Virus record (IMG/VR): IMGVR_UViG_3300020472_001599 | Span: 1 to 45,912 of that record | From: a virus | Length of the DNA: 45,912 nucleotides | Reading direction: 5' to 3' (one strand) | Shown: positions 1 through 45,912 of the stretch, piece by piece | Numbering within the stretch: position 1 is the first letter of the stretch | Layout of the letters: each line of letters starts with the position of its first letter | Program-made: the position numbers and the translations under genes | The notes under the pieces: generated by a model | Seen by the model: the letters and a program-made list of their open reading frames with translations, nothing else | What the model was told of the DNA's origin: nothing | The model's database searches: none

Positions 1-329
1 AAGTTCATCGGATTCATCGTCTAAAGACTCGAATCATTTGTTATACTTAGTCTATTTGGCTTTGGTTCAGTCGCACTTAGCCTGTTACGGCAAAGCACAA
101 CTGGTCCATTTGTCTCGGAACCGACGCAACATCATTGTACAACCTTACGGCAGAGGCGGTTGAGCGATACCCCTTTACGTACATCTTTATCAACGCAAGA
201 CCACCCTAAGCTATGATGTCAACATTCGGGCTACTTCCAGGTTACAATGGCGCAGTAGAGCCTGGTCATTTGGTTTGCTTTCCTCAAGCAAGGTCCGACG
301 GTACAGCTTGTATACAATCTCAATGCTTT
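1..329. other. GC-rich non-coding stretch, possible structured RNA
   Basis: No convincing reading frame lies here on either strand. G+C is about 45 percent by my count, well above the roughly one-third seen elsewhere, which in AT-rich genomes often marks structured RNA. Several perfect stems can be drawn: 59-64 with 91-96 (GCTTTG/CAAAGC), 140-144 with 158-162 (CAACC/GGTTG), 237-241 with 261-265 (CCAGG/CCTGG) and 275-280 with 286-291 (TTGCTT/AAGCAA, 5-base loop). GCCGTAA occurs twice on the minus strand. I see no T-arm plus acceptor stem, so it is not a plain tRNA. The stretch may continue left of the window. Strand and function are unknown. Confidence 0.4.
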
Positions 330-770
330 TTATAGAGAGGATATGTTTTTGTGTTTTTGGAGATTTTCTTTAAGGGCCTTGGAACTGCCAACTCGTACAT
401 TTATTATGCCATTGTAGTAATCGTCTGTTAGTAGCACTTGTCTAGCAAATTGCTCTTGTGCTTCTAAGTAACTAAGTTCGCCTCGGGTTGTACAAAAATA
501 TAGTATTTGTCTAGTGAAATTTTCTGAGCCTAATTCTTTTACGTCTGCCAATAAATGATCTGAACTACCCCAATACTCACGCCAATCGCTTTCTACAGTA
601 GTTCTTCTTTTGTTTTTCTTGCCTTTTAATGGTGGTCTAGTTTTTTTAAATTTAGCAAGTTTCTTGCCTATATACTTCTTACCATTAATTTTGTTTGTGA
701 TTAGATATACAAAGCCAATATAGTCTTCTGAAACAGTATCTATAGGCTTTCCATTGTAGGTCCAACTCAT
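330..770 (-). CDS. GIY-YIG family endonuclease (Seg-like)
   Basis: This 146-residue protein has the GIY-YIG nuclease signature near its N-terminus: GFVYLITNK followed by GKKYIGKK (residues about 19-37). A second conserved block, WREYWGSSDHL, then a predicted helix with LSYLEAQEQF, matches the short Seg-like or very-short-patch-type nucleases that are common in T4-like phages. Such enzymes cut DNA and are often mobile homing endonucleases, although some serve in phage DNA processing. No DNA-binding extension such as NUMOD repeats is visible, so it is close to the bare catalytic domain. It is the last gene of the minus-strand group, 36 bases after the preceding small gene. No clear ribosome site precedes the ATG. 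Family assignment is firm, biological role is inferred. Confidence 0.8.
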   Translation of the reverse strand: MSWTYNGKPIDTVSEDYIGFVYLITNKINGKKYIGKKLAKFKKTRPPLKGKKNKRRTTVESDWREYWGSSDHLLADVKELGSENFTRQILYFCTTRGELSYLEAQEQFARQVLLTDDYYNGIINVRVGSSKALKENLQKHKNISSL

Positions 771-806
771 ATTATGTTTATGCTACCTATCTGTTAGTAA
801 GACTTC

Positions 807-1205
807 TTAGTCCGTCAATCCATACTTTTTGTATAGGTCTTTTGGTAATTTTTTCTTACATTTTCTAATTTTGTTGTTTTCATAAGGTTGGTCCCAACCA
901 CCTATTGTTACAGTTGAAGTTGAAGATGTAAGCGAAGTAAGATCAGTTACATCTGCAATGCTTACAGTATCATCATAGGTGTCAATTATTCCCATTTCAT
1001 CTAAGTGGTTTGATAGGTCAACACTCAATGTATCTGTCATATAATCATCATTGCCCATAATCAATGTCCTTTCTTCAATTGGCATACCAAAATCTCTTTC
1101 GTACACAGTTTTACCACCATCAGGTGATTCATATATTTTAGGTTTGAATGCACTTTGATCGTGTCTTGGATCCATCTGTTGTTTGATGTGTTCTTCATTA
1201 GACAT
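807..1205 (-). CDS. conserved hypothetical protein next to gp46
   Basis: I place the start at the ATG at 1205 (MSNEEHIKQQ), which overlaps the stop of gp46 by 8 bases in the arrangement ATGTCTAA; a further upstream ATG at 1268 would read through 70 bases of gp46 and is less likely. The product has 132 residues, is acidic in the middle, ends in a lysine-rich tail, and contains an ESPDGGKTVYERDFG block that I associate with hypothetical proteins of marine T4-like phages. A serine/threonine-rich stretch (about residues 85-100) separates two halves. No enzymatic motif is visible. Its position behind gp47 and gp46 suggests co-expression with the recombination genes, but no function can be assigned. 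Confidence 0.7.
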   Translation of the reverse strand: MSNEEHIKQQMDPRHDQSAFKPKIYESPDGGKTVYERDFGMPIEERTLIMGNDDYMTDTLSVDLSNHLDEMGIIDTYDDTVSIADVTDLTSLTSSTSTVTIGGWDQPYENNKIRKCKKKLPKDLYKKYGLTD

Positions 1206-2973
1206 CAAATGCCTCCACATCCACATCAAATGTAGTAAAGCCATTTTCTTTTGTAACCTGTAATACATTGTTTACTCTGCCCACTAGTTCTTCTTTGTGT
1301 GAAATCAGTAGTATGTTTTTATTACGTTCACGTTCAGTTTTCTTTAATACAGACAATGCATTATCAACACCAGCACTATCCATACCACTATCAATAAGTT
1401 CATCAATAGCCATAAAGTTAATTGGGTGGTTCATACTTTCAAACACATCACGGAAAGCCCAACTTAAACTTAGTATTAATCTGTTACGTTCACCTCTAGA
1501 CAAGTTATCAAAGTCTAAGTCTTGTCCTAGTTGTTGTATGCTTACTTCTAAATCAGGTTGGAACATAACATCGTGTGGTAGTCCTAACTGATTAATATAG
1601 TAGCCTAGTCTGTTGTTTAAGAATATCAAGTTCTGTTCGATAATACGTTTTCTAACAAAACTATCCTTGTTTGTTAATAGTTTATATAAGAACTCCTGAT
1701 GTTCACGTACTTTTACCAGTTGATTCATTGCGTCCCAATTGACTTCTTGTAATCCTTCGTTACGCATTTGATCTATTTGTTCACCATATGGATCACTTGT
1801 ATCTTGCAGTTTAATTATTTCTGCACGTAAAGTTGTTAGTGTGTTCTGATGTTGTAGGGCCTCTGTTAACGTGTTATAGTGTGTTACTGGCATTTGTCCT
1901 AACGTGCCAATGTTTGCGATAACATCATTGTGTTCTTGTTGTTGTGTTTGGTTTTCAATTATATTAGTTCTAGCATCGCCGAGTTGCTCTTCTTTGTTAC
2001 GCAATATTTGTTCTTGACTGTCATCATGCAGATCCTGTCCACAAGCATGACACTTGTGATCCTTTAACAGTTTGATTTCATTTTCTAGTTTGGTTATTGT
2101 TCTATCATACTTTTTGTGATCTTTTACAATGCTATCCAGCCAACGTTGTGTTTCTGTGAGTTTGTTATTGTTTGTGTTCCATTCTTCAAGTGCTGAATGT
2201 TTAGCAACTTCATCATCGATATCCAGTTTTTCCATCACTGATATTTCTTTTTCAATGTCAACTATGTCATCATCACGTTTCTTAATCCACATGCGTTGTC
2301 GACGTTCTATATCACTGATACTTTTCTCAAAGCGTTCATTAGCCTCTTTTACTGCACTTATTTTTATTTCTTCTTCTTTAATACTGTCACGTATAGTTTT
2401 TTGTTGTTCTTTTAACTTCTCTGCTTTTTCAGTAAGCATAGTAATACCCAACAACTGTTCAATTATATCTCGTTGGTCATTATTTTTCATACTTAAGAAA
2501 GGTTCTGTATATGTATTGAGTGCTACAATATGTTTGAACATATCATGACTCATTCCTAACAGTTTGTCAATAACTTTTTGTGTTTCTCTACCTTCACCTT
2601 GTTGTTCGTCTGTAGCATCATCACCTGATTGTTGATTTTGTACATAAAATCTAAAGAAACGTGGACTACGTCCTCGCTCTACTCTATAATCAACTCCGTC
2701 TTTTTCAAACTCAACAGTAACAACCATATGTTTACTGTTTGTTTTGTTAATTAAGTTATCCTTCTTAATGTTGTATAGGGCTAAACCATACAAACTGTAA
2801 CTGAGTGCATTAATAATAGTAGTCTTGCCTGTACCATTACGAGAGCCATCTCCGCCCAAGTCCAAATTGTTGCCCAACACTAATGTAAGGCCACTACGAT
2901 CTATATGAACAGCCTGAGTAACGTTACCGACACTCATGAAGTTCTTCATTGTGATAGTTTTTAATTTAAGCAT
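1198..2973 (-). CDS. gp46: recombination endonuclease subunit gp46 (Rad50/SbcC-like)
   Basis: ATPase subunit of the phage Mre11-Rad50-type nuclease, which processes DNA ends for recombination-dependent replication and host DNA degradation. All family landmarks are present in 591 residues: Walker A GDGSRNGTGKTT (42-52), a long coiled coil interrupted by the zinc hook CHAC (C308, C311), the ABC signature LSRGER (491-496), Walker B ending in MAIDE (521-525) and an H-loop histidine at about 559. T4 gp46 has a similar size. The start ATG overlaps the gp47 stop by 8 bases (ATGCTTAA), and the downstream small gene overlaps its stop by 8 bases, which suggests coupled translation. Transcription probably comes from the promoter upstream of gp55. 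Confidence 0.97.
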   Translation of the reverse strand: MLKLKTITMKNFMSVGNVTQAVHIDRSGLTLVLGNNLDLGGDGSRNGTGKTTIINALSYSLYGLALYNIKKDNLINKTNSKHMVVTVEFEKDGVDYRVERGRSPRFFRFYVQNQQSGDDATDEQQGEGRETQKVIDKLLGMSHDMFKHIVALNTYTEPFLSMKNNDQRDIIEQLLGITMLTEKAEKLKEQQKTIRDSIKEEEIKISAVKEANERFEKSISDIERRQRMWIKKRDDDIVDIEKEISVMEKLDIDDEVAKHSALEEWNTNNNKLTETQRWLDSIVKDHKKYDRTITKLENEIKLLKDHKCHACGQDLHDDSQEQILRNKEEQLGDARTNIIENQTQQQEHNDVIANIGTLGQMPVTHYNTLTEALQHQNTLTTLRAEIIKLQDTSDPYGEQIDQMRNEGLQEVNWDAMNQLVKVREHQEFLYKLLTNKDSFVRKRIIEQNLIFLNNRLGYYINQLGLPHDVMFQPDLEVSIQQLGQDLDFDNLSRGERNRLILSLSWAFRDVFESMNHPINFMAIDELIDSGMDSAGVDNALSVLKKTERERNKNILLISHKEELVGRVNNVLQVTKENGFTTFDVDVEAFDV

Positions 2974-3988
2974 TTAGTCCTTGATATATATCTACTAATA
3001 GTTTCTTATCTATAAATTTACTGTCAACCAAGTTTAATTGATTATACACTATTTGGTCAACACTTTCAACCTCTATATTTGCTTCTTCTGCCCAATCTAC
3101 TGCATGATCATCACGTTTAACTGGTACTAAGCTAAATTCCCGTAGGTTGTAATCCTTTGTTAGTGTTTCTTTAAGAAAGTTTGCTTCTTCGTAACTAATG
3201 TTAATATCCATTGCTACACGAGCATATACATTACTATCTAAATATTGTTCCGGTTTGTCTACTAACTGACTTAGTGGTATAGTAATGTACTTAGGTCCAT
3301 CATAATTTACATATTCAGGCTCACTATTCCAGTCTAAAAACATGGCACCTCTTTCATGGTCCCATGCATCAGCATAGTTATGTCCAAATGGAGAACCTAA
3401 GTAGTGTACATTTTTACTATGCTGTCTTTTATGAAAGTGTCCACTAAACACATATTCAGGATGTACAAAATCATCTGCTTTCAGTTCTCCGTGATCAGGC
3501 ATGTCTACCATAGCATTCATTTTAAAGTAGGGCAACTCAAAATGTCCAAACACATAACGTGATTTAATCTTCTTCATGTTTTTCCATTCATCGCCTACTA
3601 ACCATGGAACTAGTGCAACACCGTTTTCTTCGATAATACCATCATTGATCATGTGTACATTATGATGTAAGCCGGCGTAAGGCATACTATTAATTTCACG
3701 TTTTTCTCTGTAATACAAATCATGGTTACCCATAATCATGTATACGTTTTCAAACGTTTCTGCTAGAAACCCTACATTGCTCACACTATAATTTAATGTG
3801 CTTGTGTTTAGTGTAGCTCTATGGTGATGCCAATCACCTAAGAATATACAAGTTTCTGCTCCACGTTTTTTACTTTCTGCACAAAACCATTTAACAAATG
3901 CTTCACAATCATTGTTGTAAGTTCTGTTATTGTTTTTCTGGCCAAAGTGAATATCCGTGAAGCACGCCACTTTATTAAAAAATTGCAT
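2966..3988 (-). CDS. gp47: recombination endonuclease subunit gp47 (Mre11/SbcD-like)
   Basis: Nuclease subunit that partners gp46. The calcineurin-like metallophosphoesterase motifs are intact in 340 residues: TDIHFG (D12, H14), LGDWHHH (D52), MGNHD (N88, H89, D90), a histidine in FGHFE (H149) and SGHFHKRQH (H184, H186). These bind the two metal ions of the active site. The gene starts one base after the gp55 stop and ends inside the gp46 start, so gp55, gp47 and gp46 form one operon. Length agrees with T4 gp47. Nothing suggests loss of activity. Confidence 0.97.
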   Translation of the reverse strand: MQFFNKVACFTDIHFGQKNNNRTYNNDCEAFVKWFCAESKKRGAETCIFLGDWHHHRATLNTSTLNYSVSNVGFLAETFENVYMIMGNHDLYYREKREINSMPYAGLHHNVHMINDGIIEENGVALVPWLVGDEWKNMKKIKSRYVFGHFELPYFKMNAMVDMPDHGELKADDFVHPEYVFSGHFHKRQHSKNVHYLGSPFGHNYADAWDHERGAMFLDWNSEPEYVNYDGPKYITIPLSQLVDKPEQYLDSNVYARVAMDINISYEEANFLKETLTKDYNLREFSLVPVKRDDHAVDWAEEANIEVESVDQIVYNQLNLVDSKFIDKKLLVDIYQGLNA

Positions 3989-3989
3989 A

Positions 3990-4844
3990 CTAACCCTTTG
4001 CGTTTAACTTTGTATGTTCATCTAGTTCTTTCATTTTCATTTCGTGATCAATTTGTCTTGTCCAACTAGGGTTTTGCCCAGCTTCAATTAATAAGTCATC
4101 TCTTATATTTTGATTACGTTTTTCTAAATTTAGAACTCTTGTAAAGCTATTTGTAATGGCGGCTGTGTAATATGCAAATGGATTCTGTGATTTACTTTCA
4201 TCAAACTGCAATCCTATCTGTGATAGTTGCAATAATGCTTGACTACGCATTTCATCTACATAAGTGTATCCACGCCAATTGCTTCTCATGCTATAGCGAT
4301 GGCATAACATCATAAACATTTTTGCTAGTTTAGGTGTTATAGTTCCATGATCTACACTAAAATGTCCGTTGCCTATTCCGCCTTCCCAATGACTACGTAG
4401 CACTTCGCTCCATTCACCTTCTTTTAGTCTAACATGTTTAAATGGTGGATAGTTACATCTTGAATGATGATCTGCTACTGTCTTTGGTTTATTTTTACGT
4501 TGCTCCAAAGGTATATGATCAAATGTCATAACTCTTAGTACTAATTCTGTATCTTCTATAGATTTTGGATCAACGTTGAATTGATTTTGTTTAGGGCGTT
4601 GACTACGTTTACCATTGTTTTCTTCCCAGTCTAGCATAGCTTCTTCATACATACGTTTCTCTTGTCTCGTTGCACGATTCTGCCTTGCTTCTTTTAAAAC
4701 ACTTCTGGTAATCTTGTCGTCTTTACCTATGATGATATCATATACTGTATCATCACTATCATTAAACCAACAGAAACTTAATTTACTCTTGTGAATTTCT
4801 GCTAGTAGGTCTTTATTGTTTAAATAATTTACTCTTTTTGCCAT
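3990..4844 (-). CDS. gp55: late-promoter sigma factor gp55, with a long internal insertion
   Basis: The 284-residue product matches T4 gp55 in two blocks. The N-terminus VNYLNNKDLLAEI resembles YNYVNNKELLQAI of T4, and residues about 175-245 (YTYVDEMRSQALLQ, SKSQNPFAYYTAAITNSF, LNLEKRNQ) match the sigma-2-like core that contacts the core polymerase and the late promoter -10. Between them lie about 140 residues with no counterpart in the 185-residue T4 protein, rich in charged residues and containing a DHHSRC segment. The C-terminus ends in KLNAKG and shows no hydrophobic LDFLYE-type sliding-clamp-binding tail as in T4. It is first in the minus-strand operon. AGAGG lies a few bases before the ATG. 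Identity is well supported; the insertion's role is unknown. Confidence 0.88.
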   Translation of the reverse strand: MAKRVNYLNNKDLLAEIHKSKLSFCWFNDSDDTVYDIIIGKDDKITRSVLKEARQNRATRQEKRMYEEAMLDWEENNGKRSQRPKQNQFNVDPKSIEDTELVLRVMTFDHIPLEQRKNKPKTVADHHSRCNYPPFKHVRLKEGEWSEVLRSHWEGGIGNGHFSVDHGTITPKLAKMFMMLCHRYSMRSNWRGYTYVDEMRSQALLQLSQIGLQFDESKSQNPFAYYTAAITNSFTRVLNLEKRNQNIRDDLLIEAGQNPSWTRQIDHEMKMKELDEHTKLNAKG

Positions 4845-4867
4845 TGAACCTCTTTCGGATTTATGTT

Positions 4868-4896
4868 AGTATAGTGTATCTACAATCAAATGTCAA
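4868..4896 (-). promoter_or_regulatory. sigma70-type promoter for the gp55-gp47-gp46 operon
   Basis: On the minus strand TTGACA (4896-4891) is separated by exactly 17 bases from TATACT (4873-4868), a near-perfect housekeeping-sigma promoter. It lies 24 bases before the gp55 start and points into it. This fits early expression by host polymerase of the recombination and sigma factor genes. Confidence 0.85.
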
Positions 4897-4911
4897 TGGT
4901 TTTTCTCCTGG

Positions 4912-4918
4912 CTAAATA
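4912..4918 (+). promoter_or_regulatory. T4-type late promoter motif CTAAATA
   Basis: CTAAATA, close to the T4 late -10 consensus TATAAATA, lies 20 bases before the ATG at 4939 at the head of the plus-strand structural genes. The same motif occurs at almost the same distance in front of 29155. It has no sigma70 -35 box, as expected for a gp55-type promoter. Confidence 0.65.
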
Positions 4919-4938
4919 CAATTAACAAAGGTGTTCGT

Positions 4939-5580
4939 ATGAGATTTAGTGAAATTACAGAAGCAATAGCAGACAATGTCGTAGTTTTCTATGGTGGTAG
5001 GTTTCAACCTATGCATGTTGCACACAAACAAGTTTACCAACATTTAGTTCAAAAGTTTGATGCATCACGTGTATTTATCGCCACAATGGTGTCTGCAAAA
5101 GTGCAAGGACTTATTGCAAAAGTAGATGCAGGAGGAACACTTACTGATATACAACGAGCTGAAATGAGTAAAAATCCATTTACATTTGATGAAAAAGCAA
5201 ACATGATGTCTACAATGCATGGTATACCTACAGATAAAATTATTAACACTAATCCATATAATCCAGACATAAGCAAAATTGGAATGGATCCTAATAACAC
5301 AGCGGTAATAGTTGTGTATAGTGCTAAAGATGCAGGCAGATTATCGCCAACTGCATATAAGCCTTATAAAGAAGGTGAACAATTACAGCCATTGGCAGAA
5401 ATACAATATGTGTATGTTGCACCTGAAATGCAAGGTGGAATGAGTGCTAGTGACTTTAGAAATGCTATGAAGAGCAATGCAAGTGATCAGGAAAAAGCAC
5501 AAGTATTTCAAAAGTTCTTTGGTAAGTTTGACAAAGAAGTGTTTACTTTTATAAATGGAAGATTAAATGAAAACAGATAA
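4939..5580 (+). CDS. cytidylyltransferase-like nucleotidyltransferase
   Basis: This 213-residue protein belongs to the HxGH-type nucleotidyltransferase superfamily, which joins a nucleotide to a phosphorylated substrate (NMN, pantetheine phosphate, sugar or alcohol phosphates). The motif is GRFQPMHVAH (residues 20-29), with H26 and H29 in the catalytic positions but alanine in place of the usual glycine. A second motif near residues 166-177, GMSASDFRNAM, corresponds to the ISSTxIR-like loop. GRFQP is typical of NMN adenylyltransferase-like members, but the substrate cannot be fixed from sequence. It is the first gene behind a late-promoter motif and overlaps the next baseplate gene by 14 bases, so it is probably made late. 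AAAGGTG precedes the ATG. Confidence 0.75.
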   Translation: MRFSEITEAIADNVVVFYGGRFQPMHVAHKQVYQHLVQKFDASRVFIATMVSAKVQGLIAKVDAGGTLTDIQRAEMSKNPFTFDEKANMMSTMHGIPTDKIINTNPYNPDISKIGMDPNNTAVIVVYSAKDAGRLSPTAYKPYKEGEQLQPLAEIQYVYVAPEMQGGMSASDFRNAMKSNASDQEKAQVFQKFFGKFDKEVFTFINGRLNENR

Positions 5581-6202
5581 ACGTGCTAGGTTAACATTAA
5601 AAGGAAATGCATCAAATGCACCCCCATTACAAGGTCCAGCTAGAGAATTAAAACAAGCAGAAGGTGTTCTTAATGGTTTAGTTTTTCCTCTTACACCTAC
5701 TATTACATTTCAGCGATCTGCTAATTATGGAAATTATGATTTACCACATACAAATTATCAACCTAAATATTATGCAGGTACAAGTTCACCATCAGTACAA
5801 GTAACAGGATTGTTTACAAATAATACTAGAGAAGAAGCTCTATATACAGCAGGAGTAATACATTTTTTACGTATGTGTAGTTTAATGCATTTTGGAGAAG
5901 ACGATCCACACAGAGGAACACCACCTCCTATATGTTTATTTTCTGCTTATGGAGTAAACATGTTTCAGAATTTTCCGTGTGTAGTTGCAAACGTTTCTTA
6001 CACACTTGATAGTGATATGGAATATGTACAAGTAATGCAAGGAAATATGGTAAATGGATTAGGTCCTACAGAAAGTACGTTACCTTCGCAAATGTTTATT
6101 GCCATTGATTTGCAACACATGCCAGATCCTTTAGCAATGCGAAAACGTTTTTCCATTGATAGAATGGCTTCGGGTCAGTTACTAAGTGAGGGGTTTAATT
6201 AA
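5567..6202 (+). CDS. baseplate structural protein, hub-proximal
   Basis: The 211-residue product carries a block I recognise from structural proteins in myovirus baseplate gene clusters: LVFPLTPTITF, NYQPKYY, VTGLFTNNTREEALYTAG, IHFLRMCSLMHFG, TPPPICLFSAYG, MFQNFPCVVANVSYTL and a closing DMEYVQV. The fold looks like a beta-rich tube- or hub-initiator type. I do not assign a T4 gene number because the T4 equivalent is uncertain. It begins inside the end of the nucleotidyltransferase gene and its stop shares one base with the start of gp53 (TAATG). No membrane segment or signal peptide is present. Confidence 0.65.
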   Translation: MKTDKRARLTLKGNASNAPPLQGPARELKQAEGVLNGLVFPLTPTITFQRSANYGNYDLPHTNYQPKYYAGTSSPSVQVTGLFTNNTREEALYTAGVIHFLRMCSLMHFGEDDPHRGTPPPICLFSAYGVNMFQNFPCVVANVSYTLDSDMEYVQVMQGNMVNGLGPTESTLPSQMFIAIDLQHMPDPLAMRKRFSIDRMASGQLLSEGFN

Positions 6203-6501
6203 TGTCTATATATAGAAGTGATAGTCATTTGGCAAATACAAAAGTAAATGGAAAGTTTACCGAATTATATGAACCTGGCAATGAACTGTTCAATACAGGT
6301 AACAAAGAACATACGATAGAATCAAAACACCATAAAAGACCAGACTTGTTAGCATTTGAATTGTATGGTAATCAACGACTATGGTGGATCTTCATGCATT
6401 TTAATCCAAACATTATTAAAGATCCTATTATGGACTTTACTTCAGGAAAAACAATACTAGTACCTCAAGATAGAACTGGTCCATCAGACTCTAGGATGTA
6501 G
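6202..6501 (+). CDS. gp53: baseplate wedge protein gp53
   Basis: Short wedge protein with the gp53 signature KRPDLLAFELYGNQRLWWIF followed by FNPNIIKDP, DFTSGKTI and a closing VPQ. In T4, gp53 connects adjacent wedges and closes the baseplate ring. At 99 residues it is about half the length of T4 gp53 (196 residues) and corresponds to its conserved core. Its start overlaps the stop of the preceding gene by one base and the large hub gene follows after 3 bases, so these are co-translated. Confidence 0.88.
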   Translation: MSIYRSDSHLANTKVNGKFTELYEPGNELFNTGNKEHTIESKHHKRPDLLAFELYGNQRLWWIFMHFNPNIIKDPIMDFTSGKTILVPQDRTGPSDSRM

Positions 6502-6504
6502 TTT

Positions 6505-9500
6505 ATGACTCATAAGATTTGGCATTTTTGGGGCGGAAATAAATCAGATGCAAGTACAACGTCTGATAATAATATCAGTGACAATCCGCCAGTGGAAAGT
6601 GAAGCCCAAAAAAGAGAGGCGGCGGCTCTGGAGGCATGGAACCTGGCAAAGGGAGGCGATAGTGGCGCCAGTCACTATATAGATGGTGTAATGCAAAGGT
6701 CCAATAGTGATCCTGAAAAAGCATACTTGCTAACTTTAGCAAAAGCAGAAAATATAGATCTCAATAACCCAATAGCTACTAATGATGCCGGAGACAATAT
6801 TAGTGAAGCATTAAAAGTTGCTAAAAATGCAGAACCGCCATTAGTTCACAGTTTTACAAATCCTAGACTCGGGTATGAAGCGGCAACTGACATGTTAAAC
6901 TCCATGAAGATGGAACATGACGGGAGGACAAGCTATCTATATGATCAACATACTGAAGGTAATACAACAGACCCTATATACAATTATGTTAAACAACATG
7001 GCGTAGGTGTAATTAATGGAGAAACACGTCGTATATCAGATGCGTTTTATGGTGTTGCTCCAGTTAAGGATTTTGGAAATAACCAGATAGGATCCGGCGA
7101 TGGTGAAGACTATAAACCATCTACTCTTATCGGGGGCGGATTAAAAGACAAAGTAAATTATGCATATATAGGCGACTGGTCTGAAAACACTCTCAACGAA
7201 ATAGATGTAGCTACATATCATTTAACACTATGGATAGATAGAAAACAAAGCATTCAAAATAATACGTATGCAAAAACCGGTATTGTAATTGCTGAATCAG
7301 GTGGGTCTACATTTTTTAATATAGATAACTTAGAAGTTACAACTTTATCAGGTTCTGCAGAACAAGTTACAAACGTAGCACCATCATTAACTTTTACATT
7401 AACAGAACCAAATGGAGCGGCATTTTTTCCTAAATTATTAGAAGTATGCAAGAAGAAGAAGATCAGATCAGTACAACAAGCAGGATATGTATTGGAAGTA
7501 AGATTTAAAGGCAGAAATAAGACAACCGGGTTACCAACTAAACTACCTTATATGTGGAAATATAACCTTGCCGCCATTACTGTAGCAACAAAACATAGTA
7601 TAAATGCTAGTACATATAATTTTACTTCAATGACAATGAGTCAATCACCTAGTCTAGCATCTTGGAATATCTTAAATCAAACTATATCATTAACTGAAAC
7701 AACTACATTAGGTTCAGCTATGTCTGATTTAGAAAATAAACTAAATGATTATCATTATGACAAATCAATATCCTTAGGATTTTCAGGCTTACCAGATAAA
7801 GTAAAAATTATACTGCCTAGTGAATATAAGGATTGGAAATTTGCAACTCCTGTAGGACCTTCAAATACTGTATGGAAAGAAGGTGCCAGAGATTGGTCTT
7901 TAGATACAGGAAGTTCGGTAAAAGACTTTATGAGTAGATTAGTTGTTCACACATCTGAAATGATTGAAAGATTAGATAGAGCTGGTTCTGATGTAAAACC
8001 GAATACCAGTAAGGATGTTGATCATGTAACAGATCACTTAATAAGTTATATTAAAGTTAAAACAGATATCGAATATGGGTATAATTGGGATCCAGTCCAA
8101 CAAAAGTATAATGAAACAGCAATATACGAAATTATACCTTTTGCTGAACCTCCAGCGGTTAAACATGCAATGCATCGGGAAATACTTGAAAGTGCTGATA
8201 TACAAAAACAAAAGATTATTGAAATAACTAACAATCGAAATTTAAAAAAGCGTTATGATTATCTGAATACAGGATTGAATACAGAAGTATTACAATTTGA
8301 TGCGACACTCGACATGGCTTGGTTCGTACCTGAAGCCATATATCAAAGTAGAACGTCGTATGCTTCAAAAACAACAAAAGAGAGTCTGTCAGACACAGAT
8401 GATAAAGATCTATCATTAATCGGAGGCCCACCAGGCCAGGCAAGATCTATGGATCAATTAGATAATGATTTAGAATATTGGCAAGATAAGAGAAAAGAGC
8501 ATACTAGAATTATTTCTGACGCAGAAGCTTCATTAGAATCTAATGAATCTGGCCCAATAGCAGGATATAACTTAGAACAGACTATTTCAAATTCTAAAAA
8601 AACTATAGCTCAAGCAGATAATGAACAAGGCATCATTAATCAGGAAAAGGCTGTTATAGAAATTAGAGAAGCCCGAGGAATGCAATCAAAAACAAAACAT
8701 GATTATTTAGGTGATGTTAATGTAGATCTAGTAGATTTCCTAGGTGTTTCATATAAGCCAGTAGATATTAAAAGAACTGGACAAGATGCACAATCTGGAC
8801 TTTTAGCACTAGACATACAAAAAAGATCAAAGACATCAGATTTGTTAGAAATAGAAATAGGCATTAAGGGTGATCCATATTGGTTAGGTATACCTGTTAA
8901 TGATTCTAGCAATTCTAATTTTTCTTCGGGCGGAACAATAGGAACGATGCAACCACGTGGTAGTATGGATGATAATCCAGATTATGATTCAGGAGTTCCT
9001 TACTTTTTGTTTAGTATGTTTTTTCCAAAAGCAGAAAATGCTGGAATAGGTGGCGGACATAGACAAAGACAACCTTACTTTAATCAATTATACAGTGGTG
9101 TATATAAAACTCTAAATATAATACATCAATTTAGAGGAGGAATGTTCCAACAATATCTAGTAGGTGTTAGACAAACAGATTTAAATGAAGAACAAGTAAG
9201 AACCTTAGTAGATGCACGAGAACCAGAACTAATGACTTCAGGTGAAATCGGAGGCCAAGCTCCAGAAGTTAATGACGAAAATCTTAATACGCCCGGAGTA
9301 CTAGAAGGTGGTGGAGAATCTGGTATTGGGGCTCCAATACCGCCGGCAGGGCCTGTTCCTGATTCTGTAAAAGGTAAAGAACAATTTGTAGTACAGCGAT
9401 TAATGGAAGAACACGGACTTACCGCTGTACAGGCGGCAGGTATTGCTGGTAATTTAAATCGCGAAAGTGCATTTAACACTGGTGCTAGAAATGTTGGTGA

Positions 9501-9858
9501 CGGAAGCGACGGTAGTGATAGTATTGGTATAGCACAATGGAATAGCACAAGAGCTGACAATTTACAGGCATTTGCCGCGTCCCAAGGTAGAAATTGGCAG
9601 GATCTAGCAGTTCAAACAGATTTTATTATGCATGAACTTAAAGGTAGTGGTGCATATGGTGGCGGAAGTGAAAGTACTGCTTGGGGTAAGCTAGAGAGTG
9701 CTACAACTGTTAGAGCTTCAACTGAAGCATTTACTTCATATGAACGCTTTAAGGATTGGAATGTTTCTGGAAATGCAGAAACAATTGAAAGAATATCAGA
9801 AGCAGAAAGAATTAATATAAATTGGAATAATTCAGTAACAGAGGCAGGAGGAATATAA
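6505..9858 (+). CDS. large baseplate hub protein with C-terminal tail lysozyme domain
   Basis: A 1117-residue virion protein. The N-terminal 130 residues are hydrophilic and low in order. The middle (about 200-560 and 730-900) looks like beta-rich hub protein, with a block near 730-800 (VNVDLVDFLGVSYKPVDI, YWLGIPV). A predicted coiled coil lies at about 649-729. The C-terminus, about 959-1102, is a phage tail lysozyme domain: LTAVQAAGIAGNLNRES, SIGIAQWN, FIMHEL, with E987 in NLNRES the likely catalytic acid. Such domains cut peptidoglycan during entry. T4 places its tail lysozyme in gp5; here gp5 is the next gene and lacks it. AGGAGGA just before the following start makes strong coupling to gp5 likely. 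Hub placement is inferred from context. Confidence 0.75.
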   Translation: MTHKIWHFWGGNKSDASTTSDNNISDNPPVESEAQKREAAALEAWNLAKGGDSGASHYIDGVMQRSNSDPEKAYLLTLAKAENIDLNNPIATNDAGDNISEALKVAKNAEPPLVHSFTNPRLGYEAATDMLNSMKMEHDGRTSYLYDQHTEGNTTDPIYNYVKQHGVGVINGETRRISDAFYGVAPVKDFGNNQIGSGDGEDYKPSTLIGGGLKDKVNYAYIGDWSENTLNEIDVATYHLTLWIDRKQSIQNNTYAKTGIVIAESGGSTFFNIDNLEVTTLSGSAEQVTNVAPSLTFTLTEPNGAAFFPKLLEVCKKKKIRSVQQAGYVLEVRFKGRNKTTGLPTKLPYMWKYNLAAITVATKHSINASTYNFTSMTMSQSPSLASWNILNQTISLTETTTLGSAMSDLENKLNDYHYDKSISLGFSGLPDKVKIILPSEYKDWKFATPVGPSNTVWKEGARDWSLDTGSSVKDFMSRLVVHTSEMIERLDRAGSDVKPNTSKDVDHVTDHLISYIKVKTDIEYGYNWDPVQQKYNETAIYEIIPFAEPPAVKHAMHREILESADIQKQKIIEITNNRNLKKRYDYLNTGLNTEVLQFDATLDMAWFVPEAIYQSRTSYASKTTKESLSDTDDKDLSLIGGPPGQARSMDQLDNDLEYWQDKRKEHTRIISDAEASLESNESGPIAGYNLEQTISNSKKTIAQADNEQGIINQEKAVIEIREARGMQSKTKHDYLGDVNVDLVDFLGVSYKPVDIKRTGQDAQSGLLALDIQKRSKTSDLLEIEIGIKGDPYWLGIPVNDSSNSNFSSGGTIGTMQPRGSMDDNPDYDSGVPYFLFSMFFPKAENAGIGGGHRQRQPYFNQLYSGVYKTLNIIHQFRGGMFQQYLVGVRQTDLNEEQVRTLVDAREPELMTSGEIGGQAPEVNDENLNTPGVLEGGGESGIGAPIPPAGPVPDSVKGKEQFVVQRLMEEHGLTAVQAAGIAGNLNRESAFNTGARNVGDGSDGSDSIGIAQWNSTRADNLQAFAASQGRNWQDLAVQTDFIMHELKGSGAYGGGSESTAWGKLESATTVRASTEAFTSYERFKDWNVSGNAETIERISEAERININWNNSVTEAGGI

Positions 9859-11103
9859 ATGAGTAGAGGATATCATGCTATAAGAACAAGAGATGTACCT
9901 CAAGGTATGAACGAACAACGTAGAGTAGATCATGCTAATCCTCGTGAAAATGCATTAAATGGTGTGTTTCTAGCTAGAGTAGTACAAAATTCAGACGAAC
10001 AATATAATGGTCGTTTTAATGTAGAACTATTAGATGATATGTCGCCTACAAATGAGCCAGGTATTAATACTGACCAATTGATTGGTATTAAAACTATAAT
10101 TCCAACAAGTCCATTTGGTGGCACCACCAGTCAAAAAGAAGCTACTGATAATAAAAAATATGGAACTAGCCAAAATTCATATGGTATGGCTCCACAAGCA
10201 CCTCCAATTGGAGCAACTGTATTAGTTGCATTTATAAAAGAACAAAAAGAAGGATATATGCTAGGTTCTATTTTTGACAAAGATAGAAATTATAGTATAC
10301 CAGGAATAGCACATGCTGAAGTAGATAAGAAAACACCACCAACTAAAGCACCTTCTAGTGAATTAAATCCTAATTCAAGAGATTTTAATGAAGGAGTAAG
10401 AGCACCTCATCCTATGATGGCTAATATAGTTGAAGCTGGATTAGGAGGTGATTTTATACGTGGACTTAGTAGTAGTGGTATGCGTAGAGATACTATTAAT
10501 AATGCATTTGGCTTTACTACAGCCGCCGGACACAGTATTACTATGGACGATGGCGGATCAAAAGGAACAGATCAAAGTATTAGAATTAGAACAGCTAATG
10601 GTGCTCAAATATTATTACATGACGAAGCAGAAATAATTTACATACAAGGTGCTAACGGTGCTGGATACATTGAAATAGATAGAGCAGGTGCAATAGATAT
10701 TTACAGTAAGTCAACATTAAGTGTTAATGCAGAAGAAGGAATTAATTTTAAAACAGACGGCTCTTTTAATTTAGAAGCTGGTGCTGTTAATATTAAAAGT
10801 ATGCAAAGTGGCATTAAAATGGAAAGTGCAACTGGTAAAATTGAAATGCATAGTGCAACTGATATAACTCTTAGTGCAGATGCAAATGGCAATTTAAACT
10901 TTGCAGGTAACTTAAGAGCTACAGCATCAAGAATTGATTGGAATGGTCCAGAAGCAGATAAAGCAGAAAAACCAACACCTGGTGCGTTAGCAAGGAATAC
11001 AGGTGTTAAAGAAAGTATAGCAGGTAGAGTACCTGAACATGAACCATGGGGTGGTAGAGATACTTTTGCAGGTCAATCTTCTGGAGGAGCCGGCACAATA
11101 TGA
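9859..11103 (+). CDS. gp5: baseplate hub spike protein gp5, without lysozyme domain
   Basis: Central spike of the baseplate. Residues about 34-140 form the OB-fold domain (LNGVFLARVVQN, IPTSPFGGT, PPIGATVLVAFI, EGYMLGSI). Residues about 200-235 hold the DxxGxxxG-type region (FGFTTAAGHSITMDDG). From about 245 to 350 short alternating repeats (ILLHDEAEIIYI, GAIDIYSKST, SFNLEAGAVNIKS) are typical of the trimeric beta-helix needle. The end, GRVPEHEPWGGRD, matches gp5-type tails. At 414 residues it lacks the lysozyme domain that T4 gp5 carries between OB fold and helix; the preceding gene supplies one. The start has AGGAGGA seven bases upstream. Its stop overlaps the next start (ATGA). Confidence 0.9.
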   Translation: MSRGYHAIRTRDVPQGMNEQRRVDHANPRENALNGVFLARVVQNSDEQYNGRFNVELLDDMSPTNEPGINTDQLIGIKTIIPTSPFGGTTSQKEATDNKKYGTSQNSYGMAPQAPPIGATVLVAFIKEQKEGYMLGSIFDKDRNYSIPGIAHAEVDKKTPPTKAPSSELNPNSRDFNEGVRAPHPMMANIVEAGLGGDFIRGLSSSGMRRDTINNAFGFTTAAGHSITMDDGGSKGTDQSIRIRTANGAQILLHDEAEIIYIQGANGAGYIEIDRAGAIDIYSKSTLSVNAEEGINFKTDGSFNLEAGAVNIKSMQSGIKMESATGKIEMHSATDITLSADANGNLNFAGNLRATASRIDWNGPEADKAEKPTPGALARNTGVKESIAGRVPEHEPWGGRDTFAGQSSGGAGTI

Positions 11104-11828
11104 CAAGAATAATTTCAACAAGTACAGTTTTTCCAACTACTCAATTAATTGAATGGAGCGAATTTACAGTTCGCAACACTTTGGATACAACTATCTATGA
11201 AGTTATAGAAAATAGAGAACTGAGTTCAAAAGCAGTCAGCAAATTATTAATGAACTACAATTACAATATGTTTACTACAACAAAAGGAATTATAGGTTAT
11301 AATACCGACGATAGTAAAAATACATATACGTATGGCATATCAGAAGCTGATGCATTTAGTGATTGGATTATTGGTGTTAAGAAAAAAGAAAAAAGTTTTA
11401 AAAATGCAATGCCTAAAAGTTTTAGTTTAACACAAGGACAATATGATGGACTAGTTATATATTATATTGTAACAGGACAAATAACTAAAGTACATACAAC
11501 CAATGGCATATATGATTTACGAGATGATATATTTGCAAAAGATTGGAAAACAGTAGCAAGTAAAATAATGTATGACAATCGCGACTTTAAACTTAATAGA
11601 CAAGCAGGTACTATGATAATGTTAGGCGACTATGGCAATCTTCAAGGCAGAAGTTGGATGCGTAATAGAGGCATTCAGCACACACGTAGACATTATGGAT
11701 ATATTGCTGATGGTTATCAAATTAGACAAGCAGAACATAGTTACTATAGAGAAACACAGAAATTTTTACCAAACATGAGCGAAATGCGTCAAAGAGAAGT
11801 GGTTAATTATTATCGTGCCAACCCTTAA
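11100..11828 (+). CDS. lysozyme-like baseplate-associated protein
   Basis: A 242-residue protein whose middle resembles the phage lysozyme (GH24-like) layout: FTTTKGIIGYN, then TYGISEADAFSDWI, then LTQGQYDGLVIYYIVTG, and RQAGTMIMLGDYG followed by RSWMRNRGIQHTRRHYG. The equivalents of the substrate loop and the helix with Q-x-x-x-L are visible, but I cannot find the catalytic glutamate in the usual place before the first block with confidence. It may be an active lysozyme or a structural derivative, and no signal peptide or holin partner is seen. It starts within the gp5 stop codon, so it is coupled to gp5 and probably belongs to the virion. Confidence 0.5.
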   Translation: MTRIISTSTVFPTTQLIEWSEFTVRNTLDTTIYEVIENRELSSKAVSKLLMNYNYNMFTTTKGIIGYNTDDSKNTYTYGISEADAFSDWIIGVKKKEKSFKNAMPKSFSLTQGQYDGLVIYYIVTGQITKVHTTNGIYDLRDDIFAKDWKTVASKIMYDNRDFKLNRQAGTMIMLGDYGNLQGRSWMRNRGIQHTRRHYGYIADGYQIRQAEHSYYRETQKFLPNMSEMRQREVVNYYRANP

Positions 11829-11842
11829 AACCACGGTTTTTT
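11827..11842 (+). terminator. weak terminator-like hairpin before gp25
   Basis: AAAAC (11827-11831) can pair with GTTTT (11836-11840) around a 4-base loop and is followed by two more T. It sits at the end of the preceding gene, just before a late-promoter-like octamer. The stem is short and AT-rich, so this is tentative. Confidence 0.25.
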
Positions 11843-11846
11843 AGCT

Positions 11847-11854
11847 CATAAATA
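11847..11854 (+). promoter_or_regulatory. possible late promoter CATAAATA before gp25
   Basis: CATAAATA matches seven of eight bases of the T4 late consensus TATAAATA and lies in one of the few gaps between structural genes. It ends only 5 bases before the gp25 ATG, so a transcript from it would be leaderless or would use a later start. Treat as a candidate only. Confidence 0.35.
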
Positions 11855-11859
11855 AATGT

Positions 11860-12216
11860 ATGAGATTTGTAGGATATACAACAGTAGATCAACCATTGAT
11901 AGCTAAGATTTTGCATGACAAAGACCTTGCCATTCAGGATCTAAAAAATCATTTTTATACACGCATAGGCGAACGTGTGATGGATCCTGAGTTTGGTAGT
12001 ATTATACCACTTATGATATTTGAACCATTGGACGATATAAGTGTACAAGAGATAGAAGCAGACGTTAGACGTATTATTGGGTTAGATCCTAGATGGGAAC
12101 TTAATGATTTGGCTGTTATAGAAAATGAACATGAAGTAACACTTCAACTTAAACTAATATACTTAGATAAGACTGAAGAGGAAGTTTTACTAGCATATGA
12201 AAGAGATATATTATAA
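11860..12216 (+). CDS. gp25: baseplate wedge protein gp25
   Basis: The 118-residue product has the gp25 core: an N-terminal segment leading to AIQDLKNHFYTRIGERVMDP, then EFGSIIPLMIFEPLDD, then EADVRRIIGLDPRWEL and a closing VTLQLKLIYLD. gp25-like proteins nucleate sheath assembly and bind gp6 and gp53 in contractile tails. The sequence ERVMDPEFGS corresponds to the conserved EPR-type core. It ends in the start of gp6 (stop and start share one base). No strong ribosome site is seen before the ATG, which lies just after the possible late promoter. Confidence 0.95.
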   Translation: MRFVGYTTVDQPLIAKILHDKDLAIQDLKNHFYTRIGERVMDPEFGSIIPLMIFEPLDDISVQEIEADVRRIIGLDPRWELNDLAVIENEHEVTLQLKLIYLDKTEEEVLLAYERDIL

Positions 12217-15200
12217 TGGCACAAGGAACTAGACAAAATACATTATTTGCGGCAGAAGATTTTACAGTAGTTTATGAAAGTTTTGCAAATAGTAATTTCA
12301 AAGCATACGACTTTGATACTATTCGAGGAGCAATGATAAACTATGTGCAAAATACATATCCTGAAGAATATAACGATTGGATTCAAAGTTCTGAATTTGT
12401 AGCATTAATGGATCTAGTTTCATATTTTGGACATAACTTAGCATTTAGATTAGACTACGCTACTAGAGAAAACTTCTTTGGTACAGCTCAAAGACGTGAA
12501 AGTTTAATTAGACAATCAAACCTAATTAACTATAGAGTAAGACGTAACCTCCCAGCATTTGGATTTGCAAAAATAGTTGATATACAAACAAATGAAATTG
12601 TGTATGATACAAATGGTAATAACTTACAAAATAAAAAAGTAAGTTTTGAAAACGCAACAGAATATGAAAACTTTATTACAGTAATAAACGCTGTACTACA
12701 AAGTTCAACACCATTTGGATCACCTAGTAGCAGTAACACTCTTAATAGTGAGAAAATAGACTTTTACAGATTGAATACAAATTCTAACCAACCAGTTTAT
12801 AAATTTAGTGCTACTGCAAACGGACAATCGGATAATTTTGAATTTGTAGGATTAAGATATAAGCCAACATTAGAATCTATTGTTGAAGCAGTACCAAACC
12901 CTGCCGCCGGCACAGATATTATATACAGAAATAACAATACAGGTATAGCAGGAAACAACACAGGTTTCTTTATGGGAATGAAACAAGGTACTTTAGCATT
13001 TGAAGATTATGCTATTACTTCTCCTGTTATTAATAAAATCATTGATATAAATTCATCAAATGTTAATGATACAGATGTTTGGGTACAAAATATTACTAGT
13101 AATGGAAGTGTTGCTGTTAACTGGACTAATGTTAGTTCACTAAGTGGTAATAATGTAATTTACAATAGTCTTGTTAATACTGATAGATTTATTCATAGTC
13201 TTGAAAGTAGAAGTGAAAATACTGTTAGTGTTAAGTTTAGTGACGGTAACTTTGGTGAAATACCAGAGGGTACTATTAGAGTATGGTATAGAACAAGTAG
13301 AAATGAAACATACACACTACGACCAGTTGACGTAGGTAAACAAACAATTACAATGAATTATACTGGCAATGATGGCAACTCTTATACAGCCACAGTTGGT
13401 ATACAATTAAAAGACAATGTTACTACAGCAAGTTCAGGAGAAACTAATGCTGATATAAGACTTAATGCTCCACAAACATACAGTTCACAGGATCGTATGG
13501 TAAGTGCAGAAGATTATACAGTTTATCCTTACAGCGTCAGTAGTAATATCAAAAAGATTAAAGCATTAAACAGAACACATAGTGGGCATAGTAGATTTGT
13601 TGACAATGTTGATCCAACAGGAAATTATCAAGACGTAACACACTTTGGTAGTGATGGTATAATTTATAATGACGGTAAAACAAAGTCTACTGAATTAACA
13701 CTACCTTCTAGTTTAAGCAACTTAGGTATTATAGAAAAATATATAGAGCCATGGTTAAATGATGCAGAAATTGTTAACTTTTATTACAGTAAGTTTTCTC
13801 CATTAACATTTAACTATACAAAGGCAACTACTAGTAATGGTACCAATGCATACAAATGGCAAAAGCAAAGTGGTGGCACAGGTTACTTAATTAGTGGTGT
13901 AGCAAATAACGTACAACGAGTAGGAACTAGTGCTAGTGGAAATCTACGTTATTTTAATACTGGTAGCTTATGTGAATTTATAGTAGATACAAGTACTACT
14001 AAAAACTATGTAGATGGCGAAATTAATAGTATTGCAGTAGTTAACCAAGGAAGTGGTTATACAACTGTAACAGTAACAATCATCGGTTCTGGCACAGGTG
14101 CTATAGCATCGGCAACAGTTAATGCCGGTGAAATTACAGGTATTACTGTTACAGCTGGCGGCTCCGGCTATGATGAATTTACAGTAGCACAAATTACAGA
14201 CTCTGGAGCAGGTGCTGGTTGTAGTGTAAAGGTTAATGTAGGTAGCTTAGAAACAATTTGGGCTAGAGTAACAAATGTGAGTGCAGATGGTCTAGGAGCA
14301 AACGATACAAATGGTAATAGTACAGGTGTTACTGAAGGCGGATTAGGTAGTATAGTTTTTAATAAAGAAATTACAAATAATGCACGACTTAAACGTGTAT
14401 GGCCTGTTTGGAATACTAGATTTAGTTCTTCTGAAAAAAGTGCTATTAGTTCTGCTTTAAGTTTAAACCAAACTTTTGGATTACGATATGATACATTAAA
14501 CAGTACATGGGTTGTAGTTACAACTAATAATATTCCTAGTAGCACTAAAGCTAATAACGCTGTTGGTGTATGGAGTTTAGCTAACGCTGGAGATACTAGT
14601 GGTACAAACATAGATCAAAGTTGGATTATACGTGTAGATTATAGTTCAGCTAGACGTAGATTTACAGCAAGAACAATGCAATATATATTTGAAACTTTAG
14701 GTAGTACAAAGTTTTATAATAGTAATGAAGAACTTAAATTAGATACTGTTACTGGCAAACCAAAAAGAGATAACATTAAAATACTTAAAATAAACAATAA
14801 AGCTGGTACCAGTATTGCACGTTTAGGTACTGATTATACATTTTACTTTTATGGAAACTTTACAGAAAAAGACGGACATACAGATCCTAAGAAAGTTAGA
14901 CTTACAATGGGTAATCCAGACAATGGCAATCTGCCAGATATTCCTGATGCATTTACTAATATTGTAAGTACTGATACAATTAAACTAGGCACCGTAACAG
15001 AAGATGGATATGATTATACACGCTATCTAAGTACTGGAAGCACTAGTGTATCAGGTCGCACAACATTAGATTTCCGTTATCAGCATGTTGCAACAACAGA
15101 TAAAAGAATAGATCCAGCATCTACTAATATAATTGATTTGTATGTGTTAACACAATCGTATCATACAGATTTTGTAAATTGGTTATTTTCTACTAATCAA

Positions 15201-15788
15201 CAAACCTCTAATAGACCTCTACAACCTAGTATAGATGATCTACGTAGACAATTTAATACGTTAGAAGGTAAAAAGAGTGCTAGTGATACAATAATTTATC
15301 GTCCTGTAAAATACAAAATACTATTTGGAGATTTTGCAGACAACTCACTCAAAGCAACATTTAGGATTGTAAAAGTACCAGGTACTACTGTAACTGATAC
15401 AGAAATACGCAGTACAGTTATTAATGCTATCAATGCATATTTTAATCCTACACGTTGGGAATTTGGAGAAACTTTTTACTTTACAGAACTAAGTGCATTT
15501 ATTCATCAACAGTTAGCAGGAACTGTTGCTAGTTTTGTTATTGTACCTCAAGATTCGGAAAGTGTTTTTGGTAGCTTATTCCAAATTACTTGTGATAGTG
15601 ACGAACTGTTTATTAACGGAGCAACAACATCTCAAGTAGAAATTGTTGATACATTAACAAGAAGTAATTTGCAAAGTACAACTGGCAGTTTTATTAATAG
15701 TTCTGGAAACACCGGTGTATCTACAGGACTATATAATTCAACTAGTGGCGGTAGTGGATTAGGCAGTGGTAATAGTGGAGGTTATTAA
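12216..15788 (+). CDS. gp6: baseplate wedge protein gp6, enlarged
   Basis: The N-terminus is unmistakable: DFDTIRGAMINYVQNTYPEEYNDW, then a block with SEFVALMDLVSYFGHNLAFR, RLDYATRENFF and RRESLIRQSNLINYRVRRN. gp6 forms the inner wedge ring. At 1190 residues it is almost twice the 660 of T4 gp6. Part of the excess is an inserted beta-rich module at residues about 604-677 with two GSGY turns (NQGSGYTTVTV, AGGSGYDEFTV); the giant protein downstream has a related module. Further conserved gp6 blocks follow near the C-terminus (LDLYVLTQSYH-like IIDLYVLTQ, TRWEFGETFYFTEL, FVIVPQD), so the protein is complete. The C-terminal 40 residues are serine/glycine rich. Its stop shares one base with the next start. 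Confidence 0.92.
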   Translation: MAQGTRQNTLFAAEDFTVVYESFANSNFKAYDFDTIRGAMINYVQNTYPEEYNDWIQSSEFVALMDLVSYFGHNLAFRLDYATRENFFGTAQRRESLIRQSNLINYRVRRNLPAFGFAKIVDIQTNEIVYDTNGNNLQNKKVSFENATEYENFITVINAVLQSSTPFGSPSSSNTLNSEKIDFYRLNTNSNQPVYKFSATANGQSDNFEFVGLRYKPTLESIVEAVPNPAAGTDIIYRNNNTGIAGNNTGFFMGMKQGTLAFEDYAITSPVINKIIDINSSNVNDTDVWVQNITSNGSVAVNWTNVSSLSGNNVIYNSLVNTDRFIHSLESRSENTVSVKFSDGNFGEIPEGTIRVWYRTSRNETYTLRPVDVGKQTITMNYTGNDGNSYTATVGIQLKDNVTTASSGETNADIRLNAPQTYSSQDRMVSAEDYTVYPYSVSSNIKKIKALNRTHSGHSRFVDNVDPTGNYQDVTHFGSDGIIYNDGKTKSTELTLPSSLSNLGIIEKYIEPWLNDAEIVNFYYSKFSPLTFNYTKATTSNGTNAYKWQKQSGGTGYLISGVANNVQRVGTSASGNLRYFNTGSLCEFIVDTSTTKNYVDGEINSIAVVNQGSGYTTVTVTIIGSGTGAIASATVNAGEITGITVTAGGSGYDEFTVAQITDSGAGAGCSVKVNVGSLETIWARVTNVSADGLGANDTNGNSTGVTEGGLGSIVFNKEITNNARLKRVWPVWNTRFSSSEKSAISSALSLNQTFGLRYDTLNSTWVVVTTNNIPSSTKANNAVGVWSLANAGDTSGTNIDQSWIIRVDYSSARRRFTARTMQYIFETLGSTKFYNSNEELKLDTVTGKPKRDNIKILKINNKAGTSIARLGTDYTFYFYGNFTEKDGHTDPKKVRLTMGNPDNGNLPDIPDAFTNIVSTDTIKLGTVTEDGYDYTRYLSTGSTSVSGRTTLDFRYQHVATTDKRIDPASTNIIDLYVLTQSYHTDFVNWLFSTNQQTSNRPLQPSIDDLRRQFNTLEGKKSASDTIIYRPVKYKILFGDFADNSLKATFRIVKVPGTTVTDTEIRSTVINAINAYFNPTRWEFGETFYFTELSAFIHQQLAGTVASFVIVPQDSESVFGSLFQITCDSDELFINGATTSQVEIVDTLTRSNLQSTTGSFINSSGNTGVSTGLYNSTSGGSGLGSGNSGGY

Positions 15789-18700
15789 TGGCTGAAGACT
15801 ATAGTGCAAAGTCAGTAAAAAGCCAATTACCTGGCAACCAACCTGGCAAGATTAAAAAGATAGATGAAATTAAAAGTACTGAGTATCTACCACAGTACCT
15901 TAATACCACAGTTAATAAAAAGTTCTTACAAAGCACACTAGATCAAATGATCAGTAAATCATCATTTGAAACACTAGATAATTGGGTAGGTAAACAAAAG
16001 GGTGGTTGGTACAATACAGATAAAGATAAGTTTATTGGCACAGCCGATGCAACAAAAAGATTCTATAATGGTTCACCTGGAATTATTGTCAAAAATCCTG
16101 CAGAAACTACAAGCATTTCAGAAATTAATACATACAGCGATTTACTAGATGATATTAATAACTTAGGATATGAGGGCAATAGAGGACACGGAAATTGTTC
16201 TAGATATACATATTCACCTCCAATCGATTATGATAAATTTACAAATTTTAGTAATTACTATTGGTGTAAAGATGACTTGCCAGTTATCAATGTAAAACCT
16301 AATGCGGCCTGGGATCCAGATTCTATGGTAGGGCAAACTCGTTATAAACTAACAACTAGTGATTTAGGTGATATTGATTTCCTAAATGGAATGAAAATTA
16401 AATTTGCTCCACAAGTAACAGAAAACTTTACTAGTGTATCTGCAGATAAAACAATAACAAATGCCACAGGTGCAAATCCTGTTGTAATTACTACTGGTAG
16501 TAATCATGGACTAGCAGACGGCGAACTTATTAATATTACTGGCGTAGTTGGTATGACAGAACTTAATAATAAAGTTTTCTACATCGATGTGCTATCAGCT
16601 AACACTTTTGCTTTATATACAGATTCAGGATTAACTGCAAGTGTTAACGGAGCGGCCTACACAGCATATTCATCAGGTGGTACAGCAAAAACAGGTGGTA
16701 GATTTAATTTAGCGACCTCAGGTTATTCATTAGTAATAGTTATAGTAGGAGATACTAGACAAACAGTAACAACTCAATATGCTATTAATGGTACAGCATT
16801 AACATTTACACATGGTAATTTTCCTAATACAGGAGATTTAGTACAAGTACTACATTTTCACATGAGCGATATTAATTATTATGGTAATACTTACATTGTT
16901 AACAATGTCGGTGACTCAATTGATTTGGTACAAACACAAGATGAAAATGGTAAAACTATACTCAGCAGAATGATGTTGTATAGTGTACATCAGCCAAGTG
17001 GGTTTGACATGGATCCTCTAGATGATAAACCATATGACTATACAGAAGTAGAAAACAGACGACACGAATATGTTTGTATGGAACTTGCCTCGTATGACAT
17101 GAATGCATGGAGTAGAATTAATCAGTGGCAACATTACAATGCTATTGTCGAAGCATGCCGATTAACAGGCGAAGATTTTACAACGTATGCATCAGATGCT
17201 AATAGAGCTAAACGACCTATTATAGAATTTGAAAGAAACATTGTTCTTTATAACTGGGGGACTCAACCAGGTTCTGGGGTAAAATATCCACATCATAGAA
17301 TGAATGTAGATTTTGTAACTAAAAGATTTACCGGTACAGATATCATAGGACAAACAAATTATAATCTATTAACTGGTGTTATTAACTGGTCATCTAGTAC
17401 AGAATATGCTATAGGTGATATTGTACGAGAATCAGTTGGTGGTAGCTATTGGTATTTTGAATCTAAGATTGCTAAAAACAAAGGATTTGATCCATTAGAT
17501 GCAGACTTAGTTGTAGACACAACAAATTGGAAACGTGTTTATGATAAAGGTATACAAGACAATGATACCATACTGTTTTTAAACACAGGAAATACAACAT
17601 ATGATAATAGAGTCTTTAAAGTAAGTGGTGTTGGAACATCTATAGCACTTCAGCAAGTGTTAGATCCTGCATATCATGATAAAGTACACACAATTATGGG
17701 TCCAACATACCCAGAAAATTATAATGGTCCGGACCTAGTGTATTATAATAGTGAATGGTATAGACCTCAACAAAAATTAAGCAAAGGTCAAGCACCTTTA
17801 TTTGATTTGTATGATGAAAATTATAATGAACTTGCAAGTTACTATAGTAATAATGATTTTGAAGGCAATGCACTTATGAATTATGTTATTAATTCAGCCG
17901 CCACAGAAGATACTGCATTAGGGTTTAAAGCAAAGTATAATACATCAGCAGGTAGTAGTGAATTAGTATTTGAACATCCATTGGTAACAAAACGTTACAA
18001 TTATGATCTACAAACTAATCCAAAAGAAATACGTGGTATTATGTATTATGCTAAAAGAAGAAATATTTCTAATAATATAACAGATTATATAGAAGGTTGG
18101 TCTAGAGCACAAAACTTAGACAAAACATACTATGCAACAGAAACAAAAGTAGTTACAACCGACGATGCTAATACTGCAACATTTAGTGTTGGTTCTACTG
18201 ATATACAAAAATCATCTGATGAATTTATTTTTCAATATACTGCTACCGATTGGTATGTTTATGAAAAAGACCAAGATACTCCTAAGCATTTTCATGGTAT
18301 ACCAGGAGTAAATCCAACTATATATTTGTTTGCAGGTTCGACTGTAACCATACGTAAAGACTATGACAGCTCAGAAACAGATCTGTCATTTGTAAAAGAA
18401 ACAGACGGCACTACGGCCGCACCTGGTATAACTGTTACTGATAATGGTGCAACACTCAGCGTTGCTATTGATTCAGATAGTGCAAACTATGACAGAGTGT
18501 GCAAATACAAAGCCAGCGGATCTGGTTCAGGTGTAATGGGTAAAGTGTATATTGTAGATGAAGATACTGGTTATGCAGGTAATAATAGTAGTTTTATTCA
18601 ATATAAACACACAGTATATAGAAATGGATCTAGAACAGAAGATTACACCTTAGGTGCTAATTCAACTATATTAACAGGTCTTAAAACTGGCGATGTTGTT

Positions 18701-21700
18701 GAATTAAGATATGTTCCAAACGGTGCTAAAGCATCAACTAGTAATTGGACAACCGGTATTGAATTCCAACATAATGCATTATGTGAACCGTTAGGTGAAC
18801 ATACACACGCAGACTTACGTAGACATTTTAGTGATAAAATTAGTAGTTTGCCAGGATATCATGATAGTGCATATGGCATTAACAATTATTATACAAGTAG
18901 TAAAGAAACAAACTTTGGTGGTACTATATTACAAGGTAACCCAGGACAAAATATATCGTTTTATCTTAAGGAAAATAACAGAAATGCAGTATTAGGTATT
19001 CGTAATGTAATGAATGATTACGATCGTTTTAAATTACAATTTGCTAATAAAGCATTGCAAGTACATGAAACAGGAACTTATACAACAACTAGAGCATTAG
19101 TTAATGAAACATTTAATCAACTTAATGTAGGTAAAGATAGCTCATTTAGATATGCATCAAGTGGCATGTGTCACTGGTACAATGCAAGTACACAAGAGAT
19201 AACAATTACAGATACTACAACTGAATTTTATTTAGACAACACAGAAAACTATGATTACGAAACTACAAATTGCGAAGATCATGTTTATGTATATCTTAAA
19301 GATTATAGAGCTTCAGATAGTGCATACGTAGAAAGATTACTAAACCGAAATGAAGAATATACTCTAGTAGGAAACAAACTTACACTTCTTTCATCTGCAA
19401 CGCTTAACGGCGGAGTGGCGGCGATACTAACAGTTGATCATTATAATAAAAATGGAAATAGTTTTGTTCCATGGAGTGCCGCGAAATTAAACTTTATACA
19501 ACCAATCGAGCCTACTATAAATGCTGGAGGTACATTATTAACCGGACATGATGGTGCTCAGATAACAATAGTAAATGGTAACGGAAATTTATATAGACCA
19601 CAAGAATCAGATTATGATGTTAGATCTGCTGTACTATATGAACTAGAAAAAAGAGTCGCCGCAGGATTTCCTGTATATAGAACATATGATGATGTAAAAG
19701 AATTTAATCCCAGACATCCAGTAGGTAATAAACAAGGACAAGGAACACGTACACAATGGGCAAAACATTATAGAGCTGTATTTGAATATTGGTTAGACAG
19801 TAATAATAAAGCATATCCAAGTTTGGTTAATGCATCAGCTGTAGCAAACTATAGTAATCAAAATGATGCAGATGGCATTACACTACCTGGAACAGAAGCT
19901 GGTGTAATTGAATATTATTGTGGCACTACAACGCCACTGGATACACCTTGGGAAATGTTAGGTTATAGACAAAGACCTGCTTGGTGGATTAATCATTATG
20001 ATTGGAAAGATACAGCTAATGGCGGCAATGACGCAAAACGTGCGGCATTATTAATAGCATTAGCAAAAGGTCATTATAATGATCCTGCAGATACAGAAAG
20101 AACAGATAGAAAATATGTGGTCAAACAACCAATTGGCAATTTGATCACTGTAGCAGGAGTACAACAAGATATTGTTACTGCTGGTTGGGCAACAGCTGGC
20201 AATACTAAAAAAGATTTTGTTATCGGTGATGGCTTTACTGCTGAAGACGAATTTAAAAAAACAAGTGCATATACCTTTGCATTAGCTGAAGTAGGATTTA
20301 AAAACTGCCCACATACATTCTGGCAAACATTTTATGATCCTAGTAGTTTAATACTTTCTAACATTATTAATAATAAAACAAGAAAACGCCCAGCAGTTAC
20401 AGATCCTGTTTATAGCAGTCCTATAAACAAAGGAACATTAGATAAAATTGAAGTTACAGCCGGTGGTGCAGGTTATAGTTCTTCACCTACTGTAACAGTA
20501 ACAGGAGATGGCATAGGTGCAACAGCGGTAGCAATCGTATCCGGTGGTGTAATCAAAGGCATTAAAATAACCAATGGTGGATATGGATACAACAATGCTG
20601 GTTTAACAATCACAGACACAACAGGTTCGGGTGCTAAAACTATTGTAACTCTAGCAAAAGGACGTCGATTTAAAACAACAGGATTAATGGCATTAATTTG
20701 GTTACAAAATTCATTTTCAAAAATTAGTGTAGACATACATGCTAGAAATCAATTAACTTCCTCACAACCAGTTATTAATGTAGAAGGTTATACTGATAAA
20801 AATGTTATAAGGGTAAGAACATTAGGTAATAGTAGCAAAGAACCATTTGTAATGCAAGACAATGATATAGACTTAGCATTACATAAGAGTTCTGCAAAAA
20901 TTCAATTAGATTTTAGTGTTATAAAAATAACTAAACTATCAGGTGGTTATCAAGTAACAGGATTTGAACCAGACAGAAAGTATTTTGAATATTTTAGTGC
21001 AAATGAAGGCAATGCTACTACAGTTACATATGGTAACCTTAGTGCAGAAATATTTGCTAATTGGGATATATTAGCTACACCTGATCAAATTAACTATGAT
21101 CATATATTCACAAATTTAACAACACTGGCAAATTTTTTAGCAGGTAGAACAGAATGGCTTATAAGCAAAGGAATACAAAGTTTTAACTATAAAGGTGTTG
21201 TTAATACTTTACTTGAATGGGCTTCAACTGCATCAATTAACGATGTACATTTTGCACATGGTGCAAATAGTATATTGTTTAAAGACAATTTAGATAGATT
21301 TTTAGATAGCATTTTCACAACAAACGATACAGTATTAGTTGAAGATAGAACAGAAACATCTTTAACAAAAGAATCAGCATTGAGTAATATTAAAGCAATA
21401 AGAGATGAAACAGGTGCAACAATATATACAGAAGATGGTTCTAGTATTTTAAGAATGAGTGCTAACTTTGTACAATGGGAACATGTAATTGTACTAGAAA
21501 ACAAAACTACATTCAACGATAATGTTTTTAGACCAGACATAGGTATGGGTTTTGATAGTTATAAACTCGAAGGTCGTAGAACAATAAATTGGAAAGGTGA
21601 ACCTAGTTCAAAAGGTTACTTAGTACAAACAACAGGACTAACACCTAACTATGATAGTAGTGTAAGAGAAATTGAAGACGACTATTTTGTTGTTGATAGT

Positions 21701-24700
21701 AATGCGTTAAACAAACAAAAACGTAAAATTGCACAAACTACTATTGGTTATAATAAACCAGAATGGGCAAATACCTTACCAGTATCAGAAGATAATACAT
21801 TTGATTGGTATCGTAGTGCTATAGCAACAAAAGGTACAAAAGAAAACTTAACTGCACTTAGTAGACATAGCGAAGTAGTTAATCCTCTTACAGATTCGTT
21901 TAATATTAATGATCAATGGTTAATTAAAACAAGTAACTTTGCTGGTAATAATAAATCATACATTGAAATGGAATTTAATGATGACTTAATAGCAGTTAAT
22001 CCACAAGGTATTAAAATAACTAATGATGGTAATGCTGATAATCTTAATGATGAAATTATTACTATGCAACAAAATGATAAAAGAATGGTTGCAAAGTTAG
22101 CTACCCCTAATCAATTTACTTTAGGTAATAATTATTATAATCAAGATGACAGTACATATACAGAATTTAATAGCTGGCTTAGAAATGCAGGCTATCCGTT
22201 AATGTCTGAAATTGATGAACAAGCATTAACAATAGAAGATATACCAGCACTATATGATTCTACAAAAGCGTATGCAACTATTAATGCATGGGATAATACA
22301 GTAAGTTATAAACTTGGAGATAAAATACGTTATCAAGATAAAGTTTACGAATGTAATATTAATGCTACAGGATATGACACTACATTAAATCCTATTACAT
22401 GGAATGGTACTGTAAATAATCCTGTTATACTGCCTGGCAATACACTAGTAATAGATGGTAATACAATTAATCTTGTAAACACAGTTACTACAACAACATA
22501 TAATAATATTGTTGCTGATTCACAAGCAAGTCCAGTAGTACATGGTGGTGACACATTAGTACTTGATGGTGTTACTATAACATTTGAAAAAACTTCTACT
22601 ACCACAACATATCCAGATTTTGCAGTAGCCGGTAGTACAGTTAATCCTACTATACAAGGTAGTGCCACAGCAACATTAATAATTAATGGCACCACAATTA
22701 ACTTTAATGAAACAGTAGCAACAACTGTTAACAGAGATTGGACTTATTGTGTAGGTGATCAGTTTACAAGTGCTAGTTCAACAAGTGTTACAGCGGCCGA
22801 CAGAATTACAGCCTGGACCAACATGAGGGCTTCATTTCAAAGTGTATATGGTAATGCTCAAACTAGAACAAAACTTGACACTTACTTAAACACCAGTGAA
22901 GCAGGATTTGATACTAGCGTACTAGTAACAGAACATGGAGCAACTGGTAACGCTACACTACAAGGACACATTTTAACATTTTTAACACAAGATGTAACAA
23001 TTATTAACGAAAAGGCAGGAACAAGTTATGTAACTGCAGATGTTTTAAGTGGCTCAACTCCTGTTAACGCAACAGATGAACAAACAACACAAACAGCGTT
23101 TAATTTAAGTAGCTACACAGACGATATACATAACTGGTTAATAGCATCAGCTAATGATTCTACTGCTATATCCGGCACTATTATTGTTATGTCAGAAGCA
23201 GGCACAGCATATAAGTTATATTCAGCCGCTGATATTGTGTCTAGAATTACAGCAGGCGCACCAACTAATGCCACCGCAGGTTTAGTTAGTAACCAACTTA
23301 CTATTACAAGAATTAATAGAATAGTAAGTGACAAAGACTTAACTATTGGACCAGGTACAGCTAACGCTGAAGTAGATAATGCCGGTACTACATTTCCTTC
23401 AAGTGGAACACTAACACATACAGGATCAGATAATACATCTACAAGTACTACAGCACAACTTACAGTAGCAGATATTATCGATCAAATTAATACTGCTAGT
23501 ATTACTAATATAGGTGCTCAACTGTACGATACAAATAAAGTTAGAGTTACTAAAACAGCAACATCTTTATCTCCTAACTTGTCAATGTCAGGTACAGCTA
23601 TTGCTGATTTAGCTGGTAACTTTACAACTGGAACAATAACAAGTACAACAACAACTAGTACAGCAAATGCAAGTTTAAGTGTAGGTTTAGTAGCACAAAA
23701 AATTAATGATGCAAGTATTACAGGAATTACAGCTACCGTTGTTAATAATAGAATAGTTATTAAGAGTACAAATGCTTCGGGCATTATGAACAATACACAG
23801 GCCGCATTAGATTTAGGTATTAATACTAATATTTTAGGTGTTACAAGAAATGCAACAACTACAGTAGGAACAAATACATTTGATGCTAGTGAATGGACAG
23901 AGATAGACGAACCATTATTAGAATATATTTGGGTTGCTAATGATAATACATTAGGTTATACAACCACTGCAAGTTCTGTTACATCAAAGTATAATGGATG
24001 GAATGTATTTAAAGTAATGGATATGGATTTGTATGCTTCAAAAATATGTGCCGCGACTACAACAGGCACAGGAAATGATGCTGAAGTACAATGTAACAAA
24101 GCACACAGTTTACAAAATGGCGATATAATATTATTGCTAAACACAAACTCTACTCCAGTAATAGATGGATTTCATACTGTTACAAGTGTAGATTCAGCAA
24201 GTACATCAAAATTCTTTATAGATCAATTTATAGACCAAGATGCTAGTTATTCTAAAGTGCTAATACTAAGAGCTGTACGTTTTACAACTGATGCACAAAG
24301 AGATTCGGCAGTTACAGCAACTAACTATTATTCTTTTGCACAAAATGATCTTGTATGGGTAGATGGAACAACACAATTTACAGTTTACAAAAGAGATCCA
24401 GGTACATGGTTAACACAACGTATACAAGGTGATAATCATGTTTCTCCAACAACTATACAAAGTTCTATATTACATGATCAAAAAGATGTATTAGCAGAGG
24501 CTGAATCATATGATCCGTTTAAAGGTATTATACCTGGCTTAGCAGACAAAGAGATTAATTTTAAAGCAATTAACGATCCGGCTATCTATACAGCAAGTAC
24601 AGATACATCTGCTCAAATTAATCAACAACAAGCATGGGGCAGTAATTACATAGGAAAAGTTTGGTGGAATACAAATAAAGCAATTTATATAGATTATGAA

Positions 24701-27700
24701 CAAGATTCAACTGAATATAGAACAAAATACTGGGGCACATTATTTAAAGGTGCAAGTATTGATGTGTATGAATGGACAAGAAGTGATGTAGCACCTGATT
24801 CATATGCTGAAAGTGTTGCCGCGGAAAAAGTAATTAATGGTATTCGATTAACAGGTGAAGCATATAAAGAAACAGATACATTTGGTAACGAATTATATTA
24901 TTACACAGAAGTAGATGAATTTGATAGTACAATAGGTGGTAATGTAACATATTATTACTTCTGGGTTAAAAATAAAACTAGTATACCAGAAGGATCATCT
25001 CGTATAACTAGTGTTTTAAACATTGCAAATCTTATTGAATCACCAACTGCTCAAAATGTTAGATGGCTTAATGCAACAGGTAAAGATAGCTTTATTGTTA
25101 GCAACTTACGAGATGATGCAACTGAAAGAACAGTATTACAAATAAGCAATATTAGCAACGAAGATAATACACATACACATTGGATGCCAATGATAGAAAA
25201 TGATACTGCTGTACCAGAGTATTATCATAGACGACTAAAAGATAGTTTACGAGGTAGTAACGAAAACAAAAAGCTAAAAACTTATAAAGGTGAATGGTCA
25301 GATTCTACAACATATACAAAAGGCCAGGTTGTAAGTATAAATGCACCAATTGGAACTATAAAAATTGCTGTAGCTACAAAAGGAGCTACACAAAGATTCT
25401 ACAATAGAGGTTCTGCTAATTGTTTTACAATAAATGGCACTCAAACAGATCCTGGACAAATAATTACATTACAGCGTGGTAAAACGTATGTTATAGATCA
25501 AAATGATTCAACTAACGTGACTCATGCTTTTATATTCAGTCCTAAACTAGATGGTAAACATTCTACAAATCAAGCCTATGTTCAACCAACTGGAGTACGT
25601 TATTTTCTAAATGGTGTAGAATCAACAGTAGCACAATATAATACTGCTATTTCAAGTGGCACTAATACACAAGATAAGAAAATAACATTTAAGCCAGATG
25701 CAAATACGCCAAACACATTATGGTATGGTTGTTTTGCTCATACTATGATGGGCAATGAAATACATATTATTAACGAAGAAAAAGATGAAGCAGTTTCGTA
25801 TCATATGAGTTTGATAGATAGTAACTTAAACTATACTCCACAAGCAAATAGAAGTGCATGGCGTAGAATATATGACGTAACTAATGTAGAAGAAGCTGAA
25901 GAAGAAATTCAAATACCAGAAGAGAAGATGGTACCTGATTTAAATTTACATCCATATGATCGTATAGGTGAAGGCGTTCGTCCTAGTAGAACTTGGTTCT
26001 CATACAAAAATATTAGTAGAAGAGAAATAGTCAATCAAATAAACAATATATTAATTAATACTAATTTGATAGATACTAAGCCAGATTATAAAACACATTT
26101 AGATGTAACAATATCTTCAGGTTCAAAAGATTATAATGTTGTAGACCATTGGGAAAATGTAGATTGGTTTAGTAGTATTTTTGATAGGTTTACACAACCT
26201 AATAGAGAAGTAACAGAAATAACACCATTGCTTACAAGCGGTGATGCAAATCAACTTGCTGGTAACTATGATGGAGAATATATATTAGCCAAGAATGTAT
26301 TACATGTAGATGGTATTAAACGTGATAGTATTTTTAAGTATGATCAAGCCAATGCATCTTGGTTACCTGTTTGGAAAGAAAAAGGTACTATACAACTATT
26401 AGATAGTTTATGGGATCCAGTAACTGGTGCATATGGTTTTGATGTAGCAGGTTTTGATAACGAAGGTTTTGATAATGATCCTATACATGAATTTTCTAAA
26501 ATAATAGACGTGTTTCGTGATAACATATTAAGTAAAGCAGATTATAATAGAGTATGGTTTGCTGGAATATATGATGCTGTTAAGGAAATGCCAAACAACG
26601 AATGGATTAAAAAGTCTACATACTTTGTACCAAAACTCAATAAGCAAGTTAATACAACAAAACGTATTGGATATGACGCTGTACCTATACTAGAAGAATA
26701 CTTAGATAAGAATAAACCTTTTAGTAGTAAGTATAAAGTTAATCCTTCATTATTTCAAGACGAGAAAACTGTTAGCGATCAAGGCTCTGCTGTAATTACA
26801 GAGCATTCACGTAATATGGCAATAACAGAGAAAATGGAAGAACATACAGATAATCAATTCTCTGAAAGACTAGGCGGAACGGCAGTAGTAGCACATTCAC
26901 CATTACCATTTAATGATGTAGATATTGTAAAAACTTTTAATTCCGTGAATCATACTATATCTAGAAACCCAATTATAACAAGTTGGCAACATAGTTCAGG
27001 TAATGTAGTTAGTTCAACAGATGCAATAAGCGAAACTGAACATTTAGTTAATGTTCCAGCAGATGTAGAAAAGGTATCATGGGATGGCAATTATGTATAT
27101 ATAAGAACAAGCGGAATTACAGATGCAACTGGTGGACCAGGTACTACAGTAGCACCAGACACAGAAGGCACAGTAGTAGATCAAAGACCTACAAGTGCTA
27201 CGGAGTTTAATTGGAAAATTAATAGATCACAAACAGTAGCAGGATCTAAACCTCTCAGAGGTGATGGTCCTATAGGCGTATTAACAAATGGTGTAGCAAT
27301 ATTTTCACCGCGAGACTTTGAACAAACAAGTACAGGTAGTATATACTATAGAAACGAAGGCTATCTAAGAAGAAATAGTATGGATGCAAATTTTGGTACA
27401 AGTTGGTCTAGCAAAGGCGACTATGAACCTACAGTTAAAGGATTATACTACCATTATGATATGCCCAATGAATATAGAACACAAGAAGATGCAACTAAAC
27501 ATAGTCCATTAATAGGTTGGGCATTAGATGGATATCCAATTTACGGACAATATGGTTTTACAAATGCAGACGGAACTGGCGCCATACTTAAAATGACAAG
27601 TAGTTATGTTCTTAAAAGTGGTGCAAGAACAGGACTAGGTGCTCCAGCTGGTAATTATGATGGATCTTATACAGCAGATTATACATATGATGGAAGCGGA

Positions 27701-29125
27701 ACATTAGATCAATACAATGGTAGATTTGCAGTAACTCCAGAATTCCCAGATGGTATATATCATTATCATGCAACACCTGGTGCTTATCCATACTTTGTTG
27801 GCGATGAATATTACGGCGAAAAGAATAGTAGTACAATATATGATGGAACTACAACTATTGATCCATGGCTACCACATCAAACTAAAGCATATGACTCACA
27901 TGATATTACAGCAAATGGTGGAACGTTTAGTAATGTAGATGCTGATTATACATACTTTTGGGACGGACAAGGCTTCCTTAACCAATACGAAATACATGGT
28001 AATGCACAATACAAAGTAGACTTTAACGAAGCTCTACAAATTGCAGTACAAACAAATGCTACTGGAAATACTGTTACAGCAGATACTAGAAGTTTTATAT
28101 ACTTCCAAGATGATGATAACAATGTTTATAGTAGTGTTATACAAAATACAAACAAAGACACACTTAATGGTGCTCTTACTGCCTCTGCAACTGAAATAAC
28201 TGTGGCAAATGCAACAAAGTTTTATGATCCAAACAATATGACAGTAGGCAAATATATTGGACCACATGGATCTACTGCTCAAGCAAAATACGGAACACAG
28301 AGTATGACATTTGATGCAACTAGTGATAGAGAACTGTTTACACCGTCAACTACTACAATGGTAAATGGAGAGATACATTTCTTCATATACATGGATAACA
28401 CAGCCACTGATGCTAGAGTATTAACATCTGCGGCCTGGGGATTAAGACGTAGTGCGGCTGGAACACTAGATTTTATTGATTCATCAGGTGCAACACTAGG
28501 ATCAGCAGGACTTACAGGCATCAATGATGCGGCTTGGCATCACGTTTCGATACAATGTAATGGAACTAACTTAACAGTTTCATTAGATGGTGGTGCAACA
28601 CAAACAGTAGCCACAACACAATTTACCACATCAGCAGGAATTGAATTTGGTAATACCAGCAGACTAACTGGCACTTACTCGGGCAATGCCGCGATTGGTG
28701 TGTGGATAGATTGTGTACAGATAAAATCAGCCGCGGCAAATACTGCACCTCCGGGTTCAGCAGTATCAGGAGAATTGGTATCAGAAAACTTTGAACCAAT
28801 GAACATAGGTATATTTGATATAGAAGATGGCATTGTAGCAATAGGCACAGAGCGTATACATTATGGTGCAGTAAATTTTCCAGAAAACAAATTATTATTT
28901 TGCACACGAGGTGCAGAAGGAACAGGTGCAGTAGCACATTTAAATAGTGCAGTCGTTATAGACTGTTCATCTAATTTAAGAGTGCCAGCTCATAGACAAA
29001 TTCATTTATATGGAAATGCTCTATCTACTGCATACAACGATCCATCTACTAGTTTAGCTAGTGGAACAGGGGTAAGTGTAGAAACTAAGTTTATTAGAAG
29101 TGCATCTCAAGGGGAATACTTCTAG
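15788..29125 (+). CDS. giant gp7-like baseplate wedge protein with cupredoxin, YHYH and LamG-like modules
   Basis: An uninterrupted 13.3 kb gene for 4445 residues, the largest in the window. The N-terminus resembles gp7-type wedge proteins of marine T4-like phages (SPPIDYDKFTNFSNYYW near 145-159; LFDLYDENYNELASYY near 670). Modules: an E1-FCCH-like beta domain (about 237-300) with a second near 2773-2821; a degenerate cupredoxin-like segment (811-928); a GxGY beta module (1549-1625); two sets of tandem repeats (2211-2318, 2469-2686); a cupredoxin-like domain with ligands H3246, C3315, H3318 and M3321 (3199-3330); a YHYH domain (about 3826-4010, motif 3991-3994); and a LamG/concanavalin-like domain (about 4165-4315). 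T4 gp7 has 1032 residues. The added modules suggest host-surface binding, which is inference. Confidence 0.85.
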   Translation: MAEDYSAKSVKSQLPGNQPGKIKKIDEIKSTEYLPQYLNTTVNKKFLQSTLDQMISKSSFETLDNWVGKQKGGWYNTDKDKFIGTADATKRFYNGSPGIIVKNPAETTSISEINTYSDLLDDINNLGYEGNRGHGNCSRYTYSPPIDYDKFTNFSNYYWCKDDLPVINVKPNAAWDPDSMVGQTRYKLTTSDLGDIDFLNGMKIKFAPQVTENFTSVSADKTITNATGANPVVITTGSNHGLADGELINITGVVGMTELNNKVFYIDVLSANTFALYTDSGLTASVNGAAYTAYSSGGTAKTGGRFNLATSGYSLVIVIVGDTRQTVTTQYAINGTALTFTHGNFPNTGDLVQVLHFHMSDINYYGNTYIVNNVGDSIDLVQTQDENGKTILSRMMLYSVHQPSGFDMDPLDDKPYDYTEVENRRHEYVCMELASYDMNAWSRINQWQHYNAIVEACRLTGEDFTTYASDANRAKRPIIEFERNIVLYNWGTQPGSGVKYPHHRMNVDFVTKRFTGTDIIGQTNYNLLTGVINWSSSTEYAIGDIVRESVGGSYWYFESKIAKNKGFDPLDADLVVDTTNWKRVYDKGIQDNDTILFLNTGNTTYDNRVFKVSGVGTSIALQQVLDPAYHDKVHTIMGPTYPENYNGPDLVYYNSEWYRPQQKLSKGQAPLFDLYDENYNELASYYSNNDFEGNALMNYVINSAATEDTALGFKAKYNTSAGSSELVFEHPLVTKRYNYDLQTNPKEIRGIMYYAKRRNISNNITDYIEGWSRAQNLDKTYYATETKVVTTDDANTATFSVGSTDIQKSSDEFIFQYTATDWYVYEKDQDTPKHFHGIPGVNPTIYLFAGSTVTIRKDYDSSETDLSFVKETDGTTAAPGITVTDNGATLSVAIDSDSANYDRVCKYKASGSGSGVMGKVYIVDEDTGYAGNNSSFIQYKHTVYRNGSRTEDYTLGANSTILTGLKTGDVVELRYVPNGAKASTSNWTTGIEFQHNALCEPLGEHTHADLRRHFSDKISSLPGYHDSAYGINNYYTSSKETNFGGTILQGNPGQNISFYLKENNRNAVLGIRNVMNDYDRFKLQFANKALQVHETGTYTTTRALVNETFNQLNVGKDSSFRYASSGMCHWYNASTQEITITDTTTEFYLDNTENYDYETTNCEDHVYVYLKDYRASDSAYVERLLNRNEEYTLVGNKLTLLSSATLNGGVAAILTVDHYNKNGNSFVPWSAAKLNFIQPIEPTINAGGTLLTGHDGAQITIVNGNGNLYRPQESDYDVRSAVLYELEKRVAAGFPVYRTYDDVKEFNPRHPVGNKQGQGTRTQWAKHYRAVFEYWLDSNNKAYPSLVNASAVANYSNQNDADGITLPGTEAGVIEYYCGTTTPLDTPWEMLGYRQRPAWWINHYDWKDTANGGNDAKRAALLIALAKGHYNDPADTERTDRKYVVKQPIGNLITVAGVQQDIVTAGWATAGNTKKDFVIGDGFTAEDEFKKTSAYTFALAEVGFKNCPHTFWQTFYDPSSLILSNIINNKTRKRPAVTDPVYSSPINKGTLDKIEVTAGGAGYSSSPTVTVTGDGIGATAVAIVSGGVIKGIKITNGGYGYNNAGLTITDTTGSGAKTIVTLAKGRRFKTTGLMALIWLQNSFSKISVDIHARNQLTSSQPVINVEGYTDKNVIRVRTLGNSSKEPFVMQDNDIDLALHKSSAKIQLDFSVIKITKLSGGYQVTGFEPDRKYFEYFSANEGNATTVTYGNLSAEIFANWDILATPDQINYDHIFTNLTTLANFLAGRTEWLISKGIQSFNYKGVVNTLLEWASTASINDVHFAHGANSILFKDNLDRFLDSIFTTNDTVLVEDRTETSLTKESALSNIKAIRDETGATIYTEDGSSILRMSANFVQWEHVIVLENKTTFNDNVFRPDIGMGFDSYKLEGRRTINWKGEPSSKGYLVQTTGLTPNYDSSVREIEDDYFVVDSNALNKQKRKIAQTTIGYNKPEWANTLPVSEDNTFDWYRSAIATKGTKENLTALSRHSEVVNPLTDSFNINDQWLIKTSNFAGNNKSYIEMEFNDDLIAVNPQGIKITNDGNADNLNDEIITMQQNDKRMVAKLATPNQFTLGNNYYNQDDSTYTEFNSWLRNAGYPLMSEIDEQALTIEDIPALYDSTKAYATINAWDNTVSYKLGDKIRYQDKVYECNINATGYDTTLNPITWNGTVNNPVILPGNTLVIDGNTINLVNTVTTTTYNNIVADSQASPVVHGGDTLVLDGVTITFEKTSTTTTYPDFAVAGSTVNPTIQGSATATLIINGTTINFNETVATTVNRDWTYCVGDQFTSASSTSVTAADRITAWTNMRASFQSVYGNAQTRTKLDTYLNTSEAGFDTSVLVTEHGATGNATLQGHILTFLTQDVTIINEKAGTSYVTADVLSGSTPVNATDEQTTQTAFNLSSYTDDIHNWLIASANDSTAISGTIIVMSEAGTAYKLYSAADIVSRITAGAPTNATAGLVSNQLTITRINRIVSDKDLTIGPGTANAEVDNAGTTFPSSGTLTHTGSDNTSTSTTAQLTVADIIDQINTASITNIGAQLYDTNKVRVTKTATSLSPNLSMSGTAIADLAGNFTTGTITSTTTTSTANASLSVGLVAQKINDASITGITATVVNNRIVIKSTNASGIMNNTQAALDLGINTNILGVTRNATTTVGTNTFDASEWTEIDEPLLEYIWVANDNTLGYTTTASSVTSKYNGWNVFKVMDMDLYASKICAATTTGTGNDAEVQCNKAHSLQNGDIILLLNTNSTPVIDGFHTVTSVDSASTSKFFIDQFIDQDASYSKVLILRAVRFTTDAQRDSAVTATNYYSFAQNDLVWVDGTTQFTVYKRDPGTWLTQRIQGDNHVSPTTIQSSILHDQKDVLAEAESYDPFKGIIPGLADKEINFKAINDPAIYTASTDTSAQINQQQAWGSNYIGKVWWNTNKAIYIDYEQDSTEYRTKYWGTLFKGASIDVYEWTRSDVAPDSYAESVAAEKVINGIRLTGEAYKETDTFGNELYYYTEVDEFDSTIGGNVTYYYFWVKNKTSIPEGSSRITSVLNIANLIESPTAQNVRWLNATGKDSFIVSNLRDDATERTVLQISNISNEDNTHTHWMPMIENDTAVPEYYHRRLKDSLRGSNENKKLKTYKGEWSDSTTYTKGQVVSINAPIGTIKIAVATKGATQRFYNRGSANCFTINGTQTDPGQIITLQRGKTYVIDQNDSTNVTHAFIFSPKLDGKHSTNQAYVQPTGVRYFLNGVESTVAQYNTAISSGTNTQDKKITFKPDANTPNTLWYGCFAHTMMGNEIHIINEEKDEAVSYHMSLIDSNLNYTPQANRSAWRRIYDVTNVEEAEEEIQIPEEKMVPDLNLHPYDRIGEGVRPSRTWFSYKNISRREIVNQINNILINTNLIDTKPDYKTHLDVTISSGSKDYNVVDHWENVDWFSSIFDRFTQPNREVTEITPLLTSGDANQLAGNYDGEYILAKNVLHVDGIKRDSIFKYDQANASWLPVWKEKGTIQLLDSLWDPVTGAYGFDVAGFDNEGFDNDPIHEFSKIIDVFRDNILSKADYNRVWFAGIYDAVKEMPNNEWIKKSTYFVPKLNKQVNTTKRIGYDAVPILEEYLDKNKPFSSKYKVNPSLFQDEKTVSDQGSAVITEHSRNMAITEKMEEHTDNQFSERLGGTAVVAHSPLPFNDVDIVKTFNSVNHTISRNPIITSWQHSSGNVVSSTDAISETEHLVNVPADVEKVSWDGNYVYIRTSGITDATGGPGTTVAPDTEGTVVDQRPTSATEFNWKINRSQTVAGSKPLRGDGPIGVLTNGVAIFSPRDFEQTSTGSIYYRNEGYLRRNSMDANFGTSWSSKGDYEPTVKGLYYHYDMPNEYRTQEDATKHSPLIGWALDGYPIYGQYGFTNADGTGAILKMTSSYVLKSGARTGLGAPAGNYDGSYTADYTYDGSGTLDQYNGRFAVTPEFPDGIYHYHATPGAYPYFVGDEYYGEKNSSTIYDGTTTIDPWLPHQTKAYDSHDITANGGTFSNVDADYTYFWDGQGFLNQYEIHGNAQYKVDFNEALQIAVQTNATGNTVTADTRSFIYFQDDDNNVYSSVIQNTNKDTLNGALTASATEITVANATKFYDPNNMTVGKYIGPHGSTAQAKYGTQSMTFDATSDRELFTPSTTTMVNGEIHFFIYMDNTATDARVLTSAAWGLRRSAAGTLDFIDSSGATLGSAGLTGINDAAWHHVSIQCNGTNLTVSLDGGATQTVATTQFTTSAGIEFGNTSRLTGTYSGNAAIGVWIDCVQIKSAAANTAPPGSAVSGELVSENFEPMNIGIFDIEDGIVAIGTERIHYGAVNFPENKLLFCTRGAEGTGAVAHLNSAVVIDCSSNLRVPAHRQIHLYGNALSTAYNDPSTSLASGTGVSVETKFIRSASQGEYF
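16486..16690 (+). other. E1-FCCH-like beta domain within the gp7-like gene
   Basis: The encoded segment has the pattern HGLADGELINITGV, GMTELNNKVFYID, SANTFALYTDSG, AYTAYSSGGTA that is common in phage tail proteins annotated as FCCH-like. It is a small structural beta domain. A second, shorter copy is encoded near 24105-24250 (HSLQNGDIILLLN onward). Confidence 0.6.
22419..22740 (+). repeat. three tandem imperfect protein repeats of about 37 residues
   Basis: Three consecutive units share the pattern P-V/T-x4-T-L-V-I-D-G-x-T-I-x-x followed by a threonine run: PGNTLVIDGNTINLVNTV, GGDTLVLDGVTITFEKT and SATATLIINGTTINFNETV, the first two each followed by TTTTY. Conservation is at protein level and DNA copies differ. 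The pattern suggests stacked beta strands within the giant gp7-like protein. Confidence 0.7.
23191..23844 (+). repeat. three tandem imperfect protein repeats of about 60-85 residues
   Basis: Units share a helix ADIVSRI, ADIIDQINTASI or GLVAQKINDASI, then a strand-turn-strand (GLVSNQLTITR, QLYDTNKVRVTK, TVVNNRIVIKS) and a variable tail. The layout recalls the short IN-type repeats of flagellar hook and flagellin proteins. They are likely stacked structural domains in the giant protein. Confidence 0.55.
25381..25775 (+). other. cupredoxin-like domain with intact copper ligands (in gp7-like gene)
   Basis: The encoded domain runs from FYNRGSANCFTING through LQRGKTYVIDQND, NVTHAFIFS, ITFKPDANTP to WYGCFAHTMMGNEIHII. 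H3246, C3315, H3318 and M3321 occupy the places of the four type-1 copper ligands in the form H...C-x2-H-x2-M. This is the pattern of small blue-copper-like domains. Whether copper is bound is not known. Confidence 0.65.
27265..27810 (+). other. YHYH domain within the gp7-like gene
   Basis: The encoded segment shows the sequence of landmarks of the YHYH family: GPIGVLTNGVAIFSPRDF, SPLIGWALDGYPIYGQYG, LDQYNGRFAVTPEFPDG, then YHYH (residues 3991-3994) and a closing YPYFVGDEYYG. YHYH domains are found mainly in secreted bacterial proteins and have no known activity. Confidence 0.8.
28280..28730 (+). other. LamG/concanavalin-like domain within the gp7-like gene
   Basis: The pattern is typical of the laminin-G jelly roll: GTQSMTFDATSDRELF, GEIHFFIYMDN, WGLRRSAAGTLDFI, AAWHHVSIQCNGTNLTVSLD and a closing IGVWIDCVQIKS. 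Such domains often bind glycans, which would suit a tail protein facing the host surface. Confidence 0.7.
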
Positions 29126-29126
29126 A

Positions 29127-29133
29127 CTAAATA
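29127..29133 (+). promoter_or_regulatory. T4-type late promoter motif CTAAATA
   Basis: CTAAATA lies immediately after the stop of the giant gene and 21 bases before the ATG at 29155, almost the same spacing as the copy before 4939 (20 bases). Both are followed by CA (CTAAATACA). It is likely the gp55-dependent promoter of the tail-fibre genes. Confidence 0.65.
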
Positions 29134-29154
29134 CATATGAATAGGTGTTAGGAA

Positions 29155-29748
29155 ATGTTTAAAGATAAAACAACAATACAAGTTGATGGGCATGTGCTAA
29201 TAAAAGACGTCGATACAGACGAAGTTCTTTTAGATCAGCATAATGCTATTAACTATGAAAATATAAGTCAAGCCATAGTTAGGTTGCTGGCGAATCAGCA
29301 AACTACAGGCAAACACGATTTTATAAATTTAATGCACTTCGGAAACGGAGGCAGTAGCGTAGATGGTGGTGGTACTGTAACTTACCTATCCCCTAACACT
29401 AATAGTGCCACAGGCGTTCTACACAATAAAACATTTGAAAAGATCGTTGACCCAAATGATGCAGGTGTTGATACAAGCACAACAAACACTATGACAACTG
29501 CCCATACAGCAGGAAATCTATACAGTGATTTAGTTGTAACTTGTACATTAAATTATAGTGAACCTGGAGCCCAAGATACACTTGATAATTCAGCTAATCA
29601 AAATGGTACATACATTTTTGATGAATTAGGTTTGTATTCAGCAACAGGTGCTTTAATAACACACATCATATTCCACCCTATTCAAAAATCGGCCAACAGA
29701 CAGATCCAAGTTATCTATACTGTTAGAGTCAGAGCGGGAGCGTTTTAA
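29155..29748 (+). CDS. virion structural protein (cyanomyovirus-type)
   Basis: The 197-residue product begins with IQVDGHVLIKDVDTDEVLLD, continues with HNAINYENISQAIVRLLAN and a FGNGGSSVD block, and ends in a beta-rich segment with FDELGLYS and VIYTVRVRAG. I recognise this architecture from structural proteins next to tail-fibre genes in marine T4-like phages. Position after gp6 and the gp7-like gene is that of gp8 in T4, but I see no sequence support for calling it gp8. It is first behind a late-promoter motif, and its stop shares one base with the next start. Confidence 0.6.
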   Translation: MFKDKTTIQVDGHVLIKDVDTDEVLLDQHNAINYENISQAIVRLLANQQTTGKHDFINLMHFGNGGSSVDGGGTVTYLSPNTNSATGVLHNKTFEKIVDPNDAGVDTSTTNTMTTAHTAGNLYSDLVVTCTLNYSEPGAQDTLDNSANQNGTYIFDELGLYSATGALITHIIFHPIQKSANRQIQVIYTVRVRAGAF

Positions 29749-30830
29749 TGGCATACAGCATTAACTATTACGATACCAGCTTAGAGCCTACTCCGATTAC
29801 GGTTGCAGACGCTACAGTAAACACGGAAACAAGTATTAAGTTGGTCGGAAAAAACTATACAAATCACGGAGAAATCTTTAATGAAAATTTTCTAAGACTA
29901 TTAGAAAATTTTGCAAGTGAAACTGACGGAGATTCTCCAGGCACACCAACAGGTGCCGTACGTGGACAGCTTTGGTATGATGCCACAGCCCACGCAGTAA
30001 AATTTTATGACAACAGTCAATGGTATCCATTGGCTACAATGAAAACAGGAACAGCTACACCAGCCGACGGTAGTGAACCACATCAGCCTGGAGATTTATT
30101 TTTCCATACCACTGAAGAGCAACTTTATGTTAGTCAAGGCACTAGTTGGTTACCAATTTCAACAGGTGGTGCAACCAGTGTTAAGACTAGAACACGATAT
30201 GACACAGGTGGTGTAACACATAAAACATTAGAATATGTTGTTAACAGCGTAATTGTGTGTATTGTTGTACAAGACACAACAAGTTGGGCACCAATGGCGG
30301 CAGGTGCAAATACAGAATACCTAGAAGATGGTGCAACATTGTTAAACACACAATTTGCAAACTTACAAGCTGGTATTAATATGAATTCAACTACGAACTT
30401 TAAGTTTCGTGGTATAGCTACTACAGCAGAATATGCTGACGTAGGTGAAAGATATCATGCAGACAAACAATATGATGCAGGTACTGTAGTTAAAATTGGT
30501 GGTGAGCATGAAATAACAGAAACAGACGTTGCACTAGACGGCGAAGTATTTGGTATTATATCAACACAACCAGGTATAGAATTAAATTCTGGTGCAGGAC
30601 CCGATGAAACACATCCATTTGTTGCTATTGCAGGTCGTGTGCCTGTTAAAGTAATCGGACCAGTGCGTAAAGGTCAAAGATTAGTTACATCAGAAGTAAA
30701 TGGTGTAGCAAGAGCTCCTCAGGATCATGAAGGCGAACGTGATGATTGGTACAGAGTAGTAGGCAGAGCATTGGAAAGTAAAGACACTGAAAGTGTCGGC
30801 ATGGTAGAAGTAGTAGTCGGGAGAATGTAA
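29748..30830 (+). CDS. tail fibre-like protein with a C-terminal processing-type domain
   Basis: The 360-residue product has the N-terminal block SIKLVGKNYTNHGEIFNENF followed by LRLLENFAS and GQLWYDA, KFYDNSQW, which I associate with tail fibres of cyanophage-like myoviruses. The C-terminal third (YADVGERYHADKQYDAGTVV, then VFGIIST, FVAIAGRVPVKVIGPVRKGQ, GRALESKD) resembles the beta domain found at the end of many phage fibres (peptidase-G2-like or similar), where it may support trimer folding. It is therefore likely a distal fibre or attachment protein. It starts at the last base of the upstream stop. Confidence 0.72.
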   Translation: MAYSINYYDTSLEPTPITVADATVNTETSIKLVGKNYTNHGEIFNENFLRLLENFASETDGDSPGTPTGAVRGQLWYDATAHAVKFYDNSQWYPLATMKTGTATPADGSEPHQPGDLFFHTTEEQLYVSQGTSWLPISTGGATSVKTRTRYDTGGVTHKTLEYVVNSVIVCIVVQDTTSWAPMAAGANTEYLEDGATLLNTQFANLQAGINMNSTTNFKFRGIATTAEYADVGERYHADKQYDAGTVVKIGGEHEITETDVALDGEVFGIISTQPGIELNSGAGPDETHPFVAIAGRVPVKVIGPVRKGQRLVTSEVNGVARAPQDHEGERDDWYRVVGRALESKDTESVGMVEVVVGRM

Positions 30831-31967
30831 GTGGCAATCGCTACCGGAAATAATATTACAGCGACAGAGTTTAATGATTTAATAGTTCAGGTAAACAAGT
30901 ACTGGGGCGATAATGTACCTTCCGCGGCGGTAACTGATGGTGATAGAACCTTACATAAATTTGGCTGGGGACAAACACACGCTCTTGAAATATCTGGCAC
31001 TGATGATAGAGTTGCGGCCGCTGAGCAAGTTGAAGCAAAACATTTTAATCAGTTAGTTGCAAGAGCAAATGCTTCCGGACTACATGTAGGAATGGGAACT
31101 AGTTTAACTTATAAAGTTATTAGTAATACTGTGACTGCATCTGATGGGACAACAATATCAGATCGTTTTGGAGCAACTGGAATAGATGCAGTAAATGATG
31201 CTAGGAGTGCCGCGATACTAGGCTACCATGTTGTTGGTGCAGGTAACTCTAATTCAACTGCATTGGGTACTATTAATAGAGCAACTACTTGGCAAGAAGT
31301 TTTAATATCAGAACAAACTGTTACATTTACAAACTATACTAAAGCTCGTTATTTTTTTAATAGCGGTGGTGCAGTAACTCTAAGTTGGGATATTACTGGT
31401 GCTAGTGGAACAGAAACAGAAAACTGGGACGCTAACTTGGCCGCAATGGGTACAGTACACTTCCTAGCAGATGATGTTGTTGTAAGTGGTACAGGTGGTT
31501 ATGCTACACCTAATGTAGGCTTTTATGGACTTACTACAAGTTATCAACTAATGTACAGTTATAGTTTTGGAGATGGCGTAGGATCAGGTACATTTAATTC
31601 ATCTGCATTTAGTGGAGGTGATGTTAATGTAGGCGGACACGCAACTGAACGAGGCGGTGAATTAGTAGCTGGTGGCGGTGGTAGTGGTTATGCTGGAACC
31701 TATGCTATTAACAGAATTTCCATATATGGAAAATACAGTAGTAGTGGAGAAATTGTACATTTAAAAGCTATATTACAAACACCAGATGATGGTTCTCCAA
31801 TTAATGGTACAATAACACAATCAATGGGTTATGTCATTGCCGATAACCAAACAGGTAGCGGAGGCGCAGGTGGAGCGGCCGCTAATGTTACATTTAATGT
31901 AAGTGGTAATGCACCAACTAGTCATGCATTTACTAACAACCTTACATCAGCTGATGATTCACCATAA
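30831..31967 (+). CDS. tail fibre-like protein, GTG start
   Basis: The 378-residue product starts with GTG directly after the previous stop (no gap), reading MAIATGNNITATEFNDLIVQVN, then YWGD. Downstream it has ITRATTWQEV-like INRATTWQEVLISEQTV, YTKARYFFNSGG, WDANLAAMGTVHFLADDV and a glycine-rich C-terminal third (GGELVAGGGGSGYAG). These features match the second tail-fibre-type gene seen in marine T4-like phages. Glycine-rich tips are common in receptor-binding adhesins. An upstream in-frame ATG is absent, which favours GTG. It is the last late gene before the promoter of the accessory island. Confidence 0.65.
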   Translation: MAIATGNNITATEFNDLIVQVNKYWGDNVPSAAVTDGDRTLHKFGWGQTHALEISGTDDRVAAAEQVEAKHFNQLVARANASGLHVGMGTSLTYKVISNTVTASDGTTISDRFGATGIDAVNDARSAAILGYHVVGAGNSNSTALGTINRATTWQEVLISEQTVTFTNYTKARYFFNSGGAVTLSWDITGASGTETENWDANLAAMGTVHFLADDVVVSGTGGYATPNVGFYGLTTSYQLMYSYSFGDGVGSGTFNSSAFSGGDVNVGGHATERGGELVAGGGGSGYAGTYAINRISIYGKYSSSGEIVHLKAILQTPDDGSPINGTITQSMGYVIADNQTGSGGAGGAAANVTFNVSGNAPTSHAFTNNLTSADDSP

Positions 31968-31974
31968 AACCTAC

Positions 31975-32003
31975 TTGACAATTTAGATATATAAGTATAT
32001 AAT
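31975..32003 (+). promoter_or_regulatory. perfect sigma70 promoter of the accessory island
   Basis: TTGACA (31975-31980), exactly 17 bases, TATAAT (31998-32003): both hexamers are full consensus at optimal spacing. The first gene starts at 32031 with AAGGAG at 32019-32024. It separates late structural genes from the accessory island and suggests early transcription by host RNA polymerase. Confidence 0.92.
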
Positions 32004-32030
32004 AAACATGCAAACTCCAAGGAGAAAGCT

Positions 32031-32378
32031 ATGGATGAACGCCTAGAAAAAGCATTAGATTTTGCAAATTACAGAGCTACGATTGCAAATCAAAAAAATA
32101 ATTTAAAAAATCGTATTGCAACATTAAAAGTATGTCATTTTAGTGGTGCTCAATTTACAGCAAATAAAACTAACATTAGTTTTATAAAAGCTATGATTGA
32201 CTTAGGATATGAAGAAGCAGTAATAGAAGATGATAAAGAAAATCCTGTTGAAGTAAAAGATTTACAAGGATTGCTAGATGAACTTACTGGTGCTTATCAT
32301 GCCGCAATGAATGAATTTTTAATTGAAAATACTAAAATTAACAAAGCAAGAGCGTTGAAACAAATAATGGACTGGTAG
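32031..32378 (+). CDS. conserved hypothetical early protein
   Basis: A 115-residue, mostly helical protein directly behind the consensus sigma70 promoter, with AAGGAG seven bases before the ATG. The N-terminus EKALDFANYRATIANQKNNL and a repeated charged-helix pattern resemble small conserved proteins of marine T4-like phages. No catalytic motif is visible. Strong transcription and translation signals suggest a high early level, which would fit a host takeover or regulatory role, but this is only inferred. The next gene starts with GTG on the last base of its stop. Confidence 0.7.
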   Translation: MDERLEKALDFANYRATIANQKNNLKNRIATLKVCHFSGAQFTANKTNISFIKAMIDLGYEEAVIEDDKENPVEVKDLQGLLDELTGAYHAAMNEFLIENTKINKARALKQIMDW

Positions 32379-32551
32379 TGGACAAAACAGACATACCAGA
32401 AACAATTATATATGTAGACACAGATAGAGTTTGGTGCATGGGTGAACAAATGGATCACCCCAAAGTATATTATACTGTACCAGATGAAGGTTATGTAGTT
32501 TGTGGTTACTGTGATATAAAATTTGCTAGAAAGAAAAAAGAAGATGAGTAA
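32378..32551 (+). CDS. small zinc-finger protein of the NDUFS6 / zf-CHCC type
   Basis: A 57-residue gene starting with GTG that shares one base with the previous stop (TAGTG) and ends 8 bases into the next gene. The order of ligands, VWCMGEQMDHPKVYY then EGYVVCGYCDIKF, is C20, H27, C42, C45: the CHCC zinc site of the family that includes mitochondrial complex I subunit NDUFS6 and short alphaproteobacterial zinc-finger proteins. A basic tail RKKK follows. The family is common in alphaproteobacteria, which points to acquisition from such a host. Function in the phage is unknown; it could bind host protein or act as a redox/zinc regulator. Confidence 0.75.
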   Translation: MDKTDIPETIIYVDTDRVWCMGEQMDHPKVYYTVPDEGYVVCGYCDIKFARKKKEDE

Positions 32552-33428
32552 AGGCACTTGCTTTATTGCAATTAATAATAAAGAGCTAGACTATATAAAG
32601 TTTGCTATGTTTGCTTCACAACAAATTAAGAAACATTTTAAAGAACATAAACAAACAGCTCTTATTACTACACAACCAGATTATGAGTATTTTACAAGCA
32701 CATATCCTGTAAAGGATATAAAGAGTATATTTGATTATATCGTCATTGATGATCATACGTATACTGATGAAAATATGAGAACGCATTTTGATACTCCATG
32801 GACAGAATTTGATGCACCATTTCATAATAGACAAAAGCATGACATATATTGGATGTCTCCTTTTGATCAAACATTACTGTTAGACATAGATTATATTATA
32901 CAAACTAATCATTTAGAATATATGTTTAACGAAGAAAATACAAGCAACTTACAAATGTTTAATAAAGCAAGATACTTGTGTTACGATAGTGCACCATTTC
33001 CAGAAAGATGGTTACATCCAAATGGCATACCTATGTGGTGGAGTACTGTAATCTACTTTAAAAAGAGTCCTGAAGCAAAAATGTTTTTTGAATTATGGAG
33101 TCATATAGCTGATAACTATGATTATTATAAATTCTTGTATGGCTTTACAGGAACTTTATTTAGAACAGATTTCTGTGTTAGTATTGCATTACATATACTA
33201 AATGGTATGCAACATGGAGATTTTGCAGAACCTATTGTTGGTAGTATGTTAAACATGGATCAAAAAGATGTTATTATCCAAAGTAAATCTCCAGAAAATA
33301 TGCACTTCTTAGCATATAATAGAGATGAACCATGGAAGAATTTATTAGTTCATAATGAAAAATATGATGTACATTGTATGAACAAACGTAATCTTAGTGA
33401 TATTATCACAAGGTATTCAGCGTCATGA
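32544..33428 (+). CDS. glycosyltransferase-like protein (GT-A type), first copy
   Basis: I start at the ATG at 32544 (MSKGTCFIAINNKELDYIKF, overlap of 8 bases with the zinc-finger gene); an ATG at 32523 in the same frame would add only MLERKKK. The 294-residue product has a Rossmann-like N-terminus (TALITTQ), a metal-binding DxD-like motif LLLDIDYII (D114, D116) and an aromatic-rich middle (PMWWSTVIYFKKSPEAKMFF) expected of GT-A glycosyltransferases. Donor and acceptor are unknown. The next gene encodes a similar protein, so these may have arisen by duplication. No transmembrane segment is visible. Confidence 0.6.
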   Translation: MSKGTCFIAINNKELDYIKFAMFASQQIKKHFKEHKQTALITTQPDYEYFTSTYPVKDIKSIFDYIVIDDHTYTDENMRTHFDTPWTEFDAPFHNRQKHDIYWMSPFDQTLLLDIDYIIQTNHLEYMFNEENTSNLQMFNKARYLCYDSAPFPERWLHPNGIPMWWSTVIYFKKSPEAKMFFELWSHIADNYDYYKFLYGFTGTLFRTDFCVSIALHILNGMQHGDFAEPIVGSMLNMDQKDVIIQSKSPENMHFLAYNRDEPWKNLLVHNEKYDVHCMNKRNLSDIITRYSAS

Positions 33429-34270
33429 AACAAACAGTAGAAAAACAAGGTTGGTTAATTAATGGTGGCAATGATGAACAATATTATAATATGGCGGCGG
33501 CAAGTGCAATGCTATTGCGTTTACATCAAGACTTACCTATTGCAGTATGTATAGACAAAATAGATAAATGGCCTAAAAAGTATGAAGGAATAATTGATTA
33601 CATAGTAGAATATCCTTTTGGTGACACCAGTTATAATATGCCACAGACTGTACAATTAAATCAATGGCAGTTTTATCATGTTACACCTTTTTCAGAAAAT
33701 ATTGTAATTGAAGCAGATACTCTTATTCTTAATAATGTTAATTACATAAAATCATTACTAGAGTATAACGATTTATTATTCCCTACACAAATAACAGACT
33801 TTAGAAATATGGTTTATAAAGCACCACATACTCAATTCTTTAAAGAAAGTAGATTGCAATCTGTACATGCAGGCATTTGGCTTTTTAAAGAATGCAAAGA
33901 AGCAGAAGCATATTTTAAGATGTTAGATGTTGTATGTCAAAATTGGCGTGAAGCATTTAAAGAATACTTTAAACCAGAGCATGTACCTGACACTCCTTTA
34001 CTTGATGTATTACATTCTATATCAGCAACAATGTTTGGCGAATACGAAGATATTATAGTAAGAGATTCACAATTATTGCGTTATACACATATGATTAGTC
34101 ATCCAGACGAAAAATGGAATGACATCATGAATATATGGTATACAGATAATTTTAAAATTGATAATTATCGTCAAAATGGCATACTGAAATACACAGAACC
34201 AGATGTTATGTCGGAAAGAGTTTTAAATGGAATCAGAAGACACTATAGAAATACCTATAGAAAAAATTAA
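33425..34270 (+). CDS. glycosyltransferase-like protein, second copy with altered DxD
   Basis: The 281-residue product parallels the preceding one: a short N-terminal strand (GWLINGGNDEQYYNMAAASA), LPIAVCID, a metal-site region ENIVIEADTLILNN (E96-A-D98, in place of D-x-D) and HAGIWLFKECKEAEAYFKML. The ATG at 33425 overlaps the upstream stop by 4 bases (ATGA). The changed first acid may still bind metal, since ExD variants occur in GT-A families, or the protein may have lost activity. Likely partner or paralogue of the first glycosyltransferase-like protein. Function unproven. Confidence 0.5.
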   Translation: MKQTVEKQGWLINGGNDEQYYNMAAASAMLLRLHQDLPIAVCIDKIDKWPKKYEGIIDYIVEYPFGDTSYNMPQTVQLNQWQFYHVTPFSENIVIEADTLILNNVNYIKSLLEYNDLLFPTQITDFRNMVYKAPHTQFFKESRLQSVHAGIWLFKECKEAEAYFKMLDVVCQNWREAFKEYFKPEHVPDTPLLDVLHSISATMFGEYEDIIVRDSQLLRYTHMISHPDEKWNDIMNIWYTDNFKIDNYRQNGILKYTEPDVMSERVLNGIRRHYRNTYRKN

Positions 34271-35180
34271 GCATGATTATTTTGTTTATTATAACAAAGT
34301 AGGCAATATTCAGCAAATATCTAAAGAGAGCATTGCATCAAAATTTGATCATGTAGTTACTAAAAATGAAGATGCTGGTAAAATAATATCAGGACATGTA
34401 AACAAAAACCATTATTGTGTAAACTATAATACAGAAACTGATCAAATTGAGTTTATGCATAAGAAATATGCTGGTAACTTAGCACCCCTCGAGGATTTGT
34501 TATATCAAGTTCCTTTAAAAACTGATTCTATAATAACATCAGATGTTAGTATACAACTTTATCCAAACAGTAATCTTATAACAATAGATATTAATAATCA
34601 AACTAAAAAACGTTTGCTATGGGGCATTAATGCCCATGATATTAAAAACCCACAAGGTTCGCAACTTAATATATACATTACTAAAAGAGATAATCCTGAC
34701 TACTTAATATTACAAGTTGTAATTGATCCAATGGATCTAATAACAAATGAACGAGTAATTGTTGAACTTCCAGCATCAATAACAAGATATGTAGACTATC
34801 AAGACATTTCTATTTTTACACGTAGATTATTTGATTTATATGATTATAAGCTAATAAATCAGTATGTTGATTTTGATCCTAAGGATAAACATAGAATCAA
34901 AATGTCAACTAAAACTAAAGATTGCCACATATATGTAAAAAGAAATAGTAAAGGCAACTTATATATGAAGGCACTAGAAGATATTTACAAACTTTCAGAT
35001 AGAAATCTCTTGCAATTTCATGTAGTAGATGCTACAATAGAAAGAGATGTAGAGAGCAGACTGCTAGATAGTGTGACTGTATCTATAGATGATATAACAA
35101 AAGGAACAGATCTAGATGTCCCTGTTCCTAAAAAGTTTAGATTATTACACAATCTTAGATTAAAAGTAGGACAAGCATAA
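34227..35180 (+). CDS. protein of unknown function in the accessory island
   Basis: The 317-residue product is not one I can place in a family. The start at 34227 overlaps the previous gene by 44 bases; GGAAAGAG eight bases upstream supports it and the next in-frame methionine is far inside. The first 100 residues look alpha/beta (EIPIEKIKHDYFVYYNKVG), followed by beta-rich segments (KRLLWGINAHDI, TRYVDYQDISIFTRRLFDLYDY, CHIYVKRNSKGNLYMKAL). No metal motif, signal peptide or membrane helix is evident. Lying between glycosyltransferase-like genes, it may serve the same pathway or be a structural protein. Confidence 0.6.
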   Translation: MESEDTIEIPIEKIKHDYFVYYNKVGNIQQISKESIASKFDHVVTKNEDAGKIISGHVNKNHYCVNYNTETDQIEFMHKKYAGNLAPLEDLLYQVPLKTDSIITSDVSIQLYPNSNLITIDINNQTKKRLLWGINAHDIKNPQGSQLNIYITKRDNPDYLILQVVIDPMDLITNERVIVELPASITRYVDYQDISIFTRRLFDLYDYKLINQYVDFDPKDKHRIKMSTKTKDCHIYVKRNSKGNLYMKALEDIYKLSDRNLLQFHVVDATIERDVESRLLDSVTVSIDDITKGTDLDVPVPKKFRLLHNLRLKVGQA

Positions 35181-35181
35181 A

Positions 35182-36192
35182 ATGGCAAGAAAAATGAATA
35201 TAAGTAGAGGCATGCAAAGTATAAATGAATTTGATATAGTTTTTATAAGTTATGATGAACCTAACGCTGATGCAAATTATGCACATTTATTAGAAATATG
35301 TCCATGGGCTATGCGTAGTCACGGAGTGTGGGGCAGTGACGCCGCTCATAAGGCCGCGGCCCAGATGTGCGAATCAGATAGATTCATAACAATAGATGCA
35401 GATAATTTAGTACGTCCTGACTTTTTTAATATAGAAGTTGACTTAAAAGCAATAGGCCCACATGATGTAGTAAGCTGGGCAGGAAAGAATACAGTTAATG
35501 GATTAGTATACGGCAACGGCGGAATAAAACTTTGGCCTAAGCATGTAGTAATGCAAATGCGTACACATGAGGCCGCACCAGAAGAAGATGCTAGAGCTCA
35601 AGTTGATTTTTGTTGGAATATTGGATACGTACAAATGAACAACATCTATTGTGATGTTATGAATAACGGATCACCACTACAGGCATGGCGTGCAGGATTT
35701 CGAGAGGGCGTTAAAATGACTTTGGACGGTGGTGATGTTGTTGATCCTAAAAAATTAAAAAATTTAGTACATAGTAAAAATCTAGCTCGTTTGTTTACAT
35801 GGATGAGTGTAGGTGAAGATGCAATAAATGGTATTTGGGCAATGTATGGTGCTAGACAAGGATGCCACATGACAAACATTGCACGTAAAGATTGGGATTG
35901 GAAACTTGTTAGAGATTTTGATTGGTTAACAAAGTTTTTTAATGACGAAGTATTCCCACAGTTTGCAGATGACAATAGTGAAATATGTGTTAACACAGGT
36001 ATGCGTTGGAGTTTAGAAAAAGTAAGAAAAGCTAGTGTAGATTATGGAATAGAAATTAAAAAACATCTTAACTTACCTATTGCTGACTTAGACGTAGATG
36101 GTAGCCGATTCTTTAAAGCAGTTTATACTAATCCAACTAGACTAGAGCCTTTAGTTCGCGAAGATCAAGTGCAATATACAATAGAGGGCTAG
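35182..36192 (+). CDS. putative glycosyltransferase (GT-A type)
   Basis: The 336-residue product starts two bases after the previous stop. Near the N-terminus it has FDIVFISYDEPNADANYAHL and RFITIDADNLVRPDFF (D72-A-D74), a clear DxD context as in family-2-like glycosyltransferases. Downstream GNGGIKLWPKHVV and a histidine/cysteine-containing loop (VDFCWNIGYVQMNN) are consistent with an acceptor site, and AWRAGFREGVKM is conserved-looking. It is more like a classical GT-A enzyme than its two neighbours. Immediately followed by the nucleotidyltransferase-cupin gene (no gap), which suggests use of a nucleotide sugar. Substrate unknown. Confidence 0.65.
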   Translation: MARKMNISRGMQSINEFDIVFISYDEPNADANYAHLLEICPWAMRSHGVWGSDAAHKAAAQMCESDRFITIDADNLVRPDFFNIEVDLKAIGPHDVVSWAGKNTVNGLVYGNGGIKLWPKHVVMQMRTHEAAPEEDARAQVDFCWNIGYVQMNNIYCDVMNNGSPLQAWRAGFREGVKMTLDGGDVVDPKKLKNLVHSKNLARLFTWMSVGEDAINGIWAMYGARQGCHMTNIARKDWDWKLVRDFDWLTKFFNDEVFPQFADDNSEICVNTGMRWSLEKVRKASVDYGIEIKKHLNLPIADLDVDGSRFFKAVYTNPTRLEPLVREDQVQYTIEG

Positions 36193-36963
36193 ATGTATAG
36201 CATAGTACTGGTCTCTGGTGGATTCGATCCATTACATAGTGGACATATTGAGTACTTGCAATCAGCCAGGCAATTAGGTATCAAATTAATAGTTGCATTA
36301 AACAGCGATGAATGGCTGACACGTAAAAAAGGTAGACCGTTTTTACCTTTTAAAGAACGCAAAAAAGTATTAGAAAGTATTAGTGTTGTAGATCAAGTTA
36401 TTGAATTTGACGACAGCAACGATAGTGCTAATGACGCTATACATAAAGTTCTATCAATGTCTAACAATACCACAATATGCTTTGCTAATGGTGGTGATAG
36501 AACAGAATATAATTCTCCTGAATTTAAAACATATGGCAAAGAACCGTTGGTATGGTTTGCATGGAACATAGGTGGTGGTAAATCTAATTCTAGTAGTTGG
36601 ATATTACAAGAATGGAAAGCACCAAAAACAAACAGACCATGGGGATATTATAGAGTAGTACATGAATCCGGGAGAGAAGTTAAAGTGAAAGAATTAATAG
36701 TAGCACCTGGACAAAGATTGTCTATGCAAAAACATAAAGATCGTGGCGAACATTGGTTTGTTGATTCTGGCACAGCTACAGTATATACATTAAATGCTTC
36801 AACTGACGAAGAATTACATGGGGTATATACTAAGCATAAGTCATTGGAAATTCCTGCTGGTATGTGGCACATGCTAGTAAATGAATCTGATGAACCTTTA
36901 AAGTTAGTAGAAATACAATATGGTACTAACTGCAATGAGGAAGATATAGAGCGACGTGACTAA
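36193..36963 (+). CDS. nucleotidyltransferase fused to a mannose-6-phosphate isomerase-type cupin
   Basis: Two domains in 256 residues. Residues 1-140 are a cytidylyltransferase-like domain with GGFDPLHSGH (9-18; H15, H18) and GGGKSNSSSWIL (127-138), close to the RfaE/TagD group that activates sugar or alcohol phosphates. Residues about 148-256 are a type II phosphomannose-isomerase cupin: RPWGYYRVVHESG, APGQRLSMQKHKDRGEHWF (H181, E186), IPAGMWHML (H226). In bacteria this cupin usually follows a GDP-mannose pyrophosphorylase (ManC type), not an RfaE-type domain. The fusion suggests a single protein making or tailoring a nucleotide sugar for the nearby glycosyltransferases. It overlaps the next gene by 8 bases. 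Confidence 0.82.
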   Translation: MYSIVLVSGGFDPLHSGHIEYLQSARQLGIKLIVALNSDEWLTRKKGRPFLPFKERKKVLESISVVDQVIEFDDSNDSANDAIHKVLSMSNNTTICFANGGDRTEYNSPEFKTYGKEPLVWFAWNIGGGKSNSSSWILQEWKAPKTNRPWGYYRVVHESGREVKVKELIVAPGQRLSMQKHKDRGEHWFVDSGTATVYTLNASTDEELHGVYTKHKSLEIPAGMWHMLVNESDEPLKLVEIQYGTNCNEEDIERRD

Positions 36964-38419
36964 GAAAGTAGATGAAACGCAGTTGGATAAGGATCCGCAA
37001 ACTGCGGCCCAGCAAGTTATACCAATGTTAGATGAAATATCGCCTAGCATGTGTATGGCCAAATGGCTATGGACTAGTATACACTTAACTAATGGTACAA
37101 CAAATAGTTGTTTCTTACCTCCTATACATAATATAGAACCAGAAGCCGTACAAAATAATCCTAAAGCATTACACAACACACCAGAGAAAAAAGAACAACG
37201 TGCTATGATGCTTAGAGGTGAAAAGCCTGAAGGTTGTAGCTATTGCTGGAACATTGAAAAAATGGGCAGGGAATTTCTTAGCGATAGACATTATCGTAGT
37301 AGTGAGCCGTGGGCTCAAGAAGGTTGGACAGATGCCTTACAAGCTGGATCAGAAGGTGATGTTGAACCACGTTATATGGAAGTTAATTTTAATCATGCTT
37401 GTAATTTGGCATGTAGTTATTGCTCACCACATTTAAGCAGTAAATGGGCAGAAGATATAGAACAAAATGGACCATATCCTACTATAGTACCACACAATAG
37501 CATAGACTATTTTAAACAAATAAGACAATATCCTATACCTAATAGAGAACATAATCCGTATGTAGAAGCATTTTGGAAGTGGTGGCCAGAGTTATATCCA
37601 AAGTTGGAAAACTTTAGAATGACCGGTGGTGAGCCACTTATGGATAAAAATACTTTTAAAGTTTTAGATCATATTATAGCAAACCCACGTGATAATTTAG
37701 AAGTAGCTGTTACTAGTAATTGTAGTGTACCTCCTAAGTTATGGAATAACTTTGTTGATAAAGTTAGTTACATAAGTGAATTTAAAATGTTAAAGCGTTT
37801 TAGATTATTTGTTAGTGTAGATGGCTGGGGTGACCAAGCAGAGTATATGCGACACGGATTAGACTTTGAACGCATGATGGATAATGTAAATAATTATCTA
37901 GCCAAAGTAGATGAAGGATTAGTTACATTTATTGTAACATTTAATTTACTAAGTTTACCTAGCATACAGAAGTTAATGGAAGGAATATTAAGATTACAAC
38001 GTATACATAATGTCAAGCGTTTAAGAAAAGAAGCAGACGGCAGTTTAGAACGTTATGGTTATCATAGAGTATTTGTAGATACACCAATGCTACGTTATCC
38101 ACTGTGGCAAAGTTTACAATTAGCAAAACCAGAACATTATCATTACGCTGATGAATGTTTAGAATTTATGAAAGCAAACCCAGACGAAGGTAGGAAAAGT
38201 CGTTGGGTAGGATTTAAACCACATCAAATTGAAAGATTTGATCGAAGTATAGAATTTATGAAACAAGGATTTGATGACGAAAAACAAAGAGTAGAAGCAG
38301 AAGAAAATTTTATAAGATTTTTTGCAACACACGATTATCGCAGAAAAACAAATTTTGTCAAAACTTTTCCTGAGTTTGAAGAAACATGGAACAAATGGAA
38401 GGCCGAGTACAATGTATAA
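36956..38419 (+). CDS. radical SAM protein A with N-terminal twitch/SPASM-like domain
   Basis: GTG start overlapping the previous stop by 8 bases (GTGACTAA). The 487-residue product has an N-terminal auxiliary cysteine set, C33-x13-G47-x4-C52 and C94-x2-C97 (CSYCW), followed by the radical SAM site C149-x3-C153-x2-C156 (CNLACSYC) and SAM-binding GGEP at 224-227. The auxiliary motif C-x13-G-x4-C precedes the core, the reverse of the usual C-terminal SPASM/twitch arrangement; this order is known in the family called twitch-domain radical SAM (N-terminal twitch). Such enzymes use a 5'-deoxyadenosyl radical, often on peptides. Substrate unknown. It is the first of five tandem relatives and most like protein B. 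Confidence 0.88.
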   Translation: MTKKVDETQLDKDPQTAAQQVIPMLDEISPSMCMAKWLWTSIHLTNGTTNSCFLPPIHNIEPEAVQNNPKALHNTPEKKEQRAMMLRGEKPEGCSYCWNIEKMGREFLSDRHYRSSEPWAQEGWTDALQAGSEGDVEPRYMEVNFNHACNLACSYCSPHLSSKWAEDIEQNGPYPTIVPHNSIDYFKQIRQYPIPNREHNPYVEAFWKWWPELYPKLENFRMTGGEPLMDKNTFKVLDHIIANPRDNLEVAVTSNCSVPPKLWNNFVDKVSYISEFKMLKRFRLFVSVDGWGDQAEYMRHGLDFERMMDNVNNYLAKVDEGLVTFIVTFNLLSLPSIQKLMEGILRLQRIHNVKRLRKEADGSLERYGYHRVFVDTPMLRYPLWQSLQLAKPEHYHYADECLEFMKANPDEGRKSRWVGFKPHQIERFDRSIEFMKQGFDDEKQRVEAEENFIRFFATHDYRRKTNFVKTFPEFEETWNKWKAEYNV

Positions 38420-40094
38420 GAATGTAGATTATGCTATAGAAAGAGATAACATGCGTAAAAAGTATGGTTGTGATACTATGTGTACAGCCAAATTCTTTAC
38501 TAGTACAATCTATTTACAAAGTGGTCAAACACATAGTTGTTACCATCCGTTGCCACATCAAATACCTCTTAATGAACTTAAAGATAATCCAAGTGCATTA
38601 CACAATACTAAGCACAAAATTGAACGCAGACGCCAAATGCTTATGGGCGAAAAGCCTGAAGAATGCAACTACTGTTGGCGTGTAGAAGCACTAGAAAATG
38701 AGTTGGTTATAAGTGATAGAATTATTAAAAGTAAAAATGAACTTCTACTTACACCAGACGCACATGAAAAGATACTTGAAAATGGATGGGATCACAATTA
38801 CAGACCCACATACTTAGAAATTAGTTTTGGTAACGAATGTAACATGCGTTGTGCATATTGTCACCCCAAGGCAAGTTCAGCCTGGATGAAAGAAATGGAT
38901 TTACATGGTCCGTTTGAAAATGCAGAACACTTGCAAGTATTACACGAAAAAATTTATCCTGAAGATGATAATCCCTATGTAGAAGCATTTTGGGAATGGT
39001 GGCCGTATTTGCGAAAAACATTAAAAGTGTTGCGTATCACCGGAGGCGAACCTTTATTGCAACAAAACTTTTGGAAGTTCTTAGAAAAGCTAAAGAAAAC
39101 AGATGAATGTAAAAATATGGTAGTTCAAGTTAATACTAACTTTAATGTTAAACCTAAGTTAACAAAACGTTTTGTAGAAACAATGAATCAGATACTTAAC
39201 GAAAACAGAATAATGAAATTTTCAATATACACTAGCGTAGAAAGCTGGGGAGAACGTGCAACATATACAAGAAATGGTTTAGACCTTGATAACTTTGAAC
39301 AAAACTTACACATTGTAATGAAAGGATTAGCTTCTCATGGTGCTAAAGTATTTACTGGTGTTACCATAATGAATACTTTTAATATTATGTGTGTTACAAG
39401 CTATATAGAGTTTCTTAAGAAAGTATTAGAGTGGAGGAAAGAATTACACAATGGACAGGATTGGCCTAAAGTGTTGTTTGACATTCCACATTGTACAGAA
39501 CCAAATCATTGGACACTTGCAGGTTTGCCAGATCGTTACGATGAATATTTTGGAATAACAACTGCATTTATGGATGCACACCGTTGGAAAAATAATTGGC
39601 AAAATTATCCAAAAGATTTTCATGATCATGCATATTTTAATTATTTCACTGATGAAGAATTCGCCGCATGGAATCGTGTAGTTGCAGTTTGGGAAGATAT
39701 TAAAAAACAAAGAGCTTCATTGAACCCTGATCATCATTTACAACCTAGACAGGTAGATGATGCACGTAGAAACTGGATATTGTTTATTGACGCAACCGAT
39801 AAAAGACGCAAAACTAGATTTAAAGCAATATTTCCAGAAATGGCAGATTATTATGATTTATGTTCTACTATGAGAAACATAGAAGATATAGAATACAATG
39901 GTGATATTAAAAAAGAATTAATGTCAACAGGTGTAGTTGAATTTCATTGGGACGATGATTTTGTTTGGCATTACCCAGCATTAGCACAAACTTTAATCAA
40001 TCATAGAAAAGCTAATAACTTGCCTACTATAATGTTTGATAAAGATAAGGAGGTTGCAAGATTTGGCGACAACTGGCAAATTAAAGGAGAATAA
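38412..40094 (+). CDS. radical SAM protein B with N-terminal twitch/SPASM-like domain
   Basis: I start at the ATG at 38412 (MYKNVDYAIERDN), which overlaps the previous stop by 8 bases (ATGTATAA); an in-frame ATG at 38322 would sit 98 bases inside gene A. The 560-residue product has auxiliary cysteines C24-x13-G38-x4-C43 and C85-x2-C88 (CNYCW), the core C143-x3-C147-x2-C150 (CNMRCAYC) and GGEP at 211-214. N-terminal blocks (KDNPSALHNT, GEKPEECNYCW) match protein A closely, so the pair likely comes from duplication. The C-terminal 200 residues are longer than in its relatives, with no recognised motif. Substrate unknown. Confidence 0.88.
   Translation: MYKNVDYAIERDNMRKKYGCDTMCTAKFFTSTIYLQSGQTHSCYHPLPHQIPLNELKDNPSALHNTKHKIERRRQMLMGEKPEECNYCWRVEALENELVISDRIIKSKNELLLTPDAHEKILENGWDHNYRPTYLEISFGNECNMRCAYCHPKASSAWMKEMDLHGPFENAEHLQVLHEKIYPEDDNPYVEAFWEWWPYLRKTLKVLRITGGEPLLQQNFWKFLEKLKKTDECKNMVVQVNTNFNVKPKLTKRFVETMNQILNENRIMKFSIYTSVESWGERATYTRNGLDLDNFEQNLHIVMKGLASHGAKVFTGVTIMNTFNIMCVTSYIEFLKKVLEWRKELHNGQDWPKVLFDIPHCTEPNHWTLAGLPDRYDEYFGITTAFMDAHRWKNNWQNYPKDFHDHAYFNYFTDEEFAAWNRVVAVWEDIKKQRASLNPDHHLQPRQVDDARRNWILFIDATDKRRKTRFKAIFPEMADYYDLCSTMRNIEDIEYNGDIKKELMSTGVVEFHWDDDFVWHYPALAQTLINHRKANNLPTIMFDKDKEVARFGDNWQIKGE
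40047..40053 (+). promoter_or_regulatory. perfect Shine-Dalgarno AAGGAGG deciding a TTG start
   Basis: AAGGAGG lies inside the end of gene B, 9 bases before an in-frame TTG at 40063. No in-frame ATG precedes the first auxiliary cysteine of the next protein, so this site favours TTG 40063 as start of radical SAM protein C. Confidence 0.6.
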
Positions 40095-41328
40095 AGAGTA
40101 TGCATTAAAGGAAAGCAAACACTTTTGTATGGCTCCGTGGGTAACAATGCATGCCTGGCCTAGTGGCGAGGCATATCCCTGTTGTGCTATTCAAACACAA
40201 GGTGTTATGAATGGTAAAGGCATGGCTAATCTTCATACATCTTCTTTTGAAGAAGCATGGAACAGCGAAGTCATGCGTAACTTACGTAAATCTACCCTTA
40301 ACGATAAATTTAATCCTATATGTAAAAAGTGTGTTGAAAGTGAACAAACTGGAAATATATGGACACTAAGAACTAGTCTTAATAATAACTTTGGTGACAA
40401 GCATTGGGAAAGAGTATTAGCAACTAATGAAGACTATACACATGACGATCCTAGAATGTTATATTGGGATATTAGATTTAACAACTTATGTAATATGAAA
40501 TGCAGAAGCTGTTCGCCTGAGTTTAGTACACAATGGCATGCTGATCATATAGAAATGTATGGTGATTCTGGTTGGCCCATGTACAAAGGTTTACCTAAAA
40601 ACTTTTGGACAGACATATTGCCAAGGATTACAGAAGTTGAGTATGCATACTTTGCCGGTGGTGAGCCACTTATAACCGAAGAACATTATAAAATGTTACA
40701 AACATGGATAGATGCAAAGAACACAGATATTAAAATAGATTACACAACAAACTTCAGTAAAATGCATTTAGGCAATAAACATGCATTTGATTATTGGAAC
40801 AAACTGCCCAATGTAAATGTAGGTGCAAGTCTTGATGGCTCATGGGCTAGAGGCGAATACATACGTGCTGGCACAGTATGGCAAACTATAGTTGACAATA
40901 GGCGTGATATGATAAAAGAATGTCCTGATACAAACTTCTTTATATCACCTACTATTAGTTTATATAATGTATTACATTTACCCGACTTTCATAAGGAATG
41001 GATAGAAGAAGAGCTGATACACCCAGACGCAATTAGTTTGGCAAATACATTGTTTGAACCTGACTATATGAAAGCACAAAACTTACCTGATACTTGGAAG
41101 AAACAAGTAAGAGACAAGTATGAAAAACACATAGAATACCTAAATACAATAGGAGCCCACGATACAAAAAAATGGCAAAACATTATAACATTTGTAGAAC
41201 GTAAAAGAAATAAACCACATCATGTACAACTGTTTATGGATATGAATTTAAGGCTGGACAAAATACGAAAAGAAAATTTTCATGATACATTTCCAGAGCT
41301 AGTAGGGATAGAAGATGCAACTAGATAA
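40063..41328 (+). CDS. radical SAM protein C with N-terminal twitch/SPASM-like domain
   Basis: The best start is TTG at 40063, 9 bases after AAGGAGG and in frame; an earlier TTG at 40036 has no ribosome site, and the first in-frame ATG would cut off the first auxiliary cysteine. That gives 421 residues. Auxiliary cysteines: C22-x12-G35-x4-C40-C41 (CMAPW...PCC) and C87-x2-C90 (CKKC); core C143-x3-C147-x2-C150 (CNMKCRSC) and GGEP near 199-202. SPEFSTQWH after the core and LSLYNVLHLPDF-like SLYNVLHLPDF further on are shared with protein D, its closest relative here. The gene overlaps B by 32 bases. Substrate unknown. Confidence 0.85.
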   Translation: MATTGKLKENKEYALKESKHFCMAPWVTMHAWPSGEAYPCCAIQTQGVMNGKGMANLHTSSFEEAWNSEVMRNLRKSTLNDKFNPICKKCVESEQTGNIWTLRTSLNNNFGDKHWERVLATNEDYTHDDPRMLYWDIRFNNLCNMKCRSCSPEFSTQWHADHIEMYGDSGWPMYKGLPKNFWTDILPRITEVEYAYFAGGEPLITEEHYKMLQTWIDAKNTDIKIDYTTNFSKMHLGNKHAFDYWNKLPNVNVGASLDGSWARGEYIRAGTVWQTIVDNRRDMIKECPDTNFFISPTISLYNVLHLPDFHKEWIEEELIHPDAISLANTLFEPDYMKAQNLPDTWKKQVRDKYEKHIEYLNTIGAHDTKKWQNIITFVERKRNKPHHVQLFMDMNLRLDKIRKENFHDTFPELVGIEDATR

Positions 41329-42616
41329 AGATTTTCTTTTAAATGAAAGCAAAACATTTTGTCTATCGCCATGGATACACATGCACGTATGGCCCAATGG
41401 TCGTGCGTTTCCTTGTTGTTTAGCTGATCCAAGCAAACCAGACTACGGAAACACAAACATCAGCACACTTAAAGAATTGTGGAACAGTGAAACAGCTCGT
41501 CGACTAAGAAAAAATATGTTAAACAACAAAGCATCTCCTGAATGTACAAGATGTTATAGATTAGAATCAGACGGTGATGCACACACATTACGAAAAAATA
41601 TGAACTACAAATATAGACATCATTATGACAAGGTGTTAACAACCAAAGAAGATGGTTACCATGAAGAAATGAATTTTACATATATGGACTTTCGTTTTAG
41701 TAATCTATGCAACATGTCATGCAGAAGTTGTAGTCCTACATTCAGCACACAGTGGTATGATGATTTTGTAAAACGCTTTGGATCTGTACCAAAGGATTTA
41801 GCAGAAAGAAAGTTTATACAACTTAAAAACAAAAAAGGCTTTGAAGAAGAGCTGTGGCCTTATTTAGACACAGTTGAAGAAGTGTATTGGGCAGGTGGTG
41901 AACCAATGATCACTGATACACATTGGAAGATTATGAATCATTGGGTAGAAACAGGACATGCTGAAAACATTTCAATTCTGTACACCACAAACTTTTCTCA
42001 ACTGGAATATAAAAGACAAAACATACTTGACCTATGGCCCAAATTTAAAAATGTTACAGTTAGTGCCAGTTTAGATGGTATGGGTTCACATGCTGAATTT
42101 ATACGCAAAGGAACTGTGTGGTCAGACATTGAAGCAAACAGACGATTAATGATAGAACGCACACCAGAAATAGAATTTGATATATGCCCAACTGTGAGTT
42201 TGATGAATGTGTTACATCTGCCAGACTTCATTGAAGATTGGACACGCAAAGGATTAATCAAACCTGGTAATGTGCGTATAAACAATCTATTAGATCCGGA
42301 TTATTTTTGCACACAAATTTTACCTATTGAATACAAACAGCGAGTCACAAAACGCTGGAAAGAACTGTTGGTATGGGTAGGATCTCTAGATAACTTTGAT
42401 GATTCAAAATGGCCAGGTTCAGAATTTTTAACAGCATGTAATGGTTTAATTAGATTCATGAACAAAGAACTACCCGAAGAAGATTGCGTTAAACATTTGA
42501 AACAAACTAAGTTAGAATTTGATGGATGGGATCAAGTTAGAAATGAAAAGTGGCACGAAGCTATACCAGAACTACAGGATGTACTCATAGCACCCAGAAT
42601 TTGGCAGGACATTTAG
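41315..42616 (+). CDS. radical SAM protein D with N-terminal twitch/SPASM-like domain
   Basis: The 433-residue product overlaps C by 14 bases. Auxiliary cysteines are C16-x12-G29-x4-C34-C35 (CLSPW...PCC) and C77-x2-C80 (CTRC); the core is C132-x3-C136-x2-C139 (CNMSCRSC); AGGEPMI follows. Shared blocks with protein C (LKELWNSETARRLRK versus FEEAWNSEVMRNLRK; SPTFSTQWYDD; SLMNVLHLPDF) show that the two are recent paralogues, although the DNA is diverged. All catalytic cysteines are present, so it is likely active. Confidence 0.88.
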   Translation: MQLDKDFLLNESKTFCLSPWIHMHVWPNGRAFPCCLADPSKPDYGNTNISTLKELWNSETARRLRKNMLNNKASPECTRCYRLESDGDAHTLRKNMNYKYRHHYDKVLTTKEDGYHEEMNFTYMDFRFSNLCNMSCRSCSPTFSTQWYDDFVKRFGSVPKDLAERKFIQLKNKKGFEEELWPYLDTVEEVYWAGGEPMITDTHWKIMNHWVETGHAENISILYTTNFSQLEYKRQNILDLWPKFKNVTVSASLDGMGSHAEFIRKGTVWSDIEANRRLMIERTPEIEFDICPTVSLMNVLHLPDFIEDWTRKGLIKPGNVRINNLLDPDYFCTQILPIEYKQRVTKRWKELLVWVGSLDNFDDSKWPGSEFLTACNGLIRFMNKELPEEDCVKHLKQTKLEFDGWDQVRNEKWHEAIPELQDVLIAPRIWQDI

Positions 42617-43924
42617 ATGGCAATGAGTAAAACATATTGCTTGTATCCTTTTGTAAATTTAAACAGCAACACAGAAGGTAGTGTCAAGCTATGTTGTAGC
42701 ATTAATGAAAATATACATGCTACTGACAAAGACGGGCGTGAGTTGAACTTTGGCAATAATAGTGTGGAAGAAATATGGAACTCAGATTACATGACAACCA
42801 TACGCAAACAGTTACTCAACGGAGAAAGACCTGAAGCATGTAATGTGTGTTGGAACTTGGAAGATCAAGGACTACGTAGTAGTAGGCAAAGTGCATTTGC
42901 AGAATTAAAAGATCGAGGCTTGTATGCAAAAGACTATCAAGATTCTAATCCACCAATGCCACAAAGTTTAGAATTACGTTTAGGTAATTTTTGTAACTTG
43001 CGTTGTAATAGCTGTTGGAGTTTAAGCAGTGATAGAATCTATGATGAACGTAAACGTATATTAAAAAATGAATGTAGTACAAATAATAATAGTATGCCGG
43101 AATGGCTTACTAACGAATGGAATAATGAGATTACATTAGCCAGTCAAGCAAATTGGCTATGGTGGGAAAATGAAGAGTTTGTAACAAGCATAAAGAAAGT
43201 TGCTCCTACACTAAAACGATTATATCTAACAGGTGGCGAGCCAACTTTAATTAAACGTAATACTGAAATTATGCAAATAATTTTAGATAGTGGTAATGTA
43301 GATTGTTACGTTGCACTTACTACAAACTTAACTAATTGGGACGATAACTTTTTTAATACAATGTCGCAATTTAAAAATGGAGAGATACAGGTTAGTATTG
43401 ATGATGTAAGAGAAAAAAACGAGTACATACGTTTTCCTACTAAGTGGCGAAAGATAGAAGATAACTTAGCTAAAATTACTGTCACATTCCCTCAAAGCTG
43501 GATGATTAAACATTATACAGTATATCAAACATATAATTATAATTCTCCATCTCAAATATTAGATTGGTTACATCATTATAGATCGGGGTTTAATTATGAT
43601 AGAGGAAGAGTTTATATATGGAGCCCTATTATTTTAGACCACCCAACATATTTAAATGTTAGAATAATTCCTTTAGAAGTTAGAAGAGAATATGCACATT
43701 ATCTAAGACAATATCAGCCTCCAATGAAAATTAAACAACTATGGTACAGAGCAGGTATAGAACAAATTTGTACACTATTAGAAAATGTAGAAGAACTAAA
43801 CAATGCTGACATGTATAGAAAACAATTTATAGAATATTCTAATTTACTAGACAAGCATAGAAAAAATGATAAGAAATGGTATGAACTATTTGATGAGTTA
43901 GCAAGAAGTTTAAAGTATGAATAA
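42617..43924 (+). CDS. radical SAM protein E with N-terminal twitch/SPASM-like domain
   Basis: The ATG follows the stop of D directly. In 435 residues the auxiliary cysteines are C8-x12-G21-x4-C26-C27 and C75-x2-C78 (CNVCW), the core is C126-x3-C130-x2-C133 (CNLRCNSC), and LTGGEPTLI follows. It has the double-cysteine CC of proteins C and D but the CxxCW of A and B, so it is a third branch of the set. FGNNSVEEIWNSDYM matches the EExWNS helix common to this family. The start of the next gene overlaps its stop by 8 bases (ATGAATAA). Substrate unknown. Confidence 0.88.
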   Translation: MAMSKTYCLYPFVNLNSNTEGSVKLCCSINENIHATDKDGRELNFGNNSVEEIWNSDYMTTIRKQLLNGERPEACNVCWNLEDQGLRSSRQSAFAELKDRGLYAKDYQDSNPPMPQSLELRLGNFCNLRCNSCWSLSSDRIYDERKRILKNECSTNNNSMPEWLTNEWNNEITLASQANWLWWENEEFVTSIKKVAPTLKRLYLTGGEPTLIKRNTEIMQIILDSGNVDCYVALTTNLTNWDDNFFNTMSQFKNGEIQVSIDDVREKNEYIRFPTKWRKIEDNLAKITVTFPQSWMIKHYTVYQTYNYNSPSQILDWLHHYRSGFNYDRGRVYIWSPIILDHPTYLNVRIIPLEVRREYAHYLRQYQPPMKIKQLWYRAGIEQICTLLENVEELNNADMYRKQFIEYSNLLDKHRKNDKKWYELFDELARSLKYE

Positions 43925-45912
43925 AGAATCAGACGAAACTTATATACCAGATCGCAGTACTGCTACTCAAATAGTAATGGCACAGTACAGCAAAGGACAG
44001 CAAAAAGGTTTGCAAGATGTTGTTATTGATTATGATTTTAATCGCAATACTACACTTGCTCTTGTAATGTGTCCGGAATGGGATCCAGGGTTCCCTCATT
44101 ATAGCATTGCTAAGTTGGCAGGTGTAGCAAAAACAGCAGGTTACAAAACAAAAACATATGATTTAAATGTTGAAGCATTTCATGATTATGAAAAAAACCA
44201 GTGGGCCACTGGTTGGGAGCCATGGCATGGTCCTAGAGATTGGCATTGGATTGGTGAACAGTATTGGAAAGATTTACATGAATATGTAAAGCCTGTATTA
44301 GATAAAGCAATAACTGACATTGTTAAATTTAATCCAACATACATAGGGTTTAGTTTATACTATTGTAATAAAGAACCTACAGATTATATGATTAAAAAAA
44401 TTAAAGAGTTAGCACCATGGATAGAAGTAATAGTAGGTGGTCCTCAAACACACTATAGTTATTTTGAGCCAGAAGATTGGTATGACATTGTTGTTAATGG
44501 CGAAGGCGAACAAGCATTGCTTAATATATTAAATGCTAAAGAAATGAAATCTCAATTTGATTTCGCTGAAACAAAGAACAATGCAAAAGTAATCAGACAA
44601 GATGATAATGTACGATTTAGTTTAAACACCTTACCATTTCCCGACTATAGTGATATGCCAATGGAAAAATATTTCATTGGAGACGGTGCTTTATGTGCAA
44701 TTAGTAGAGGCTGTGTTGCTAAGTGTACATTTTGTGAAGAAACTCATTTTTACAAATATAGGCAACGTACAGCAGTTAGTACATTAGAAGAAGTTAGACA
44801 CATGTACCATACCTATGGCACTCGTATATTTTATTTTGTTGATAGTTTAGTAAATGGTAACTTAAAAGAACTTCGAGCTTTTGTAGAAGGCGTTAAAGCA
44901 GAAGGCATGGGCGACATTAAATGGTCTGGCTATTGCAGACATGATGGGCGTATGAATTTAGAATACTTACAGGCACTTAGAGATGGTGGCTGTGAAGTGC
45001 TTAACTATGGAACCGAATCAGGAAGTCAAGCTGTAATAGACTTAATGGATAAAAAAGTAACATTACCTGAAATGGAAGCTAATATGAGAGATGGTAAAAA
45101 GGTAGGCATTCTAAACATGACCAATTGGATTGTAGGTTATCCAAATGAAACATATAAAGACTTTGAAGATACACTTACATTTATATGGCGTATGAGGCAT
45201 CAAAATTTACATAATATATCACAAGGCACAGGATTTAGTGTAGGTGTAGATACTATTGTTGGACAAAACCTAGATAGATTTGGTATAGAACAATGGTGGT
45301 ATTATGATCATTGGATTAAAAAGGATCAGACCGGCAGTATTGTACATAAACTTATTAAAATGAAAACCTTTTCTATATATACTGATTTAGTATCTAATTG
45401 GACTGTAGCAGGTGGAGGTACTGGAATAGAAGGTGGAGTTCCACAAACTCCTAGGAGACCTAATCTTGCTCACCGTCATTACACTATAAAATTTGATGAT
45501 CCAGAATTACAAAAAGAAATCGAATATGATTATGATGACTTTGATTATAATATTATTAAGCCCGGCATTAGTAATTTTGCAGACAGTTTAGTAAATGAAA
45601 TATGGCCGTTCTTACGTATTGTATGGAGGGGCCGTGGAGGCTATCAACTAGTATTAAAGTTTGTTAAGGAATGGGAATACGAAGAATGGGGAGCAAGAAA
45701 TGCGGCCCCATTAAATGCCGAATACTATTTTACTATAAATGAAGCTGGTGAATGGAAAGCTGATTTTTGGTGGCATTATGCCCAAACAGATACAGATCAT
45801 CATTATGATGATGAAAAACCTCATAACAATGGCTCCGATTGGGTTGATACAGTAGGACCTGTATATGCAGTTATGAATTTCTTTAGTAACAATAGTGCTT
45901 CAGTTAAAAGGG
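43917..45912 (+). CDS. B12-binding-type radical SAM protein (partial, runs off the window)
   Basis: Open from the ATG at 43917 to the window end, at least 665 residues, with no stop. Residues about 45-200 look like a cobalamin-binding domain: LALVMCPEWDPGFPHYSIAK, AGYKTKTYDLN, PTYIGFSLYYCN, VIVGGPQTHYS, DIVVNGEGEQALLNIL. The base-off motif DxHxxG is absent, as in several B12 radical SAM enzymes. The radical SAM site is C266-x3-C270-x2-C273 (CVAKCTFC), followed by FYFVDSLVNGN, NYGTESGSQAVIDLM and WIVGYPNETYKDF, typical of this class. Members do methylation, ring or sulfur chemistry; the reaction here is unknown. It overlaps protein E by 8 bases. Confidence 0.85.
   Translation, partial: MNKESDETYIPDRSTATQIVMAQYSKGQQKGLQDVVIDYDFNRNTTLALVMCPEWDPGFPHYSIAKLAGVAKTAGYKTKTYDLNVEAFHDYEKNQWATGWEPWHGPRDWHWIGEQYWKDLHEYVKPVLDKAITDIVKFNPTYIGFSLYYCNKEPTDYMIKKIKELAPWIEVIVGGPQTHYSYFEPEDWYDIVVNGEGEQALLNILNAKEMKSQFDFAETKNNAKVIRQDDNVRFSLNTLPFPDYSDMPMEKYFIGDGALCAISRGCVAKCTFCEETHFYKYRQRTAVSTLEEVRHMYHTYGTRIFYFVDSLVNGNLKELRAFVEGVKAEGMGDIKWSGYCRHDGRMNLEYLQALRDGGCEVLNYGTESGSQAVIDLMDKKVTLPEMEANMRDGKKVGILNMTNWIVGYPNETYKDFEDTLTFIWRMRHQNLHNISQGTGFSVGVDTIVGQNLDRFGIEQWWYYDHWIKKDQTGSIVHKLIKMKTFSIYTDLVSNWTVAGGGTGIEGGVPQTPRRPNLAHRHYTIKFDDPELQKEIEYDYDDFDYNIIKPGISNFADSLVNEIWPFLRIVWRGRGGYQLVLKFVKEWEYEEWGARNAAPLNAEYYFTINEAGEWKADFWWHYAQTDTDHHYDDEKPHNNGSDWVDTVGPVYAVMNFFSNNSASVKR

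Follow-up and report, generated by a model that had tools for sequence, protein, structure and literature searches.

Radical SAM enzymes carry out chemistry that is within reach of few other enzymes. That marine T4-like phages can carry several radical SAM genes was already reported in publications of 2017 and 2020. The T4-like marine viral genome TARA_ERS488813_N000010 contains 12 of these genes together with an A-type Fe-S carrier (PMC5332604), while pelagimyophages, which are also T4-like and marine, carry radical SAM cassettes with O-chain glycosyltransferases in the tail-fibre region of their host-recognition cluster, and an alteration of the surface was proposed for these glycosyltransferases (PMC7029224). 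Phages from the Tasman Sea are enriched in radical SAM genes and glycosyltransferases (PMC7150976). In the excerpts available of the two former papers, the first reads its radical SAM set as Fe-S metabolism only, without gene-neighbourhood analysis, and the second mentions radical SAM genes only in passing, without subfamilies, operon order, a GT10-like partner, a promoter or cellular counterparts. In the open-licence literature, we found no description of a conserved cassette with a glycosyltransferase neighbour, a promoter and a Bdellovibrionota counterpart. Therefore, the view of an earlier note on this DNA, that the modification system may be undescribed, has to be narrowed.

The DNA analysed here (the window) is a virus record of 45,912 bp, which is classed as linear and is therefore probably a fragment. 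Judging from the literature parallels, the contig would be marine. It contains the T4-type genes gp46, gp47, gp55, gp53, gp25 and gp6; the closest cultured-phage counterpart of the gp6 baseplate protein is just 38% identical. Beside the tail and baseplate genes of this T4-like genome, in the location that characterises glycan islands of host-recognition clusters, lies an island that runs from position 31975 to beyond 45912 (Table 1). We give an even chance to the interpretation that it encodes a phage glycan-tailoring pathway, of putative chemistry and substrate.

The radical SAM array and the start of the island

Table 1. Features of the island in the window
Feature	Position	Strand	Evidence and remarks
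sigma70-consensus promoter (TTGACA-N17-TATAAT), from which the island operon is proposed to start	31975..32003	+	sole perfect 12/12 site in the window
115-aa protein, conserved first island gene (family c29)	32031..32378	+	no PHROG match
57-aa Cys/His ORF (C-x6-H-x13-C-x2-C)	32378..32551	+	CHCC zinc finger likeness by eye
Putative GT8-like glycosyltransferase (family c30; LLLDIDYII motif)	32544..33428	+	no Pfam match; hhalign
Putative GT8-like glycosyltransferase (position of family c74)	33425..34270	+	no Pfam match; hhalign
317-aa protein (position of family c73)	34227..35180	+	no Pfam or PHROG match
DADN-motif protein, conserved, perhaps a GT-A enzyme (family c3)	35182..36192	+	kept in 6/14 contigs
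Nucleotidyltransferase (HldE-C-like) and mannose-6-phosphate-isomerase-type cupin fusion	36193..36963	+	PF01467 6e-13, PF01050 3e-24, TIGR02199 1e-19
N-twitch radical SAM 1 (family c11)	36956..38419	+	NF033640 336.7 bits
N-twitch radical SAM 2 (family c4)	38412..40094	+	NF033640 254.9 bits; dN/dS 0.16 vs G001
N-twitch radical SAM 3 (family c0; start codon uncertain)	40063..41328	+	NF033640 355.8 bits; dN/dS 0.065 vs G001
N-twitch radical SAM 4 (family c0)	41315..42616	+	NF033640 369.8 bits; AF2 pLDDT 94; dN/dS 0.15 vs G001
N-twitch radical SAM 5 (family c1)	42617..43924	+	NF033640 300.3 bits; dN/dS 0.12 vs G001
B12-type radical SAM protein (family c5), cut by contig end	43917..45911	+	PF04055 3.6e-14; PF02310 30.2 bits; 3' end open

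The earlier note had described an array of six radical SAM genes, and the six ORFs were all found on the plus strand close to where it had placed them. The products of five consecutive genes (36956-43924) score between 254.9 and 369.8 bits (E 1e-75 to 1e-110) against the N-terminal-twitch (N-twitch) radical SAM model NF033640, whose curated cut-off, applied to the whole-protein score, is 170 bits. This NCBIfam model carries no functional name past the domain, and the window contains five divergent members in a row. The shared motif set that had been noticed in these genes (C-x12/13-G-x4-C, CxxC, CX3CX2C and GGEP, in this order) is confined to these five among the window's 297 ORFs with a length of 30 aa or more, and the complete set was absent from all 10,000 shuffled versions. 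In all five proteins, a four-Cys auxiliary motif lies N-terminal to CX3CX2C and GGE. The sixth gene is recognised as radical SAM by PF04055, and its presumed B12-binding part scores just below the PF02310 cut-off (32.1 bits). Its product measures 665 aa up to the end of the window, as compared to 725 aa in a relative; against named equivalogs such as ApyD, BchE and PhpK it reached at best 103 bits versus the 750 needed, and the full-length relative, with 93 bits, was also below cut-off. Since the window ends where the contig ends, six is a minimum number, and a close relative indeed carries two further radical SAM genes. The genes overlap or abut, as had been claimed, with intergenic gaps from -32 to 0 nt, and the array leaves no precursor-sized gap, in agreement with the claim that no small precursor gene is visible.

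The dN/dS ratios between the window and its relative G001 (Table 1) indicate that the radical SAM genes are maintained by selection; they are under purifying selection. Recent tandem amplification was rejected, as the tree assigns the five proteins to distinct, deeply branching subfamilies and places only radical SAM 3 and 4 close together. A viperin-type defence function was also rejected, considering that the proteins score 20-29 bits against NF038283 (cut-off 180) and just 18-31 bits against the PADLOC pVip models. A search for RNA families gave no match.

The island had been taken to begin at 36956. This was not borne out: it begins at about 31975, at a conserved sigma70-type promoter. A perfect sigma70 site occurs in 10 of 100 shuffled windows, so that its occurrence in the window alone is not significant. 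However, a TTGACA-N16-18-TATANT site was found 19-28 nt upstream of the orthologous first gene in all ten related loci that have this gene, several of which are near-duplicates, with different spacers. A T4 late promoter, sought at the island head of the window as TATAAATA, gave 0 matches, and the site found there is sigma70-like. The T4 late-promoter core ATAAATA is strongly depleted in the window, where it occurs 2 times although about 34 occurrences would be expected. This would suggest early expression of an island that lies inside the structural region. ATAAATA is also depleted in the related contigs. In two phages with another type of cassette (type C; L045 and L046), a sigma70-like promoter with an inverted repeat in the spacer is located 6 nt before the start codon of a c120 gene, and this arrangement looks like an operator.

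Between the promoter and the array, the fusion of a nucleotidyltransferase and a cupin, already recognised in the earlier note, was confirmed by PF01467, PF01050 and PF07883. The genes that had been called glycosyltransferase-like are less clear. When the 32544 and 33425 genes were together compared to the GT8 proteins of Vibrio phage K566, hhalign gave a probability of 39.7% (E 3e-4), and neither gene matched PF01501 (GT8) in Pfam; they are thus only suggestively GT8-like. The DADN protein gave no Pfam or PDB sequence match, and PDB sequence profiles of the GT-like families returned chance matches or none. No homologue of the 57-aa Cys/His ORF was found in the related contigs.

Conservation of the cassette and its glycosyltransferase neighbour

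The cassette, counted where at least three of its genes are present, was found in 55 uncultured viral loci, of which about 23 are distinct at 95% and 9 at 80% identity of one member. The core order is c0, an optional B12 enzyme (c5), c1, c2, and c9 or c31. Junctions are shorter than 10 nt in 254 of 257 cases and none has a gap of 60 nt or more, which leaves no space for a precursor-peptide gene. There are two main contexts. In that of the window (type A), the cassette follows baseplate and tail genes and is preceded by putative glycosyltransferases; in type B it occupies another location and has a GT10-like gene immediately before it. G001 (IMGVR_UViG_3300020417_001527), whose radical SAM 3 is 91% identical to that of the window, shows what may follow: beyond the point at which the window ends there are the two additional radical SAM genes, then a GT10-like protein, a member of the UDP-glucose/GDP-mannose dehydrogenase family, a Methyltransf_13/14 C-methyltransferase, two epimerases, a DegT aminotransferase and a cupin, with a carbamoyltransferase further downstream.

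A GT10-like gene immediately adjoins the cassette in 49 of the 55 loci. Of the six remaining loci, L013 and L063 are truncated by the edge of the locus and L042 reflects a gene missed in ORF calling; the type C cassettes (L045, L046) and L023 have no such neighbour. The GT10-like gene belongs to family c18, upstream, in one context and to family c64, downstream, in the other; the two families are homologous (hhalign 98.3%, E 1e-14). Of the 11 GT10-like genes in the 14 contigs that were analysed in greater depth, 9 lie next to an N-twitch gene, with a P of about 6e-9 that ignores shared ancestry. The best score of c18 and c64 against PF00852 (GT10) is 18.7 bits (E 0.0015), below the gathering score of 23.9. 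The AF2 model of the GT10-like protein (pLDDT 91) has a GT-B fold, and its structure matches in the PDB include OtsA and the fucosyltransferases 7yro and 2nzx. Proximity is weak evidence by itself, considering that glycosyltransferase genes are common in such phages; the conservation of the array with its glycosyltransferase neighbour in two contexts supports a glycan pathway. Single scattered copies without glycosyltransferases, which the earlier note had named as the pattern that would speak against its reading, are not what the related phages show.

A-type Fe-S carrier-like proteins are encoded in five type B contigs (G018:39156, G025:98485, G014:30497, G015:35730 and G029:16232), and such carriers are consistent with the loading of many Fe-S enzymes.

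Relatives in cultured phages and predatory bacteria

Among 50,697 cultured-phage records, matches to the N-twitch proteins searched were limited to Vibrio phages and one marine record, with 22-25% identity among the matches listed. Vibrio phage K566 (L147, 155844-174920), which belongs to a lineage separate from the phages of the window, has two GT8 genes interspersed among four N-twitch radical SAM genes, and its array also holds a weaker GT4-type match. A PagP-like lipid A enzyme is encoded nearby. Radical SAM genes are also carried by the cultured Vibrio phage QD01, which is propagated in the laboratory on V. natriegens Vmax.

The strongest cellular relatives of the N-twitch proteins belong to Bdellovibrionota MAGs. 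They occur in 30 of 114 sampled Bdellovibrionota genomes, in up to 12 copies each; no GT10-like gene was found in the genomes that have them. A 30-kb cluster on a 917-kb contig of a Bdellovibrionia MAG (G030:C1:745468-774898, L133-L135) has, for most of its genes, reciprocal best hits in a second multi-radical-SAM cluster of phages G001, G008 and G020, located at 45-64 kb in G001 (L066, L067). It also contains Asp/Asn-hydroxylase-like, 2OG-oxygenase-like and amidinotransferase-like genes. In the tree, the type C phage genes cluster with members of a Bacteriovoracaceae array, and radical SAM 1 of the window clusters with one of them, which indicates that the subfamilies predate these phage groups. 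A Paenibacillus N-twitch gene (L123:8-19 kb) sits, by eye, amid acyl-carrier, ketosynthase and ligase-like genes, which is another context for the family.

Among characterised enzymes, the nearest solved folds are the peptide-acting CteB and anSME, with the sugar-acting BlsE and DesII lower, and the best PDB sequence match of the N-twitch profile is SkfB. The window proteins share the radical SAM core with the SPASM/twitch carbohydrate enzyme BtrN and with the sugar enzymes BlsE and DesII, and their auxiliary-cluster motif resembles, weakly, the twitch of BtrN (E 0.016). However, their twitch is N-terminal, TM-scores are about 0.3-0.4, and there is no orthology.

Possible function of the island and alternative explanations

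The conserved glycosyltransferase neighbour, the sugar-nucleotide genes of the relatives, the nucleotidyltransferase-cupin fusion of the window and the independent arrangement in the Vibrio phage point to a glycan. In the pathway we propose, an activated sugar would come from the fusion protein and from sugar-nucleotide enzymes such as those encoded downstream in the relatives, the glycosyltransferases would assemble a short glycan, and each radical SAM enzyme, with its SAM cluster and auxiliary twitch cluster, would perform one radical reaction (an oxidation, dehydration or epimerisation) at a specific position of the sugar or glycan. The many distinct radical SAM enzymes suggest several position-specific edits, and the B12 enzyme might add a methyl group. 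The product would most likely be placed early on the surface of the infected cell, resulting in a receptor change or in superinfection exclusion; decoration of the virion is our second choice. The earlier note had left the target among a glycan, a virion protein and a host surface component; its radical SAM calls and phage context were right, and of its three targets the glycan gained support from the conserved neighbour. A single phage pathway may comprise from five to a dozen or more radical SAM enzymes, hence the interest in its product. The gene set, the glycosyltransferase neighbour, the promoter, the counterparts in predatory bacteria and the cultured Vibrio phages now make the target of these enzymes testable.

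What counts against a glycan pathway is that the glycosyltransferase-like genes of the window have no curated family match, and that the examined Bdellovibrionota cluster contains Asp/Asn-hydroxylase-like and amidinotransferase-like genes instead of a GT10-like gene. The peptide-acting nearest folds, the bacterial clusters devoid of GT10-like genes and a substrate deduced from gene context are the reasons why we keep this explanation at an even chance. The same folds, together with the SkfB match, the position of the island directly downstream of structural genes and the Asp/Asn-hydroxylase-like genes that accompany related genes in Bdellovibrionia and in the second phage cluster, would suit enzymes that modify a protein or peptide, either a tail or fibre protein encoded by an adjacent gene or a RiPP with a distant precursor, with the glycosyltransferases acting on the same target or being unrelated. 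We regard this as possible but doubtful, considering that the conserved neighbour is a glycosyltransferase, that neither the array of the window nor any of the 257 junctions has room for a precursor gene beside a maturase, and that the proteins reached none of the RiPP-maturase equivalog cut-offs. A small molecule, diffusible or attached to a lipid, aminoglycoside-like or amino-acid-derived and directed against competitors or the host, is a rather improbable product of the cassette. The DegT aminotransferase, C-methyltransferase and carbamoyltransferase resemble natural-product tailoring genes, and the amidinotransferase-like and 2OG-oxygenase genes of the related second cluster and, by eye, the surroundings of the Paenibacillus homologue fit such a product; but most of these genes are equally ordinary in O-antigen and capsule loci, and the surroundings of the cassette revealed no recognisable gene for release or export.

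Known phage DNA modification involves radical SAM enzymes and glycosyltransferases, and QueD-like and QueE-like genes were seen by eye elsewhere in the relatives. A role in DNA hypermodification is nevertheless very improbable, since the cassette is distant from these genes and its neighbours in the relatives are nucleotide-sugar and glycosyltransferase genes. We attach equally little probability to a support of host iron-sulfur or cofactor metabolism, as proposed for marine phages with Fe-S carriers (PMC5332604): the A-type carrier-like protein of the five related contigs parallels that case, but it would be expected merely for loading many Fe-S enzymes, and no cassette enzyme reached the cut-off of a known cofactor-pathway equivalog.

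Going further than the glycan pathway of the island, T4-like phages and predatory Bdellovibrionota might have entire multi-radical-SAM pathways in common, with almost every gene matched, for a new glycan or glycoconjugate that a series of dedicated N-twitch radical SAM enzymes edits at one position after another. We consider this unlikely; if true, it would represent a new kind of radical-based assembly line for glycans, deployed in attacks on Gram-negative cells.

Outside the island, a homing-endonuclease-like gene lies near gp46 on the minus strand (330-770) and matches PHROG 447, labelled 'NAD synthetase', and PHROG 7363. A single ORF of 4445 aa (15788-29125) is located between the baseplate and fibre-type genes, and contig G008 has a counterpart of 3765 aa in the same place.
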